The position numbers and the translations under genes are program-made. A stretch of 64,000 nucleotides of DNA, taken from positions 1 through 64,000 of the forward strand of contig JAFVWY010000009.1 in the NCBI GenBank assembly GCA_017501465.1, in the 5' to 3' direction. Below, in pieces: positions 1-64,000 of this stretch. Within the stretch, counting starts at the first letter, position 1. The number at the start of each line of letters is the position of its first letter. The notes under the pieces were generated by a model that was not told where the DNA came from, made no database searches, and saw only the letters and a list, made by a program, of their open reading frames with translations. The stretch is from Bacilli bacterium. GTDB taxonomy: Bacteria; Bacillota_I; Bacilli_A; ML615J-28; CAG-313.

Positions 1-1
1 A

Positions 2-553
2 GAATATTTATTAAAAGGTTATGTCATAAATGAGAATCGAGTAATTGTTTCTAATGATAACTATATTGAACTAAAGAATCAAGTAACTTCAATTAATAAT
101 CGTTTAATTAAGATTGAAGATAAAGTCTTAGATAAAGAGTTAAGTTTAAATAAGATATTTTATAATGGAGAGTTTTATGATTCATATACTCTAATACAAA
201 GTGTCTTTGAATCAGCCAATAATGAAATAATCATAATTGATAATTATATAGATAGAACAGTTATTGATAGGTTGGTAGTAAAGAAAGAAAATGTGAGAAT
301 TATAATATATACTAATCAACAAACTAATAAAATAACAGAATCTGATTTAATAATGTTTAATAAACAATATGGTTTATTAGAAATAATTAATACGAATAAA
401 GTTCACGATAGATATATCATTATAGATAAAGATAAACTATATCATTTAGGACATTCAATAAAAGATTTAGGGAAAAAGATAAGTACAATTATAGAATCAG
501 ATAAAGAACTAATTAAAGAACTAATTAAAGAATTATTAACACACTTAAACTAA
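2..553 (+). CDS. RhuM-like/PLD-like protein, 5' part outside window
   Basis: The frame is open from the window edge to the TAA at 551-553 (183 codons visible), so the true start lies upstream. The visible part aligns at a constant 903-bp offset with the C-terminal half of the complete gene that follows, which has a RhuM-type N-terminal domain. The C-terminal half contains an alternating hydrophobic region ending in VHDRYIIIDKDKLYHLGHS, which resembles the HxK/D motif region of phospholipase-D-like folds in RhuM/ORF6N-type proteins. The end is a Lys/Glu-rich helix with a near repeat of KELIKELIKEL. Such proteins usually sit in accessory or mobile DNA; their molecular role is not established. 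A TTG at 272 is an internal codon rather than a plausible start. Confidence 0.75.
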   Translation, partial: EYLLKGYVINENRVIVSNDNYIELKNQVTSINNRLIKIEDKVLDKELSLNKIFYNGEFYDSYTLIQSVFESANNEIIIIDNYIDRTVIDRLVVKKENVRIIIYTNQQTNKITESDLIMFNKQYGLLEIINTNKVHDRYIIIDKDKLYHLGHSIKDLGKKISTIIESDKELIKELIKELLTHLN

Positions 554-1390
554 AGGAGATATATGAATAAAACAAATAATTATGATATTGTGAAATTTAT
601 TGATAAAGAATTTGAATTAGAAGTAAATGTTAGTCCAGAGGAAGAAACAGTATGGTTATCTCTTGATGAAATGTCAGCATTATTCGAAAGAGACAGATCA
701 GTAATAGGTAAACATATTAGAAAAATTTATCAAGAGAAAGAATTGGATGAAAATAGAACTAGGGCAAAAAATGCCCGACATCTAGAGGATGGTAGAATAT
801 TTCAAGTCGATGTATATAATTTAGATGTAATAATTGCGGTAGGATATAGAGTAAATTCAAAAAGAGGAACATTATTTCGCCAATGGGCTAATAAAATATT
901 AAAAGAATATTTATTAAAAGGTTATGTTATTAACGAAAAAAGATCACTTATAACTAATGATAATTATGCTAGACTTATTAATAAAGTAGATTCACTTGAT
1001 GATAGAATAACCTGTTTAGAAAAAGATTACAAGACACAAAAAGTAGAATTAAATAAGATATTTTATAATGGAGAGTTTTATGATTCATATACTCTAATAC
1101 AAAGTATCTTTGAATCAGCTAATAATGAAATAATCATAATTGATAATTATATAGATAGAACAGTTATTGATAGGTTAGTAGTAAAGAAAGAAAATGTGAG
1201 AGTTATAATATATACAAATCAACAAACTAATAAAATAAGAGAATCTGATTTAATAATGTTTAATAAACAATATGGTTTATTAGAAATAATTAATACTAAT
1301 AAAGTTCATGATAGATATATCATTATAGATAAAGATAAACTATATCATTTAGGTCATTCGATTAAAGATATTGGGAAAAAGATTAGTACT
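2..1390 (+). repeat. tandem gene duplication, 903-bp offset
   Basis: Bases 2-24 match 905-927, and 148-487 match 1051-1390, at the same 903-bp offset. The second block differs at only a few, mostly silent, positions. Identity collapses just after 487/1390, within the last codons. The region between the two conserved blocks (the linker, 25-147 versus 928-1050) is diverged. Confidence 0.85.
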
Positions 1391-1441
1391 TTGTGTATTT
1401 TAGATTCATCATTGATTAACTATTTACTATTCTCAATATAA
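563..1441 (+). CDS. RhuM family protein with C-terminal PLD-like domain
   Basis: A 292-aa protein preceded by AAAGGAGAT 5 bases before its ATG. Residues about 15-115 match the RhuM (virulence RhuM) domain: a winged-helix-like region with VWLSLDEMSALFERDRS, then the signature FQVDVYNLDVIIAVGYRVNS and RGTLFRQWANKILKEYLLKGY. A short coiled region follows, then the PLD-like domain (about 165-270) with VHDRYIIID. It is a tandem paralogue of the gene that ends 9 bp upstream. Its last about 20 residues (STLCILDSSLINYLLFSI) are unlike the Lys-rich helix of the upstream copy, so the 3' end was replaced or frameshifted after duplication. RhuM proteins are linked to phage and pathogenicity islands; no function is proven. 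Confidence 0.8.
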   Translation: MNKTNNYDIVKFIDKEFELEVNVSPEEETVWLSLDEMSALFERDRSVIGKHIRKIYQEKELDENRTRAKNARHLEDGRIFQVDVYNLDVIIAVGYRVNSKRGTLFRQWANKILKEYLLKGYVINEKRSLITNDNYARLINKVDSLDDRITCLEKDYKTQKVELNKIFYNGEFYDSYTLIQSIFESANNEIIIIDNYIDRTVIDRLVVKKENVRVIIYTNQQTNKIRESDLIMFNKQYGLLEIINTNKVHDRYIIIDKDKLYHLGHSIKDIGKKISTLCILDSSLINYLLFSI

Positions 1442-1455
1442 TATAGATAAAAGTA

Positions 1456-1486
1456 TTTACTCATAATTAATCACTTTATGTAATAT
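1456..1486 (+). promoter_or_regulatory. possible promoter for the cysteine genes
   Basis: TTTACT at 1456-1461 and TAATAT at 1481-1486 are separated by 19 bp, longer than ideal, just upstream of the TTG start at 1505. This is a weak match seen by eye only. Confidence 0.3.
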
Positions 1487-1504
1487 TATGTATTGGTGAT
1501 TTAA

Positions 1505-2305
1505 TTGAATGTATTAATAGGTAATACAAGAGTAATTGAGTATAAAGGTATATATATAAAATATGAACTAGATAATTTAACAGGTTCTATAAAAGATCGG
1601 GCTGGTTTATGTTTTTATAATAATTTAAAAAATAAAGAAAAAAACTTTATTTGTGCTACCAGTGGTAATTTAGGCATTAGTCTATCTAAGATATGTAAAA
1701 TAAATAATCAAAATTTGGTAGTGATAATGCCTAAAGGAAACGATTCTAAAAAGAAATTAATTGAACTAGATGGTACTAAAGTATTAGAAACAAATAATTT
1801 AGAAGGAATGAAGGGATCATTAAAACTTTTAAATAAGTTTCGTTTAAATAAAGATTATGTTTATATTAATCAGTTTACTTCTTTATATAATCCATTAGCA
1901 TATTTTGATCTTTGTCGTGAAATCGTAAAAAGGTTTAAAACGCTGGATTATTGTGTTGTAGGAATTGGTAGTGGTGGTACAATTTATACATTATCTAAGG
2001 TTTTAAAAAAGTGTTATCCAGGTATTAAAATAATTGGTGTTTTACCAAAAGATAATGATTTAATCGACGGAATTGGCGCGAACGTTAAAAACCATTTTAG
2101 TAAATTAAATAATGAATGTATATATATAGATAGAGGTTGTGCAATTAAACAAATGAAAGAATTAAGTGAGGCAGGAATTCCTATAGGATTAAGTAGTGCA
2201 GCATGTTTTAAAGCCTCATTAGACATTAAAAAAGAAAACCCTAATAGCGTAATATTGATGATTGCTCATGATGGATATGATAGGTATTGTGATGTGGTTG
2301 AATAA
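1505..2305 (+). CDS. cysteine synthase family protein (PLP-dependent), compact
   Basis: A 266-aa fold-type II PLP enzyme, probably O-acetylserine sulfhydrylase, making cysteine from O-acetylserine and sulfide in the cytosol. The PLP lysine is K30 in GSIKDRAG, the substrate loop is TSGNLGI (about residues 57-63), and the phosphate-binding loop is GIGSGGT (about 158-164). The late SSAA segment corresponds to the region near the pyridine-nitrogen contact. It is some 40 residues shorter than typical CysK; the N-terminus before the PLP lysine is very short. The TTG start is chosen because GGTG lies 6 bases upstream and no in-frame ATG fits. It overlaps the serine acetyltransferase gene, the usual partner in the CysE-CysK complex, which supports the assignment over threonine synthase-like enzymes. 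Confidence 0.8.
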   Translation: MNVLIGNTRVIEYKGIYIKYELDNLTGSIKDRAGLCFYNNLKNKEKNFICATSGNLGISLSKICKINNQNLVVIMPKGNDSKKKLIELDGTKVLETNNLEGMKGSLKLLNKFRLNKDYVYINQFTSLYNPLAYFDLCREIVKRFKTLDYCVVGIGSGGTIYTLSKVLKKCYPGIKIIGVLPKDNDLIDGIGANVKNHFSKLNNECIYIDRGCAIKQMKELSEAGIPIGLSSAACFKASLDIKKENPNSVILMIAHDGYDRYCDVVE

Positions 2306-2801
2306 GTATATAAAGTCGATTAAAGAAAGAGACCCGGCCATGAAATCTAGCTTACAAATACTATTGTTTAATAATAGTGTTAAGGTAATGTTTTGGTATA
2401 GAATTGCTCATTTTTTATATATACGTAAATTTAAATATTTAGCATTCTATATTATGAATAAAGTCAAAAAAAGAACCGGAGTAGAGATACATCCGGCTTG
2501 TTCAATAGGGAAAAATTTGCTTATCGACCATGGGGTTGGAGTTGTAATTGGGGAGACTTCAGTCATTGGAAATGACTGTACAATCTATCAAGGAGTGACT
2601 TTAGGAGGTACAGGGAAAGAAAGAGGTAAGAGACACCCAACCATTGGCGATAATGTGATGATTGGAGCAGGTGCAAAAATACTAGGAAATATTTATATTG
2701 GTAACTTTGTAAAAGTAGGAGCGAATGCTGTAGTATTAGAAAATATAGGTAGTTTAAATACTGTTGTTGGGTGTAAAGGAAAGGTTGTAGAAAGGTTATA
2801 A
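2292..2801 (+). CDS. cysE: serine O-acetyltransferase
   Basis: Transfers acetyl from acetyl-CoA to L-serine, the first step of cysteine synthesis. The short form (169 aa from ATG 2292) has an N-terminal helical segment with ERDPAMKSSLQ, the membrane-like stretch VMFWYRIAHFLY, and then a left-handed beta-helix of hexapeptide repeats. The conserved catalytic segments are EIHPACSIGKNLLIDHGVG, VVIGETSVIG and YQGVTLGGTGKERGKRHPT. An in-frame ATG at 2262 exists, but the product from 2292 matches family N-termini better and AGGT lies just upstream. The gene overlaps the cysK-like gene by 14 bp, implying translational coupling. Confidence 0.92.
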   Translation: MWLNKYIKSIKERDPAMKSSLQILLFNNSVKVMFWYRIAHFLYIRKFKYLAFYIMNKVKKRTGVEIHPACSIGKNLLIDHGVGVVIGETSVIGNDCTIYQGVTLGGTGKERGKRHPTIGDNVMIGAGAKILGNIYIGNFVKVGANAVVLENIGSLNTVVGCKGKVVERL

Positions 2802-2807
2802 AATCGG

Positions 2808-2836
2808 TTGCTTTTTTGTTGTAAAATTGATATGAT
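2808..2836 (+). promoter_or_regulatory. promoter of the 2868 gene
   Basis: TTGCTT (2808-2813) and TATGAT (2831-2836) are spaced exactly 17 bp, starting 6 bp after the cysE stop. A strong AAAGGAG ribosome site follows at 2851-2857. Confidence 0.65.
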
Positions 2837-2867
2837 ATAGGGGCGTAAAAAAAGGAGATAAAAAAAT

Positions 2868-3953
2868 ATGAGCGTAAATCAAGAAAAAGAATTAAGAGTA
2901 TTTAACGAAGTTCCATTCGTACCAGCATCTCAATTAAAGATTGCTGACAACATTAAAGATGAAATTAATGATCAAGAATTATTTTTAATCTTAAGTACAT
3001 TAGTACAAGAAGGTAAAATCCAAATGACTATGGGTCCTAAAGGTCCAGAATATAGCCGTAAATGGAATCAAGCTATTGATGAAGAAAGAAAACAATTAAG
3101 TCGCGTTTTAAATAAACGTTTTGAAGAATCTGTAATTTTCTATCCTCGTTATGAAGGTTATGTTGCTAATGTATTCGATAATTTTATTGATGACGAATAT
3201 AGTGTTTTATTTGATGCATACAAAGAATTAAGTCCTGAATATGTATTATGGCACAAGAATGCAAAAACAGGTGTTGTTTATCCACCAAAAATGCATAGTT
3301 TAAATTCAGCTAATGTTTTAGTTTATAATATGTTAAAAGCTCAAAATGCACAAGTTTCTAAGTATGCTGTTGAACTTGATGTATTACAAGCTGAAGCTTT
3401 AAAAGATAAACCAGAAGAAATTGTTACTCCAAAAGTATTATTTGATGCAGTAGTAGAAAGCGATAGTACAGTAGAATTTGTTCAAGGTAATTTCTTAGAA
3501 CATTATTTATCTCCATTTAGACAAAGCTTATGGGCTTATCAATTTGGTAACAGATTCTTATTTGAAGATGATCATACAATTAATGCAATTAGAGAAATTG
3601 CAAAACATACTAACTTTGTATGTGTTGATGGTGTAAATTTAATTAAAGAAATTACTGCAGTTTGTACAGAAATCTTTAATAATACTGAAAGTTATAAAGG
3701 CAAAAAAGTTGTTATTAAGAATTTAACATTCTGTGTTAAAACAGATTCTGAATACCAAGCTCTTGCTGAATACCAAGCTCAATATAACGCAGAAGCTGAA
3801 AGATTAGAAAAAGCGGTTAATGAAGAATTACAATACTTACCACTTCCAGAAGGTATTACTTTAGAAGTTAAGTATGCTAGAGTTTGCGAAGAAGCTGAAA
3901 AATTGGAAGGATCTAAAAAAGAATATATCGTAAACCGTTATTTAGGTTACTAA
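2868..3953 (+). CDS. hypothetical protein, 361 aa
   Basis: Not recognised. A soluble acidic protein without signal peptide or membrane segment, well translated to judge from its strong ribosome site and regular codon use. The N-terminal third resembles a small helical domain (DQELFLILSTLVQEGKI). The middle contains PPKMHSLNSANVLVYNMLKA, VEFVQGNFLEHYLSPFRQSLW and FGNRFLFEDDHT. The HSLNSANVLVYNML segment faintly recalls the N-terminal motif of some PD-(D/E)XK-like families of unknown role, but the catalytic spacing is not convincing. The C-terminal region (about 285-345) is predicted helical and rich in Glu and Ala. It has its own promoter and terminator, so it is monocistronic. An aspartate-ammonia ligase was considered and does not fit. 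Confidence 0.6.
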   Translation: MSVNQEKELRVFNEVPFVPASQLKIADNIKDEINDQELFLILSTLVQEGKIQMTMGPKGPEYSRKWNQAIDEERKQLSRVLNKRFEESVIFYPRYEGYVANVFDNFIDDEYSVLFDAYKELSPEYVLWHKNAKTGVVYPPKMHSLNSANVLVYNMLKAQNAQVSKYAVELDVLQAEALKDKPEEIVTPKVLFDAVVESDSTVEFVQGNFLEHYLSPFRQSLWAYQFGNRFLFEDDHTINAIREIAKHTNFVCVDGVNLIKEITAVCTEIFNNTESYKGKKVVIKNLTFCVKTDSEYQALAEYQAQYNAEAERLEKAVNEELQYLPLPEGITLEVKYARVCEEAEKLEGSKKEYIVNRYLGY

Positions 3954-3962
3954 AAGCAAAGT

Positions 3963-3997
3963 AAAAGGTTAATGTCAAAACATTAACCTTTTTTTAT
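3963..3997 (+). terminator. Rho-independent terminator
   Basis: A 12-bp stem (3963-3974 with 3981-3992, containing AAGGTTAATG), a 6-base loop and a run of T. It ends the monocistronic unit. Confidence 0.85.
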
Positions 3998-4072
3998 TAT
4001 TTTCATAAAATAAAAATGAAGAATTTTAGCATATCGTATTTTGTGAAAAAAGGTCTAAAAATGCACAAAAAG

Positions 4073-4101
4073 TTCTAATTATTAAGGCAATATGATAAAA
4101 T
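4073..4101 (+). promoter_or_regulatory. candidate promoter of the SipW/TasA-like locus
   Basis: An extended -10 TGATAAAAT (4093-4101), the same element seen before the genes at 20800 and 58377, with a poor -35 TTCTAA (4073-4078) at 17 bp. About 66 bases of leader separate it from the first ATG. The rest of the 214-bp gap holds the preceding terminator and no other clear signal. Confidence 0.5.
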
Positions 4102-4167
4102 TACTAATGTAAGCTAGGAAAGCTTTATGGTCTTATAAAATGACCTTAAATAAAAGGAGAAAAAAAT

Positions 4168-4857
4168 ATGAAAAGAAGAACTTTAACAATAGTTGTTGGT
4201 TTATTATTAACACTATCTTTAGTTGGCGTTGGTTTCGCGAGCTGGGTAATTTCAGCAAAAGACGAAGAAACTATTATTGGTAATGTAGAAGTACAAACAG
4301 TTACTGATAGACGTTTAGATATTACAGTAAAAAGCTTAAGCTATGCTGGTACAGATCCTGATTATTTAGTTGCTGGCGATTCTAATAAAATTATTTTTGG
4401 TATGCCATCAGATGGAGAAATGGCAACAATATTAAATCCATGGTTAACAAATGATAATGAAGCAAAAGAAAATTTGCAAGTTTCATTTACTGTTGAAGTG
4501 GCATATAAAACTGTAGCTGATATTTCTTCAAGTGATATTACATTTGAAGCTGAACATGTAATTGGTGCTGGTGTTCAAGGATTAATTGATGCAGAATATT
4601 TAGAAGCAAAAGAAGTAGAAGTAGTTGAAGTTGTAAATGATAATGCTACAGGCGATGCTGAAGATACTAAAAAAGTTACATATACAGTTACTTTAGAATT
4701 TGATTGGGGGAAAGATTTTAATAATGAAAACCCATATTTATTCTATAATAAGTTAGATGTTGCTGAATATGGTGATGAAGCATATGCCGCTTTGAATGCT
4801 ATTAATGGTTTAGAAGGCTTTACATATACTTTAAAGCTAACAGTAGATAAAAAATAA
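4168..4857 (+). CDS. SipW-dependent secreted TasA/CalY-like protein
   Basis: A 229-aa exported protein. Its N-terminus is charged, then hydrophobic (residues 6-24), then GFASWVISAKDEE. The G-x-x-x-W arrangement near the cleavage region is typical of substrates of ER-type SipW signal peptidases (compare TasA, with its Trp just after the hydrophobic core). The mature start contains IIGNVEVQTV, repeated in two other proteins of this locus. The rest is acidic and beta-rich (Val/Thr alternation; VTYTVTLEFDW) with no Cys, as expected of a fibre or matrix subunit. It is the first gene of the unit, preceded by AAAAGGAG. Polymerisation into fibres is inferred from the TasA family and the adjacent SipW gene, not shown by sequence. 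Confidence 0.75.
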   Translation: MKRRTLTIVVGLLLTLSLVGVGFASWVISAKDEETIIGNVEVQTVTDRRLDITVKSLSYAGTDPDYLVAGDSNKIIFGMPSDGEMATILNPWLTNDNEAKENLQVSFTVEVAYKTVADISSSDITFEAEHVIGAGVQGLIDAEYLEAKEVEVVEVVNDNATGDAEDTKKVTYTVTLEFDWGKDFNNENPYLFYNKLDVAEYGDEAYAALNAINGLEGFTYTLKLTVDKK

Positions 4858-4893
4858 TAATTAGATTAAAGTTATTGAAAGGAATCAAGTAAA

Positions 4894-5709
4894 ATGGCAA
4901 GATTAACAAAAAATGGCTATAAAAGAAAGATGATCGTATTTGGTGCTTTCTTATTTATGTCAATTGCATTAACAGTTACTGGTTTTGCTGCATGGGTTAT
5001 GTCAACTAATGCAAAAAGTGAAGGTGCTGGAAATGTTGAAGTTGGTGTAGTTGCAGAAGGCAATCTTACAATTACTTTAGATGATGATGTAGAATTTGGA
5101 AACTTTTCTTTTGAACCAGTTCAAGGTGATATTTCAGGACGTGTTCGTCAAGAAAAGGATCCAGATGGTGAAGGGCCATTAGTGGCACCGTATGAAAATT
5201 TGAGTTTAACTATTAGTGGTAAAGTTGGCCCAGTTGAATATTTAGATACTTTCACATGTGAAATAGTTTTACCTCAAGGTTTTGCTAAAGCTGTTGAATT
5301 AAATTATATTGTTTTACCAGAAGGCACACAAACAACAAACTCTGATGGTACTATTTCTATTGTAAAAGAAATTTCTTTACCAGCTGGTGCTGCTACTGGA
5401 GAAAAAGAATTTGAAGTTACAATCGAATTTGGTTGGGGTTCTGCTTTCCAAGTTATTGAAGGCGGAGCTGCTGAAAATTTAAATCCGAGTGAATATTTTG
5501 ATCACGAATTAAGTTTTGCAGCTGATAAATATCCAGATACTGCTGAAGGTAACGCAAATGTTAAAAAAGTTTTAGAAGATTTAAGAGCTTGTGTTTATAA
5601 TTATTATACAGAATTAAATGCTGATGGCGCAAACCGTGAAGATGTAATATCTGATCACAAAGATGATGTTCTAAAATATAAAGTTGTTTTAACAGCTACA
5701 GCTAACTAG
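4894..5709 (+). CDS. SipW-dependent secreted TasA/CalY-like protein 2
   Basis: A 271-aa paralogue of the preceding product. The signal has a basic start (KNGYKRK), a hydrophobic core (about residues 14-30) and GFAAWVMSTNAKSE. The mature region begins GAGNVEVGVV, matching the IIGNVEVQTV of the first protein. The body is acidic and beta-rich, with a shared VTIEFGWGSAFQ segment (compare VTLEFDWGKDFN in the first protein), so the two align end to end. It ends 8 bp before the signal peptidase gene. Two related subunits followed by their peptidase resemble the tasA/tapA-sipW arrangement of biofilm operons. Major/minor subunit roles are a guess. Confidence 0.75.
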   Translation: MARLTKNGYKRKMIVFGAFLFMSIALTVTGFAAWVMSTNAKSEGAGNVEVGVVAEGNLTITLDDDVEFGNFSFEPVQGDISGRVRQEKDPDGEGPLVAPYENLSLTISGKVGPVEYLDTFTCEIVLPQGFAKAVELNYIVLPEGTQTTNSDGTISIVKEISLPAGAATGEKEFEVTIEFGWGSAFQVIEGGAAENLNPSEYFDHELSFAADKYPDTAEGNANVKKVLEDLRACVYNYYTELNADGANREDVISDHKDDVLKYKVVLTATAN

Positions 5710-5717
5710 GATAATAT

Positions 5718-6725
5718 ATGACTACAACTGAAATTATTTCACTTATAGTTACACTAATTGGAATAATCAGTTTTTCTTCAATATTTACAATTTTATATGG
5801 AAATTATGCTTCAATGACCATGAATGAAATTCGTTCTGGTAAAAAAGATATCGAGCTAATAGACGAAATTATTTATCAGAATAGAGAAAATGTTATTAAG
5901 CGTAGAAAGGTTTGGGGCTACATTAAATCTGTAGCCTTTTATCTTTCAATGGCGATAATAGTTCCTATATTTATCTTTTCTGCTATTAGTAAGTTCACTA
6001 ATAATCCATTTGTTGTAGGTAATAAAGCAATAATGGTTGTTGCATCGGGTTCTATGAGTGAAAAACACAATGTTAATGACTATTTGGTTACTAACGGTTT
6101 AGATAATCAATTTGATAAATATGATATAATAATTCTTGAAAAAGTTAAATCTCCAGTGGATATTAAATTGTATGATGTAGTTGCATATACGAGGGAAGAT
6201 GGCGTAAACATTATTCACAGAATTGTAAGTTTGAATCCTGATGGAACGTATGATACTAAAGGGGACGCTAATGAAGCTGTGGATCCAGAACATCCTAGAT
6301 ATGCCGATATATTAGGGGAATATACTGGTAAGAAAATAAAAACAGTAGGGATATTTATAATGTTTTTTCAATCATACTCAGGTATGATAACTATTTTATC
6401 ATTAGTATATTGTGTATTAATGCTAGATAGAATTTCTAATAAAATTAATAAAGTTCAAGATGAAAGAGCTGATTATTTAGAAGGCGTTTTTGATTTCACT
6501 AATGTTGAAAATAATAAAATGATTAATGCAGATTATTCAGAAGTTATTTATTATCAAGGATACGAATATCATTTTAAAAATGAAAAGTTTGTTGATAAGG
6601 TTGAAATTAATGATGAACCTTTAAATCAAAAAGTACAAGATACAATGATTAAAGAGATTGTTACAGATGATTCTAAAATTGTTGTAGAAAAAGTTATTGA
6701 AAAAGAAAATAATATGGGAGAATAA
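5718..6725 (+). CDS. sipW: signal peptidase I, SipW (ER) type, with cytoplasmic tail
   Basis: Removes signal peptides from exported TasA-like proteins at the outer face of the membrane. Membrane segments lie at about 5-28, 70-93 and 207-230. The catalytic Ser is S112 in ASGSMSEKH, and H167 in IIHRIVS replaces the bacterial Lys, which defines the ER/SipW type. KGDANEAVD supplies the conserved GDxN box. At 335 aa it is much longer than usual SipW (about 190 aa). The extra about 100 residues after the last membrane helix are charged and probably cytoplasmic. Position directly after two substrate genes and 3 bp before the AAA+ gene indicates co-translation. The signature makes this a firm call; the tail has no known counterpart to my knowledge. 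Confidence 0.92.
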   Translation: MTTTEIISLIVTLIGIISFSSIFTILYGNYASMTMNEIRSGKKDIELIDEIIYQNRENVIKRRKVWGYIKSVAFYLSMAIIVPIFIFSAISKFTNNPFVVGNKAIMVVASGSMSEKHNVNDYLVTNGLDNQFDKYDIIILEKVKSPVDIKLYDVVAYTREDGVNIIHRIVSLNPDGTYDTKGDANEAVDPEHPRYADILGEYTGKKIKTVGIFIMFFQSYSGMITILSLVYCVLMLDRISNKINKVQDERADYLEGVFDFTNVENNKMINADYSEVIYYQGYEYHFKNEKFVDKVEINDEPLNQKVQDTMIKEIVTDDSKIVVEKVIEKENNMGE

Positions 6726-6728
6726 TTT

Positions 6729-8531
6729 ATGAAAAGACCATTTTATACAAGAAAAGATTTAATTAAAATATCTCTTGCATTCTTTTACTCATTTCTTTTA
6801 ATGTTTGTTGGCATGTGCATTGAAACAGGTAATTCTTTTATCAGTAAAAGAAATCCGTTTATGGAATTTGCTAAGCTTTTAAATTTTAAAAGTATTGAAT
6901 GTGGAGTATCAGGATATATCTTTTTATTATTAGTTGCAATTTATGTATCTTTATTTGTATCTTTGTTCTTATACGAAAAAAGATATGCAATTGTAAATAA
7001 TAAAAAACCATTTGGCAGTAAGATGCTACTTACTTATTTATATTCATTTTTAGCTTGTAGTATTTTATCATTTGGTTTAGGGATTGTTATTCAACGTCCA
7101 TTAACTGGTGAAAACATTGGTAATGCTTTACTATTTATATGGCAAGCGGTTTTACTAACTACTATAGTTTATGTATTATTAGTTGCATTTATTGGTGGAA
7201 TTATAATGTTTATTATTAATTTCATTTTAATAGATAAACCATTTAAAGCTTTTGAAGACAATAATGAAATTGTGGCTGAAATCGAAGATGATCCAGAAGT
7301 TGATGTTGCAAATAGTTTTGATGTTGATGCAAATATGAATGCTGGATTAGGTACTGGTGGTTTTGGCGGTATTGCTGGCGCTGCTGGCGGTGGAGAACAA
7401 AGTGTAGTTAGATCTGCTGAAGAATTAGATGATAGAGAAAAAGTTTTCCCAGGACTATCTACTATTGATGTAGATTATTCTGGATATGCGATAGATAGAA
7501 TTGAAACAGATAGTTATAGTTTAGAAGAAATTTGTATTAAATTTAGAAACTATCTTGCTAAAGAAGAAAAATTGTATTTTGATTTAGATACAATTAGATA
7601 TTTTGTGAGTGCTTTTGGTACAACACATTTTATGATTTTAGAAGGTTTGTCTGGTACTGGTAAATCAAGTTTGCCTCGTTATTTTGCAAAGTTCTTAAAT
7701 GCTGAGGTTTTATTCATTCCTGTACAAGCGACTTGGAGAGATAGAACAAATTTAATAGGGTTCTTTAATGAGTTTTCAAAGACATATACAGAAACAGAGT
7801 TTTTGTTAAATTTATATGAGGCAAATTATAATCCTGATAAACTTCATTTCTATGTTTTAGATGAAATGAATATCTCACGTATTGAATACTATTTTGCAGA
7901 TTTCTTATCTGTTTTAGAGTACCCTGTAGAAGACTGGAAATTAAAGGTTATGCAATTACCATTTAACTTTATACCTCCAGCTAAATTAAATGAAGGTATT
8001 ATTCAAATACCTGAAAATTCATATTTTGTTGGTACTGCAAATAAGGATGACTCTACTTTTACTATTACTGACAAAGTATATGACCGTGCTATTACTATTG
8101 ATTTTGACAATCGTAATGAGCCATTTGAAGTTAATGATGAAGTATCAACTATTAACATTAGTGCTAGTTTTTTAAAACAATCATATGAAGAAGCTAGACA
8201 AAATTCCGACAATCAGTTAACTGCTGAAGATTTAAATAAATTTACTAAAATTACAGATTACATTTATGATCAATTTGATATTACATTTGGTAACCGTATT
8301 CTTACTCAAATTGAGAGAATAGTTCCTGTGTTTGTTCAATGTGGCGGTAAGAAAGAAGATGCATTAGATTTCTTACTTTCTAGAAAAGTAATCAGTAAAA
8401 TAGAAGGTAGATTTGAAGAATACGTTAAAGGTGCCTTAAAAGAACTTTTACAATTGTTGGAAACAACATACGGAAAAGGTGTTTTTAAACGTAGCGAAAA
8501 AACTATTAATGGTTTAATGAGAAGGTTATAA
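6729..8531 (+). CDS. membrane-anchored McrB-like AAA+ ATPase
   Basis: A 600-aa protein. About four hydrophobic segments lie in residues 10-166, followed by an acidic and Gly-rich linker (about 170-240, including GTGGFGGIAGAAGGG) and a helical segment. The AAA+ domain has Walker A GLSGTGKSS at 306-314 and Walker B YVLDEMN at 375-381. TANKDDST corresponds to the sensor-1 Asn (GTANKDDSTF), and DRAITIDF is typical of the McrB/dynein-like clade. Members energise McrBC restriction when paired with a nuclease, but no nuclease is present here. The neighbours are a SipW peptidase upstream and a zinc-ribbon protein 4 bp downstream, so a role in moving, assembling or quality-controlling surface proteins is inferred. 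The Walker motifs are certain, the role is not. Confidence 0.8.
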   Translation: MKRPFYTRKDLIKISLAFFYSFLLMFVGMCIETGNSFISKRNPFMEFAKLLNFKSIECGVSGYIFLLLVAIYVSLFVSLFLYEKRYAIVNNKKPFGSKMLLTYLYSFLACSILSFGLGIVIQRPLTGENIGNALLFIWQAVLLTTIVYVLLVAFIGGIIMFIINFILIDKPFKAFEDNNEIVAEIEDDPEVDVANSFDVDANMNAGLGTGGFGGIAGAAGGGEQSVVRSAEELDDREKVFPGLSTIDVDYSGYAIDRIETDSYSLEEICIKFRNYLAKEEKLYFDLDTIRYFVSAFGTTHFMILEGLSGTGKSSLPRYFAKFLNAEVLFIPVQATWRDRTNLIGFFNEFSKTYTETEFLLNLYEANYNPDKLHFYVLDEMNISRIEYYFADFLSVLEYPVEDWKLKVMQLPFNFIPPAKLNEGIIQIPENSYFVGTANKDDSTFTITDKVYDRAITIDFDNRNEPFEVNDEVSTINISASFLKQSYEEARQNSDNQLTAEDLNKFTKITDYIYDQFDITFGNRILTQIERIVPVFVQCGGKKEDALDFLLSRKVISKIEGRFEEYVKGALKELLQLLETTYGKGVFKRSEKTINGLMRRL

Positions 8532-8535
8532 TAAT

Positions 8536-9795
8536 ATGAAAATCATCGAAGAAAACAAACTTAATCAACAAATTAATATCATTAATGAATTTACACAAAA
8601 TAAGTCTATTAAAGAATATTTTGATTCAATAAGTTCATTACAAATATCATCTTTACAAGATATTTCATTTGAGGAAGATATTGCTTTCTTCGATGAAGTT
8701 TCATTTATACTTAGTGTTATTGCATCAATTATAAATCATCCTCATCTTACAAATAAAGCTGAAGACATTATTATAAGATCTGAACTTGCTGGTAGTATTC
8801 CAGCAGATGCATTTAATCAAGTTGTAAAAGAGCCAATTTTGTGGCGTGAAAAAGATTATGAAATGGTTCCTGAAAATGTACATTATTATGAATATACAGA
8901 TGAACTTAAGATATATGAAAATATATTTATTGTTATGTTAATCAAACTAATTAGTACTGAAATGGATAAGTATTTATCATTTTATGTTTCTAAGATTCCG
9001 TCATTTACAAATAGCAAAGATACTTTGTTGAATACTAAAGATGTAGAAATTGCTTTAAATAAAATAGATAAAATAATTAAACGTATATCATTTATTAAAG
9101 ATACTTTCTTCTTTAAAGAGGTATCTAAAGCAAAGGTAACTTTTAAATATGTACAACCCACAAATATTTTAACGAAAAATAGATTATACAATTTATGTTT
9201 TAAGTTTTATAAAAAGTTTATTAAATACGAAGATCAAGACACACTAATAAATGATTTAGGAATTTTTTATTTCAATTTACTTTTGAAAAAATGTAAAGAA
9301 AAGAACTTTATTTTAGATGAATCTAAGAATCAAAGTTTAGAAGATTTATCATTTCACTATAATGATTATGATGTAAATGTTAAATTAAATAATAGTTTAC
9401 ACAAAATAGAATTACTAATTAATGACAATAATGTTATCAAACATAATTTATGGTTTAATTTAGAAAGAAAAAATAATAATTATGCATTCACAAAAAATGA
9501 TGCATATACAGATTATGTAATTTCCGCGTGGAATTTAAATAATTTAAGTAACTTAACGCAAGAGTTATTTAATACAGTCCAATGTGAATCTAATTTAATA
9601 GAGCACTGGTTAAATCTTCATTTTATGGAGACTGTTGGCAGTAAATTAGTATATTCTAGATATTGCCCTATATGTAAATCAAAAGAGATAGTTGAGGATA
9701 ATGGTTTATTTAATTGTTCCTCATGCGGCAGTATATATAGATTTAAAAATAATAAAGAAGAAGATAGAATTTGGTTTATCAGACTAAGGGGGTAA
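8536..9795 (+). CDS. AAA+ partner protein with C-terminal zinc ribbon (DUF2357-like)
   Basis: A 419-aa soluble protein adjoining the McrB-like ATPase. No signal or membrane segment. The N-terminal half is mostly helical; a region with VPENVHYYEYTDELKIYENIFIV recalls DUF2357-type proteins commonly encoded beside McrB-like ATPases, and this is a weak resemblance. The C-terminus has a clear zinc ribbon, C377-P-I-C380 and C394-S-S-C397, spaced like rubredoxin-type knuckles. No PD-(D/E)XK nuclease motif was seen, so it does not look like McrC. It probably forms a complex with the ATPase on the cytoplasmic face. The substrate is unknown. Confidence 0.6.
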   Translation: MKIIEENKLNQQINIINEFTQNKSIKEYFDSISSLQISSLQDISFEEDIAFFDEVSFILSVIASIINHPHLTNKAEDIIIRSELAGSIPADAFNQVVKEPILWREKDYEMVPENVHYYEYTDELKIYENIFIVMLIKLISTEMDKYLSFYVSKIPSFTNSKDTLLNTKDVEIALNKIDKIIKRISFIKDTFFFKEVSKAKVTFKYVQPTNILTKNRLYNLCFKFYKKFIKYEDQDTLINDLGIFYFNLLLKKCKEKNFILDESKNQSLEDLSFHYNDYDVNVKLNNSLHKIELLINDNNVIKHNLWFNLERKNNNYAFTKNDAYTDYVISAWNLNNLSNLTQELFNTVQCESNLIEHWLNLHFMETVGSKLVYSRYCPICKSKEIVEDNGLFNCSSCGSIYRFKNNKEEDRIWFIRLRG

Positions 9796-9799
9796 TCCT

Positions 9800-10549
9800 A
9801 TGCAACAAAATATTATAAAAGATGAACGTAAAGTAACAGTCAGTATAAATAATTTATATAAGTCTTATGGAAAAAAAGATGTTATTTTGGGTTTAGATTT
9901 AGAGGTCTATGAAGGCGAATTATTTGGATTTTTAGGCCGTAATGGTATTGGGAAATCAACAACCATTGATTGTATGATTGGAGCTAAAAAGTTCTCTAGT
10001 GGTAATATTTTGGTTAATGGTTTCGATATTAAAGAGTTTCCACTTGAAGCTAAAGAATCATATGGTTATGTTTCAAGTGAACCTACTTGCTATGAAGAAA
10101 TGACCGGATATGAATATTTAGAGTTTGTAGCTAGTGTTTATAAGTTAAGTGAACTTAATTTTGAAAAAAATTACAAATACTTATGTAACAGATTACAATT
10201 AAAACTTGAAGAGTTATCAAATCCCATTTCAGATTATTCTCATGGTATGAAACAAAAACTATGCTTAGTGGCTAGTCTATTACATAACCCTAAAGTATGG
10301 ATTCTAGATGAACCTACTGTAGGGCTTGATATAATGGCTGTTGAAGAATTGAGAAAAATGATGAGAGAGTATGCAAATCATAATAATACTGTTTTTGTAA
10401 CTAGTCATAACATCGATTTAGTTGCTAAACTATGTGATAGAGTTGCCATTATTAATGATGGTAAAGTTGCTGCATTATATGATCTAAATAGAGACCCAAA
10501 CAAGAGACTTCAACTAGGTAAAATCTTCTTCGATACTTATGGAGGTTAA
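9800..10549 (+). CDS. ABC transporter ATP-binding protein
   Basis: A 249-aa ATPase of an ABC-2-like exporter. Walker A GRNGIGKST lies at about residues 49-57 and the Q-loop region is around YVSSEP. The signature YSHGMKQKL replaces the canonical LSGGM, as in drug/lantibiotic-type importer-exporter ATPases. Walker B WILDEPTVGLD and H-loop VTSHN are intact. The permease gene starts 3 bp after its stop. Its place between the AAA+ pair and the surface-protein genes suggests it serves the same export or assembly function; bacteriocin immunity or lipid export are alternatives. Confidence 0.88.
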   Translation: MQQNIIKDERKVTVSINNLYKSYGKKDVILGLDLEVYEGELFGFLGRNGIGKSTTIDCMIGAKKFSSGNILVNGFDIKEFPLEAKESYGYVSSEPTCYEEMTGYEYLEFVASVYKLSELNFEKNYKYLCNRLQLKLEELSNPISDYSHGMKQKLCLVASLLHNPKVWILDEPTVGLDIMAVEELRKMMREYANHNNTVFVTSHNIDLVAKLCDRVAIINDGKVAALYDLNRDPNKRLQLGKIFFDTYGG

Positions 10550-10552
10550 TAT

Positions 10553-12145
10553 ATGTTAACCCTTCTTGTGAAAGATTTTAAATTAATGTTTGGAAAACAA
10601 AAAGGACTTGCTAGGCAAATCCTTAAGATTCTTTTTTCTATCTTTTTTATAGCTTGTTTTATTGGTATAGAAGTTTTCTTATTTGTAACAATCTTAAAAA
10701 AGATAGGAAATATTCATCAAGCTACAACTGCATTTGTTACAATTTTCTTAACAATTATATCAGTTGTAATTATATTTTCAAATTTATTTAATGCATTTAA
10801 ATTATTTTTTAATGAGAAAGATATAGAACAGTTATCAGTTCATCCTGTTAGCAACAGTTCAATTATCTTTTCAAAATTGATATTTCTGTTTCTTACTCAT
10901 TATGCGACATGTTTTATAGTTGCTTATCCTATCTTTGTCGCATATGGTCAATTACATTTTATGCCAATCAAATTTTATTATCTAGGATTATTTTATCCGA
11001 TGGTTACATTCTTATTTGAATCTGGTATTGCTTTATTGTTTGTTTACCCATTCTATATTCTAAAAAAATGGTTGAAGAAACATTTGATGGTTAAATTTAT
11101 TTTTAATGTTATTATTTTATTTGTCGGATGCTATTTATATTCCAAGGTATTAAATGTGTTTATAGAAATTATTGCTGGTAATAGTTTTAATAGTTTATTA
11201 AATGATCAAAATATTGGTATTATAATTCAACTTAAAAAATATATATTTCCAATCAATTTATTAACGGATGTTTTCTTTGCAAAAGCAACTACAAACTTTC
11301 TACCCGCTTTATGCATAGGCCTTGGTGTTTTTATGCTAGGGGTTAGCATTTGTATATTCGCATTTAATTATGTAAGAAATATTTCATATTCTAGAAATAA
11401 TAAAGTTAAAGAGTATACACCTAAAACTACATCTGTTATTAAAAGTTTATTTAAAAAAGAAATTACAATATTGCTTAAAAATGCGGATTATACTTTTTCT
11501 TTTACTACATTATTATTAGTTCAACCATTTTTAGCGCTTTTAGTAATTAAGGCATTAAACACTATTTTTACAACTGGTGTATTTTCTTATTATATTTCAG
11601 TTGTACCGAATTTTATACCATTAATGAATGTATTGATACTTATGCTATTTTCTACAATAATTGCTCAAGGTGCCAATACTTATATTCAAAATGAAAAAAC
11701 TACAATAAAATTGATGAAAACTATCCCTGTTAATAGTACAAAGCAATTGTTAGTTAAAGTATCAATACCATTTTTAATGTCATTTATTTCGCTATTGATT
11801 ACTAATTTGGTTTTATTATTTACAGGTAATATTAGTTTTATAACATTTATATTTTGCTTATTAATAGTTACAGCTCTATTGGTTATTTTTGATTTAATCT
11901 CTTTATATGAAGAATTAAATATTAGACACCATAAGCCAAGATCAACATTTGTTTCAAACATGATAACATATATAGTCCCATTTACTTATTTTTTTGTAAC
12001 TGCTGTTTTATCTTATTTTGGTCTAAAATTAATATTAGCATTTATCATTGGTCTTTTAGTTGTAATTATAATTGGAATTCCATTTGTAATTTATCTAAAA
12101 AAACATATCGAAAGTTTATTTATGGATTTGGATGTGATTAATTAA
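10553..12145 (+). CDS. ABC transporter permease, ABC-2-like
   Basis: A 530-aa integral membrane protein with roughly 10-12 hydrophobic segments in two similar halves, separated by a basic loop (about 275-300, KVKEYTPKTTSVIKSLFKKE). The KLMKTIPVNSTKQLLVKV motif is typical of putative ABC exporter permeases of 500-600 aa in Bacillota. With the preceding ATPase it makes a complete transporter. The stop codon TAA shares its last base with the ATG of the next gene, a sign of translational coupling to a surface protein. The substrate is unknown. Confidence 0.82.
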   Translation: MLTLLVKDFKLMFGKQKGLARQILKILFSIFFIACFIGIEVFLFVTILKKIGNIHQATTAFVTIFLTIISVVIIFSNLFNAFKLFFNEKDIEQLSVHPVSNSSIIFSKLIFLFLTHYATCFIVAYPIFVAYGQLHFMPIKFYYLGLFYPMVTFLFESGIALLFVYPFYILKKWLKKHLMVKFIFNVIILFVGCYLYSKVLNVFIEIIAGNSFNSLLNDQNIGIIIQLKKYIFPINLLTDVFFAKATTNFLPALCIGLGVFMLGVSICIFAFNYVRNISYSRNNKVKEYTPKTTSVIKSLFKKEITILLKNADYTFSFTTLLLVQPFLALLVIKALNTIFTTGVFSYYISVVPNFIPLMNVLILMLFSTIIAQGANTYIQNEKTTIKLMKTIPVNSTKQLLVKVSIPFLMSFISLLITNLVLLFTGNISFITFIFCLLIVTALLVIFDLISLYEELNIRHHKPRSTFVSNMITYIVPFTYFFVTAVLSYFGLKLILAFIIGLLVVIIIGIPFVIYLKKHIESLFMDLDVIN

Positions 12146-14592
12146 TGAAGAAGAAGAATTTAATAATTTTATTATTTATTCCATTTTTTATTGCTTTACT
12201 TGGTGTTGTTACAATTAATACTACATTTAGTTTTGTAGATAATGACATCCTTGGGATTAGATGGAATTATAATGACATGGAGGGTTTCAAAGTAAGTGAA
12301 GAGTTATATAAACTTGAAGCTCAAGGAATCAATCAAAAGAATTATCCAGCAGGTAAAGGTAATGGTTTAGTGTGGTCTGTTAAAAATAAAGTGCAAGGTG
12401 ATACTGAAGTTCATGCAGAAATTATTAGACAAGGTGTCACTTATTATTTAAAAGCCATTTCTACTGGTGAGGTTATAATTACTTGTTCAAATGAAAAAGG
12501 GAATATTTCTAAGTCGATGAATGGAGTCATTTATGAGAATGGGTTAATATTAATTAATCCTGTGATTAAGTTATCATCAAGTGGTTTAGAATGTCCTATC
12601 TATTATGGCCAATATGATTTAAATAATAATAGTAAAGTTCAAGCTAATGTTGAATTTAACATTACAACAATACCTGAACTTTTAAAAGAAGAAATTAGAG
12701 TTGAAAATGTTACAAGCAATATTAGTTTTGATTTAAATTCTGGTAATGTAAAAATTATTGGGGAAGGTAGAGCGTCATTTACAATTGGATGCACTGATAA
12801 AACAAAAGCTGATTCTCGAACTTTTGATTTTAATATTGTAAAAGATGGTGTAAATGTTTATACATATAATGATTTATTGTATTGTACAAATTATTCTGAT
12901 AATGGTGAAATAGTTGTTCTAAGAAAATCATTTGAATCCTTAGATAATGCATATGAATTTACGAATAATGGTGAAGTATTTACCCTTGATGGTGTCCCAA
13001 AAACAATAGAAAATAATGTTGAATGTTTTGGTAATTATGATGTTAAAAATAAAACATTTAATTTCGATAATGAAATTTACAAATTTGAAACAACTTATAA
13101 CAGTGAATATATTGATCAATGGAATCAATATGTAAAATCTCTTGGTAAGAGTAGAATAATAAAAAAAGATATTAATGTTGGGCTAAGAATTCAAAAAGAT
13201 TTTTATGGTAATGGATATTCTATAAATATGCATAACTTGGCATATCCAACTGGTACAACGACTGTTACAGCAAACGGTCAAAATATTACAGTTGCAGAAT
13301 ATACTGGAAAAGATATATTTAAGGGTCCGCTTCCGTTTTATACATTAGGTGACCATACTAATGAACCTTTGGTTGAAGCTTATGGACAAGATAATATCGG
13401 AATGTATATTGATGGTGATGGAATTATTGTTAATAGAGTTAATATTAGAAATTGTGATTTTGGAGACATTTTACAAAATTTAAGATATGTTGGAACTGTT
13501 ATAGAAACAAATGGCGATAATATACAAATTAAAAATTCTAAAATTTCAAACGGAAAAAATGTTATTAGAAGTTTTTCTTCTATGAATTTACTTTTAGAAA
13601 ATTGTCATTTGTCTAATTCAATGAACTTTTTAGTTACTTTGGGTAGTAATGAATATTTTAGTATTAATGATTCTGAAATTTATGATTTTATAGATTTAGA
13701 TGGTAATGTAATCAGAACATCTATTAGTGAATTTTTTAAAGAAGATGGAAAAGCGGATGCAATTTTAAATACTTATATTAATGGTCAATTTACTGATAGT
13801 GATAAAATGAGAACTTCACTTTTATCAATGCAGAAAGCATTTAACGCTGTTGCTGATGATTTAAATGAGTATAAGGGCTCAGTAAAAATTAAGGATTCAT
13901 ATTTTAGTTCTAGTGGTATTGCCTCTATTGCTTTAGAAGCAATGTTCAATGGTCCTTTCTTAAATTATTCTGCACCTAGTGAGATTGCAAAATTATTAGG
14001 TACATTACAATCAAGTACAGGGTTACAACTTGAAAACTTTAGAGCAAATAATATTGCTGGTGTTGCTTATCCTGTTTTAGTAGAAATTTGTGGAGATACA
14101 AGATTTTATGATTATAAAGATATCGCCAATGTTGACATTAGTGGACTAATTGGAGAACATATATCTTCATATGCACAATCTTATGTACCGGGGATATCTA
14201 CAGAAATTAATATTGATAAGATTTTCCCAATCAAACAATATTTAGTAAATGCTGCTAAAGCAAACGGAAACATTTATGTTAGTGAAGAAAAACAATATAT
14301 TAACATCCCTATAGCTTACTATGGTGGTGGTTTAAATTTATCTACAGTAAAATATGGAGATGGATTTAACAAAGAAAATATTGGGAAAAAAATTGAAGTG
14401 AATTTTTTAGAAAATTATTTAGCTTATGGAGAAGGCGAAGGTCTTCAAGCTATTAAAAATAAATTATTAAAAGCAGTAACAATAGTTACTGGATATGAAT
14501 CATTCTATTTTGAATGTGTAAAAAATAATGGTTATTTATTTAATGAAATACCACAGGATTCAGATTTGACATCTAGAGTCGAGGAGGAATAA
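12145..14592 (+). CDS. membrane-anchored surface protein with beta-helix region
   Basis: An 815-aa protein. One N-terminal hydrophobic segment (about residues 4-32) acts as signal or anchor. A beta-rich region with Ig-like character follows (about 50-235). From about residue 350 to 640 the alternating Asn/Gly/Ile pattern (YGNGYSINMHNL, GDGIIVNRVNIRNCDF, IQIKNSKISNGKNVI, LLLENCHLSNSMNF) indicates a right-handed parallel beta-helix, as found in adhesins and polysaccharide-binding proteins. No catalytic residues could be identified. The gene overlaps the ABC permease by one base. It may be a cargo or scaffold of the surface structure; an enzyme acting on glycans is possible. Confidence 0.6.
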   Translation: MKKKNLIILLFIPFFIALLGVVTINTTFSFVDNDILGIRWNYNDMEGFKVSEELYKLEAQGINQKNYPAGKGNGLVWSVKNKVQGDTEVHAEIIRQGVTYYLKAISTGEVIITCSNEKGNISKSMNGVIYENGLILINPVIKLSSSGLECPIYYGQYDLNNNSKVQANVEFNITTIPELLKEEIRVENVTSNISFDLNSGNVKIIGEGRASFTIGCTDKTKADSRTFDFNIVKDGVNVYTYNDLLYCTNYSDNGEIVVLRKSFESLDNAYEFTNNGEVFTLDGVPKTIENNVECFGNYDVKNKTFNFDNEIYKFETTYNSEYIDQWNQYVKSLGKSRIIKKDINVGLRIQKDFYGNGYSINMHNLAYPTGTTTVTANGQNITVAEYTGKDIFKGPLPFYTLGDHTNEPLVEAYGQDNIGMYIDGDGIIVNRVNIRNCDFGDILQNLRYVGTVIETNGDNIQIKNSKISNGKNVIRSFSSMNLLLENCHLSNSMNFLVTLGSNEYFSINDSEIYDFIDLDGNVIRTSISEFFKEDGKADAILNTYINGQFTDSDKMRTSLLSMQKAFNAVADDLNEYKGSVKIKDSYFSSSGIASIALEAMFNGPFLNYSAPSEIAKLLGTLQSSTGLQLENFRANNIAGVAYPVLVEICGDTRFYDYKDIANVDISGLIGEHISSYAQSYVPGISTEINIDKIFPIKQYLVNAAKANGNIYVSEEKQYINIPIAYYGGGLNLSTVKYGDGFNKENIGKKIEVNFLENYLAYGEGEGLQAIKNKLLKAVTIVTGYESFYFECVKNNGYLFNEIPQDSDLTSRVEEE

Positions 14593-14596
14593 TAAA

Positions 14597-15709
14597 ATGA
14601 AAGTAATATGCAGATTATTTTTAATTTGTTTAAGCGTTTTTCTAATTCAAGGTTGTGGATTCTTTAACACATCTGAGACATTAGAGATTGCTGATATTAC
14701 AGTTGAAAATTTAGAAAATGGAAATAAACAAGTAACAATTAATTATGTTGATGAATTTACAGATCCATTAGTATTTATAGTTCCCAAAGGAGACAAGGGA
14801 GATACAGGTAATGGCATTGGTGAAGTTACATATAAGCCTGTAGAAGGTGGAACAGAAATCACAATTAATTTTACAGCTGAAGGAACTAAGCCATTAATAT
14901 TTACTGTAAATAATGGTGTTTCAGTGACAAAAATAAAATCAAATTATGTTGCTGAAGAAGAAACTACATATATTCAATTTTTACTATCGGATGGTTCAGC
15001 CTCTGAAGTGTTTAAACTTCCAAAAGGTGAAAAAGGTGAAGATGGAGTTTCAATAATTGAAATCAAAGATACTACAAACAGAGATAAAAGTGTTACTTTA
15101 GATATTTTCTTAAGTGATGGTTCAAGTGAATCATTTACAATTCCTGCTCCTATTCAAGGAGAAGATGGAAATGGTGTAAAGGAAGTCAAGATTGAACCTT
15201 TAGATGATTTTGGCAATGTATATCAAATGATATTAAAATTAGATGATGACACTGAAATATCAACTCCAATTAAGAGAGTTAATAAGTGGTTTACAGATAG
15301 TGCCAATCCAGATCCTTCAATTGGAATTAAAGGAGATTTATATTACTGTACAACAAATAAAACTATTTATGTTAAAGAGTCAAGTGGTTGGACACCAAGC
15401 ATAGATTTAGATAAAATTTCAAATATAGCTTATGAAGTTAAATTTCATTTAAATGCTCCAGAAGATGACGACACTGCTAGTATGCCATCTGGAGTTAATG
15501 AAACATATTATATAACTCATGGTAAATATTTTTCTTCTAATGAAGATGGTGATCCAATTCCAGTTCCAACAAGCGATTTATATGAATTTGCAGGTTGGTA
15601 TACTGAAAAAGGAGATAAATTAAATTTAAATATCCATGGCCAATTTACTGATCTTACTGTTATTGCAGATAACTTGGACTTATATGCAAGATGGGTAAAA
15701 AAAGCTTAA
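14597..15709 (+). CDS. lipoprotein with collagen-like GXY stretches and InlB-type repeat
   Basis: A 370-aa exported lipoprotein: lipobox LIQGC with C20, lipidated and held on the outer face of the membrane. Three similar modules each alternate a beta segment with a short collagen-like piece (PKGDKGDTGNG, PKGEKGEDG, IQGEDGNG). A C-terminal Listeria-Bacteroides (InlB B) repeat spans about 280-367: YEVKFHLNAPE, then YEFAGWYTEKGDKLN, and ends LDLYARW. The GXY pieces are too short for a stable collagen helix and look like repeated linkers. Being lipid-anchored, it may tether the fibre-like or beta-helix proteins encoded around it. The lipobox and the repeat are firm; the tethering role is inference. 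Confidence 0.78.
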   Translation: MKVICRLFLICLSVFLIQGCGFFNTSETLEIADITVENLENGNKQVTINYVDEFTDPLVFIVPKGDKGDTGNGIGEVTYKPVEGGTEITINFTAEGTKPLIFTVNNGVSVTKIKSNYVAEEETTYIQFLLSDGSASEVFKLPKGEKGEDGVSIIEIKDTTNRDKSVTLDIFLSDGSSESFTIPAPIQGEDGNGVKEVKIEPLDDFGNVYQMILKLDDDTEISTPIKRVNKWFTDSANPDPSIGIKGDLYYCTTNKTIYVKESSGWTPSIDLDKISNIAYEVKFHLNAPEDDDTASMPSGVNETYYITHGKYFSSNEDGDPIPVPTSDLYEFAGWYTEKGDKLNLNIHGQFTDLTVIADNLDLYARWVKKA

Positions 15710-15733
15710 AATAAAACTGAAAGGGGTGATCCT

Positions 15734-16414
15734 ATGTTGAAAAAAAGTAAAGTATATCTAATTATGTTTCTATGTGTATTATCTTCATTTAGCATAGGAT
15801 TTGCATCTTGGTCTATTCAAGGCGAAGTAGAAGAAAAGATCATTGGAAATGTTGATGTACAAAATGTTGTTAATAGCAAAGATTATATTTATTTGGATAC
15901 TACTAAAGGCGATAATAATTCTGGTATTGATTGGTTCGATTATGAAGAAACTGCATATCTAAATGATGATGGCATTACTTACAATGACACTGGTTATATT
16001 GATGCATTCTTTATAATTGATATCCAAAAATGCAAAGAGTTGTTTGGTACAGCTAATTCAATACAAGTAAAATTAACATTGAAATATCTAAATGATAATC
16101 CAACAGATTTAAATATTTTTGTTAATCATTCTAATAAAGATGGAAGAAGAACAATAAATAATACTGTTACTTGTGCAACAGAAACATTTACTTCAAGTGC
16201 AAATACAGTAAATCGTTCTTATGTCTTAACAATTACTTTTGATGATATTCTTTTAAAATATGCAAAAAATACAACTGCTACTACAATTCCATTTAATGTA
16301 CAATTTGCATTATTTGCTACAACAGGTCCTTACTTTAACAATAATATTTATAAATACTTAGAACAAGATAATATCGACTTTGCTCTTGGTGTAGAAATTC
16401 AAGGGATTGAATAA
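15734..16414 (+). CDS. third SipW-type exported protein
   Basis: A 226-aa secreted protein with the local export signature: hydrophobic core (about 7-24), GFASWSIQGEVEE, then IIGNVDVQNV, closely matching the first TasA-like protein of the locus (GFASWVI, IIGNVEVQTV). The mature part is Asn/Thr-rich and beta-rich, without Cys pairs of note. It lies 24 bp after the lipoprotein gene, with the ribosome site AAAGGGGTGAT. It is probably another subunit processed by the SipW encoded upstream; its divergence from the first two argues for a distinct position in the structure, such as tip or base (inference). Confidence 0.7.
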   Translation: MLKKSKVYLIMFLCVLSSFSIGFASWSIQGEVEEKIIGNVDVQNVVNSKDYIYLDTTKGDNNSGIDWFDYEETAYLNDDGITYNDTGYIDAFFIIDIQKCKELFGTANSIQVKLTLKYLNDNPTDLNIFVNHSNKDGRRTINNTVTCATETFTSSANTVNRSYVLTITFDDILLKYAKNTTATTIPFNVQFALFATTGPYFNNNIYKYLEQDNIDFALGVEIQGIE

Positions 16415-16429
16415 AGGGGGTATTGGTAA

Positions 16430-19400
16430 ATGAAAAAAATATTATTTACAATTTTGGCTTGTATACCTTTGCTGGTATTTATAGGTTATTCTACATGGAT
16501 TATCATGTATGAAGTTAGTATTACTCCATCTTATTTTGAAAATGAATTTTCTAATTATTTTGGTGTATCTCAAAGTACTACTTATAATGGTACTGAACAA
16601 GCGCCAGTTCAAATAAGTGGTGAAGCAATTGACACTTCTTTAATTTCTTATCAATACAAAAAAGAAACTGAATCTGAATATACAGATGGAAAACCAGTTT
16701 TTGCTGGTGTATATGATGTTATTGTTACGATTAAAGATCAAGGTCAATGTAATGTAAAATATACAATTAATAAGAAACAAATTAAATTAAAAATTACGAC
16801 TGTCGAATTAAACTATTTTTCTGGTCTAACTAATAATTTGTCCAACAGTCATATGGCAAATATTGTTCCTAAAATTGATGAGAAAATTGAATTTGTTGAC
16901 AATAAGAATCAAGCAGTTTCTACTTTTTTAGATAGAAATAAAGTCGAATGGGCTTTTACAAAAGCGAATGCTGCATTTACATATAGTTCTATGACGAATG
17001 GTACACATACTTTTAGTGTAAATGATACTTCCTCAAAAATTCCTGGAAGTACATACAAAATAGATATTACTTTAGATGAAGAAGTTTTAGATAATCATGA
17101 ATTTATTGGAAACAATTATATTATTTTAAAGTATAAATCAGCGATTACGAATGGTATTTATTATACGATTGAAGATGCTATTTTAAATCAAAGTGGAAAA
17201 ATTACTTTTATGGGTGATTCAACTAATGCTAACTCATATATAGAAACTCAATTTTGTGCTTTATCGTTAGAACAAGGATATCCATATACTAATTATACAA
17301 ATGAAACAATTGATGGTGTAATATATAAAACATTTAATGTTACAGTTCCACTATATGTTCCATATAATAGTTCGGATACTTTAACTGCTCAATCTACTAG
17401 TAGTGCAAACTTAGTTTATTCTGCATTAACAATATGCAGTGGTGTAAATTTAAAATTTAGCGGCGGAGCCGATGTTTATATATGTGGTATGTTGAATGGT
17501 ACAATGCCTAATAATGGCCTAATATCACATAAAGGTGTAATAATGAATAATGGTAGAATTACTGCCGAAAGCGGTACTTATATTTATTCATATGGACACT
17601 TAAAAGGTAAAGGCGATGTAATTTTAAAATCAGGATCTAGATTAATTGATATAATGAGATTTTATGATTGGCCTGGAGGAAGTAATGCTTCATCTTTGGT
17701 CTCTAATGGTTTTCCAATAATCATATGGAATATTCATTCGGCTTCATGTAATGTATATATTTATAAAGGTGCTGAATTATATGGCTTTACTGCAATTGAA
17801 GTATCTTTATTGGGTTATAGAACAGCAGAATTTTGTGTTATTGGAGGTTCTAGTAGTACAGGTACATGCTTGTTTAGACCAACATCATCGGCTATTTCAA
17901 CTGACTATATTTTGAAGAAAGGCACAAGTGAAAATGATTCAATTAACACCTCAATTGCTGAATCAAATCAAACTTTAGGGCAAAGAGATATTATTGAAAT
18001 TCATGGAGATTATGAAGATAATACATTTAAGATTAGTTTAAGTGGTGCTAATTTTCAAAGTTCTACAACTAAACCAGCTCCATTTCCATTTTTTGATATA
18101 ACAATTTGTGAAAATTCAAAACTTAATATATCTAAGTCATCTTATGCGTTCTTAGCTGGGACATCTTTAACTGTTGAGAAAAATGCAATATTAAATGTTG
18201 GGTCTGGTGCTTATATGGCATTTGATACATATTCTAATGGGACTTATGGGATAACTCCTTATTTTTCTGGTTTTTGCAAAAATAAGAATGACGCTTTGCT
18301 AATTGTTAATGGAACTGTAGAAGGAACAGGAGCTATTGGGGGCAAAGTAATTACTAAAGATGAAGGCGCGGTAATTTCATGTATAACAAAAATTGATACT
18401 ATCAAAATTAAAGATGGAGCTCCTGGTTCTGCAAGTATAATTACGGTAGCTACTAGTCCTTATTATGCAACAGGATCTATAGGTAATGAAACGGGGTATA
18501 CTCCAAATCAAAAGTTTGCAGACCAAACATCTACATCTTTTATATCTACTACATTAGATGATAATAAACCGGTCAATGAAAGAGAATATTTCTTTACAAC
18601 TCCTGATGATGTTAAAACTTTTTATTTATATTTTCATGACCCTGAAGAAGGCAATGAAGAGATAGGAAGTTCGAAAATTTTCGTTCTTAAAACTGATGAA
18701 AATGGATTGTATAAATATATAATTACTGGTGGGGAGTTTAATACTACAAAGCTTCATAAAGATATAGACTATTGGATATTATCAGATGGAAGTCTAGCAA
18801 AAGATAAAATTCTTTATGATGGAACTAAATATGATAGAGAAAATACAAATGAAATTAATTTATATGCTGTTTGGAAAGATCACACTTATACTTTTGTTTA
18901 TACTTCAGGATATATAGATAAAGATAGTAATGTCGTTACTGATGTAACTGCTGATACTGTTTTTGAAAATATCCTTGGAACATTTACAATATCTGATTTT
19001 ATAAATGATAATTTAGTAATTACAACAAAGGCTTCATATGAAAATAAAATATTTAAAGGATGGTACATTGGCATTGATGACTCAATAGGTGTTCAAATAT
19101 CGTCAATATCTAAAACTAATTTAGAAAAGTATATAAATGAAACTGGTATGGATGTAATTCCATTATATTGTCAGTTTTCAGAAGATACTTATACAATAGT
19201 TTTTAGCGATAATCATCCATCTTTATCTTTTTCTAATATCTTAGTAATGCAAGATGATAATTTAATTTTACCTGATACAAGTACTATTGATACTAATCCA
19301 GATGAATCACAATATTGTTCTTCATGGTATGTTGGAAAGGAAGATACTAGTAAGATTACTCTGATTGATAATGATATTTTGACACCAGCTAAATTAGTTC

Positions 19401-20695
19401 AATATGATGAGTTAGATGGAAAAATTGATAAGATAATTAATATTTATGGTGATTGGACTGATAAAGAATTTACAATCAATTATTATAACAATAATGATGA
19501 AGTAGAAAAAAAACATTATTTTAATGAATATTATCGAGGTGAAAAACAAAGTGTAGCACTTTATGATGCTTCAACTGATTCAGACTTTAATAAACCTGAA
19601 GAGAATGATACTTATGGATGTATTTATACATTTGATGGTTGGAGCGTTTCTTCTGATCGAACATCGAAAGATTATGAAGCTGGTATAAATTTATCTCCTT
19701 CTGGATCAATAAATTTATACTCGCATTATCTTGAACAATATTTTTATGAAGTAACAATTACTGCTAGTAATGCTACAGTTAAAATTGACGGAGTTGATGT
19801 TAGTAATACTAAAAAAAGATATGAGGTTTCATCACCGACTGAGACCTTAAGTATAACTTATGTTGTAACTACTGATGCTAATGAAAAATTAAGTATATCT
19901 GATACCTCTGGAAATAGCTACAACGGTAGCCCGGGCGGGCAAGCAAGTTCATATACTTTGACTTTAACAGGTAACAAGGGTAGTATTTCTGCAACTGGTA
20001 CAAATAGCTGTATAACTTCTGGTACATTAATTACAATGTATGATGGGACTTTAAAACCTGTAGAAGATGTTACATTAGATGATGTATTACTTGTATACAA
20101 TCATGAAACTGGATCTTATGATTTCGCAAATATCATTTTTATTGAAAACAATGGTTGGAAAAATTATGAAGTTATAAATTTGGTTTTCTCTAATGGGCAA
20201 ACTACTAAAATTATATATGAACATGGCTTCTATGATTTAGATTTAGACGAATATGTATATATAGACTCAAATAATTATAATGATTATATTGGTCATAGTT
20301 TCTATCTTACAGAATATAATAATGGAATATATTTAGATGGTAATGTTACTTTAATTGATGCATATATCACAAATGAATATATAGGTTGCTATTCATTAGT
20401 AACAGTATATCATTTGAATTATTTCACTGACAATTTATTATCAATGCCTGGTGGTATAAGTGGTCTATTTAATATCTTTGAAATGAATGATGATTTAACA
20501 ATTAATCAGGATCAAATGATCGAAGATATTGAAAAATATGGTTTATACACTTATGAAGATTTCAAAGATTATGTTCCATACGAAGTATATGCTGCATTCC
20601 CTGCACCATACTTTAAAGTAGCAGTAGGGAAAGGATATATTACTTGGGAAGGAATCTTAGGATTAATTGATATATACTTAAGTAAAATGGTATAA
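16430..20695 (+). CDS. giant surface protein: MBG-like, beta-helix, InlB repeats, C-terminal Hint domain
   Basis: A 1421-aa protein. The N-terminal signal ends GYSTWIIMYE, the SipW-type G-x-x-x-W pattern. Residues about 45-125 resemble an MBG-type domain (TYNGTEQAPV). A long Gly/Ser/Thr beta-helix-like region follows to about 690. About four degenerate Listeria-Bacteroides repeats lie at 740-1110 (marks: NLYAVW, FKGWYIG, CSSWYVG, YTFDGWSV, NLYSHY). From C1194 a Hint domain begins: NSCITSGTLITMYDGTLKPV, then DVLLVYNHETG, TKIIYEHGFYD and SLVTVYHLNYFTD. That is the order of Hint blocks in bacterial intein-like and pre-toxin Hint domains. No Asn-Cys/Ser splice junction is seen, so autocleavage at or before C1194, perhaps with attachment of the N-part to a nucleophile, is more likely than splicing. 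It is the last gene before a strong terminator. Confidence 0.75.
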   Translation: MKKILFTILACIPLLVFIGYSTWIIMYEVSITPSYFENEFSNYFGVSQSTTYNGTEQAPVQISGEAIDTSLISYQYKKETESEYTDGKPVFAGVYDVIVTIKDQGQCNVKYTINKKQIKLKITTVELNYFSGLTNNLSNSHMANIVPKIDEKIEFVDNKNQAVSTFLDRNKVEWAFTKANAAFTYSSMTNGTHTFSVNDTSSKIPGSTYKIDITLDEEVLDNHEFIGNNYIILKYKSAITNGIYYTIEDAILNQSGKITFMGDSTNANSYIETQFCALSLEQGYPYTNYTNETIDGVIYKTFNVTVPLYVPYNSSDTLTAQSTSSANLVYSALTICSGVNLKFSGGADVYICGMLNGTMPNNGLISHKGVIMNNGRITAESGTYIYSYGHLKGKGDVILKSGSRLIDIMRFYDWPGGSNASSLVSNGFPIIIWNIHSASCNVYIYKGAELYGFTAIEVSLLGYRTAEFCVIGGSSSTGTCLFRPTSSAISTDYILKKGTSENDSINTSIAESNQTLGQRDIIEIHGDYEDNTFKISLSGANFQSSTTKPAPFPFFDITICENSKLNISKSSYAFLAGTSLTVEKNAILNVGSGAYMAFDTYSNGTYGITPYFSGFCKNKNDALLIVNGTVEGTGAIGGKVITKDEGAVISCITKIDTIKIKDGAPGSASIITVATSPYYATGSIGNETGYTPNQKFADQTSTSFISTTLDDNKPVNEREYFFTTPDDVKTFYLYFHDPEEGNEEIGSSKIFVLKTDENGLYKYIITGGEFNTTKLHKDIDYWILSDGSLAKDKILYDGTKYDRENTNEINLYAVWKDHTYTFVYTSGYIDKDSNVVTDVTADTVFENILGTFTISDFINDNLVITTKASYENKIFKGWYIGIDDSIGVQISSISKTNLEKYINETGMDVIPLYCQFSEDTYTIVFSDNHPSLSFSNILVMQDDNLILPDTSTIDTNPDESQYCSSWYVGKEDTSKITLIDNDILTPAKLVQYDELDGKIDKIINIYGDWTDKEFTINYYNNNDEVEKKHYFNEYYRGEKQSVALYDASTDSDFNKPEENDTYGCIYTFDGWSVSSDRTSKDYEAGINLSPSGSINLYSHYLEQYFYEVTITASNATVKIDGVDVSNTKKRYEVSSPTETLSITYVVTTDANEKLSISDTSGNSYNGSPGGQASSYTLTLTGNKGSISATGTNSCITSGTLITMYDGTLKPVEDVTLDDVLLVYNHETGSYDFANIIFIENNGWKNYEVINLVFSNGQTTKIIYEHGFYDLDLDEYVYIDSNNYNDYIGHSFYLTEYNNGIYLDGNVTLIDAYITNEYIGCYSLVTVYHLNYFTDNLLSMPGGISGLFNIFEMNDDLTINQDQMIEDIEKYGLYTYEDFKDYVPYEVYAAFPAPYFKVAVGKGYITWEGILGLIDIYLSKMV

Positions 20696-20701
20696 TATAA
20701 T

Positions 20702-20731
20702 AAAGCACTAGATTTATTCTAGTGCTTTTTT
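20702..20731 (+). terminator. Rho-independent terminator
   Basis: An 11-bp perfect stem (702-712 with 718-728 in the 20-kb line; AAAGCACTAGA), a 5-base loop and a T run. It is the first convincing terminator since 3997, which delimits the 16.5-kb surface-assembly unit. Confidence 0.9.
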
Positions 20732-20753
20732 CAAAATAAATAAACATATTTTA

Positions 20754-20782
20754 TTTACATTGTTTCTAAATTATGATAAAAT
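20754..20782 (+). promoter_or_regulatory. promoter with extended -10
   Basis: TTTACA (20754-20759), a 17-bp spacer, then TAAAAT (20777-20782) preceded by TGA, i.e. an extended -10 TGATAAAAT. It overlaps an in-frame ATG at 20773, which argues against that codon as the start of the next gene. Confidence 0.75.
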
Positions 20783-20799
20783 ATATAGAGGTGAAATAT

Positions 20800-21888
20800 A
20801 TGTACTTAGATAAATTGCATGAATTGATAGTAAGTGGCGTAACAAATGGAGCATTTCCTGGTGCTTGTTATGCTGTAGTTTTAAAAGATAAAGTATATAT
20901 GAACTATTGTGGTTTAAGAGCAAAATATCCAGAAGAAGAATCAAATTCGATAGATACTATTTATGATATGGCAAGTGTTTCAAAAGTTGCGACAACTTCC
21001 ATTTGTCTTTTAAAGTTGATGGAAATGGGTAAAATCAGATTATTTGATAAAGTTAAAGATTATATTCCTGGATTTTTATATGATGATATTTGTATATATC
21101 ATTTAGTAACACATACTAGTGGATTAAAACCTGGATTATCCAATCCTTGGTATATTCAATCAAGTGATGCAGCTTGGTCAATGATAATGAGAGCTCCCGT
21201 TAATTTTCCTGTGGGAACTGACATTGTTTATTCTGATTTAAATTTTATCTTCCTAGGTAGAATTATTGAAATTGTTAGTGGTATGAGTTTAGATGAATTT
21301 GCTAAAAAGTATATATATGAACCACTTGAAATGAAAGATACTTGCTATAATCCCACTGATAAGTTAAGATGTGCTCCAACTGAAGAAAGAAACGATCCAA
21401 TTATTAAAGGGATTGTAAGGGGTAATGTTCATGATGAGACAGCCTATATCTTAGGTGGAGTTGCAGGCCATGCAGGTATGTTTTCAACAATTAGTGATAT
21501 GAGTAATTTCCTTCAAATGATTTTAAATGAAGGGATGTTTAAAGGTAAAAAGATTTTATCAAAAGTTACAGTTGATAAATTATTTACTCCACTTGCTGAA
21601 AAACAAGTTGGTCTATCTACAATGAAGCTAAGAAGAAGTATTGGCTGGATTGTAAATGACTATAATTCTTCAGCTGGTGATTTAACTAGTTCTGAAACTA
21701 TTAACCATACTGGTTTTACAGGAACTAACGTATGGGTTGATAGAAAGAATGAAGTTGCTTTTTGTTTATTGTCTAATAGAGTTCATCCAACGAGAAAGAA
21801 CCTATTACATATGCCATTAAGAGTTAAAATAGCAAACTATATAATGGCTAATCTTGAAGAAATTAAAAAGGAGATAAGAGAATGCTAA
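20800..21888 (+). CDS. serine hydrolase, class C beta-lactamase fold (AmiE/YbbE-like)
   Basis: A 362-aa cytoplasmic enzyme (no signal). The active site has S59-V-S-K62, the SxxK motif, and YSDLNF is the second-motif Tyr. HTGFTGT near the C-terminus corresponds to the KTG-like third motif, with His for Lys as in many esterase/amidase members. In Bacillus subtilis the family member AmiE, encoded with nagZ and namZ, removes peptides from MurNAc; the same gene company here supports an N-acetylmuramyl-L-alanine amidase. An esterase or D-peptidase is possible. ATG 20800 is chosen: AGAGGTG lies 7 bases before it, and the earlier ATG sits inside the -10. Its end overlaps the next gene by 7 bp. Confidence 0.75.
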   Translation: MYLDKLHELIVSGVTNGAFPGACYAVVLKDKVYMNYCGLRAKYPEEESNSIDTIYDMASVSKVATTSICLLKLMEMGKIRLFDKVKDYIPGFLYDDICIYHLVTHTSGLKPGLSNPWYIQSSDAAWSMIMRAPVNFPVGTDIVYSDLNFIFLGRIIEIVSGMSLDEFAKKYIYEPLEMKDTCYNPTDKLRCAPTEERNDPIIKGIVRGNVHDETAYILGGVAGHAGMFSTISDMSNFLQMILNEGMFKGKKILSKVTVDKLFTPLAEKQVGLSTMKLRRSIGWIVNDYNSSAGDLTSSETINHTGFTGTNVWVDRKNEVAFCLLSNRVHPTRKNLLHMPLRVKIANYIMANLEEIKKEIREC

Positions 21889-22868
21889 TAAAGAATTTTA
21901 CAGTAAATGAATTTGGAGAACAAGTTTACAACCTATTTATGAGTGATGTTGTAAGCGAAGGTTTCTATCAAGAATTTGAAAAAGAAGGTTTTTATAATTT
22001 CTTATATAAAAATCCTAACTTTAAAGAAAGTGGTGCGTTTGTTGCAGTTGAAAATGATCAAGTAATTGGTTTTACTTGTGGTTGGATTAGAAAAGAAGAT
22101 GAAGAAGATGTAACTAAACCTGGTTACTTTAATACAATATTTGTTAAAAAAGAATATAGAAGACAATATGTTGCAACTAAATTATTTGAAAAAGTTGTTG
22201 AATGGTTTAAAGCAAATGGTAAAACATTTGTAAGAAGTGTATTCTTAGGTCCATGTAATTGGCCATGGTATGTTCCTGAAACTGATAAGCATAATCACCC
22301 AGGGTTACCTGCTGTTCCAATTAACACACCTTATTATTTCTTCTTAACAAGAAATGATTTCCATGCTCAAGGACATATTGATGCATTCCATTTACCACTA
22401 GCTAAATTTGAAATGAATCCAGATGTTTTAAAGAGAATGGAAGAAAATGAAAAGAAGGGTTTAAAAATTGAAGTATATGATCCAGAAAAACACTATGGTG
22501 TTGAAGAATTCTGTGAAGCAATTAATAACCCTGGCTTTGCTAGAAGTATTAGATATAACTTAAATAGAGAAAAACCATTACCATTCTTAATTGTATCTGA
22601 CAATGGAAGAATGGCAGGCTGGACTGGCCCTATGTATACTGAATCTACTGGCCGTGGGCATTTAGATGGAATCGCAGTAGACCCAGGGGTAAGAGGCGGA
22701 GGACTTGGAAAGAGTCTATTCTGTAGTCTATGCGATTACTCTAAAAAACAAGGATCAAGTTTTATGACATTCTTTACAGGCCTTGAAAACCCTGCAAGAT
22801 ATATATATTTATATGCGGGATTTAGAATCTGTCAAAGTTTTGCTATCATGAAGAAGGAGATTAAATAA
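21882..22868 (+). CDS. tandem-domain GNAT acetyltransferase
   Basis: A 328-aa cytosolic protein with two GNAT folds. The N-terminal one (about 40-130) has the acetyl-CoA region YFNTIFVKKEYRRQYVATKLF. The C-terminal one (about 190-325) has LDGIAVDPGVRGGGLGKSL, a canonical V-x-x-x-x-R-G-x-G-x-G/A loop. Between them is an unusual Pro/Trp/Tyr-rich segment (LGPCNWPWYVPETDKHNHPG, VPINTPYYFF). GNAT proteins of this kind occur beside, or fused to, NagZ glycosidases, so acetylation of an amino sugar or muropeptide fragment is a reasonable guess. The substrate is unproven. Overlap with the serine hydrolase gene and 1-bp spacing to the deacetylase gene imply one operon. Confidence 0.75.
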   Translation: MLIKNFTVNEFGEQVYNLFMSDVVSEGFYQEFEKEGFYNFLYKNPNFKESGAFVAVENDQVIGFTCGWIRKEDEEDVTKPGYFNTIFVKKEYRRQYVATKLFEKVVEWFKANGKTFVRSVFLGPCNWPWYVPETDKHNHPGLPAVPINTPYYFFLTRNDFHAQGHIDAFHLPLAKFEMNPDVLKRMEENEKKGLKIEVYDPEKHYGVEEFCEAINNPGFARSIRYNLNREKPLPFLIVSDNGRMAGWTGPMYTESTGRGHLDGIAVDPGVRGGGLGKSLFCSLCDYSKKQGSSFMTFFTGLENPARYIYLYAGFRICQSFAIMKKEIK

Positions 22869-22869
22869 T

Positions 22870-23571
22870 ATGGAAAATAAACCAAAAGTTATACTTGCTA
22901 TTGGTGGTCATATCGGTGATGCAGAACTTACTGCTGGTGGTGTGATGGCTACTAATGCTGTGATGGGTGGTAAGAACTATACGCTTGCACTTACTGCTGG
23001 TGAAAGAGGAAATCCAGCTCATTTAACAGTTGCAGAATATAGAAAACAAAAGATTGAAGAAGCTAATGCTTTTGCTGAAATGATGAACGGTAAAGCATAT
23101 GTTTTAGAATATTGTGATGGTGAACTTCCAAATAATGAAGAAGTTAGATATCAAGTTGCTAATATTATTAGAGAAGTAAGACCTGATTTAATTATTACTC
23201 ATTGGCATTCTACAATGCATAAAGATCATAATGCAACACACTATATTGTGCCAGATGCTCAATTCTTAGCTAGTGTTGTTGAATGTGATAAGATTCAAGG
23301 AAAACGTCATTATGCACCAATTTATTTTGCTGAAAATTGGGAAGATGATTTAGACTTTAAACCATATGTTTATATTGATATTACACCAGGGTATGAATTA
23401 TGGTGTGAAGCCTTACATAAACATTGGTTTGTAATGAATAGTAAAGACTTTAAATATTATGACTACTATACTTCACTTGCAAGAGTAAGAGGATGTTTAA
23501 ATAAAACTATGTATGCTGAATGCTTTAATATTTATGATAGACAAAAGGTGGTTAAAAGAAGCTTATGGTAA
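22870..23571 (+). CDS. PIG-L/LmbE family N-acetylglucosamine deacetylase
   Basis: A 233-aa zinc-dependent deacetylase without signal peptide. The usual AHPDDxE box appears as GGHIGDAEL (residues about 13-21), keeping the zinc His and the catalytic Asp. The third ligand region is HWHSTMHKDHNATH (about 113-126). These enzymes remove the N-acetyl group from GlcNAc-containing small molecules (BshB, MshB) or sugars. Lying between a GNAT and a GHL10 hydrolase, it may deacetylate a salvaged amino sugar or fragment. A role in bacillithiol synthesis is the main alternative, but no other bsh gene is present. It overlaps the next gene by 7 bp. Confidence 0.8.
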   Translation: MENKPKVILAIGGHIGDAELTAGGVMATNAVMGGKNYTLALTAGERGNPAHLTVAEYRKQKIEEANAFAEMMNGKAYVLEYCDGELPNNEEVRYQVANIIREVRPDLIITHWHSTMHKDHNATHYIVPDAQFLASVVECDKIQGKRHYAPIYFAENWEDDLDFKPYVYIDITPGYELWCEALHKHWFVMNSKDFKYYDYYTSLARVRGCLNKTMYAECFNIYDRQKVVKRSLW

Positions 23572-25937
23572 AAAAGATTTCAAAAATTTTATTAGTTGTA
23601 TTTAGTATATTCCTTACATCTTTTGCAGTTACAAGTACTGCTAGTGAAGAATATGAAAAAGTAGTTTTAAATGGAAAAACAATTAGTTATAACTTTGGTG
23701 GTAGCGCTGTTTATATGCCGGCTGAATACGTGGTTGATTCATATGAAATGAGAGGTGCTTGGGTTGCTACTGTTTGGAATAATGATATGCCTAAACAACA
23801 TGGCACAAGTGAAGCTGCTATTGAAGAGTATAAAAAAGCATATTTAGCTGTTTTAGATACTTTAGAAAAATATAATATGAATACTATATTTTTCCAAATT
23901 AGACCAAATAATGATGCTTTTTATCAATCAGTTCATAACGACTGGAGTGAATTCTTAGTTGGTGCAGGTGTTGATCCAGGATGGGATCCACTTGAATGGA
24001 TGGTTGAAGTAACACACGCCAGAGAAATTAGATTCCAATGTTGGATGAATGCATTTAGAGTTACTGTTGCTGAACAATTAGAAAAAGATGCTATTTATTA
24101 TACTGATGAACAATTAATTTCTACTAAAGCAAAAGCAATAGCAACTCTTGCTGATAATAACTTTGCTAAAAAACACCCTGAACTTGTAGTTATGGGTGAA
24201 AAAGATTCTAAGTTAATTTTAAATCCAGCTGAGCTTCAAGTTCAACAACATATTATTGATACTATTGAAGAAATTATTACTAACTATGATGTAGATGGAT
24301 TCCATTTTGATGATTACTTCTATTTAAGTGGAAGAAGTGCTGATGGTATTGATCCACAACAAAGTAATTTATGTTTTGCTGGTGGAACTGGTTATAAAGA
24401 AAATTTAACTGGCGTTAATACAATGAATGACTTAGGAACATATAGAGATTATCTTGCTGATCCTGAAAAATATGATTTAGAACCTAATTTAAAACTTGGT
24501 GAATTTAGACGTCAAAGTTTAAATAATTTATTTAAAAACATTCGAGCAATGGTAGATAGAGTAAATTCAACTTTAAATAAGTCTGTTGAATTTGGTTCTA
24601 AACCAACAGCAGTATGGCAATCAAATAGTGCTCATTGTGCTGATTCACCTAGTGCATCTCCAGAAGGATCAAATACACATTGTGGTGCTTATAATTCTAA
24701 CTATACATTGTTTGCTGATACAAAATATTGGGTAGAAAATGGATTCGTTGATTGGATTGCTCCTCAAGTATATTATGGTTTTGCTAACAATGAAGCTCCT
24801 TATGCAGATATCGTTAAATGGTGGGCAAGTGTTGTTAATAAGACAAATGAAAAACGTGCATTAGAAGGCAAAGAAAATGTTAAAATGTACGTTGCTCATG
24901 GTATTTATAAATTCCATGAATCAGGAGCAGACTTTGTCGATTCTAATGAAATGGTGTATCAATTAAGATATAATCAACTATTCGATTGTATTAAAGGTAG
25001 TGCTGTGTATGCTTATACTGATTTAGTAGTATTTGAAAATACTGTTCACCAAACAGGTATTGGTAATAAGATGTATGCTTTATGGAAACAAAATCCTGTA
25101 TTACCATTCCCTGAAGGAGAACTTGATTTTGATGACTTAAAAGTTGGTAATGTTACTATTAGAGAAACTGCCGAAAGTGATATGGTTGATGTAACTTTTG
25201 CAAAAGTACCTAATGCTAGTATGTATCAAATTTATTTAGTACCTAAAGGAACTGAAGTTGATTTAAATAATACTAAAGCTAGATATCAAATTGTTAAAGA
25301 TTATCAATACGAAGATGTAGTTAAACTTACTTTAAAAGTTCGTGACCAATATGATTACTATGTACAAGTAGTATCTGATAACTATTATCCATCAACTATC
25401 GCAACTAAACTTGACTTAAATAATGTGAATGAAAATAATGCTCCAACTATTGTTGAAGTTGGTGTTCATAGTCAAGAAATTAATTGTAAGGATTACTTAT
25501 ATATCACTATCCCTTATTCAACTGATGCTGATGGCGATAGCTTAACATATAATATTACTGCAAGTTATGATGGTGTAGATGGACAATTTAAATATTCAGT
25601 ATCTAACATTGTTTATGGTGATGATGCAATTACTTGTGAATATAAAGCCTTTGGTGCTAAAACTGATAACTTTGTTATTAAAGTAGAAATATCTGATGGT
25701 ATTGATACGACTGTTGTTTATAGTAAACCAGTTAAGTTTGTTGATAAAGTAAGTGAACATACACATAAATATGTAGATGGTGTATGTAGTTGTGGAGCAA
25801 CTGATCCTAACTATGTAAAACCAGATACAGGTAATGATGGAAACAAAGGTAATAGTGGTTGTAGTATGGGAGCATATATTATTGCAACTATTTTACCAAT
25901 TGGTATTGCATTTGTGTTCTTAAAGAAAAAACAATAA
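23565..25937 (+). CDS. exported GHL10 (DigH/YngK-type) glycosyl hydrolase with C-terminal anchor
   Basis: A 790-aa surface protein with a signal peptide (about 1-27, TSTASEE). The GHL10/DUF187 TIM barrel (about 60-500) has RGAWVATVWN, IFFQIRPNNDAFY, and the acidic active-site strand VDGFHFDDYFYLSG. Beta-sandwich (FN3-like) domains follow. H732 starts the mini-domain HTHKYVDGVCSCGATDPN, then a Gly/Asn linker and the tail SGCSMG with C766, a hydrophobic stretch and KKK. E. coli DigH of this family cleaves peptide-free (denuded) peptidoglycan glycans. Compared with the two paralogues downstream, the HAWxNPYRV motif reads QCWMNAFRV and the GVSPxxVW region GSKPTAVW, so substrate choice or activity may differ. 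Confidence 0.85.
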   Translation: MVKKISKILLVVFSIFLTSFAVTSTASEEYEKVVLNGKTISYNFGGSAVYMPAEYVVDSYEMRGAWVATVWNNDMPKQHGTSEAAIEEYKKAYLAVLDTLEKYNMNTIFFQIRPNNDAFYQSVHNDWSEFLVGAGVDPGWDPLEWMVEVTHAREIRFQCWMNAFRVTVAEQLEKDAIYYTDEQLISTKAKAIATLADNNFAKKHPELVVMGEKDSKLILNPAELQVQQHIIDTIEEIITNYDVDGFHFDDYFYLSGRSADGIDPQQSNLCFAGGTGYKENLTGVNTMNDLGTYRDYLADPEKYDLEPNLKLGEFRRQSLNNLFKNIRAMVDRVNSTLNKSVEFGSKPTAVWQSNSAHCADSPSASPEGSNTHCGAYNSNYTLFADTKYWVENGFVDWIAPQVYYGFANNEAPYADIVKWWASVVNKTNEKRALEGKENVKMYVAHGIYKFHESGADFVDSNEMVYQLRYNQLFDCIKGSAVYAYTDLVVFENTVHQTGIGNKMYALWKQNPVLPFPEGELDFDDLKVGNVTIRETAESDMVDVTFAKVPNASMYQIYLVPKGTEVDLNNTKARYQIVKDYQYEDVVKLTLKVRDQYDYYVQVVSDNYYPSTIATKLDLNNVNENNAPTIVEVGVHSQEINCKDYLYITIPYSTDADGDSLTYNITASYDGVDGQFKYSVSNIVYGDDAITCEYKAFGAKTDNFVIKVEISDGIDTTVVYSKPVKFVDKVSEHTHKYVDGVCSCGATDPNYVKPDTGNDGNKGNSGCSMGAYIIATILPIGIAFVFLKKKQ

Positions 25938-25942
25938 AGATT

Positions 25943-25975
25943 AAAGGAAGTAGAAATTCTACTTCCTTTTTTTGT
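25943..25975 (+). terminator. Rho-independent terminator
   Basis: An 11-13-bp stem (AAAGGAAGTAG paired with CTACTTCCTTT), an AT loop and a 7-T run directly after the GHL10 stop. Confidence 0.88.
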
Positions 25976-25987
25976 TATTAAATGTAC

Positions 25988-26016
25988 TTGAAAAAAATCA
26001 ATATTTATGTTATACT
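25988..26016 (+). promoter_or_regulatory. promoter of the dipeptidase/GHL10 unit
   Basis: TTGAAA (25988-25993), a 17-bp spacer and TATACT (26011-26016) with TG one base upstream (extended -10). Transcription would start around 26023, after any codon upstream of ATG 26032. Confidence 0.75.
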
Positions 26017-26031
26017 AAAATGGGTGATAAT

Positions 26032-26901
26032 ATGAAAATATATGATAGTCATAGTGATATTTTTTATAATTTAGCTTTTAGAAATGATTTAGATCCTTTT
26101 AAAAAATATCATTTAAGTGACTTAACAAAGGGTAATGTTGTAGGTGGAATTTGGGTAGTATATTCAGATTCTGACTTTGATGTAATTAAAGCATACAAAG
26201 ATGCTATAGAAAAGTTTAAACCATATAAAGATAACTTTGATGTTATATATGGTTTAGAAGGTTTAAGAAATGTTCATACATTAGATGAATTTATAGAGTT
26301 ATATAATATGGGTATTAGACATGCTATGCTTACGTGGAATGAAGAAAACCATTTAGCAACTGGTGTTAAAGGTACTAAAGAAAGAGGCTTAACCGAACTT
26401 GGTAGAGAATTCATTAAATTTATGAATGAACATAATATGATCATTGACGTTTCACATTTAAATGAAAAAAGTTTTTATGAAGTTTTAGAACTAAATCCTA
26501 AAATTCTGATTGCCTCTCATTCTAATGCTTTTGCATTAAGCGATCATCCGAGAAACTTAAAAGATGAACAACTTCTTGCTTTAAAAGCAAAAGGTGGAAT
26601 AGTTGGTGCAGTCGCAGCTAGAAATTTTGTTTCTAAAGATAAGTCAAAACAAAACTGTAAAGGTTTTGCAGAACAAATTAGATATTTAGTAAACATTATG
26701 GGAATTGATCAAGTAATGTTAGGACTTGATATGATGAATTATTTATCTGATTTTAATAATAGTAATCTAGATGACTTACAATCACATGGTGATGTTTCAA
26801 ATCTAGTAATTGCTTTAAGAGAAAATGGTTTTAACGATGAAGAAATCGAAAAAATAACACATCTTAATTATGAAAAATTAAAAGAAAGAGTAGGTAAGTA
26901 G
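26032..26901 (+). CDS. membrane-dipeptidase family (M19) peptidase, cytoplasmic
   Basis: A 289-aa zinc dipeptidase without signal peptide. Metal and active-site motifs of renal dipeptidase are present: IYDSHSD (N-terminal His-x-Asp), YGLEGLRN (bridging Glu region), IDVSHLNE, IASHSNAFALSDHPRN, and LGLDMMNY for the C-terminal Asp. The family cleaves dipeptides, including L,D- and D-amino-acid dipeptides, so here it could split dipeptides from wall stem peptides. ATG 26032 is favoured over the in-frame TTG at 25972 because a good promoter lies between them and GGGTGAT precedes the ATG. The GHL10 gene starts 1 bp after its stop. Confidence 0.87.
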   Translation: MKIYDSHSDIFYNLAFRNDLDPFKKYHLSDLTKGNVVGGIWVVYSDSDFDVIKAYKDAIEKFKPYKDNFDVIYGLEGLRNVHTLDEFIELYNMGIRHAMLTWNEENHLATGVKGTKERGLTELGREFIKFMNEHNMIIDVSHLNEKSFYEVLELNPKILIASHSNAFALSDHPRNLKDEQLLALKAKGGIVGAVAARNFVSKDKSKQNCKGFAEQIRYLVNIMGIDQVMLGLDMMNYLSDFNNSNLDDLQSHGDVSNLVIALRENGFNDEEIEKITHLNYEKLKERVGK

Positions 26902-26902
26902 T

Positions 26903-29095
26903 ATGAACAAACTAATTAAATTATTATGTTCTTTTGTAATTGTATTACTTTTAACAATTACATTCTCAACGCCCAAAGTTGAAGCTGCAATATCTGGTGA
27001 TGATGTAGTAGAACTTAGAGGTGTATGGGTTTCAACAGTTTCAAATATTGATATTGCTAAACAAAATGGCACAACTAAAGCTGCTATTAATACATATAAA
27101 CAACAGTTGTTAGCAATTTTAGATAAAGTTGAAAATTTAGGTTTAAATGCAATCTTTTTCCAAGTAAGACCATCTAATGATGCTTTTTATGAATCAAAGT
27201 TAAATCCTTATAGTGCATATTTTGCAGGCCTTGGTGTTGACCCAGGATGGGATATGTTAAGTTGGTTAACTGATGAATGTCATTCAAGAGGTATTCAAAT
27301 TCATGCTTGGTTAAACCCATATCGTGTTACTGCATCAACTGTTGTTGGAAGCGGTATGACAGCTGAACAAATTAAAAATGTTAAATTACAAACAAGAAAT
27401 GAAATGATGCTAGCTGATCCTGATACATTAAATCCAGTAGTTACATTAAGTGAAGAAGAATTCTTGGAAACAATTGTTGCAGGACCTAAGACAGGACAAT
27501 TAATTTTAAATCCTTCTAGACAAGCAAGTATTGATCATATTACTAATACTATTAAAGAAATAATTGAAAACTACGAAGTTGATGGTATTCACTTTGATGA
27601 TTACTTCTATCCAAGCGGTGGTATTGAATCTGGTATTGATTCAAAAGATTATCAAGACTATATTAATAACGGTGGGACTTTAGCAAAAGCAGATTGGCGC
27701 AGAGAAAATGTTAATAAAATGATTCAAGGTGTTCATAATTTAGTTGATGCACACAACGCTAAAAATAAAGATCATTATGTAGCCTTCGGTGTAAGTCCAT
27801 CTGCTGTTTGGGCACCAAGTGCAGCAAGTTGTCCTGACAGAGGTGCTCCTGGAGGAACTGAAAATATCGTATGTGGTAGTTATAGTTCTTATACAGATTT
27901 ATATGCTGATACTAAAAAATGGGTAGATGAAGAATGGTTAGATTATATTCTTCCTCAAGTGTATTATCCATATGGACAAGACTATAAAACAATCGTTAAA
28001 TGGTGGGCAGATGTAGTTAAAAAAGTAAATGTTAGATTATACATTGGTACAGCTATTTATCAAGTTCCAGAATGGCAAGACGGCCTAGGTATTAAGAATC
28101 AATTAGATTGGATTAAAGCAAACCCAAATGTTGATCATTATGTATCTGGTTTTGTATTGTTCTCTTATAAGAATTTAGTATCTGCTAATGAACATTTAGT
28201 TACAGCCCAAAACAATTTGAAGATTTACTGTAATAAAGGAGCATTACATCCAGTATATGATCCTAGTACTAATAAGATTGGTGAAGACGTAGAAATTAAT
28301 GTTTACAAGGTATCTAATAATTATAGTATTCAATTTAGAGAAGTAGATAATGCAAATGGATATGTTTTATATGGTATGCCTAAATCATTAAGTTCTGTTA
28401 ATTTTGAAGGTGAAGGTGTAGCAATCAAAAATGCTTATAACCAAGCTACTGGTGATGCTTTACATATTGAAACTGTTACCCAATCATCTACTAATAACTT
28501 TGAATATGTATTAAGAGTATTTGATGAAAATAATGAACAATATAAATATTATGTAGTAAACTTTGATGAAGCGGTTGAAAATGAAGGTGCTTCAATTGAT
28601 GTTGAATATGAAGATAGAGTATATGCTAAAGGTGAAAAGATTTTATTTAAGATTAAATCTGAAAGTGAAATAAACTTACCAGTTACAGTTAAAATCTCAG
28701 TTTCAATTGATGGTGGTGCTTACAAGAATACTACTAACTTAACTAAGGATGAAAATGGATATTACACTTATGAATATAGTACATTTAAAGATGGTACAGT
28801 ACAATTTAAAATTGTATCTTATGATACAGATGTTGAAAACACATTAGAAGTTGGTCCATTTACAATTAGTTCTACAGCACACACTCATAAATATGTTGAT
28901 GGTGTTTGTAGTTGTGGTGCGAAAGACCCTAACTATCAAGAACATGTTCACGAATATGTAAATGGCGTTTGTAGTTGTGGTGAAAAAGAACCTACAAAAC
29001 CAGGAACTGGTGGCGGATGTTCAATGGGCGTTGTAGCAGTACTTCCAGTTGTTGCTGCAGTTGCTTTAGTATTATTAAGAAAGAGAGAATTCTAG
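26903..29095 (+). CDS. exported GHL10 glycosyl hydrolase 2 with C-terminal anchor
   Basis: A 730-aa surface enzyme. Signal peptide 1-29 (ending KVEAAIS). GHL10 barrel about 34-430 with complete family motifs: RGVWVSTVSNID, IFFQVRPSNDAFY, IHAWLNPYRVT, VDGIHFDDYFYPSGG, FGVSPSAVWAP, VYYPYG. An Ig-like C-terminal region follows, then two HxH...GVCSCG mini-domains from H660 and H681, a Gly linker and the tail GGGCSMG (C706) with hydrophobic segment and RKR. Expected to cut glycan strands lacking peptides, by analogy with DigH. It shares the KQxGT-x-x-A-x-x-x-Y segment with the first GHL10 gene, so the two are duplicates. Confidence 0.88.
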   Translation: MNKLIKLLCSFVIVLLLTITFSTPKVEAAISGDDVVELRGVWVSTVSNIDIAKQNGTTKAAINTYKQQLLAILDKVENLGLNAIFFQVRPSNDAFYESKLNPYSAYFAGLGVDPGWDMLSWLTDECHSRGIQIHAWLNPYRVTASTVVGSGMTAEQIKNVKLQTRNEMMLADPDTLNPVVTLSEEEFLETIVAGPKTGQLILNPSRQASIDHITNTIKEIIENYEVDGIHFDDYFYPSGGIESGIDSKDYQDYINNGGTLAKADWRRENVNKMIQGVHNLVDAHNAKNKDHYVAFGVSPSAVWAPSAASCPDRGAPGGTENIVCGSYSSYTDLYADTKKWVDEEWLDYILPQVYYPYGQDYKTIVKWWADVVKKVNVRLYIGTAIYQVPEWQDGLGIKNQLDWIKANPNVDHYVSGFVLFSYKNLVSANEHLVTAQNNLKIYCNKGALHPVYDPSTNKIGEDVEINVYKVSNNYSIQFREVDNANGYVLYGMPKSLSSVNFEGEGVAIKNAYNQATGDALHIETVTQSSTNNFEYVLRVFDENNEQYKYYVVNFDEAVENEGASIDVEYEDRVYAKGEKILFKIKSESEINLPVTVKISVSIDGGAYKNTTNLTKDENGYYTYEYSTFKDGTVQFKIVSYDTDVENTLEVGPFTISSTAHTHKYVDGVCSCGAKDPNYQEHVHEYVNGVCSCGEKEPTKPGTGGGCSMGVVAVLPVVAAVALVLLRKREF

Positions 29096-29097
29096 AA

Positions 29098-30393
29098 GTG
29101 AAATTACATAAGTATAATAGTAGACAATTAGTTTACTACTACGGCAAAGAACAAGCGGTAGAAATCCCAGAATATAAACATAACGAAGAAGGTATTCGTG
29201 GTGTTTGGGTGTCAAATGTAGTTAACATTGATACTCCTATAATGAAAGATATTGAAAGTTATCAAACATATTTAAAAGATATGATTGCTAATATTGCATC
29301 ATATAATATGAACTTAATAATCTTCCAAGTAAGACCATGTAATGATGCATATTATCCATCAAAACTAAATCCTTGGAGCAGATTTATCACTGGTGTTGAA
29401 GGCAAAGATCCGGGATTTGATGTATTAAAATTCGTTATCGATGAAGCTAAAAAATACAATATTGAAGTTCACGCATGGATGAATCCATATCGTGTTACTC
29501 AAAAACCTCTTGACCAAACAGGTATGACTAAAGAAGAAATGCTTGATACTTTAGCAGAAAATAACTACGCAAGAGTTCATAAAGAAGATACTATTTTAGA
29601 CGGAAAAAATAATATTATCCTAAAACCAGCTAGTCCAACAGTAATTAAATTTGTAACTGATACAGTTATGGAAGTTATTGAAAATTATGATGTAACTGGT
29701 GTTCATATTGATGACTATTTTTATCCATATGCTAAGGTTCCAAGAGAACTAGAAGAGGAAGATTATCAAGCCGCTTTACAAGAAAACAAAGATTTAACTT
29801 TTGAAGATTGGCGTAGATCAAATGTTGACAAAATGATTTCTAGCATACACTATGCTATGAAAAAATCGCTTGGTAATAGTGGTAGAAAAGTTGAATTTGG
29901 TATTAGTCCATTTGGTATTTATAGAACAAATATTGCCTTAAAAGAAAACGGATGGGAAAAAGGATCATTCCATTCAGCAGGCGCATTAGAGTGTTATCAA
30001 GACTTATATTCAGATGTTTACAAATGGATGCAAGAAGGTTGGATTGATTACGTAGTTCCTCAACTTTATTTTCCATTTGAAAGAAAAGATGTAAATTATC
30101 ATGACTTAACAAAATGGTGGAGTGAACGTTGTTTAGAAACAAATACTAAGTTATATATTGGTCAAGCTATCTATCAAATGGGTGCAAATCCTACATGGAG
30201 TAATCCTTTAGAAATTGATTATCAAATTAGACTAAATCAAGTATATCCAAATATTTTAGGAACTATTTTATTTACTTATCATGATTTAGTACCAGGTAGA
30301 AACCCTATTAAAGATGCTAGTATTTCCCTTCTTAAAGTTCGTTGGAATAGTCAAAAAATCCAAAAAAAGTTTGAAGAAGAACTTAAAAAATAA
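29098..30393 (+). CDS. cytoplasmic GHL10 glycosyl hydrolase
   Basis: A 431-aa protein that is essentially the bare catalytic domain: GIRGVWVSNVVNID, IIFQVRPCNDAYY, VHAWMNPYRVT, TGVHIDDYFYPY, FGISPFGIYRT, VPQLYFPF. There is no signal peptide, accessory domain or anchor, unlike both upstream paralogues. GTG 29098 (3 bases after the preceding stop) is chosen because codons upstream read as the frame-shifted tail of the previous gene (CSSTSSCCCSC). This start needs checking, as the ribosome site (AGAGAG) is modest. A cytosolic family member suggests that oligosaccharides cut outside are imported and cut again inside. Confidence 0.83.
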   Translation: MKLHKYNSRQLVYYYGKEQAVEIPEYKHNEEGIRGVWVSNVVNIDTPIMKDIESYQTYLKDMIANIASYNMNLIIFQVRPCNDAYYPSKLNPWSRFITGVEGKDPGFDVLKFVIDEAKKYNIEVHAWMNPYRVTQKPLDQTGMTKEEMLDTLAENNYARVHKEDTILDGKNNIILKPASPTVIKFVTDTVMEVIENYDVTGVHIDDYFYPYAKVPRELEEEDYQAALQENKDLTFEDWRRSNVDKMISSIHYAMKKSLGNSGRKVEFGISPFGIYRTNIALKENGWEKGSFHSAGALECYQDLYSDVYKWMQEGWIDYVVPQLYFPFERKDVNYHDLTKWWSERCLETNTKLYIGQAIYQMGANPTWSNPLEIDYQIRLNQVYPNILGTILFTYHDLVPGRNPIKDASISLLKVRWNSQKIQKKFEEELKK

Positions 30394-30396
30394 TCA

Positions 30397-30429
30397 AAAA
30401 AGAAGTTTCCAATTTGGAAACTTCTTTTT
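30397..30429 (+). terminator. Rho-independent terminator
   Basis: A stem of about 13 bp around GAAGTTTCC/GGAAACTTC with an AATTT loop and a T run, 4 bp after the GHL10 stop. Confidence 0.88.
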
Positions 30430-30445
30430 ATTTTCGAAATGAAAA

Positions 30446-30459
30446 TGAAAGCGCTACAA
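30446..30459 (+). promoter_or_regulatory. cre-like / LacI-family operator
   Basis: TGAAAGCGCTACAA matches the catabolite-responsive consensus TGWAARCGYTWWCW at 12 of 14 positions, with the central GCGC intact. It sits just upstream of, or touching, the -35 of the next promoter. CcpA or a local LacI-type regulator could bind; no regulator gene is in the window. Confidence 0.55.
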
Positions 30460-30487
30460 TTTTCATTAACATTTGATTTGATAAAAT
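30460..30487 (+). promoter_or_regulatory. promoter of the GH20-to-nagB unit
   Basis: Extended -10 TTGATAAAAT (TAAAAT at 30482-30487) with a poor -35 (TTTTCA, 30460-30465) at 16 bp. An alternative -10, TATACT at 30487-30492, overlaps it. A weak -35 next to an operator is typical of a controlled promoter. Confidence 0.5.
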
Positions 30488-30548
30488 ATACTAGATGTGA
30501 TACAATAAGATGATACTATGCCGATTATTAACTCAAGGAGGTGAGAAA

Positions 30549-32405
30549 ATGAATTATCTAATACCAGTACCCAAAGAAATTTCGTACTTTCAAAGTAGTG
30601 AAAAAAAGACTTTGGATATAGCTGCGTGTCAGACAATTGATTATGCCTCTTTTTTTGATGAAAGATTGGAAACGCTTACTGAAATTATCGTAGATTCATA
30701 TAGTTCTACTAAACGAAATGGTTTAATAAAATTTAAATATCAAAAATTGGGAAGTGAAGCTTATCACTTACTAATTCGTGATAGAGTCGTTACAATCAAA
30801 GCAGAAGATTTAAATGGTTGTTATTATGCGTTAAGAACATTACAACAACTTGCAAAAAAATATAATGGTTTAATTCCACTTATGACAATTAAAGATAAAC
30901 CCGATATGGCTGTTCGTGGTTTTCAACTAGACATAAGTAGGAGTAAGGTATCTAATTTAAAAACAATATTTGAACTTATAGATTTACTGAGTTATTTAAA
31001 ATACAATCAATTACAATTATATGTTGAAGGCTTTAGCTTTGAATATCAGAGTATGCCTTTTGTGAATAAAGATAAGAATTTTATCAGTGTTAGTGAATAT
31101 AAACAAATTGAAAAATATGCTAATGACCACTTCATAGATCTGGTGCCAAATCAAAATGGTTTTGGTCACATGGGTGAGTGGTTAAAATTAGATGAATTCA
31201 AACACCTAAGTAATGTTGAAGGATTATTTAACATTTGGGGAAGTAATAGATATTCTACAACTCTCGATCCTACAAATGAAGAAAGTTATTTACTGGTAAA
31301 ACGCATGTATGATGACATGCTACCTCACGCAAATTCAAAATACTTTAATATGAACTTTGATGAACCATACGAATTAGGTTATGGTAAATCTAAAGAATCA
31401 TGTGACAAATTGGGAAAAGAAATTGTTTATGCAAACTATTTTAACAAGTTAGCACAAGTTGTTAAATCATATGGCAAAACACCAATGCTTTGGGGTGATG
31501 TGGTAATACATAATCCTGAATCAATTAAAGTGTTGGATCCTGATGCAATCTTGATTGATTGGGGATATGTTGACGATTATCAATTTGTAGAACACGCAAA
31601 AATATTAAGAAAGCTTAAAAGACCATTTATAATGGCGGGTGGTACATCTACTTGGGCTGCAGTAACATCTAAGTATTCTGAAATGATTTGGTCAATGAAG
31701 AATGCAGCTGAGGCAGTTTATCATTATGGCGGTTTAGGAATTATGCTTACTGATTGGGGTGATTTTGGACATCTTCAATATTTCCCATTCACTTTACCAG
31801 GCATTGTGTATACATCGCTATTATCTTGGAATTACACAAAAGCAAGCGATCATCTTATCAAAGAATGTTTAACTGAATTATTAGAAAATGAACATCTTGC
31901 AAAAATGATTATAGAACTTTCTAATTATCACTTAAACGAAGAACACTACAGAGGATATTCTACAAAACTATTTAATCCAATTGTACAAGCGGAGCTTGTT
32001 CAAACTGAAACTTCAAAATTAGAGGTTTTCAAAAAGAAAGTTGGATATGGTCTTCTTAGTGAAAATGAGATAGCTTATCACAATATTTATTTAAACCACA
32101 TAGAGGAAAAATTAAACCTAGAAGTGGAAAATACATTAATACATCAGGAGTTGAGGAATGCAATTTTATTACTGAAAACTCTACTTGATGTAAACATCTT
32201 CTTACGTGGTTGTTTAAACAATCAAATAGATTTGAAACTATTTGATGTAGTTAATAATAACCTTACAAAATATTTAAAAAATCACAAACAATTATGGTGT
32301 GCTAGAAACAAAGAACCGGGTTTTGTTTATAGTTCACAAAGAATCGAAAGATTACAACAATGTTTAGAAATGTTAAAGAAAGAGGCAAATGATTATGAAA
32401 CATAA
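30549..32405 (+). CDS. GH20 beta-N-acetylhexosaminidase, cytoplasmic
   Basis: A 618-aa enzyme without signal peptide. An N-terminal GH20b-like alpha/beta domain (about 1-115) precedes the TIM barrel: RGFQLDISRSKV, LVPNQNGFGHMGEWL, and the catalytic Asp-Glu pair D271-E272 in NFDEPYELG. Later segments are MLWGDVVIHNP and MLTDWGDFGHLQY. GH20 enzymes remove terminal GlcNAc or GalNAc by substrate-assisted catalysis. Its cytosolic position at the head of an ABC-transporter unit suggests it trims imported N-acetylated oligosaccharides. ATG 30549 is preceded by a perfect AAGGAGGTGA (30534-30543), which decides the start over upstream in-frame codons. Its end overlaps the next gene. Confidence 0.87.
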   Translation: MNYLIPVPKEISYFQSSEKKTLDIAACQTIDYASFFDERLETLTEIIVDSYSSTKRNGLIKFKYQKLGSEAYHLLIRDRVVTIKAEDLNGCYYALRTLQQLAKKYNGLIPLMTIKDKPDMAVRGFQLDISRSKVSNLKTIFELIDLLSYLKYNQLQLYVEGFSFEYQSMPFVNKDKNFISVSEYKQIEKYANDHFIDLVPNQNGFGHMGEWLKLDEFKHLSNVEGLFNIWGSNRYSTTLDPTNEESYLLVKRMYDDMLPHANSKYFNMNFDEPYELGYGKSKESCDKLGKEIVYANYFNKLAQVVKSYGKTPMLWGDVVIHNPESIKVLDPDAILIDWGYVDDYQFVEHAKILRKLKRPFIMAGGTSTWAAVTSKYSEMIWSMKNAAEAVYHYGGLGIMLTDWGDFGHLQYFPFTLPGIVYTSLLSWNYTKASDHLIKECLTELLENEHLAKMIIELSNYHLNEEHYRGYSTKLFNPIVQAELVQTETSKLEVFKKKVGYGLLSENEIAYHNIYLNHIEEKLNLEVENTLIHQELRNAILLLKTLLDVNIFLRGCLNNQIDLKLFDVVNNNLTKYLKNHKQLWCARNKEPGFVYSSQRIERLQQCLEMLKKEANDYET

Positions 32406-35400
32406 AAAACTGTTAACACTATCGATAGTCGTAGTGTTAGTAATCGCTTTAATAATTATTATTTCTCAAGTTAACAAAACTGACCCATTAGATTATACAT
32501 ATAATCATTCTCAAGGTACAGTTGAAAACTTACAAAAAGGTGATTACAAAAATTATCAACTTCATACTGGTCAGACTATTACTCATCCAACCTTAGTTGG
32601 TGGATCTCAAGTGATTCATGCATATGATTTTGATTCACTAAATGATAATATGACTGCAAGAAGAGGTTATATTAAACAATATAAAGATTTAACTAGTGAT
32701 GAAAAAAATCAATTATTAGCAGGAAATGCTAAAGTGTTTGAAAAAGTAAGTGAAGAAGGTTTAGAATATTTCTTCATTGAAAGTGCAAGTGGTAAATATT
32801 TAGAAACTAATGAAGTGGGCTCAATTACTTTTAAAGTTGAAGTTCAAGAATCTGGTTTTTATAATTTAAAACTTAATTATGTTACTTCAGAAGTTAATAG
32901 TAAATCATCTTCTGCTGAAAGAAGACTTAATGTTTTAGTAGATAGAGAAACTCAAATTGAATTTGAAAAATGTATAGCTTTACTACTAGTTGAAGAATCT
33001 CCTTTCAAAACTATTGTAGATGAAACTACAATTAAAGTTAAAGATGAAAATACAGGTGAAGATAGAGAAGAAGTTGTTATTACTGAACACAATTTAAGAG
33101 AATATCTTGCAAGTGATTACTTCAATCAAAAACATGATTTAGCAAGTAAGAAAAAGATTATCATTGATTTAATTAAACAATTATTAATTTCTACTGAAAA
33201 CTTATCAGCTACTGTGGCTTCATCTAAAGCAGAAAAATTAGTAACAATTGGTTTTATTAATGGTTCATATGAAACTTATATGGCAAATCAAAGTTATGTA
33301 TTCTCAAGAATTTGGAAAGGTGATACAAGTGAAATCATAGATTATACAGGTAATAAGAAATATGATGATGAACACAAAATCTTACAATTAGGTCAAGACC
33401 AAAATGGTAACGATATTAAACCTTCTCAAGAAGAAGTTTCTGGTGTTGATGTATCTACATATTTCTCAGACTATATGGGTTATGTAACTGAACCTTATGA
33501 ATATTACTTAGAAAAAGGTTTCAACTATATTACTATTTCATCAATCAAAGAATATTTATACATTGAATCATTAGAATTATGTCAAGTTCAAACAACTTTA
33601 ACATATGAACAATATTTAGCTGAATTAAAAGAACAAGGTATTACTCCTCAAAATACAGAAAAATTTAGTTATCGTATTGAAGGCGAAGCTTGTTCATCAA
33701 CTTCAAGTCCAACATTATATCCAATTACAGATAGAACTAGTTCTAATACATTCCCATACAGTGCTAAGAGTACAAAACTTAATAGTATTGGTGGTGAAAG
33801 CTGGAAAGTTTTAGGTGACTGGATTGTTTGGGAATTTGATGTTCCAGAAGATGGTTTCTATAACATCTCAATGAGAGTTAGACAAAACCTAGTTCGTGGT
33901 ATGTATTCACATCGTATGGTTTACATCGATGGTGTTGTACCATTTGAAGAATTAAAATCAACTGTATTCTCATTCTCAAGTGACTGGCAAAATGTTACAT
34001 TAGGTTCAAATGCTGAAAATGGTTCAGCTTTTGATATCTATTTAGAAAAAGGTCATCATGAAATCAAGATGGAAGTAACACTTGGTGCATATGGTGAATT
34101 AATTGAAGAATTAGAAGCTGTTACTCAAGAATTAAGTGATTTATACTTAAATATCATCAAGTACACAACAGCATCTCCAGATACTAACCGTGACTACGGA
34201 TTAACTAAAAAAGAAGATTTAAGATTAAATGAACGTCTAGAAAATGCTAAAAACACTTTAGAATCTATTTCAAGAGAAATTGCTAGATTATCTAGTAAAA
34301 ACTCTGACAAAGTAGATGAAAAAGGTGATGGTGAAATTTATAAAGATGGTCGAAGCGATAAGACTGGTGTTATTGATACAATGGTTGAACAAATCGAAAC
34401 ATTCTTAGCTAAATCAACTAAAGTTACAAAACAATTAGGTTCATTTAGTACTAATATCTCATCACTTGGTACATTATTATCTGACTTACGTGAATTCCCA
34501 CTTACAATTGACTACTTAGTAGTTTACTCAGCTGAAAGTGATTATGAAATGCAAAAACCAAATGAAGGTTTCTTCAAAAAAGCATGGAACGCCGTTGCAA
34601 GTTTCTATTATTCATTCGTTATTGACTATTCAGAAATCGGTTCTGCTGACGTTGAAAAAGATGAAAGTTTAGAAGAATTAGAAATTGAAGTATGGATGAC
34701 TCTTGGTCGAGACCAAGCTAACGTAATTAGAAAATTAATCGATAATGATTTCTCTAAGAAAGCATATCCAATCAATGGTAGAGATGTACATATTTCTGTT
34801 AACTTAAAACTTACTGGTACAGACGTATTATTAAAAGCTGCCCTTGCTGGTGTTGGACCAGACGTTGCAATTAACGTTGATTCAGGTTTACCTGTTAACT
34901 ATGGTCTTCGTCATGCATCGCTAGACTTATCTGGTGCTTATGGTGAAGAATATTGGAAGTTCGTTAAAGAAAACTTCTTACCAAGTACAATTAGACAATT
35001 TACATTTAATGGAGCAACTTACGCTGTTCCTGAAAAACAAAATTATATGATGATGTTCGTTAGAACTAACATTATGGAACAATTATATGGAGCTGAATGG
35101 GAATCTTATGTTCCTGATACATGGGAAGATGTTCGTTCTATTATGACTGACTTACAAACTAACCAATTACAATTCTATCTACCAGTTAATGATGCTGGTG
35201 CTTCAGCATTAAACCCTGCGTTTGTTACAATGTTATATCAAAATGGTGGTCAATTATATTCTGATGATGCTAAAGAAACTGGTTTATTAGAACCTGTTGC
35301 TATGGATACATTTGAATATTGGACTGACTTCTACACTAAATATTCATTCCCTAAATATGCATCATTTATTAACCGTTTCCGTTCTGGTGAAATGCCACTA

Positions 35401-36153
35401 GGTATTTCATACTATGAAATGTATAATACTTTAGCAGTATTCGCACCTGAAATCCGTGGTGAATGGGCATTCTATCCAATCCCTGGTACTGAAATTGAAG
35501 TAACTGCTGAAAACGATCCATACGGATTAAGTGATGTTTATCCTTACACAGTAGTAGACCACACATCAGTTGCATCTGGTACTGCAGCTATCATCATTGA
35601 AAAGAATGCTTTAGCTGATGAAGATGTTAAATGGGGTGCTTGGGAATTCTTAAAATGGTGGACAGGTGAGGCTCAAGATGAATTTGGTAAAGAAATGGAA
35701 GGTATCTTAGGTAGTTCTGCTCGTCATGCTACAGCAAACTATAACTCATTTATCCAACTTGCTTGGCCTAAAGCTGACCAAGAACAATTATCTTTACAAT
35801 GGGGTTATGGTAACCATAATCCAAGAACTGGTGATATTGCAAGCGATGATCCAGATAACTTCTACTTAAAAGTTAAAGATGTTTATATTCCAGAATCATC
35901 TTATGCTCAAATGGCACGCGAATATATTACTCAAGACTTATATAGTTACGAATACAAAGATGGTAAATATCATGTATATGGTGTTCGTGAAATTCCACAA
36001 ATTGCCGGTTCATATATCACAGGTCGTGAAGTTGAAAATGCATACCGTGCAGTAATTAATAATAACTTTAACGCAAAAGAAACTTTGTATGCTTATGCTC
36101 AAAATATTAATAACGAAATTGACCGTAAGCGTAGTGAGTTTAATTTAGACTAA
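32395..36153 (+). CDS. membrane-tethered CBM-like / ABC solute-binding fusion protein
   Basis: A 1252-aa protein. An N-terminal hydrophobic helix (about 6-26) lacks a lipobox or clear cleavage site, so it is probably an anchor. Two beta-sandwich regions follow: one about 80-400, and one from about 425 whose SYRIEGEACSST, GESWKVLGDWIVWEFDVP and GFYNISMRVRQN resemble CBM6/35 modules. A helical segment spans about 560-690. From about 765 it is a family-1 solute-binding protein (LEIEVWMTLGRDQANVI, GPDVAIN, FTFNGATYAVPEKQNYMMM, WEFLKWWTG). It overlaps the GH20 gene and precedes two permease genes, so it is the receptor of that transporter. ATG 32395 suits the AGAGG at 32381 better than ATG 32389. 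Confidence 0.8.
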   Translation: MKHKKLLTLSIVVVLVIALIIIISQVNKTDPLDYTYNHSQGTVENLQKGDYKNYQLHTGQTITHPTLVGGSQVIHAYDFDSLNDNMTARRGYIKQYKDLTSDEKNQLLAGNAKVFEKVSEEGLEYFFIESASGKYLETNEVGSITFKVEVQESGFYNLKLNYVTSEVNSKSSSAERRLNVLVDRETQIEFEKCIALLLVEESPFKTIVDETTIKVKDENTGEDREEVVITEHNLREYLASDYFNQKHDLASKKKIIIDLIKQLLISTENLSATVASSKAEKLVTIGFINGSYETYMANQSYVFSRIWKGDTSEIIDYTGNKKYDDEHKILQLGQDQNGNDIKPSQEEVSGVDVSTYFSDYMGYVTEPYEYYLEKGFNYITISSIKEYLYIESLELCQVQTTLTYEQYLAELKEQGITPQNTEKFSYRIEGEACSSTSSPTLYPITDRTSSNTFPYSAKSTKLNSIGGESWKVLGDWIVWEFDVPEDGFYNISMRVRQNLVRGMYSHRMVYIDGVVPFEELKSTVFSFSSDWQNVTLGSNAENGSAFDIYLEKGHHEIKMEVTLGAYGELIEELEAVTQELSDLYLNIIKYTTASPDTNRDYGLTKKEDLRLNERLENAKNTLESISREIARLSSKNSDKVDEKGDGEIYKDGRSDKTGVIDTMVEQIETFLAKSTKVTKQLGSFSTNISSLGTLLSDLREFPLTIDYLVVYSAESDYEMQKPNEGFFKKAWNAVASFYYSFVIDYSEIGSADVEKDESLEELEIEVWMTLGRDQANVIRKLIDNDFSKKAYPINGRDVHISVNLKLTGTDVLLKAALAGVGPDVAINVDSGLPVNYGLRHASLDLSGAYGEEYWKFVKENFLPSTIRQFTFNGATYAVPEKQNYMMMFVRTNIMEQLYGAEWESYVPDTWEDVRSIMTDLQTNQLQFYLPVNDAGASALNPAFVTMLYQNGGQLYSDDAKETGLLEPVAMDTFEYWTDFYTKYSFPKYASFINRFRSGEMPLGISYYEMYNTLAVFAPEIRGEWAFYPIPGTEIEVTAENDPYGLSDVYPYTVVDHTSVASGTAAIIIEKNALADEDVKWGAWEFLKWWTGEAQDEFGKEMEGILGSSARHATANYNSFIQLAWPKADQEQLSLQWGYGNHNPRTGDIASDDPDNFYLKVKDVYIPESSYAQMAREYITQDLYSYEYKDGKYHVYGVREIPQIAGSYITGREVENAYRAVINNNFNAKETLYAYAQNINNEIDRKRSEFNLD

Positions 36154-36164
36154 GGAGGTAAATA

Positions 36165-37517
36165 ATGACAGTTGTATTATATTTATTTTTTGCAGCAATC
36201 TTTGCTATTATTGCCTTCAAGTTAAATAATGTATTCTTAAAAAATAAGAAAATTAAAGCTGCTAAAAAAGAAGCAAATAAAGACAAAGTTCAATATACAA
36301 AAGCTGAATTAAAACAAAACCGTTCAGAAGAAAAACTTGCAATGCGTAACGCAATGCAAGCTAAAAAACTTGAATGGAAAGAACAAGACAAAGCATTTGA
36401 TGAACAAGTAAAAGAAAACATTGCTAGTTTAAAAGAACAAGTTAAAGAATCTAAAGCTATTTGGAAAGAAAAACATGCTGCTTATAAAGCTAACCCGGAA
36501 GATCAAGAAGCTTTCCAAGAATATTTAGATTATAATAAAAAACATGATAGATTAGTTCAAAAATTAAGAATAGAAAAAAATCGTGGATCGCTTCTTTACA
36601 AAATTGAAAGATGGAGTAAAAGAGGTGGAAGACTTCGTAGAGAAATCTTTGTTAAAAGACAATATTATTATCTAGTAGCTCCTTACACAATTTTATTCTT
36701 TGTATTTACAGTAGTACCTGTAATAATGTCATTTGTATTAAGTTTCACAAACTTTAACTTATTAGAATTCCCAGACTTTGTTGGTTGGGAAAACTACATG
36801 AGATTATTCGTAGATGATGAAAACTTTATTATTGCAATTAAAAATACTTTAATTCTTGCTGTAGTAACTGGGCCTCTTGGTTACTTAGCATCATTCGTAT
36901 TTGCTTGGTTAATTAATGAATTACGTCCAAGATTAAGATCATTTATGACATTAATTTTCTATGCACCATCAATTTCTGGTTCTGCATACTTAGTTTGGAA
37001 ATTAATCTTCTCAAGTGATAGTTATGGTTATGCTAATGCATACTTGATTAAATTCGGTATTATCAATGAACCAATTCAATGGTTGTCTAATGAAACATAT
37101 ATCATTTGGATTATTATGATTGTTCAATTATGGTTATCTTTAGGTGTAAGTTTCTTGTCATTCATTGCTGGTTTACAAGGTGTTGATAAAACATTATATG
37201 AAGCTGGTGCCATTGATGGTATCAGAAACCGTTGGCAAGAATTGTGGTTTATTACTTTACCACAAATGAAGTCACAATTAATGTTCGGTGCGGTAATGCA
37301 AATTACTTCAAGTTTATCTATTGCTGATGTATCCATCCAGATGGCTGGGTTCCCATCGGTAAACTATGCCGGGCACACAATTATTACGCACTTAATGGAC
37401 TATGGATCAATTCGTATGGAAATGGGTTACGCAAGTGCAATTGCAACAATCCTATTCATCATTATGATTTTAGCCAATGCGTTAATTAGAAAAGTTTTAA
37501 GAAGGGTAGGTAGCTAA
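36165..37517 (+). CDS. carbohydrate ABC transporter permease (MalF/UgpA type) with coiled-coil extension
   Basis: A 450-aa permease. Residues about 3-22 are hydrophobic, followed by roughly 130 residues of Lys/Glu/Ala-rich charged helix (about 27-165) that is probably a cytoplasmic coiled coil. The usual six-helix permease core begins near 170 (YLVAPYTILFFVFTVVP). The EAA loop EAGAIDGIRNRWQELWFITLP contacts the ATPase. Typical MalF-type sugar permeases are about 300 aa; the extra segment is unusual. AAGGAGG lies 5 bases before the ATG. It pairs with the next gene, which starts 2 bp after its stop, to import a carbohydrate delivered by the tethered binding protein upstream. Confidence 0.9.
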   Translation: MTVVLYLFFAAIFAIIAFKLNNVFLKNKKIKAAKKEANKDKVQYTKAELKQNRSEEKLAMRNAMQAKKLEWKEQDKAFDEQVKENIASLKEQVKESKAIWKEKHAAYKANPEDQEAFQEYLDYNKKHDRLVQKLRIEKNRGSLLYKIERWSKRGGRLRREIFVKRQYYYLVAPYTILFFVFTVVPVIMSFVLSFTNFNLLEFPDFVGWENYMRLFVDDENFIIAIKNTLILAVVTGPLGYLASFVFAWLINELRPRLRSFMTLIFYAPSISGSAYLVWKLIFSSDSYGYANAYLIKFGIINEPIQWLSNETYIIWIIMIVQLWLSLGVSFLSFIAGLQGVDKTLYEAGAIDGIRNRWQELWFITLPQMKSQLMFGAVMQITSSLSIADVSIQMAGFPSVNYAGHTIITHLMDYGSIRMEMGYASAIATILFIIMILANALIRKVLRRVGS

Positions 37518-37519
37518 TA

Positions 37520-38533
37520 ATGCCAGATATTTATGATGATGCTCTAGTCGGCGTCGGGATGTCCAAAGCCGAAAAAAGACGTTATAAGCGCCAACAAAAA
37601 CTTTTAAAGAAATATGGTATTCGTGATGAGAATACTATGGGTAAAATTGAAAAATTCTTCTACTTACGTGCTAAGAAAAGAAGAATTAAAAAGAAAAAAA
37701 GAATGAGTAGAAGTGCTGCAGGTGATATTGCATTATTCTTACTATTAGTTCTTTTCGGTTTATTTAGTGCTTATCCGCTAGTATATTCAATCAATGCTGC
37801 GTTTAAACCTTTAAATGAATTATTCATTTATCCACCTAGATTATTTGTACAAAACCCTACAACAGATAACTTTACAGACCTTGCAATGTTAATGCAAGAT
37901 TCATGGGTTCCATTCTCTAGATATTTCTTTAATACAATATTCATTACATTAGTCGGAACTATCGGTCACGTTATTATTGCATCAATGGCTGCATATCCAC
38001 TTGCAAAACATCGTTTCCCTGGTTCTAAAGTTATCTTCGGTTTAGTAGTTTACTCATTAATGTTTGCTGCACAAGTTACTGCTACTCCAAGATACATTAT
38101 CTTTAGTATGTTTGGATTAATTGATACACAATGGGCAATTATCGTTCCTGCATTTGCATATTCTTTAGGTCTTTACTTAATGAAACAATTTATGGATGAT
38201 ATTCCAATGGAATTAATTGAATCAGCTAAGATTGACGGTGCTAACGAATTCCAAATTTGGTGGAAGGTTGTTATGCCACTAGTTAAACCAGCTTGGTTAA
38301 CATTAATTATTCTATTATTCCAAAGCTTATGGAACAATGATGGTGGAGCTTACATTTATAGTGAACAATTAAAACCATTAAGTTACTCACTTAACCAAAT
38401 CGTGTCAGGTGGTGTAGCAAGAACTGGTACTGCTTCTGCCGTTATCTTAATTATGATGGCTGTGCCAATTACAGTCTTTGTATTATCACAAAGTCAAATT
38501 ATTGAAACAATGGCACACTCTGGTATGAAATAG
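37520..38533 (+). CDS. carbohydrate ABC transporter permease (MalG/UgpE type)
   Basis: A 337-aa permease, partner of the preceding one. A basic N-terminal cytoplasmic extension (about 1-70, rich in KRRIKKKKR) precedes six membrane helices starting IALFLLLVLFGLFSAYPLVYS. The EAA loop is ESAKIDGANEFQIWWKVVMPL. The C-terminus ends MAHSGMK, typical of the family (IExMAxSGIK). No ATPase gene lies in the operon, so a shared MsmX/UgpC-type ATPase elsewhere in the genome is expected. Confidence 0.92.
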   Translation: MPDIYDDALVGVGMSKAEKRRYKRQQKLLKKYGIRDENTMGKIEKFFYLRAKKRRIKKKKRMSRSAAGDIALFLLLVLFGLFSAYPLVYSINAAFKPLNELFIYPPRLFVQNPTTDNFTDLAMLMQDSWVPFSRYFFNTIFITLVGTIGHVIIASMAAYPLAKHRFPGSKVIFGLVVYSLMFAAQVTATPRYIIFSMFGLIDTQWAIIVPAFAYSLGLYLMKQFMDDIPMELIESAKIDGANEFQIWWKVVMPLVKPAWLTLIILLFQSLWNNDGGAYIYSEQLKPLSYSLNQIVSGGVARTGTASAVILIMMAVPITVFVLSQSQIIETMAHSGMK

Positions 38534-38543
38534 GAGGTAGAAC

Positions 38544-40427
38544 ATGAAAAGAAAAACATTATTTTTAAGTTTTATATTCATTGCTTTAGCATTCATACCA
38601 AGAGTTGTTGTTAATGCTTCAAGTTATAACTATGATTTCTTCCAAAATACAATTTATTCTAGTGAAGGTTTAGCATATAAAGATACATTCTATTTATCAG
38701 ACTTCTTAGTAAATACTACATATCAAGAAGAAATTAAAACAAATCCTTATACATTAAAAGGTGCTAGAGATAGTTTTACTGCTGCACTTGCTGATATTTT
38801 CGTTGATGATGTCACTCAAAAGATTTACATTTTAGATAGTGCTACAAACGATGCTACAACTTCAACTGTTAAAGTTGATTGTGCAGATGGTCAAACTACT
38901 GCAAAACTAACTAACAATAGTACAGTTTATATCATTAATAGTGAATATAAAATGGAATTTAGTTTTGACATTTTAAAAATTACTGAAGATGTTCAAGAAA
39001 CACTTGCTGAATATTACGGTGTTTCTATGGATCCTACACAATTTAGTTTAGCGCAAATTCAATCTGCAGATTCAATTGAAAAAGCAACTAGAAGATGTCC
39101 ATTCTTTGCTGCAAGTTTCGATGATGGTCAAACTTATGAACCAGCTGTAGTTTGTTATGGTGCTGATGGTATTTATGTAATTGGAAATTATCTATATATT
39201 GCAGATAAATTCAATTCAAGAATTTTAAGAGTTGATATCTCAGATCAAAAAAATCCAATTGTTGATGAAGTATTCTTAACTCCTAATGATATTATTTTCT
39301 TCCAAATTGGTGATGTTGGAAAATACGGTGAAGATGGTAAATTAATTGATCAAAGTTCAAGAACTACTTATCTTCCATCAAAAATTGCTGTTGATGGTGA
39401 TGGCCGTGTTTATACTATTGCTTCAAGTACATTTGAAGGTATAATTGAATACAACCCAAGTGGAGAATTCAACCGTTTCTTAGGTAAAAACTTAGTTACA
39501 AAGCGTTCATGGTGGACTTTCTTATTAACAAATGAACAATATGAAACACTTTCAAGTAACAATCCTAACCAATTTACTAACTTAATTATTGATGATCGTA
39601 ACTTAATTTATGCAACTGCAAAACCAGATGCTGATTCAACTGTTGCTCAACAAATGATTAAATTAATTAATACTTCAGGAAGTGACGTATTAAAACGTAA
39701 CGGTTATGTTACACCTGATGGTGATGTTAAATATCAACAATTCGTAAAACCTGCAGTAACTGGTTCTTCAATCTTCGTTGCAATCGATGCTAACGATTCT
39801 AGAATCTACTCTGCATTAGACCAAACTCGTGGAAGAATCTTTACATATGATGATGAAGGTAATTTATTATATGTATCTGCAGAAAGTGGTACTTTAGCAA
39901 ATACATTAAAGACACCTGTTGCTTTAAAATATTTAACACTTGTTGAAAATAATGAAACACATGAATATGTATTAGTATTAGACCAAGGTTCAAAGAGTTT
40001 ATTAGTTTATGAAACAACTGAATTTGGTAAACTTGTAAATAAAGCAACATCATTATATTTAAATAATAAAATTGATGAAGCTAAAGTTGTTTGGGAAGAT
40101 GTAGTTAAGATGAACAGTAACTATGAATTAGGTTATATTGGTATTGGTAAGAGTATTTTAAGAGATGCTAACGTTGAACCTGATAAAGAAACTCAACTTA
40201 AAAAATACAAACAAGCAATGGAAATGTTTGAATTAGGACATGATAAAGAATATTATTCTGATGCTTATAAACAATATCGTAATATTATGATTAAAGATAA
40301 CTTCTCTATAATTATGACTGGCTTTGTATTAACAATAGCTTTCGTTGTAACATTGAAGGTATTTAAAGCTAAACAAAAGAAAGATTTAGCAAAAATTCAA
40401 AAGGAGGCGTCAGAAGATCATGAGTAA
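38544..40427 (+). CDS. membrane-anchored NHL/beta-propeller protein with TPR-like segment
   Basis: A 627-aa protein. Signal peptide about 1-25 (VVVNASSY). The extracellular body contains propeller-like repeats of NHL type (GIYVIGNYLYIADKFNSRIL, KIAVDGDGRVYTIAS, NLIIDDRNLIYATA, YEYVLVLDQGSKSL). A helical TPR-like pair follows (about 490-570, NNKIDEAKVVWEDVVKMN), then a membrane helix (about 590-610) and a short charged cytoplasmic tail. It overlaps the next gene, a Yip1-family membrane protein, by 8 bp. Genes of this type accompany DUF5696 proteins and sugar permeases in other Bacillota. A role as a surface sensor or assembly factor for the transporter is inferred only. Confidence 0.68.
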   Translation: MKRKTLFLSFIFIALAFIPRVVVNASSYNYDFFQNTIYSSEGLAYKDTFYLSDFLVNTTYQEEIKTNPYTLKGARDSFTAALADIFVDDVTQKIYILDSATNDATTSTVKVDCADGQTTAKLTNNSTVYIINSEYKMEFSFDILKITEDVQETLAEYYGVSMDPTQFSLAQIQSADSIEKATRRCPFFAASFDDGQTYEPAVVCYGADGIYVIGNYLYIADKFNSRILRVDISDQKNPIVDEVFLTPNDIIFFQIGDVGKYGEDGKLIDQSSRTTYLPSKIAVDGDGRVYTIASSTFEGIIEYNPSGEFNRFLGKNLVTKRSWWTFLLTNEQYETLSSNNPNQFTNLIIDDRNLIYATAKPDADSTVAQQMIKLINTSGSDVLKRNGYVTPDGDVKYQQFVKPAVTGSSIFVAIDANDSRIYSALDQTRGRIFTYDDEGNLLYVSAESGTLANTLKTPVALKYLTLVENNETHEYVLVLDQGSKSLLVYETTEFGKLVNKATSLYLNNKIDEAKVVWEDVVKMNSNYELGYIGIGKSILRDANVEPDKETQLKKYKQAMEMFELGHDKEYYSDAYKQYRNIMIKDNFSIIMTGFVLTIAFVVTLKVFKAKQKKDLAKIQKEASEDHE

Positions 40428-41139
40428 AGTTTATGGATTCTTTTATAAACTTGGTGCATTCATTGAAAAAGCAGCCAAGAAAGTAGCCTCAACTGCAAAA
40501 GTATTATGGAAAAAGTTTGTTGAAAACTTTATTAAAATGCCTCTAAGAATTATGTCTCATCCAATCGTTGGATATACAGAATTCAAAGAAGATAAAAAAG
40601 GTAAATTAAGTGTTGCAATCGGTATGGTATTAATTTATGCTTTATTAACAATCATTAGATACAATGCTGATGGTATTGTTATTAATGCGAAGGACCCTAC
40701 AAAATTTAATAGTATTCAATTATTAATTTACACAGTTGTTCCTTTAATTATTTTATCAGTAGCAAACTGGTCAATTACTACATTGATGAATGGTAAAGGT
40801 AATATGAAACAAATTATTACAATGGGTGGTTATTCATATTTCCCACTAATTGTATTCGGTATTATTAATGTTATTTTAAGTAATTTCGTAACTGTTGATG
40901 AAGCTCAAATTATTACATTACTTAGTGTATTAAGCTTCGTATTAATGGGTTATATGATTTTTATGGGATTAGTTGTTATTCATGAATATGGTGTTGCTAA
41001 AGCAATATTAACAATTATTTTAACAATTCTTGCAACTGCTGTTATCCTATTTATTGCATTATTAATATTTGACTTATCATCACAAATTTATGGTTTCTTA
41101 TATTCATTATATAAAGAAATCGTATCAAGATTTTTCTAG
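40420..41139 (+). CDS. Yip1-family integral membrane protein
   Basis: A 239-aa protein. A basic N-terminal cytoplasmic region (about 1-60) precedes five hydrophobic segments. The pattern MPLRIMSHPIVGYTEFKEDKKGKLSVAIGMVLIY and NWSITTLMNGKGNMKQIITMGGYSYFP fits YIP1-domain proteins (the shown stretches are contiguous only in part). Its function in bacteria is unknown. AGGAGGCGT precedes the ATG. It is flanked by the propeller protein and a DUF5696-like protein, and the three probably act together. Confidence 0.75.
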   Translation: MSKVYGFFYKLGAFIEKAAKKVASTAKVLWKKFVENFIKMPLRIMSHPIVGYTEFKEDKKGKLSVAIGMVLIYALLTIIRYNADGIVINAKDPTKFNSIQLLIYTVVPLIILSVANWSITTLMNGKGNMKQIITMGGYSYFPLIVFGIINVILSNFVTVDEAQIITLLSVLSFVLMGYMIFMGLVVIHEYGVAKAILTIILTILATAVILFIALLIFDLSSQIYGFLYSLYKEIVSRFF

Positions 41140-41151
41140 GAGGTGAGTATA

Positions 41152-44100
41152 GTGAAGAAGTTTAAATGGCCAAAATTTTTAAATCTTAAAAGAACTATAC
41201 TACTTACTATTCTAGTATTAGTTGTAGGATATTTATTAATCTATTTCCTAGGCGGATACAAAGAAGCCTCTAGAGATGCAAATATGAAAGACTTTGTTCA
41301 TGAAGGTTTTGAAAGCTATGAACAAACAATCAACAATATTGTAAACACACAAGTAAAAACGGAAAATGATGCTTTTGAAGCAAAATGTAAAGTATTAACA
41401 AAAGATAATTATTCTACTGAAGTTCCTAATTTAATTAATGAATTAGTAACTAAAACAAATGGAGATTATTTAAAAGGTTTACTTACAAAAAATAGTTCAG
41501 CTTGGGCAATTTCTAATAGTGCATTAACAAGCTTCAAAAATAAAATTGATGGTGCTAGTACTATTACAGATGCTGAACGTGCTGAACAAATTATTGATAA
41601 ATTCGAATTATTATTTAAAAATGATAATTATGCATTCTATTTCAATAGACGTTATACTACATTTAGAATTGATATGATTAAGAATGGTGATGTTAATCAA
41701 GCTTTATATAGTTGGTATTCAAATCCACAAAATGAATGGTCTGATCCAGCTTCTGGTTTAACTGACCCTAATAGTCGTGGTTCATCTCAATCAATTGTTT
41801 ATAATCAACAAAGTCCTATCATTCTTCAATTCTTAACTAAATCTGGTGACGTTAAGGAATTCTCAATTTATCAACATTCTATTAGCGACACTTCTGGAAG
41901 TGGAACTGATGTTGAAACAGTTACTCCTTCATTTGAAGTTAAAATTGATCCTACATCAAATTCAATTCAAGTATTCTATCAAGTAACTAAAAAAGGTTTA
42001 TCTTATTCTGATTTCCCTAAAGCAATTACTCAAGTTAAATTTGAAGAAGACCTACAAGCAAGAAGTAAAGCTTATGTAGATTCTGTAATTGAAGAATTAA
42101 CTGAATATTATAATGCTGGAAAAATTGAAGATTTACAAAAATATGTTAACCAACATAAAGGTGTTAATATTATATATAACTATATTATGAGTACTAAAGG
42201 TTTCGTAGGACACTATGCTTATAATAACTATGTTAGAGCAAATGGTGGTGGAACTGTAATTGCTGATAGTCAATCAAACACTAATGATTACGTTGCAAAA
42301 ATAGATGACTTAATGGGCGACATTAAGAAAGTTTATGATTTAGCTTGTGAAATGGTAAGAGTTGAATACTTATGGAATTATAAGACTGAAGATGGAAAAT
42401 TCTATTCTAAAGATGAAACAGCGTTCAAAGGTTACTATTCAGATTTATTAACTCATAAAGTAATTAATGAAGATGGTGATGAAGTAGAAGAAAAGTATTA
42501 CCAAATTGATACTTATCAAACTATGAAAAAACCCGTTCAAAAAGACTTATATCAATTATTAAGAACTAAATTACGTTATACTGAAGAAGATCTAGAAAAA
42601 GATCTTGCTTACTTCGAAGTTGAAATTAATGATATCTACATTGAGTGTGATGTTGCTGTTGAATATCAATTAACAGATAATGGTTTAAAAGCTAGAATTT
42701 TAACAGATTCAATTAGAGAAACTCAATCTGAAGTTTACCCTTTATATCAAATAGATTTACTTCCATATTTCACTTCTGAAATCTGTGAAGAAAAATTTGA
42801 AGGTTTAACTTATCAAACAAATGGTGGTATGATTATCCCTGATGGAAGTGGTGCTTTTATCTCTTTAAATAATGGTAGAACTCAATATTCTCAATATTCA
42901 AAACCTGTATATTCTACAGACTTAGCATTTGGTAGTAAGGTGGAAAAAACCGTTTCACAAGATATACTATTACCAATGTATGGAATTATCTCAAATTCTA
43001 TAGCTAGTCCAACTACACGTTATAAAAATAGTACAGCTGTAATTGCTAGAGTTTCAGAAGGTGCTGGTCAAGCTACACTAAATAGTAATATCTCTAAAAT
43101 TTCAGATTCATACAATAAGATTTACTACACTACAACTTATCGTGAAAGTCAATTAGTTCCAATTGGTACTGGTTATTATCGTAAAGAAATTACAAGATTT
43201 ACAGATAAAGTAGTAGAAACTGATATTGCAGTTGATTACTATTTATATGCATCAGAATCAAATGATTACACATATTCTGATGTTGCTAAACTTTATCAAC
43301 AAATTTTAATTGATGAAGGTGTATTAAGTAATGAAGATAAAGATACTACAGACAATGTAGTATTAAATGCTGAATTACTTGGTGTATATGATTATACAAC
43401 TAACTTCTTAGGTATTGTATATAGTGGTCATGATACACTAACAACTTATAATGAAGCATTAACAATTCTTGACTCTTTAAAAGAATGGGGTGCTAAGAAT
43501 ATTAATGTTTTATATCGTGGATGGCGTGATGGTGGTTTAGTTAATGAATCATTCAAAGATATGTCATTTGCAAATAAACTTGGTAATAAAGAAGAATATC
43601 AAAACTTTGTTAAAACATTAGAAGAAGAAAATATCGATTTATATCCAATTACAAGCTTCTTAGAAATTCATAAATATAAAGATGCCTTTGGTAAAAATAG
43701 ATATTCTACTCGTGATATTTCAAATGAATATACTAAAAAATATCCTTACCATTTAGCTGGTAATGTATATGATGAAAAACAAAGACCTTATTATACTTTA
43801 AGTCCTAGATACTTTGAAGTATTTGCAGAAATTTTAGGTGAAAACTTTGCAAAATCAAATCCAGATTTAAACAGTATGGCATTTGAAAAATTAGGTTCTA
43901 AATTAGTTGGTGATTATAAGAAACGTAATGTATTCTATAAACAAGACTCATTAAATGAATCAATTAAAGCATTTGAAACTTTACAAGAAGTTGGCGGTAT
44001 TGAAAAAATATCTTTAAATGCTCCATATGAATTTGCTTTAGAATATACATCTAATATTACAAATTTAGTTTACGAATCAACATTATATGAAGTATTCGAT

Positions 44101-44580
44101 TATTCTATTCCATTCTATCAATTAGTTATGAGTGGATATAAAGACTATAGTGGTTTAGTAATCAATGCAAATGACGAAATTGCATTAAATAGACATATGA
44201 TGAATATTTTAATGAGTGGATCTAACGTTCACTTTACATTTAGTTATGATAATTCAAGTGAATTAATTCAAACAGATTATAACTATTATTACTATACACA
44301 ATATTCTCAATGGCAAGCTGAGATAACAGAAGTTATGAGCATTTTAAATACTTATGATATTCATAGTTATACTCTACAATCACACAATAGTTTAAAAGAT
44401 GCTAGTGGTAATACACTAGATAAAGTATATGTTGTAACTTATGCAAGTAAAGTTAATCCAACAGATACTTTCCAAGTATATTTAAATTACTCTGATAAAG
44501 CTGCTTCAATTAAAGATAGAAATCAAAATGAAGTAACATTAAATAGTTGGAGTTATATTATTGACAAGGAGGTTAAGTAG
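41152..44580 (+). CDS. large membrane-anchored DUF5696-like surface protein
   Basis: A 1142-aa protein. One N-terminal membrane helix (about 12-34, ILLTILVLVVGYLLIYFLGG) follows a short basic cytoplasmic start, with the rest outside. The N-terminal half has two beta-sandwich-like domains. The C-terminal half (about 545-1000) contains YQTNGGMIIPDGSGAFISL, NVLYRGWRDGGLVN and a barrel-like succession with IDLYPITSFLEIH, resembling the glycosidase-like DUF5696 proteins that sit beside sugar transporters. No catalytic pair could be assigned. GTG 41152 is chosen because AGGAGGTGA (41138-41146) lies 5 bases before it, while the GTG at 41143 falls within that site. Confidence 0.65.
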   Translation: MKKFKWPKFLNLKRTILLTILVLVVGYLLIYFLGGYKEASRDANMKDFVHEGFESYEQTINNIVNTQVKTENDAFEAKCKVLTKDNYSTEVPNLINELVTKTNGDYLKGLLTKNSSAWAISNSALTSFKNKIDGASTITDAERAEQIIDKFELLFKNDNYAFYFNRRYTTFRIDMIKNGDVNQALYSWYSNPQNEWSDPASGLTDPNSRGSSQSIVYNQQSPIILQFLTKSGDVKEFSIYQHSISDTSGSGTDVETVTPSFEVKIDPTSNSIQVFYQVTKKGLSYSDFPKAITQVKFEEDLQARSKAYVDSVIEELTEYYNAGKIEDLQKYVNQHKGVNIIYNYIMSTKGFVGHYAYNNYVRANGGGTVIADSQSNTNDYVAKIDDLMGDIKKVYDLACEMVRVEYLWNYKTEDGKFYSKDETAFKGYYSDLLTHKVINEDGDEVEEKYYQIDTYQTMKKPVQKDLYQLLRTKLRYTEEDLEKDLAYFEVEINDIYIECDVAVEYQLTDNGLKARILTDSIRETQSEVYPLYQIDLLPYFTSEICEEKFEGLTYQTNGGMIIPDGSGAFISLNNGRTQYSQYSKPVYSTDLAFGSKVEKTVSQDILLPMYGIISNSIASPTTRYKNSTAVIARVSEGAGQATLNSNISKISDSYNKIYYTTTYRESQLVPIGTGYYRKEITRFTDKVVETDIAVDYYLYASESNDYTYSDVAKLYQQILIDEGVLSNEDKDTTDNVVLNAELLGVYDYTTNFLGIVYSGHDTLTTYNEALTILDSLKEWGAKNINVLYRGWRDGGLVNESFKDMSFANKLGNKEEYQNFVKTLEEENIDLYPITSFLEIHKYKDAFGKNRYSTRDISNEYTKKYPYHLAGNVYDEKQRPYYTLSPRYFEVFAEILGENFAKSNPDLNSMAFEKLGSKLVGDYKKRNVFYKQDSLNESIKAFETLQEVGGIEKISLNAPYEFALEYTSNITNLVYESTLYEVFDYSIPFYQLVMSGYKDYSGLVINANDEIALNRHMMNILMSGSNVHFTFSYDNSSELIQTDYNYYYYTQYSQWQAEITEVMSILNTYDIHSYTLQSHNSLKDASGNTLDKVYVVTYASKVNPTDTFQVYLNYSDKAASIKDRNQNEVTLNSWSYIIDKEVK

Positions 44581-44581
44581 T

Positions 44582-45856
44582 ATGGCAGATCAACAAGAAT
44601 TATTACAAGAAGATGTTATCGAAGAAACTATTGAACCTCAAACATCAGGTGCAATAATTAACATTTACGATAAAGAAGAAGAACAAGATAATTCAAAAGG
44701 AATTAAAAAGTTCTTTAAAAACATCGTTAAAAAAGTCAAAGCATTCACTAGAAGAACTATTATTAAAATTAGTTCTTCTAAGGTTGCAAAAGGTTTAAAG
44801 GTTGCCTGGGAAAAAGGTATTTTACCGGCTTTAAAAATTATCTTCTATCCTATCGTTTTATTTAAAAGAAAAGTATATGATAGAATGTCTAGCAAAGGTC
44901 AAAAGACATTTGTTTCAATTATGTTCTTAATGCCTGTCTTAATTGGTTTCGTAATTTTCTATTTATATCCGTTAATTATGTCACTAATTTATGCATTTAG
45001 TGAAGTATCTGTAGAACCAGGTAAAGGTATTGTAGTTTTGTTTGGACAACACACAGTTAAAGATGGCGATAATGTTTCTGTTGTTAGAGATTTATTCTAT
45101 AACTTTAAAGAATTATTCACTGGAAAAACTGGTATGTTACCGGTTAAAAATCCTACAAGTGGTGCTGAAGAAAGTATAAGTTTATTACAAGCTTTAGCAC
45201 AAACTTCATGGCAAACAATTCTAGATACAATTGTTATTACAATTTTTAGTTTATTAATTGCTGTAATGTTAAATGGTAACTTTAAAGGACGAGCATTTGC
45301 CAGAGCGGTATTCTTCTTACCAGTTATATTAAATAGTGAAGCTATTGCTGCAGCAACAAAATCAACTGAAGCGATTGACTCAATGTTGAATTCGGTAGGC
45401 TCTAATGCATTAACAAATATCTTTGACATGAAGACCTTTATGACATCCGTGGGTATTCCTGCGAAGCTCGTAACTTTCCTGAATGGTATTACATCGACAA
45501 TTTATAGTACAATTTCATATGCTGGTGTACAAATTCTAATCTTCTTAGCTGCAATTCAATCTGTACCTGGTCATTTATATGAAGCTGCTAAAATTGAAGG
45601 TGCTACAAAATATGAAGAATTCTGGAAAATTACATTACCAATGGTATCTCCAATGATCTTAACAGTAGTTGTTTATACAATCGTTGATTCATTCTTAAGA
45701 AGTGACTTAAATGAATATGTTCAACAATTAGCTAAAAATCCATTGTATGGGTTCCATGCCGCAGCGTCGTGGGCTTACATCATTGTATCACTCGCGATAT
45801 TAGGCTTAGCATTAGTAGTATTAAAGAAGGTGGTGTTCTATTATGATGAAAAATAA
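44582..45856 (+). CDS. carbohydrate ABC transporter permease 2 (MalF/UgpA type)
   Basis: A 424-aa permease. Its N-terminal about 120 residues are charged and mostly Lys/Glu (IKKFFKNIVKKVKAF), again a long cytoplasmic extension. The six-helix core starts FVSIMFLMPVLIGFVIFYLYP. The EAA loop is EAAKIEGATKYEEFWKITLPM. ATG 44582 lies just after the DUF5696 stop, with AAGGAGG (44566-44572) upstream. This is a second, distinct permease pair in the same operon. Its binding protein may be the lipoprotein encoded at 56632, which has the usual size and no other permease nearby. Confidence 0.9.
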   Translation: MADQQELLQEDVIEETIEPQTSGAIINIYDKEEEQDNSKGIKKFFKNIVKKVKAFTRRTIIKISSSKVAKGLKVAWEKGILPALKIIFYPIVLFKRKVYDRMSSKGQKTFVSIMFLMPVLIGFVIFYLYPLIMSLIYAFSEVSVEPGKGIVVLFGQHTVKDGDNVSVVRDLFYNFKELFTGKTGMLPVKNPTSGAEESISLLQALAQTSWQTILDTIVITIFSLLIAVMLNGNFKGRAFARAVFFLPVILNSEAIAAATKSTEAIDSMLNSVGSNALTNIFDMKTFMTSVGIPAKLVTFLNGITSTIYSTISYAGVQILIFLAAIQSVPGHLYEAAKIEGATKYEEFWKITLPMVSPMILTVVVYTIVDSFLRSDLNEYVQQLAKNPLYGFHAAASWAYIIVSLAILGLALVVLKKVVFYYDEK

Positions 45857-46892
45857 TGAAAAAACTCCATCAAAAGCTAGATTAAAATATGAACAAATTC
45901 TAGCCGATTTAAGAAATCCAGTTAAAAAAGCTGTTAGAAGTCAAAAAATTTCTAACAAACTTGGAAGTTTATTTAGAGCTATCTTAATTTTCGGTTTAGC
46001 ATTCGTTATTATTTTCCCTATTTTCCAACAAATTACTTTAGCTTTCCGTCATCCACAAGATGTTCAAAATCCATTAGTTATTTGGATTCCTGAAAAATGG
46101 TCTATTTTGAACTTTAAAATAGCATTTGTATTATTAAAATACGAAGTATCATTATTTAATAATATTCGTGTATCTTTAGTATGTATGGTTGGCCAAATCT
46201 GTTGTTCGGTTTTAGCTGGTTATGCTTTATCTAGATTAAAATTCAAAGGAAGTAATATTATCTTCATTTTAATAATGATGACATTTATTATTCCACCTCA
46301 AGCTGTTTCAGTATCTAGAATGTTATATTTTGCAAACTTTGATATTTTAGGACTTGTTAAATTATTTAATGATGGAAACACTATTTCATTATCAGGTAAG
46401 AGAATAATCCTATATATCATGTCATTTACAGGACAAGGTATTAATTCAGCTATCTTCGTATTCCTATTCCGTCAATTCTTCCGTGGTGTTCCAGTAGAAC
46501 TTGAAGAATCTGCAGAAATTGATGGTGCAGGTGTAGTAAGAACATTCTGGAGCGTTATGCTTCCAAACGCAAGAGGCGTTATGGTAACAGTTGCTTTATT
46601 CTCATTTGTATGGCAATGGAATGATGTTTATTATACTGAATTATTAGGTATTTCAGATAACTTCCCATTACTTACAATGCAGCTTAAAAATACTGCCGAA
46701 TGGTTACCAAGTTTAATGAAACTATATGGTTTAGATAACTTGGTTGACCCTGAAATTCGTGGTAACGCGTTATTCACATCTCTAATTGCTAATACAGCTG
46801 GTTTCATGATGTGTCTTCCACTATTAATTGGTTACTTATTTGTACAAAAATTATTCGTTGAAGGTATTGAAAGAACTGGTATTGTAGGTTAG
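45843..46892 (+). CDS. carbohydrate ABC transporter permease 2 (MalG/UgpE type)
   Basis: A 349-aa permease overlapping the previous gene by 14 bp. Core helices start LFRAILIFGLAFVIIFPIFQQ. The EAA loop is ESAEIDGAGVVRTFWSVMLP. The N-terminal 40 residues are charged. It completes the second permease pair. The loop between helices 4 and 5 is conserved, but the C-terminus ends EGIERTGIVG rather than the usual MAxSGxK, a family variant also common (GLTxGAVKG). Confidence 0.92.
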   Translation: MMKNNEKTPSKARLKYEQILADLRNPVKKAVRSQKISNKLGSLFRAILIFGLAFVIIFPIFQQITLAFRHPQDVQNPLVIWIPEKWSILNFKIAFVLLKYEVSLFNNIRVSLVCMVGQICCSVLAGYALSRLKFKGSNIIFILIMMTFIIPPQAVSVSRMLYFANFDILGLVKLFNDGNTISLSGKRIILYIMSFTGQGINSAIFVFLFRQFFRGVPVELEESAEIDGAGVVRTFWSVMLPNARGVMVTVALFSFVWQWNDVYYTELLGISDNFPLLTMQLKNTAEWLPSLMKLYGLDNLVDPEIRGNALFTSLIANTAGFMMCLPLLIGYLFVQKLFVEGIERTGIVG

Positions 46893-46914
46893 TAGAATTA
46901 AATCGAGGATGATT

Positions 46915-47607
46915 ATGAGAAGTAAAATATTCAATAGTAAAGCATATCAAGTATTTGATTATATATGTCGTTTGATTATACTGAATATATTACTCATCAT
47001 ATGTTCATTCTCGATTTTTTTAATCATTCAGACAGCATTCAAAGACTTAGATAATGTTTATAAATGGTTATCGTTAATTCCAACTCTATTAACAATAGGC
47101 CCCTCTATGGTTGCAATATTCGCAACTATTAAAGACTATGAGTTAATAGAGTCTACTGGAACTTTTAAAGAATTTTTTAGAAATTTTAAAAAATATTATT
47201 TAAAAACAATTTTATCAAGTATTATTTTAATAGTATTTGGTATCTTATTAATTAACAGTTTAAATTATTTCTATGGTATGAGAACAAGCGGTGTAGGATA
47301 TGTGATAGGATTTGTTTTTTCAATATCATTTATTCTAATTTATTTAATGTGTTTTATTCATCTACCATTATCGTTTATTTATTTTGATGGTATTCAAATT
47401 ATGCATCATATTAAATTGGCGTTAATTTTTGCGTTTAAAGATTTAGGAAGAACATTAATATTAGTTATTTTGGTAGTTTTATCGCTTGTTTTAAGTTATT
47501 ACTTTAGTTTATATTTATTACTGTTAGGATTTAGTTTACCTATTTATTTTTTAATAAAACTTACTAAAAGTAAATATATAAAAATTTCTGAAAGGAATAA
47601 AGAATAA
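46915..47607 (+). CDS. DUF624 (YesL-like) membrane protein
   Basis: A 230-aa protein with five or six hydrophobic segments. The family marks are LNILLIICSF near the start and IPTLLTIGPSMVAIFATIKDYE. YesL-type proteins are repeatedly encoded beside carbohydrate ABC permeases in Bacillota and are suspected to aid transporter function or regulation; no activity is known. ATG 46915 has GAGG at 6-base spacing (46905-46908), better than ATG 46909. Its stop overlaps the ATG of the next gene by one base. Confidence 0.82.
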   Translation: MRSKIFNSKAYQVFDYICRLIILNILLIICSFSIFLIIQTAFKDLDNVYKWLSLIPTLLTIGPSMVAIFATIKDYELIESTGTFKEFFRNFKKYYLKTILSSIILIVFGILLINSLNYFYGMRTSGVGYVIGFVFSISFILIYLMCFIHLPLSFIYFDGIQIMHHIKLALIFAFKDLGRTLILVILVVLSLVLSYYFSLYLLLLGFSLPIYFLIKLTKSKYIKISERNKE

Positions 47608-49778
47608 TGAAAAACAATACAATGTGTAAAAGATTTTTTACATTAATATTACTTGTTATGTTTGGTTTAGTTTCAACAGTTCATATTGAAGCTAATGAAA
47701 AGAAAACACCTATTACTGATCATGTTACTATGGTTGGTGATGCTATTAAAGGAACTTTATGGTCTGGTGTTAATTATGAAAGAATGCATATTGAATCAGA
47801 AAGAGCTGGTAGTTATTATTCTACTGATGCTGGTTTAGTTTATTCTTGGGATTCAATTAGTGTTATTGCTGAAAACAATCCTGCTATTAAAGTTGCTTCT
47901 TGGGGCTTATCTCCTACTAGAGAAGGTTATAAGCAAGGAACAACATCTGCAATTGCTGAAGATTATGAAAAGACTCACCCAGGTTACACTGTACTTGCTG
48001 CAATTAATGGTGACTTCTTTGCAAATACTCAATTTACAACATCAAAAGGAACAACAGCTGGTCCAACATTTGAACCTATTAATACTTGGGTTGCTGATGG
48101 TGGTATTACATATAAAAGACCAACTATTGCTCACCAACATCATAATGTTGTAGGTATTAGATTAGACAGAACTTATACATATCATATCGGTTCAACATAT
48201 GCTTCTGATGGTACACCAATTGATGATGCATATACTTATGATAAAAATGGTGAAAACTTACCACAATTTACTGATACTTTAATTGCATCAATTAATGGTG
48301 TAGAAGTACCAGCATATGTAACATCTGGTGCTTTAAAAGAAGAAGGCGTTAATATTGTATTACCAGGTAGTTACAATATTGATACTACAGGCTATTCAGT
48401 AGTTAGATTTAATATTGATAGAATGTCAAGAGCAACTGATGGTTTCCAAGGTAAATACTTTGTTGGACATAATTACCCAGGACATTCATATAATATGGAA
48501 TATACTGGTTTATATTTAACTGGTAGAAGTTATGATGCAGCACCTCAAACAGGTGTTCCAATCACAGATGTATCTGAAAACAATTTCTATATTATTACAA
48601 AAGAAGATTCAATTAAAAACGAAATTGCTCAACGTGTAAGAATTACTTGTCAATATAATTTAACTGGTGATGTTTGGGGTGATGTTAACTCTACAATTGG
48701 TACTGTTTTACCTTTCTTAATTGATGGTAAGAGAACTCAATCTGTTTCAAATACAAATAACTATTTAAATGACCAAAAACCAAAGAGTGTTATTGCATTT
48801 ACAAAAGATAATGATGCTATTTTCTACTTCATGGGTCCAGGACCATTAAGTGGTTCAAGAGATAAAGGTCCATCAAGTATTGAAATGTGTGAAATGTTAG
48901 AAAAGTTAGGTGCATATAATGCCTTCTGTTTAGATGGTGGAGGAAGTGCTACTATCGTTATTAAAAATGAAACTGGAGGCTTTACTGAGTTAAATACTCC
49001 AACTGATGGTGGAGGTACAAGATCTATTGGTAATGCTTTATTAATGATTATTGAAAATTCTAACCTAACATTAAAACAAGCAAAAACAACATCAGCTACA
49101 TTCCATCAATCTGCTCCAATGGCTGAATCAACTTTAGTTAGTGCAACTCTTCATATGAATAATAAATCTTATGAATTAGTTGATGGTGAAGTCGAAGTAA
49201 CTGGTCTTACAAAAAATAAATCATATGATTATTATTTTGAATACACTTATGAAAACAACGGTGTAACATATTCAACAAGAACTAATACTGAAACATTTAC
49301 AACACCAAGTTCTGATGAAATAGAACATATACATGACTATGTTGATGGTGTTTGTACAGGTTGTGGTGCAATCGATCCAAATTTCGGTGGAGACTTAACT
49401 GAACTTGAACTTGCAGTAATTTCTGCAACATTTGAAGTTCAAGAGTATATTGAAGAAAAGGGTCAAGCTTTATCGTATGAAGACTACGAATCATTATTAG
49501 AAAAACTTGGTGTTGATATAGAAAAAGTAGAAACTGTTGAAGAAGTTGAAGCTTTAGTTGTTCAATTCAAAGCTGATTTTGATAAATTAGTAGAAGTTAA
49601 AACACATGTACATACAAAATGTGACGAATGTGGTAAATGTACTGCTGCAAATTGTCCAGTTGAAGAAGAAAAATGTCCAGGACATAAAAAACCAGCTTCT
49701 GGTTGTCAAATGGGTGCTTTAATTATTAGCCCAATTATTCTTGCAGCATGTTTATTATTTATTAAGAGAAGAAGATAA
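47607..49778 (+). CDS. surface-anchored phosphodiester glycosidase (NAGPA-like, DUF2233)
   Basis: A 723-aa exported protein. Signal peptide about 1-29 (STVHIEANE). The NAGPA/phosphodiester glycosidase domain (about 60-485) has AAINGDFFAN, FLIDGKRTQS, NAFCLDGGGSATIVI and GTRSIGNALLMI. The mammalian family member uncovers mannose-6-P by removing GlcNAc from a phosphodiester, and bacterial ones are linked to exopolysaccharide or teichoic-acid GlcNAc phosphodiesters. After it come an FN3-like domain (about 490-570), the mini-domain HIHDYVDGVCTGCGAIDP from residue 574, a helical region, a second Cys/His cluster (THVHTKCDECGKC), and the tail SGCQMG (C700) with KRRR. It likely frees GlcNAc-containing units at the cell surface. 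Confidence 0.85.
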   Translation: MKNNTMCKRFFTLILLVMFGLVSTVHIEANEKKTPITDHVTMVGDAIKGTLWSGVNYERMHIESERAGSYYSTDAGLVYSWDSISVIAENNPAIKVASWGLSPTREGYKQGTTSAIAEDYEKTHPGYTVLAAINGDFFANTQFTTSKGTTAGPTFEPINTWVADGGITYKRPTIAHQHHNVVGIRLDRTYTYHIGSTYASDGTPIDDAYTYDKNGENLPQFTDTLIASINGVEVPAYVTSGALKEEGVNIVLPGSYNIDTTGYSVVRFNIDRMSRATDGFQGKYFVGHNYPGHSYNMEYTGLYLTGRSYDAAPQTGVPITDVSENNFYIITKEDSIKNEIAQRVRITCQYNLTGDVWGDVNSTIGTVLPFLIDGKRTQSVSNTNNYLNDQKPKSVIAFTKDNDAIFYFMGPGPLSGSRDKGPSSIEMCEMLEKLGAYNAFCLDGGGSATIVIKNETGGFTELNTPTDGGGTRSIGNALLMIIENSNLTLKQAKTTSATFHQSAPMAESTLVSATLHMNNKSYELVDGEVEVTGLTKNKSYDYYFEYTYENNGVTYSTRTNTETFTTPSSDEIEHIHDYVDGVCTGCGAIDPNFGGDLTELELAVISATFEVQEYIEEKGQALSYEDYESLLEKLGVDIEKVETVEEVEALVVQFKADFDKLVEVKTHVHTKCDECGKCTAANCPVEEEKCPGHKKPASGCQMGALIISPIILAACLLFIKRRR

Positions 49779-49780
49779 TC

Positions 49781-51343
49781 ATGGTTGACATTAAAACTCT
49801 TACTTTAGAAGAAAAAGTAGGACAAATGATCGGTCTTGCTTTTTATGGAACTGAATACAGTGAAGAATTAAGAATGCAAGTTGAAGACATAAAAGCAGGT
49901 CTTATAATTTATTTTAAAGATAATTGTGATAATCCCAAACAAATATTTGAACTTAATAAAATAATTAATTCAAAAAGTAAAATTCCACCCTTCTTGGCTT
50001 TAGACCAAGAAGGTGGAATGGTTGCTAGAGTAACAGAAGGTGTTGTACAATCTCCTGGTGCGATGGCAATTAGTGCATGTCAAAGAAGTGAATATGCTTA
50101 TAAACTTGCATATAATATGGGTAAAGATTTAGTCAAACTTGGATTTAATTTTAATTTCGCTCCGGTTGGTGATATTAATAATAATCCAAATAATCCAGTT
50201 ATTAATGTTAGAAGTTATTCGGATAATCCTGATGTTGCGTGTGAATATGTACGTCAAGCTGTCCTTGGTTATCAAGATGCAGGGATGATGACTAGTATTA
50301 AACATTTCCCAGGTCATGGTGATACGGTAGTTGATACGCACTTAGGTCTTGCAAAAGTAGACTTTGATAGTGAACGTTTATACAATATGGAATTAAAGCC
50401 ATTCTTAATGGCTAAAGAAGAAAACTTACCGGGTATAATGGCTGCACATGTTATGTATACAAAATACGATGATGTATTTCCAACTACTTTATCAAAAAAA
50501 GTAATAACAAATCTTCTTCGTGAAGAAATTGGTTATGATGGTTTAGTTGTAACTGATTCTTTAACAATGAAAGCTGTATTTGATAATTTTAGTTTAGAAG
50601 AAATTGTATATAATACAATGAACTCGGGCTGTGATATTTTATTAATGTGTGGAGCAAGAAATGTTCAAATGCAAAAAGAGTTTGCAGATATCGCTATTCG
50701 ACTAACTAAAGAAGGTAAAATTTCAGAACAACACATTGATGAATGTGTAACAAGAATTTTAAAATACAAAGAAATGTTTAATGTTGGTAAAATGGCCGAC
50801 TCATTTGATGATATTAAAGATGAAATTAATAATCAAGAAGCGGTTGAATTTTCAAAAAAAGTAAGTGAAGAAAGTATAACTGAACTAATTAATAACAATA
50901 ATTTATATCCATTAAATAATAAAGAAAAGATTTTAGTAGTATTTCCTAAAATCAAAGTTGTTACTTTAGTTGAAGACGAAAATAAGAATCTAATGAGCTT
51001 ATTTGATTTTATGAGCATTCCAACTGATCGACATTATATTTCCATCGATCCAACAAAAGAAGAACAACTTGAATTATTATCAAAAGTTGATCAATATGAC
51101 AAAATAGTTTATTGTAGTTATAATGCTTGTTTTAATCCTACACAAGCAGAATTAATTAATAGTATTGATCAAAAGAAATTAATTGTTTGTGCTATTAGAA
51201 CTCCATATGATATTAGAGTACTACCTAATGTACAAGCATATATATGTAGCTATGAGGCAACACCACTTAGTCTTGCTTCACTTGCTAAAGTATTAACTGG
51301 TGATATATTACCACTTGGTAAGTTACCTGTTAAATTAAATTAG
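49781..51343 (+). CDS. nagZ: GH3 beta-N-acetylglucosaminidase (NagZ type), cytoplasmic
   Basis: A 520-aa enzyme without signal peptide. It removes non-reducing GlcNAc from GlcNAc-MurNAc fragments. The NagZ signature KHFPGHGDTVVDTHLGL is intact, with catalytic H187, and the nucleophile is D259 in LVVTDSLTM. The N-terminal barrel (about 1-335) is followed by a C-terminal alpha/beta domain (about 350-520), as in Bacillus subtilis NagZ. The B. subtilis enzyme is exported, whereas this one begins MVDIKTLTLEEKVG with no signal, so it must act on imported fragments. It starts 2 bp after the glycosidase stop and precedes nagB by 8 bp. Confidence 0.93.
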   Translation: MVDIKTLTLEEKVGQMIGLAFYGTEYSEELRMQVEDIKAGLIIYFKDNCDNPKQIFELNKIINSKSKIPPFLALDQEGGMVARVTEGVVQSPGAMAISACQRSEYAYKLAYNMGKDLVKLGFNFNFAPVGDINNNPNNPVINVRSYSDNPDVACEYVRQAVLGYQDAGMMTSIKHFPGHGDTVVDTHLGLAKVDFDSERLYNMELKPFLMAKEENLPGIMAAHVMYTKYDDVFPTTLSKKVITNLLREEIGYDGLVVTDSLTMKAVFDNFSLEEIVYNTMNSGCDILLMCGARNVQMQKEFADIAIRLTKEGKISEQHIDECVTRILKYKEMFNVGKMADSFDDIKDEINNQEAVEFSKKVSEESITELINNNNLYPLNNKEKILVVFPKIKVVTLVEDENKNLMSLFDFMSIPTDRHYISIDPTKEEQLELLSKVDQYDKIVYCSYNACFNPTQAELINSIDQKKLIVCAIRTPYDIRVLPNVQAYICSYEATPLSLASLAKVLTGDILPLGKLPVKLN

Positions 51344-51351
51344 GAGGGACA

Positions 51352-52080
51352 ATGAAGATTATAGTAGTAAAAGATTATGAAGAAATGAGTGCTAAATGTG
51401 CTGAAATCTTCATTAATCAATTAAAGAAAAAACCTAATTCAGTTTTAGGTTTAGCTACTGGTGGAAGCCCAGTAGGAACTTATAAGAAAATTGTTGAAGC
51501 ATATAATAAAGGTGAAATTGATTTTACGCATGTAAAAACATATAATCTAGATGAGTATTGTGGTATTAGTATTTTACATCCACAAAGCTATTATTACTTT
51601 ATGCATGACAATCTATTTAATCATGTAAACATTGTTGAAGATAATGTACATTTACCATCAGCAAGTGGTGAAAATTTCGAAAAGCAATGTGAAGAATATA
51701 ATGCTAAATTAAGAGAGGTTGAAATCGATATTCAACTACTTGGTATTGGCTCTAATGGACATATCGCCTTCAATGAACCTGGTACTCCATTTGATTTAGA
51801 AACTCATGTAGTCGAATTAACTGATAAAACTCGTCAAGATAATAAGAGATTCTTTAACTCAATTGATGAAGTTCCAACACATGCCTTAACAATGGGTATC
51901 AAAAATATTATGGCTGCTAAAGAAATCGTTATGTTAATTAGTGGTGCTAATAAAGCAGATACAGTAGTTGAATTATTAAATGGTCCGATTACTGAAAAAT
52001 TCCCTGCAAGCATTCTTCAAAAACATCCAAATGTTACTGTAATTATTGACGAAGCTGCTTATTCAAAAGTAGAAAAATAG
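51352..52080 (+). CDS. nagB: glucosamine-6-phosphate deaminase
   Basis: A 242-aa cytosolic enzyme that converts glucosamine-6-P to fructose-6-P and ammonia, delivering amino-sugar carbon to glycolysis. Family motifs are complete: LGLATGGSPVGTYK, YNLDEYCGI, LLGIGSNGHIAFNEPGTPF (active-site Asp/His/Glu region), and LTMGIKNIMAAKE. The length is normal for Gram-positive NagB. It is the last gene before a strong terminator. NagA, which would supply its substrate from GlcNAc-6-P, is not in the window. Confidence 0.96.
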   Translation: MKIIVVKDYEEMSAKCAEIFINQLKKKPNSVLGLATGGSPVGTYKKIVEAYNKGEIDFTHVKTYNLDEYCGISILHPQSYYYFMHDNLFNHVNIVEDNVHLPSASGENFEKQCEEYNAKLREVEIDIQLLGIGSNGHIAFNEPGTPFDLETHVVELTDKTRQDNKRFFNSIDEVPTHALTMGIKNIMAAKEIVMLISGANKADTVVELLNGPITEKFPASILQKHPNVTVIIDEAAYSKVEK

Positions 52081-52091
52081 TTAAAAATAAT

Positions 52092-52122
52092 AGTCTAAAC
52101 TATATAGTTTAGACTTTTTTTT
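52092..52122 (+). terminator. Rho-independent terminator
   Basis: A 24-base perfect palindrome (52092-52115, AGTCTAAACTAT and its complement) followed by a T run. It closes the 21.5-kb unit that begins at 30549. Confidence 0.88.
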
Positions 52123-52165
52123 ATTAATTGGTAAAAAAAGTTTTTAAAAAACTAAGTAAAATTGA

Positions 52166-52179
52166 TAAAAACGCTTGCA
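52166..52179 (-). promoter_or_regulatory. cre-like operator 1 (overlaps -35)
   Basis: On the minus strand TGCAAGCGTTTTTA matches TGWAARCGYTWWCW at 12 of 14 positions. It overlaps the -35 box TTGCAA, so a bound LacI/CcpA-type protein would block polymerase. Confidence 0.6.
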
Positions 52180-52203
52180 ATAAAATTAATACAATGTTAT
52201 AAT
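52175..52203 (+). promoter_or_regulatory. strong sigma-A-type promoter
   Basis: TTGCAA (52175-52180), an exact 17-bp spacer and TATAAT (52198-52203). This is the best promoter match in the window. Bases 52123-52165 upstream are plain AT-rich sequence. Confidence 0.85.
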
Positions 52204-52208
52204 ATATT

Positions 52209-52222
52209 CGCAAACGCTTTCA
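52209..52222 (+). promoter_or_regulatory. cre-like operator 2 (at transcription start)
   Basis: CGCAAACGCTTTCA matches the cre consensus at 12 of 14 positions, just downstream of the -10. Its centre lies about 43 bp (four helical turns) from that of operator 1, so looping or cooperative repression is possible. Confidence 0.65.
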
Positions 52223-52247
52223 AAATTTTACATAGGAGGAAAAAAAT

Positions 52248-55200
52248 ATGAAAAAAGTTTTTGCTTGCTTAAGTGCAATCGCGCTTATGTTAGTTGCTTT
52301 TGGATTTGTTATGCAACCTGCTAACGTTTCAGCTGCTGAAGTTGAAGAAGGCAAGTTCATTGAAGATCCAACACTTGAAGAGGGTGAAATCCCACTATAC
52401 GTTATGAATAGTATTCGTTCTTCATTCCCTCATTTATATGATTTCAACGCTCAAGCTGATCCAAACTATGGCTTAGGTCGTGATTATTATTGGAATGAAA
52501 TCAAATTAAGTATTCCACAATTTGATGAAAATGGTGCAACAGGAAACAGATATTCTGTGTACACTCAAGGTACATATGATGCTGCTAAGAAAACTGCTGC
52601 TAATACTAAAATCTATTTATGGATGTTAGATGATGAAGGTAACGTTGTTACTGCTACAAATAATAACGGTACTCACAGCTATAATCCTGAAGGTTATGGA
52701 CCATTATTCGGTGACGTTTCATTATCTGGTGTACGTTATAATATTACTGGTCAAGACATCGTTGTAAATAACTTATATACAGAAAATGGTATCATTAATG
52801 GTGCTAGTGCTGAAGATGGATTTACATATGGTGGTGGTCACTATAATACTGACCCTATCTACTTAATTTTCGATGGTCAAGGTAAAGCTGTTCGTGGTGC
52901 TGCTCAAGATGGTTACTACAATGCTGAAAATGCTGCTGAATATGGATTCAATTCATTATTAGGTAAAAAAGATGGCGTTATCGTTATCAGAGAAGATGTT
53001 GCTGGTGGTGCTGCTGTTAATGGTTTAGGTGCTGCTGATGCTGAATTAGATAAAGTACAAATCGCTGTTCCAAACCCTGAAGATCCAGTTCTTGATGACT
53101 TTGGTGATCCAGTTCTTGATGAAAATGGTGAACCTATGTACAATGATATGTACATTGATGGTGAAGATCCAGAAATCGTTTATGGAACTCGTTATGTATG
53201 GCAATGGTATTCTGAAGAAGATTTTGCTAGCCAAGAAGTTAACACTGTTGGTTACTTACAAGAAGGTTGGTTAGACAGCCGTTGGGACTATGCTTATGCT
53301 GATCCAAATGGTGGTTATGTATGTATCAAACTTACTACTTCTTTAGGTAAATATGATGTTGCTAGTGATGATGAATGTAGAGTTCACAATGCTTCTGTAA
53401 GAGCTATGGAAGCTGCTGGTGAATTAAGCGCTGAAGAAGCTGCTGCATTATTAATTTCTGAAACTGAAAATACAGATCCTGAAACTGGTGTTACAACTAT
53501 TACTTATGGTGTTTACAGAAGCCCAAGAGTTTATAGCTTAGTTATCCCTGAAGGTGCTATTATGTACCGTTATGGTTACTTAGATTATTCTGGTGTTGCT
53601 GTTACTGAAATGCACTTAGGTAAATATTGTGCATTACATGAAGATGCTTTATTATATGGTCGTCATGCTGATTACCGTGCATATGCTCGTACTTACAACT
53701 TCACAGCTACTGGTTTAGTTGCTGAAAATGCTGTTGTTGAAAACGAATCTTACGTTGTAAGAGAAGAAGCTGGTAAATTAGTTGTAGAAGTTAAAGAAGG
53801 CGCTACAATCGTTCCAAGTGAAATCGTATCTATTTTAGGTATGCTTGGTGGTTATGGTATCGCTGGTGTTCCTGCTCCAGAAGCTGGTTCTAACGTTGCT
53901 GCTGTTGATTCTTATAAACAATCTGATGCTGCTGGTTTAGAATACACTATGGATATTGACAATATTCCTACAATGCGTCCAACTCAATATCAATATGAAA
54001 CTGCTAAAGATGCTGCTGCTGCATTCATGGCTGCTATCGCTGCTCATGTAGGTATTGCTGATTATACTCCAGAAAACTGGTCTGGTGCTACTTATGGCAA
54101 ATTCACTGATGCTAATATCGCTTCATTCTTCGAAGCTAATCCAGATTGGAATTGGTTTAAAGACTTCTTCCAAGCTGCATTTGATGAAAGAGCAGCTGCT
54201 GATGAATTCACTGGTTATACTGCATGGGCTCCAAATGGTGTTCGTTTCGGTTTACATGCTTTATATGGTGAAGTTAAATGGGGTTCATGGCCTTATTCTC
54301 CAGACTTCTCTAAACCTGTTTCTGTAGATATCACTGATTATTCTCCAGAAGTATCATACAGATACAATACTTGGGATGAATTCGTAGCTGACTTCATTGC
54401 TGATTTCAATGCTTATGTATATGGTAAAGATCAAGTAACTGATGCTGTTTCTTACTGGGATCTATCTTATACTGCTGATACTGCTTTACAAGCTAAACAA
54501 ATTGAATTCTTCCAAACTGAAGAATGGGCATGGTTTGGTGAAGAATTAGATAAAGGTATCCAAGCTAGCGGATGGACAAGTTATGGTAAAGATCATTACT
54601 ACTACTATAGATGTAATGTTTATGAATATTTAAATAAAACTGCTAAAACTAACTGGCCTGCATCTTGTGGTGCATTCCATGAAATGGCAGATCCATCTTG
54701 GATTGGTACTATCTTAGAAAAAGATTATTATAAAGTTAAATTTGATACAGCTGAATATTCATTATTCGATTCATTTGATATGGTATTAAGTGTTAACAAT
54801 ACAGCTACTGGTATTGCTGATAGTATCACTATCACATTCCAAGTTGTTAAACATGCTACTCCAGTTATCAAAGTTAACCAAGAAGGTTTATTAGTTAAAG
54901 CTGGTCAAACTTCTATTAACTTAAAAGATATCGTTTCTGCTTGGGATTGTGAATACAAAGAAGGCGGTAATGGTGTTTATGGTAGTGATATTTCTAGACA
55001 ATATTTAGAATTCGTTTACCCTGAAGGATTTGATCCTCAAAACTTAAAAGCTGGTGATTGGACAGTTAAAGCTGTTGCTAAATCTCCAGAAGACACTGGT
55101 GTTACAGCTTCTACTTCATTCGTAGTTTCTGTTCCAGACGTAACTGCTCCTGAATTAAGATTATTAAATAGAGGTCAATTATATATTGAAGCTGGTTCTC

Positions 55201-55592
55201 AATTAACTCCTGCTGACGTTATTGCTTATGCATTCGACGATGTTGATGGTGACTATTTAAGAACTGCTGAAGCTAACTGGAACTGGTGTGTAATCTCTTG
55301 TGATTACGATCCAGAAGCTGCTGTTCCTGGTGAAGTTTATGAAGGTACTGTTACAGTTTACGATTCAACAAGTAATACTGTAAAAGCTAACTTTACTTTA
55401 GTTGTAACTGGTGTTTCTGTTGAATTACCAGAACAAGATTTCTCTGCTATTGAAGAAAAATTAGATAGTATTTTAGCTGAAGTTCAACAACCAGATGAAC
55501 CTGTTGAAGGCGGATGTATGGCTGCTGCTTATGTTTCAAGCTTTATCGCTGCTGCTGGTTTAGCTCTTCTAATCTTAAAAAAGAGAAACTAA
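52248..55592 (+). CDS. very large Ala-rich surface protein with C-terminal anchor
   Basis: A 1114-aa exported protein, not recognised as a known enzyme. Signal peptide 1-29 (NVSAAEVEEG). The long body is rich in Ala, Tyr, Trp and acidic residues, with many GxY turns; a 24-base repeat (53082-53129) encodes DPVLDxxG twice. An Ig-like domain (about 965-1065, TAPELRLLNRGQLYIEAGSQ, DDVDGDYL) resembles bacterial surface-repeat (DUF5011-like) modules. The C-terminus has a short coiled segment (AIEEKLDSILAEVQQ) and the tail EGGCMAA (C1090), a hydrophobic stretch and KKRN. GCT-biased Ala codons, AGGAGG and a near-ideal promoter indicate high expression under catabolite-type control. It may be a dominant coat or glycan-binding protein. 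Confidence 0.7.
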   Translation: MKKVFACLSAIALMLVAFGFVMQPANVSAAEVEEGKFIEDPTLEEGEIPLYVMNSIRSSFPHLYDFNAQADPNYGLGRDYYWNEIKLSIPQFDENGATGNRYSVYTQGTYDAAKKTAANTKIYLWMLDDEGNVVTATNNNGTHSYNPEGYGPLFGDVSLSGVRYNITGQDIVVNNLYTENGIINGASAEDGFTYGGGHYNTDPIYLIFDGQGKAVRGAAQDGYYNAENAAEYGFNSLLGKKDGVIVIREDVAGGAAVNGLGAADAELDKVQIAVPNPEDPVLDDFGDPVLDENGEPMYNDMYIDGEDPEIVYGTRYVWQWYSEEDFASQEVNTVGYLQEGWLDSRWDYAYADPNGGYVCIKLTTSLGKYDVASDDECRVHNASVRAMEAAGELSAEEAAALLISETENTDPETGVTTITYGVYRSPRVYSLVIPEGAIMYRYGYLDYSGVAVTEMHLGKYCALHEDALLYGRHADYRAYARTYNFTATGLVAENAVVENESYVVREEAGKLVVEVKEGATIVPSEIVSILGMLGGYGIAGVPAPEAGSNVAAVDSYKQSDAAGLEYTMDIDNIPTMRPTQYQYETAKDAAAAFMAAIAAHVGIADYTPENWSGATYGKFTDANIASFFEANPDWNWFKDFFQAAFDERAAADEFTGYTAWAPNGVRFGLHALYGEVKWGSWPYSPDFSKPVSVDITDYSPEVSYRYNTWDEFVADFIADFNAYVYGKDQVTDAVSYWDLSYTADTALQAKQIEFFQTEEWAWFGEELDKGIQASGWTSYGKDHYYYYRCNVYEYLNKTAKTNWPASCGAFHEMADPSWIGTILEKDYYKVKFDTAEYSLFDSFDMVLSVNNTATGIADSITITFQVVKHATPVIKVNQEGLLVKAGQTSINLKDIVSAWDCEYKEGGNGVYGSDISRQYLEFVYPEGFDPQNLKAGDWTVKAVAKSPEDTGVTASTSFVVSVPDVTAPELRLLNRGQLYIEAGSQLTPADVIAYAFDDVDGDYLRTAEANWNWCVISCDYDPEAAVPGEVYEGTVTVYDSTSNTVKANFTLVVTGVSVELPEQDFSAIEEKLDSILAEVQQPDEPVEGGCMAAAYVSSFIAAAGLALLILKKRN
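53082..53129 (+). repeat. 24-bp direct repeat within the surface-protein gene
   Basis: GATCCAGTTCTTGATGA recurs 24 bases apart (53082 and 53106), in frame, giving two DPVLD units and a third degenerate one. Confidence 0.7.
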
Positions 55593-55603
55593 TTAAGTAA
55601 TTA

Positions 55604-55630
55604 GAGGGGGGGTTTATCCCCCTCATTTAT
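55604..55630 (+). terminator. GC-rich hairpin, probable weak terminator
   Basis: GAGGGGG (55604-55610) pairs with CCCCCTC (55618-55624) around a 7-base loop. Only a short AT tail follows, so partial read-through into the next gene (start 55638) is likely. Confidence 0.6.
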
Positions 55631-55637
55631 TAGAAAA

Positions 55638-56615
55638 ATGACTAGTTATTTAAAATTTAATCAATTAGAAAAAGAAGAAGTACTTAATCTTAGAAACTTA
55701 TGGAATGATGAATTAGGTTTTATATTTCCTATTACAGAAGAACTATTTAATCGTAATACATATTTAACAAATGGCTTTTTATTAGATTGTTCTTATGTCG
55801 CAATGTTTGATAATATTCCTGTTGGGTTTATTATTAGTAAAGTATGGAACACAACTAAAGTTGATGGTTTATATGAAAAAACTGGTTGGATTAGTTTAAT
55901 TTATGTGTCAAAAAAATATCGAAAACAAGGCATTGGTTCTAAATTAATTTCGCTTGTTGAAAGTGATTTTAAAGACTTAGGTATTTCAAAAATTAATTTA
56001 GGGAAAGATTATCAAAACTTTTTCCCAGGTCTACCAAAAGACCTTAAAGAACATTTAGATTGGTTTACAAAAAGAGGATATACAGCTCTTTATGAAACTA
56101 ATGATTTAGTAAATTTAAACCTAAATCAAAATCTTTTAAATTTAGAATTTAAATCTGATAACAAATATGATATTAGATTATGTACAAAAGACGATTTTCC
56201 AGAATTAATAAGATTTATGGAAAAGAATTTTCCTGGTCGTTGGTTAGTAGAACTTAAAGACTACATTAAAAATAATGGCACAGGAAGTGAATTTGTTGTT
56301 TGTGTAAACAACAAAAAAAGAATCTGTGGTTTTTGTAAAATAGGTTCTTATAAAACGCCAATTGAATTAATAAGTTTTAGTCTTACATGGCGCCATCGCT
56401 TTTTAAGACTAGGAGGAATTGGCCCTTTAGGTGTTGATTCAGATTTCAGAAGACAAAACATTGCTTATAATATGATCGTTTTTTCAGTTAATTATTTAAA
56501 GTCAATAGGCTCTAATGCATTAATTATTGATTGGACAAATTTAATAAGCTTTTATAGAAAATTTGGATTTGAAATTTGGAAAACATATATTTACATTGAA
56601 AAAAATTTAAATTAA
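55638..56615 (+). CDS. tandem-domain GNAT acetyltransferase 2
   Basis: A 325-aa cytosolic protein with two GNAT folds. The first (about 10-155) has WISLIYVSKKYRKQGIGSKL; the second (about 170-320) has LGPLGVDSDFRRQNIAYNMI, whose acetyl-CoA loop departs from R-x-x-G-x-G/A (RRQNIA). The layout matches the GNAT product encoded at 21882, and both lie next to amino-sugar genes, so they may be distant paralogues. The N-terminal module seems the active one. The ribosome site is weak, so translation may depend on read-through from the surface-protein gene. The substrate is unknown. Confidence 0.72.
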   Translation: MTSYLKFNQLEKEEVLNLRNLWNDELGFIFPITEELFNRNTYLTNGFLLDCSYVAMFDNIPVGFIISKVWNTTKVDGLYEKTGWISLIYVSKKYRKQGIGSKLISLVESDFKDLGISKINLGKDYQNFFPGLPKDLKEHLDWFTKRGYTALYETNDLVNLNLNQNLLNLEFKSDNKYDIRLCTKDDFPELIRFMEKNFPGRWLVELKDYIKNNGTGSEFVVCVNNKKRICGFCKIGSYKTPIELISFSLTWRHRFLRLGGIGPLGVDSDFRRQNIAYNMIVFSVNYLKSIGSNALIIDWTNLISFYRKFGFEIWKTYIYIEKNLN

Positions 56616-56631
56616 TAAAAGGAGATAAAAA

Positions 56632-58260
56632 ATGAAAAGATTTTGGCAATTTTTAATTGTTATGCTTTTTGCTTTTGCTATCGTTGGTTGCGGTGGCGGC
56701 GGCGGTGGCGATGACACTGGCGGCGATCAACCTGGTGAAACACCTCATACACATCAATACGTTAATGGCGTATGTGATTGTGGTGCAAAAGAACCAGCTA
56801 GCAATCTAACTTGTGCTGAAGATCCAACACAAGCTAAATGTTCTGACCCAGCTACTTGGGATTGGAATTACAACCGTTTCGGTTATGATGGAAAAGGTGC
56901 TATCATTAAATTATTACATGGTGCTCCTGAAGAAGTTGACCCTGAAAATACAGGTTTCACTGGTTCAAGAAAAGAAGAAAAACAACTTCAATTATTTGAT
57001 ATCGAACAAGCTTATAAAATTGACTTAGTTATCGAAAAATTCCCAGATGCTGCTGCATGGGGACCTGACCGTGTTGCTTGGATTAATGGTTTAGCTGAAA
57101 CTAATACTACTGATAAAGGTGATATCTTCGCTATTTCTTCTGACTGGGTACCTAGTCTTGCTGAAGGTAAATCAATCGCTGTTTTAGAAACTATTAAAGT
57201 TAATAGTTCTACAAAACAATACGATCAAAAAGGTGGTATTTTTACTCAATTAAATTACACTCAACCTCAAGAAAAATTAAAACAATACCGTGTTTCTTCT
57301 AACGTTTATGGTTATTCAAATGGCGAAAGTCATGCTGACTTCTTCTTATACTATAACCAAGACTTAGTAAATGATTATCAATTAGAAGACCCAGCTACAT
57401 TATGGAATAATGGCGAATGGGATTGGGCTAAATTCATGGAATATCTAAGAACTGCTCAAGCTGCTTTCGGTGCTGCTGAAACTTCTGGTATGTATGCATT
57501 TGGTGGATGGGTAAATGAAGTTGCTCGTGGTGTACTTGCTGCACGTGGTGGTAAATTCGTTGACTTAGAAGCTGAACAAGTATTATTCAAAAATCAAACA
57601 GTTGTTAACATGTATGAAGATTTAAGACAAATCAAACGTGAAGGTATGTGGGCATCTGCTACTGGTGACGTATGTCCTGGTTTCACTGCTGGTACTCAAT
57701 TATTCCAACCTGCACAATTATGGTTCTTATCAAGTACTCAAAGATTTGCTTCTGCTGATCCAAATAGTCCAACTTGCGATTTCGATATCTCTGTAGTTCC
57801 TTATCCAACAGCTACAGGTGATGGTATGAATAAAGCTTCTTACACAATCCCTATGGGTAGTGATTCTGGTTATGCAATTCGTAACATCGCTTCTGCTGAA
57901 AGTGGATTAACTGCTGAAGTATTAGTTAACATCATTGATGACTTCTCAAGAGGTCTTCGTCCTGAATTCTCAGCTGAAGATATGACTGATGAAGAAGCAT
58001 ACAGATTATTCTTAAAGAAGAGAATCACTTCTGAACAATCTATCGAAGCTATCATGAGTGTTGAAAACAACTTATCTAAATATGGTTATACTGACTATTT
58101 AGACGTTGTTTCTAAATCTTTAGGTAACGGTTCTGACTGGCAAGGTGCTGGTTTCTATACTTGGGGTCTAAAACTTCTTGACTTAGAACAAGACGTTGCT
58201 CAAATTCTTAGCTCTTACCATGAACAATATCAAAATAAATTAAAGGAATTAATCGCATAA
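56632..58260 (+). CDS. ABC transporter solute-binding lipoprotein
   Basis: A 542-aa lipoprotein. Lipobox VGC (C20) is followed by a Gly/Asp-rich tether, then from H39 the mini-domain HTHQYVNGVCDCGAKEP. A family-1-like extracellular binding fold follows (GAIIKLLHGAPEE, DLVIEKFPDAAAWGPDRVAW, DFFLYYNQDLVNDYQLEDPA, NNGEWDWAKFMEYLRTAQ, AIRNIASAESGL). The NxGEWxWxxF pattern is common in oligosaccharide-binding proteins. It captures a sugar for an ABC importer. No permease gene adjoins, so it may serve the pair at 44582-46892. Optimised codons and AAAGGAGAT suggest strong expression. Confidence 0.87.
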   Translation: MKRFWQFLIVMLFAFAIVGCGGGGGGDDTGGDQPGETPHTHQYVNGVCDCGAKEPASNLTCAEDPTQAKCSDPATWDWNYNRFGYDGKGAIIKLLHGAPEEVDPENTGFTGSRKEEKQLQLFDIEQAYKIDLVIEKFPDAAAWGPDRVAWINGLAETNTTDKGDIFAISSDWVPSLAEGKSIAVLETIKVNSSTKQYDQKGGIFTQLNYTQPQEKLKQYRVSSNVYGYSNGESHADFFLYYNQDLVNDYQLEDPATLWNNGEWDWAKFMEYLRTAQAAFGAAETSGMYAFGGWVNEVARGVLAARGGKFVDLEAEQVLFKNQTVVNMYEDLRQIKREGMWASATGDVCPGFTAGTQLFQPAQLWFLSSTQRFASADPNSPTCDFDISVVPYPTATGDGMNKASYTIPMGSDSGYAIRNIASAESGLTAEVLVNIIDDFSRGLRPEFSAEDMTDEEAYRLFLKKRITSEQSIEAIMSVENNLSKYGYTDYLDVVSKSLGNGSDWQGAGFYTWGLKLLDLEQDVAQILSSYHEQYQNKLKELIA

Positions 58261-58279
58261 TTTATCATTGGTAAAAATA

Positions 58280-58317
58280 ATAGGAAAGTTCAATTGAACT
58301 TTCCTATTTTCTTTTTT
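58280..58317 (+). terminator. Rho-independent terminator
   Basis: A 28-base perfect palindrome (58280-58307, containing AGGAAAGTTCAA) with a T-rich tail, after the binding-protein gene. Confidence 0.85.
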
Positions 58318-58325
58318 AATATTCA

Positions 58326-58354
58326 TTTACTTTTTTAAAGTGTTATGATAAAAT
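58326..58354 (+). promoter_or_regulatory. promoter of the NamZ-MupG-AnmK-MurQ unit
   Basis: TTTACT (58326-58331), a 17-bp spacer and TAAAAT (58349-58354) preceded by TGA (extended -10). It is nearly the same as the promoter at 20754. Confidence 0.75.
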
Positions 58355-58376
58355 ATAGAAGAAGAAGGTATAAAAT

Positions 58377-59054
58377 ATGGATTTTGAAAAAAGGGCAAAT
58401 TCGAAAGCATCAAGATTTTTTGAATGGCTTTTCGCAATTGTAATAATTAATTTATTTAGTATCGTGTTTTCTATTTTTATCATTACATTATTACCAGCTG
58501 TTGTCGCATCGTATGCTACAATATCTGATTTTAAAGAACATGGTACGCATCGTGTGATTAGAAGATACTTTTCTAATTTTTGGAAATATATTGAAAAATC
58601 ATTTTTGACTGGAATTTTATTAATCGTAATACTAGTTGTTGCGGTTTTCTCTATGTCATTTTATCGTAATCATTTTGATGTAGATAATGTTGTTGGTCAA
58701 ATTGGTTATTGGATAATGTTAATAGTATTATTTGTATTATTATTACTTAGTTTACATATTCCACTTTTAATAGTTAAGTTTCCAAAGTTTACTATTATGG
58801 ACACAATTAAAATGTCTATGTTTATTTGTTTTAGATACATCTTATCGACTATTACAATACTAGTTTGTGATATTGTAATGATAGTTGGTGTTCTAGCATT
58901 ACCTATATGGGTATTTATTGGTATCTCTTTACCAATTGTTGTAGTTTTAAAATTTACTGAACCTACATATTACTATTTAAAGAAAATAGATATAGAAGGT
59001 ATTATCGAAAAATCAAAGGAGATAGAAAATGAAGAAGACGATTTTAGGGATTGA
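58377..59054 (+). CDS. DUF624 (YesL-like) membrane protein 2
   Basis: A 225-aa protein with five or six hydrophobic segments (LFAIVIINLFSIVFSIFII, then ITLLPAVVASYATISDFKEH, the DUF624-type short motif). It is related to the protein encoded at 46915. It starts the MurNAc-utilisation unit and overlaps namZ by 26 bp. It ends with the only TGA stop noticed in the window. Its role, presumably linked to transport, is unknown. Confidence 0.78.
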   Translation: MDFEKRANSKASRFFEWLFAIVIINLFSIVFSIFIITLLPAVVASYATISDFKEHGTHRVIRRYFSNFWKYIEKSFLTGILLIVILVVAVFSMSFYRNHFDVDNVVGQIGYWIMLIVLFVLLLLSLHIPLLIVKFPKFTIMDTIKMSMFICFRYILSTITILVCDIVMIVGVLALPIWVFIGISLPIVVVLKFTEPTYYYLKKIDIEGIIEKSKEIENEEDDFRD

Positions 59055-60171
59055 AAGAGTAGATGAATTTAAAGAGTTATTTGAAGGAAAACGTGTTGGA
59101 TTAATTACAAACCCAACTGGTATTGATTCTAATTTTAAATCAAGTATTGATATCTTATTAGAAAAAACCAATTTAGTAGCATTATTTTCACCTGAACATG
59201 GTGTTAGAGCTGATATTCAAGCTGGTATGAAATTAGATACTTATATTGATCAAGAAACTAATTTACCAGTATATAGTCTATATGGTAAAAATAAAAAACC
59301 AACTGAAGAAATGATGAATCAATTAGACATAATGAGTATTGATGTTCAAGACTGTGGTAGTAGATATTATACATTTATTTATACAATGGTATATTCAATG
59401 ATGGCATGTCAAGAATACAATAAAACATTTGTAGTGTTTGATAGACCAAATCCAATTGGTGGCGAAAAAGTTGAAGGTAATATTTTAGATATTAAATACC
59501 GTTCATTTGTTGGGTATTATCCAATTGTTCAACGTCATGGCATGACAATAGGAGAACTTGCTAAATTATTTAATGAAGAATTTGGTATTGGATGTAATTT
59601 AGTAGTAATTCCAATGAAGAACTATGAAAGATGGATGAGTTTTGAAGATACTCACCTTCCATGGGTTGTTCCTACACCAAACCTACCTACAATTAATACT
59701 GCATACACATATAACACAACATGTGTATTTGAAGGAACAAATGTTGCAGAAGGAAGAGGAACAACAACTCCATTTGAACTTGTTGGTGCACCATGGATTA
59801 AGAGTGAAAAACTTGCTAGAGACTTAAATAAATATAACTTACCTGGCGTTTATTTTAGACCACAATACTTTACACCAACTTTTTCTAAATATCAAAATGA
59901 ATTATGTGGTGGTGTATTTGTTCATGTAACAGATAGAAAAACTTTTAATTCAATGAAAACAAGTTGGGTAATGTTAGAAGAAATCAGAAGAAATTATAAA
60001 GAATTTGTGGTTAATAAACCATATGTTGAAGGACGTCCTAGTTTATTTGAATTTGAAGTAGGATGTGACTACATGATTGATCAAAGATATTCTTTAGAAG
60101 AAGAATTAGAATTATTAGATCAAGATGCTAAAAAATTTGAAGAAATTAGAAAACCATATTTAATTTACTAA
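59029..60171 (+). CDS. namZ: exo-beta-N-acetylmuramidase NamZ (DUF1343), cytoplasmic
   Basis: A 380-aa enzyme. The B. subtilis homologue YbbC/NamZ releases MurNAc from the non-reducing end of peptide-free glycan. Family motifs are GKRVGLITNPTGID, LFSPEHGVRADIQAG (conserved Glu-His), MSIDVQDCGSRYYTFIYTM, VFDRPNPIGG, PTPNLPTINTAYTY and EGTNVAEGRGTT. It begins directly with MKKTILGIERVDEF, so there is no signal peptide, in contrast to the exported B. subtilis protein. It is followed 12 bp later by mupG. Substrate would have to be imported. Confidence 0.92.
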   Translation: MKKTILGIERVDEFKELFEGKRVGLITNPTGIDSNFKSSIDILLEKTNLVALFSPEHGVRADIQAGMKLDTYIDQETNLPVYSLYGKNKKPTEEMMNQLDIMSIDVQDCGSRYYTFIYTMVYSMMACQEYNKTFVVFDRPNPIGGEKVEGNILDIKYRSFVGYYPIVQRHGMTIGELAKLFNEEFGIGCNLVVIPMKNYERWMSFEDTHLPWVVPTPNLPTINTAYTYNTTCVFEGTNVAEGRGTTTPFELVGAPWIKSEKLARDLNKYNLPGVYFRPQYFTPTFSKYQNELCGGVFVHVTDRKTFNSMKTSWVMLEEIRRNYKEFVVNKPYVEGRPSLFEFEVGCDYMIDQRYSLEEELELLDQDAKKFEEIRKPYLIY

Positions 60172-60183
60172 TTTAGGTGAAGT

Positions 60184-61227
60184 ATGTCTATATTAAAAGG
60201 TTTGTCTATATATTCTGGTTTAAAAGATTACACGATAGATGAAAACTTAAAATATATTAAGCTTGCTAAAGAAATAGGTATTGATTTTTTCTTTACATCT
60301 TGTCATATTGATGAGGCTGTTTTAAATGAAGATTTCTTTAAGATATTAAAATATTGTAAAGAAATTAATATGCAGCTGGTTGTTGATGTTAACAAGAATG
60401 CATATGAATTAATTAAAGAATATAAAGATTTTATTGTCTTTAGATTAGACTATGGTTTTAGTATTGATGAGATTGTATGGATGAGTCATAATTATGATTT
60501 AATCGAACTTAATGCTTCTTGTATGACTAAAGAATATTTAAATAAATTAAAAGCACATAATGCTAATATGAGTCATATTAGAGTAAGTTACAATTTTTAT
60601 CCAAAAAGATATACAGGCTTTGATATATATAAAGTTAAAGAATTAAATGAACTATATAAAGATTATGGATTAAAGATTTTAGCATATCTACCATCTAATA
60701 GTAATAAACGTCCACCTCTTTATGATGGACTACCTAGCGTTGAACGACATCGTTATTTAGATTTAAATATATCTTGTTATGAATTAATAGCTGTAGGCTG
60801 TGATGGTGTTTGTATTGGCGATGCATATGCAAGTAAAGAAGATATTAATACTTTAGTTAATATCAGTAGTGAATACTATGTAATTCCAATTGAAGTTTTT
60901 GATAATTTAAATAATGAACTAGATGTTTTAAAAGATGTTCATCGCTTACGTATTGATGAGAGTCCTTATATGAAAAGATCATCTACTAAAAGAGGCGTAA
61001 AAGTAGAACCTAATAATACTATTAACCCCATATTACCTTATATGATAACTATTGATAATGCTTTATATCAAAGATATGTAGGTGAGGTTGGTATTGCAAC
61101 TAAAGAAATGGAAAACAAAGGTTTTGTTAATGTAGTTGGTAATGTTTTAAATGATGCAAAAACTTTAGTTGATTTAATTAAACCAAGTAGTAAAATAGTC
61201 TTTAAGATTGTCAACAAAGAAAAATAA
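60184..61227 (+). CDS. mupG: 6-phospho-N-acetylmuramidase MupG (DUF871)
   Basis: A 347-aa cytosolic enzyme. S. aureus MupG cleaves MurNAc-6P-GlcNAc into MurNAc-6P and GlcNAc. The DUF871 architecture is visible: an N-terminal TIM barrel (about 1-225) with LSIYSGLKDYTIDENLKYI, FFTSCHIDE, FRLDYGFSIDEI, HNFYP-like VSYNFYPKRYTGFD and GLPSVERHRYLD. A cyclophilin-like C-terminal domain (about 240-347) includes RGVKVEPNNT. In S. aureus it is encoded with the PTS MurP that makes its phosphorylated substrate, but no PTS gene occurs here. Confidence 0.9.
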   Translation: MSILKGLSIYSGLKDYTIDENLKYIKLAKEIGIDFFFTSCHIDEAVLNEDFFKILKYCKEINMQLVVDVNKNAYELIKEYKDFIVFRLDYGFSIDEIVWMSHNYDLIELNASCMTKEYLNKLKAHNANMSHIRVSYNFYPKRYTGFDIYKVKELNELYKDYGLKILAYLPSNSNKRPPLYDGLPSVERHRYLDLNISCYELIAVGCDGVCIGDAYASKEDINTLVNISSEYYVIPIEVFDNLNNELDVLKDVHRLRIDESPYMKRSSTKRGVKVEPNNTINPILPYMITIDNALYQRYVGEVGIATKEMENKGFVNVVGNVLNDAKTLVDLIKPSSKIVFKIVNKEK

Positions 61228-61273
61228 GGATATGAGTGCTAGAATTAAAAATTAGCGTTAAAATTTAGCCATT

Positions 61274-61298
61274 TTCGAACTTTTATCTAAAGTTTGAA
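61274..61298. promoter_or_regulatory. inverted repeat upstream of anmK
   Basis: TTCGAACTTT (61274-61283) and AAAGTTTGAA (61289-61298) form 10-base arms with one mismatch around a 5-base spacer, directly before the AAGGAG site. It could be an operator or an RNA hairpin near the ribosome site. There is no T run, so it is not a terminator. Confidence 0.4.
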
Positions 61299-61311
61299 TA
61301 AGGAGTAATAT

Positions 61312-62460
61312 ATGTTTGAAATAATTAATAAAAAAATACTAAGTATTGGATTAATGAGTGGAACAAGCTTAGATGGTGTGGATGTTGCCTTAGTTGAACA
61401 CTATAATAATACCCATAAACTTCTTAAGTTTAAATCTTATCCATATTCTAATGAGTTAAAAGAAAAAATATTAAAAGCATCTAATTTAGATACTTCTAAT
61501 ATTCAATTAATTTGTAGTTTAAATAAAGAGCTTGGTATTGTGTATAAAGATGCTGTAGAACAATTTTTAGTTGATACTAATACAAATATTGATGATATTT
61601 ATTTTATTAGTAATCATGGTCAAACTGTTTGGCATAATCCAATTGAAACAAAAGACTTTAAATCTTCTACTTTACAGCTAGGTGATGCATCTGTTTTAGC
61701 ATATCACTTTAATAAAATAGTTGTGTATGATTTTAGAAGTTTAGATATTTCAGCAGGTGGTATTGGTGCTCCACTTGTACCTATTGTTAATTATTTATTG
61801 TTTAAAGAGTTAGCTCCTGTTATATTTTTAAATATAGGTGGTATTAGTAATATTACATATATTAGTAATACTAAAGATGTAAAAGATGTTGTAGCATTTG
61901 ATACAGGTCCTGGAAATATGGTGATTGATGGATTAATGAAAGAGTTGTATGATTTGCCATATGATGATGAAGGTAAAACTGCTTTTAAGGGTATGGTATC
62001 TTTAAAATTATTATCATATTTATTAGATGATGAGTATTATAATTTAGATTATCCAAAATCCACAGGAAGAGAAAAATATAGTAAAACATATATATGTAGT
62101 TTATTAGAATACGCTAAAGAATTAAATTTAAATAAAGAAGATATTATTGCTACAGCAACTTATCTTACTGCATATGTAACGAAGATGCAGATAAAAAAAT
62201 ATTTTAAAGACTTTAATGGCACTTTACTTGTAAGTGGTGGTGGTGCTTTTAATAAATATATTTTAGAATCTTTAAAAGATGAAAAGTATACAGTTAAAAC
62301 AGTTGATGAACAAAATATTAATAGCGAAGGATTAGAAGCTTATTCATTTTCTATTTTAGGATATTTAAGACTTACTAATCAAGCGAGTAATTTGATGAAA
62401 GTAACAGGAGCAAATTCTTCTGTTTCCCTTGGTAGTATCATTCTACCACCAAGAATTTAG
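61312..62460 (+). CDS. anmK: anhydro-N-acetylmuramic acid kinase
   Basis: A 382-aa cytosolic sugar kinase of the ASKHA fold. It opens and phosphorylates 1,6-anhydroMurNAc to MurNAc-6-P. Motifs: IGLMSGTSLDGVDVALVE (phosphate-1 region), SNHGQTVWHNP, QLGDASVLAY, VYDFRSLDISAGGIGAPLVP (catalytic Asp region), FLNIGGISNITYI, FDTGPGNMVIDGL and LLVSGGGAFN. Length is normal (about 370-390). It lies 84 bp after mupG, the largest gap in this unit, with an inverted repeat in it. AnmK is typical of Gram-negative recyclers, so here it implies uptake of lytic-transglycosylase products. Confidence 0.95.
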   Translation: MFEIINKKILSIGLMSGTSLDGVDVALVEHYNNTHKLLKFKSYPYSNELKEKILKASNLDTSNIQLICSLNKELGIVYKDAVEQFLVDTNTNIDDIYFISNHGQTVWHNPIETKDFKSSTLQLGDASVLAYHFNKIVVYDFRSLDISAGGIGAPLVPIVNYLLFKELAPVIFLNIGGISNITYISNTKDVKDVVAFDTGPGNMVIDGLMKELYDLPYDDEGKTAFKGMVSLKLLSYLLDDEYYNLDYPKSTGREKYSKTYICSLLEYAKELNLNKEDIIATATYLTAYVTKMQIKKYFKDFNGTLLVSGGGAFNKYILESLKDEKYTVKTVDEQNINSEGLEAYSFSILGYLRLTNQASNLMKVTGANSSVSLGSIILPPRI

Positions 62461-62472
62461 GTGAGGTAAAAT

Positions 62473-63378
62473 ATGAGTATTGATATAAAAAAAATAACTA
62501 CAGAGTCTAGATTAGAGGCAACTTTAAATATTGATCAAATGGATACTATCAATATTTTAAGAAGTATCAATAATGAAGATAAGACTGTTGCATATAAAGT
62601 TGAAGAGGCAATTGATCAATTAGTACCACTTGTCGATACAATTGTTGAATGTATCGAAAATGGTGGTAGATTAATATATATGGGTGCAGGAACAAGTGGA
62701 CGTATTGGATTACTTGATGCGGTAGAATGTCCACCTACATATGGCGTACCAGATAATCAAATTATGTGTTTATTAGCTGGTGGCAAAAATGCTTTTTCTA
62801 AAGCAGTAGAAGGAGCAGAAGACAGTATTGAATTAGCTGTTGAAGATTTAAAAGAAATTAATTTAACAAAAAATGACTGTGTCGTTGGTATTGCTGCAAG
62901 TGGGAGAACACCATATGTTATTGGTGGTATTAATTTTGCTAAAACTATTGGTGCTAAAACTGGTTGTATTGTTAATGCAAAGGATTCTGAATTATCAAAA
63001 ATAGTAGATTATCCAGTAGAAGCTGTAACTGGAAGTGAAGTCATTAGTGGTTCTACTAGAATGAAAAGTGGTACTGCTCAAAAGTTGGTTTGTAATATGA
63101 TTTCAACATCAGTTATGGTAAGACTAGGTCACGTGTATCATAATCTAATGATTGATGTTCAAGCAACTAATGAAAAACTAGTTGCTCGTCAACTTGGTAT
63201 TATTCAAACTGCAATTGGTTGCACAAAAGATGAAGCAACTTCTCAACTTAAAAAGTTTAAAACAGTTAAAAAAGTAATTTTTGCTTACTTAAAAAATATC
63301 GAAACAGAAGAAGAGGCAGAAGAAATTCTAAAAGGTTATAAATATAATTTATCTAAGGCATTAAAGGAGTATAAATAA
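62473..63378 (+). CDS. murQ: N-acetylmuramic acid 6-phosphate etherase
   Basis: A 301-aa SIS-domain lyase that splits the D-lactyl ether of MurNAc-6-P to give GlcNAc-6-P and D-lactate. Signatures: TTESRLEATLNIDQMDTINI, IYMGAGTSGRIGLLDAVECP, LAGGKNAFSKAVEGAEDS (catalytic Glu), GIAASGRTPYVIGG, and TGSEVISGSTRMKSGTAQK, a hallmark of the family. The C-terminal helical tail (about 240-301) is typical. It is preceded 12 bp upstream by anmK, and its stop overlaps the next ATG by one base. AnmK and MupG both feed its substrate. Confidence 0.97.
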   Translation: MSIDIKKITTESRLEATLNIDQMDTINILRSINNEDKTVAYKVEEAIDQLVPLVDTIVECIENGGRLIYMGAGTSGRIGLLDAVECPPTYGVPDNQIMCLLAGGKNAFSKAVEGAEDSIELAVEDLKEINLTKNDCVVGIAASGRTPYVIGGINFAKTIGAKTGCIVNAKDSELSKIVDYPVEAVTGSEVISGSTRMKSGTAQKLVCNMISTSVMVRLGHVYHNLMIDVQATNEKLVARQLGIIQTAIGCTKDEATSQLKKFKTVKKVIFAYLKNIETEEEAEEILKGYKYNLSKALKEYK

Positions 63379-64000
63379 TGATTAAATATGTTGAAGTAAA
63401 AAGAGATAAATATATACTAAGAGGTTTACATACTATAGCAGATAATGAAACTGGACTTTTAGTTATGTTCCATGGTTTTACTGGTCATATGACAGAAAAT
63501 GGGTACTTCTTTAAGAAGCTTTCTTTAGAGTTACAAAAAGTTGGTGTTTCTACTTTAAGATTTGATTTTATGGGTAGTGGTATGAGTGATGGAGAATTTC
63601 ATGAAATGACTTTCTCTACTGAATTAGAAGATGCTAGAAGTATTATTGAATATGCTTTATCAATTAAAAAAGATACACCACTTTATGTTCTTGGTTTTTC
63701 TTGTGGAGGCGCAGTTGCGGCTTGTATGTCAAGAGAATACAAGGAAAAAATCGCTAAGCTAGTTTTGTGTGCACCAGCAGGAAACATGAATTTATTAGGA
63801 GAAGCTAGACTTCATAACCCTAATATGATATGGTATGATGATAATAATGTTGATATGGGTGGCTACTTACTAAGTAAAGACTTTATGGTAGGATTCCAAA
63901 AAGATCATATTGATTTATACAAAGATGTAGATAAATTTAAAAATCCAGTATTAATTTGTCATGGTACTGAGGATAAATCTGTACCAATTGAATATGGTAT
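63378..64000 (+). CDS. alpha/beta hydrolase, 3' end beyond window
   Basis: At least 207 residues, open at the window edge. Reading from ATG 63378 (one-base overlap with the murQ stop, AAAGGAG upstream) it gives an alpha/beta hydrolase: oxyanion region VMFHGFTGHMTEN, LRFDFMGSGMSDGEF, nucleophile elbow GFSCGGAVAA (Ser in GxSxGG) and the acid loop CHGTEDKSVP. The catalytic His lies beyond the window. It resembles feruloyl/acetyl-esterase-like S9-type hydrolases. Given its operon it might remove O-acetyl or other ester groups from wall sugars, which is only an inference. Confidence 0.85.
   Translation, partial: MIKYVEVKRDKYILRGLHTIADNETGLLVMFHGFTGHMTENGYFFKKLSLELQKVGVSTLRFDFMGSGMSDGEFHEMTFSTELEDARSIIEYALSIKKDTPLYVLGFSCGGAVAACMSREYKEKIAKLVLCAPAGNMNLLGEARLHNPNMIWYDDNNVDMGGYLLSKDFMVGFQKDHIDLYKDVDKFKNPVLICHGTEDKSVPIEYG

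Follow-up and report, generated by a model that had tools for sequence, protein, structure and literature searches.

A membrane-anchored, nuclease-free McrBC-type pair coupled to SipW-type export genes in uncultured Bacilli

The window, by which we mean the whole 64,000-nucleotide stretch of DNA analysed here, encodes a membrane-anchored McrB-type NTPase and an McrC-type partner that lacks a nuclease, and the two genes are embedded in an operon for protein export. McrBC is otherwise known from DNA restriction. We favour, with moderate confidence, the interpretation that this pair is a nuclease-less McrBC machine serving the export or assembly of surface proteins processed by SipW, probably those of an extracellular filament. 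A role in the biogenesis of an exported filament is well supported by genomic context, and we infer a biochemical mechanism for it below. The analysis suggests that, in hundreds of uncultured gut bacteria, a motor of defence origin now serves the construction of the cell surface, an McrBC relative having lost its DNA-cutting part and gained a membrane anchor.

Organisation of the locus

All genes of the locus lie on the forward strand. The first two encode exported proteins with SipW-type signals: a TasA-like protein (4168..4857) in which an N-terminal transmembrane (TM) segment is followed by GFASW, with homologues in the corresponding position of related loci, and a second TasA-like protein (4894..5709) carrying a GFAAW signal. 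The AF2 model of the second is beta-rich (pLDDT 77), and solved TasA was absent from the PDB matches shown for it by Foldseek. Next comes a 335-residue SipW/archaeal-type signal peptidase I (5718..6725; NCBIfam TIGR02228, 1.6e-12; SipW, 1.9e-12) with the catalytic motif GSM...HRI. The 600-residue McrB-type protein (6729..8531) is separated from it by 3 bp and from the 419-residue McrC-type partner (8536..9795) by 4 bp, and the partner is followed by an ABC transporter ATPase (9800..10549; PF00005, 4e-23) and an ABC-2-like permease with about ten TM segments by hydropathy (10553..12145; PF12730, 0.006). These ORF coordinates agree with an earlier reading made from the sequence only, which had placed the pair 3 bp after a SipW gene and before an ABC exporter.

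Two more exported proteins complete the core order. One is an N-terminally anchored protein of 815 residues (12145..14592), a constant member of the cassette by synteny and co-occurrence (see below), and the other is a lipoprotein (14597..15709), also constant by synteny, with collagen-like GDKGDTG, GEKGEDG and GEDGNG stretches and a match to the Listeria-Bacteroides repeat (List_Bact, 9e-4). A third SipW-signal protein (15734..16414; FASW) resembles the product of 4168..4857. The variable end of the cassette is formed by a 1421-residue exported protein (16430..20695) with an N-terminal signal and homologues in some relatives; its C-terminal stretch resembles a Hint/intein-like domain (CITSGTLITMYDGTLKPVEDV...), with no Pfam or NCBIfam match.

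Elsewhere in the window, four exported proteins (23565-25937, 26903-29095, 47607-49778 and 52248-55592) end in Gly-Cys-(Ser/Gln/Met)-(Met/Ala), a hydrophobic stretch and KKR or RRR. These ends resemble a Cys-containing C-terminal sorting signal, and only one gave a match, a weak one, to Synerg-CTERM (E 0.022). At 2-1441, a RhuM-like protein is partly duplicated: the C-terminal halves of two neighbouring ORFs are nearly identical, and the C-terminal part matches VPA1262_N (9e-6).

A membrane-anchored McrB-type NTPase of the NxD branch

Hydropathy places four TM segments at the N-terminus of the McrB-type protein (residues 11-29, 63-81, 103-121 and 150-168; 6759..7232), and these are followed by a Gly-rich linker (residues ~205-232; 7341..7424) and a complete motif set spanning 7644..8051: Walker A GLSGTGKS (306-313), Walker B VLDEMN (376-381) and sensor-1 NKDD (438-441). 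The membrane segments, linker and Walker A/B core had all been recognised beforehand and are borne out here, the key residues of Walker A/B and sensor-1 being invariant or near-invariant across 16 relatives. Lys/Arg charges flank the TM segments: four precede TM1, five lie in the TM2-TM3 loop and four in the TM1-TM2 loop. This distribution suits an N-in, C-in topology in which the AAA+ domain would be cytoplasmic, although the charges of the TM1-TM2 loop fit less well.

Pfam returned AAA domains for this protein below threshold only. When a profile of the 16 relatives was compared with the PDB, its sole matches were to E. coli McrB (6hz4, 1.9e-6) and the similarity to McrB is therefore not a matter of chance. 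The sensor-1 segment GTANKDDST aligns gap-free with GTANTDEST and GTANHDETT of plasmid CoCoNuT-type proteins, where E. coli McrB has NTADRS. The NxD motif defines the McrB branch that contains the CoCoNuTs (PMC11090510), and the window protein has both features of that branch: the shortened NxD sensor-1, usually followed by D or E, and a homologous AAA+ core with Walker A/B accompanied by a DUF2357 partner. Proteins of the NxD subfamily are more likely to be GTPases than ATPases, so that of the initial description as an "McrB-like AAA+ ATPase" the McrB-like and AAA+ parts stand and the nucleotide probably does not.

An McrC-type partner with a zinc ribbon and no nuclease

A profile of 35 homologues aligns residues 52-260 of the partner (8689..9315) to the DUF2357 domain of CoCoNuT (CnuC) and methyltransferase-linked McrCs (99.5% probability, E 5e-23). 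The Pfam DUF2357 model scores 1.5e-11 in a partner of the sister type described below and 0.0012, under the cut-off, in the window partner. Against the PDB a profile of partners gave coiled-coil chance matches only. An AF2 model (pLDDT 86) has as its three best Foldseek PDB matches YdjA-YdiS and two McrC chains, which at E values of 0.01-0.16 are weak and only supportive of an McrBC-type fold. The canonical McrC model PF10117 matched in 0 of 43 genomes of the order.

Residues Y127, E128, N129, T209 and Y218 are invariant across the 35 homologues, as are the four cysteines of a C-terminal zinc ribbon, C377PIC380-x13-C394SSC397 (9664..9726). A PD-(D/E)xK motif is not conserved among the same 35 proteins, whereas it is plainly visible in E. 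coli McrC and four DUF2357-type McrCs used as positive controls. On this comparison we reject a hidden nuclease in the partner; the sequence-only reading, which had described a ribbon protein with no visible nuclease motif and had staked its secretion proposal on that absence, thus holds. Residues 260-375 may be a degenerate, dead nuclease fold. Type II CoCoNuT partners likewise combine an inactivated nuclease with a CPxC ribbon (PMC11090510).

Distribution, phylogeny and architectures of the relatives

A scan of GTDB species genomes confirmed relatives on at least 588 contigs, and the 80 matches listed come from metagenome-assembled genomes of uncultured Bacilli, Clostridia and similar bacteria. 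A relative is present in 82 of 392 sampled Bacillota genomes. Among 2.9 million viral contigs in IMG/VR none was confirmed, phage records gave two weak partial matches (the one examined belongs to a CoCoNuT-like gene set), and plasmids yielded no relative covering 80% of the McrB protein.

Two main architectures were found. The window type has an McrB of ~600 residues with four TM helices, and 39 of 40 partners carry the zinc ribbon. In the sister type, McrB is ~515 residues long with one TM helix and a charged helical stretch, the partner has a long, charged, helical C-terminus, and the ribbon is present in only 2 of 33 partners. By a crude measure of charged-helix residues the window McrB scores 0, and the partners of four-TM proteins have a median of 0 (66 for the window partner) as against 143 in the sister type. 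Neither the window nor the sister-type McrB has a Pfam DivIC/FtsB match; lacking it, the sister type, FtsB-like in layout, was rejected as an FtsB homologue.

Two further forms were seen. Tandem McrB-McrC-McrB triads (L176-L181, L187, L116, L118) adjoin a pair of very large proteins that are exported or anchored in the membrane, and in several triads the McrB copies are identical or almost so. An McrB relative of ~900 residues (L168-L175), paired with a ~515-residue DUF2357 protein bearing three CPxC zinc ribbons, stands mostly alone among housekeeping genes; at one locus (L170, positions 106-4451) it directly precedes a window-type cassette.

Phylogeny of the AAA+ domain, which had been named as a check on the secretion proposal, places the window protein in the NxD McrB branch and unites the secretion-linked types in one clade. 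A branch supported at 98/97 separates the window, sister, pilus-linked and tandem types from the CoCoNuT, methyltransferase-linked and ~900-residue relatives; within the first group the four-TM types and the pilus-linked type are joined at 100/99. The tree was built without E. coli McrB, the extreme branch length of which distorts it, and its rooting is tentative because the outgroup branches are long.

These architectures bear on a regulatory or co-translational alternative in which the zinc-ribbon McrC would bind mRNA or ribosomes and the membrane ring would localise or gate the translation of exported proteins. The invariance of the CPxC ribbon in 35 homologues and its occurrence in both the ~900-residue type and the CoCoNuT CnuCs would suit such a role, as would the RNA targeting predicted for CoCoNuTs (PMC11090510). 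The sister type, however, keeps the same operon partners mostly without a ribbon; the role that the two types share can therefore do without one, and we regard this alternative as unlikely.

Coupling to export and pilus genes

A SipW-type peptidase lies directly upstream of McrB at 34 of 38 four-TM loci and near the pair at 28 of 34 sister-type loci, as judged with a profile limited to the catalytic core, and the McrC partner is directly downstream of McrB at 38 of 39 four-TM loci. Only three genes for such a peptidase occur in the 1.56 Mb genome that the window comes from, and the probability that SipW and McrB adjoin by chance is therefore well under 1%. The order TasA-like (two genes), SipW, McrB, McrC, ABC ATPase, permease, 815-residue protein, lipoprotein is conserved in relatives as distant as ~35-40% identity. 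The pair is co-inherited with this cassette: across the 392 Bacillota genomes the 815-residue protein was found in 23 of 23 with a window-type McrB, assigned for this count by open-frame length, and in 2 of the 369 others (Fisher 3e-35).

A second, independent link is to type IV pili. In four species of Clostridia (L092/L210, L095, L096 and L098/L211) the four-TM McrB, with a ribbon partner wherever a partner was called, is linked with a type IV pilus operon. The pilus-linked pair directly follows the prepilins, PilD, PilC and PilB. In L098/L211, Pfam identified prepilins, an A24 peptidase, T2SSF/PilC and T2SSE/PilB, and sequence similarity did so in L210; L095 retains just the end of a PilB gene before the contig edge, and L096 has a PilM-like gene. 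Moreover, in genus g2 of the window's family, the site downstream of an oxaloacetate decarboxylase subunit holds the SipW-McrBC cassette in two species (G001 and G005), a type IV pilus operon in a third (G002) and BspA-LRR and List_Bact-repeat proteins in two others (G003 and G004; Pfam was run on G003). Because cassette, pilus operon and adhesins alternate there, the site appears to exchange surface-structure cassettes.

Four-TM pairs with no exporter neighbour do occur (L206, L209, L090 and L100), and they count against the export interpretation. The lone pairs L206 and L209, like the solitary ~900-residue type, would also be expected if the pair were an independent housekeeping or stress module that hitch-hikes in a hotspot of surface genes. 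Such a chance neighbourhood is very improbable given the 3-4 bp spacing, the gene order fixed over deep divergence, the perfect co-occurrence with the 815-residue protein and the separate pilus link.

We also considered membrane-located defence, in which McrBC would sense, at the envelope, phage DNA injection or appendage-targeting phages and trigger abortive infection, the surface proteins serving as bait or effector. The pair descends from the NxD McrB branch, whose CoCoNuT and methyltransferase-linked members lie with predicted defence genes, and the PADLOC candidate model PDC-M26A matches the window's AAA core at 1e-39; this listing as a defence candidate is unverified, and no paper explaining "PDC-M26" was found in the literature searched. 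The cassette is also patchy (4 of 15 genomes of the window's family), as accessory systems including defence often are. Both the candidate listing and the patchiness weigh against an export machine. On the other side stand the lack of a nuclease motif in the partner, the failure to confirm a relative in IMG/VR and the surface-gene alternatives at the g2 site. When PADLOC was run on 145 sampled neighbours, only mad3 and AriA matched recurrently, all others being single, and both of these models match the exporter ATPase itself; few defence matches are left, and we rejected a defence-island reading of the neighbourhoods. The sampled relatives thus lie in export or pilus operons rather than in defence islands, which, together with the missing nuclease site, upholds the proposal that the McrB-type protein is membrane-bound and coupled to secretion, not restriction. 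We judge membrane-located defence to have a low probability.

A possible role in surface assembly

We therefore return to export and assembly of SipW-processed proteins as the preferred interpretation. The term filament draws on what is known of SipW (PMC7395162, PMC13082335), on the type of signal and on the link to type IV pili; among the PDB matches shown for the second TasA-like protein there was no solved TasA, which counts against this interpretation. In the scheme we infer, four TM helices would anchor the AAA+ ring on the cytoplasmic side of the membrane, beside SipW and the ABC permease. By analogy with McrBC structures, McrB would form a hexameric ring with the DUF2357 stalk of McrC in its pore and stimulated, probably GTP, hydrolysis. 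The hydrolysis cycle could then power or gate the steps by which exported subunits are delivered, released or assembled, much as PilB acts on pilins, with the ring acting on or gating either the SipW substrates or the ABC-2 permease, as the context suggests. The zinc ribbon, which would occupy the position of the nuclease in restriction relatives, may bind a client or nucleic acid. To our knowledge, McrB-type rings that move proteins have no precedent, and this too counts against the scheme.

More tentatively, and with somewhat less than an even chance of being right, the whole clade may have left restriction, the McrB ring and nuclease-free McrC forming an energised assembly or gating platform for SipW filaments and, in some Clostridia, type IV pili. 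If correct, this would add a new NTP-driven step to Gram-positive appendage biogenesis and assign a function to a large unannotated family of gut-bacterial genes, and a widespread nuclease-free, membrane-bound McrBC branch tied to the export of surface proteins would be a case of a defence motor taken over for surface building. It would also caution that a match to McrB, such as that by which PADLOC counts the window's protein as a candidate, does not always signify phage defence.

Comparison with known systems

E. coli McrBC, a type IV restriction system, shares with the window pair a homologous AAA+ core and, by the weak Foldseek similarity, an McrC-like partner, but it has NxxD in place of NxD, and its DNA-binding domain and PD-(D/E)xK nuclease are absent here. 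CoCoNuTs (Types I-III) have the NxD[D/E] motif and a DUF2357 partner, with the ribbon and inactivated nuclease in Type II; in place of their extensive coiled coils, associated nucleases or helicases and defence contexts, the window pair has a TM-anchored McrB, a partner devoid of a nuclease and export genes around it.

SipW-dependent filament operons (B. subtilis tapA-sipW-tasA, B. cereus sipW-tasA/calY and C. perfringens sipW-bsaABCRSD) similarly combine a dedicated SipW peptidase with neighbouring genes for exported proteins that bear an AW-type signal, but no AAA+ or McrBC-type gene is described in them (PMC7395162, PMC13082335). Type IV pilus systems (PilB/PilC/PilD) also combine an NTPase ring, a dedicated peptidase and exported subunits, and some relatives lie inside such operons; McrB, however, is not a PilB/T2SSE ATPase and is present there besides PilB.

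The closest published systems are signal-peptidase-linked NxD McrB relatives, which Bell et al. (2024; PMC11090510) named CoCoPALM in a single paragraph, deferring their study to a subsequent paper. The linkage between NxD McrB and a signal peptidase is therefore already published; we found no later study of CoCoPALM, and no description of the four-TM architecture, the zinc-ribbon partner, the ABC/TasA-like cassette, the pilus variant or the appendage-exchange site. CoCoPALM has an NxD McrB-type NTPase with a membrane segment, a DUF2357 partner and a signal-peptidase-family neighbour, all present in the window. It probably belongs, with the FtsB-like sister type, to the 98/97 clade. The two differ in that CoCoPALM fuses an FtsB-like domain of one TM segment and a coiled coil to the NTPase, whereas the window protein has four TM segments and a Gly-rich linker and is free of charged helical stretches by the crude measure given above; the coiled coils of CoCoPALM are usually on both McrB and McrC, and in place of the long C-terminal one the window partner has a zinc ribbon. 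The window also adds an ABC-2 exporter and four or more constant exported proteins. The unexplained "pilus assembly" link of CoCoPALM becomes testable, and the window pair is an architectural variant of the CoCoPALM type.
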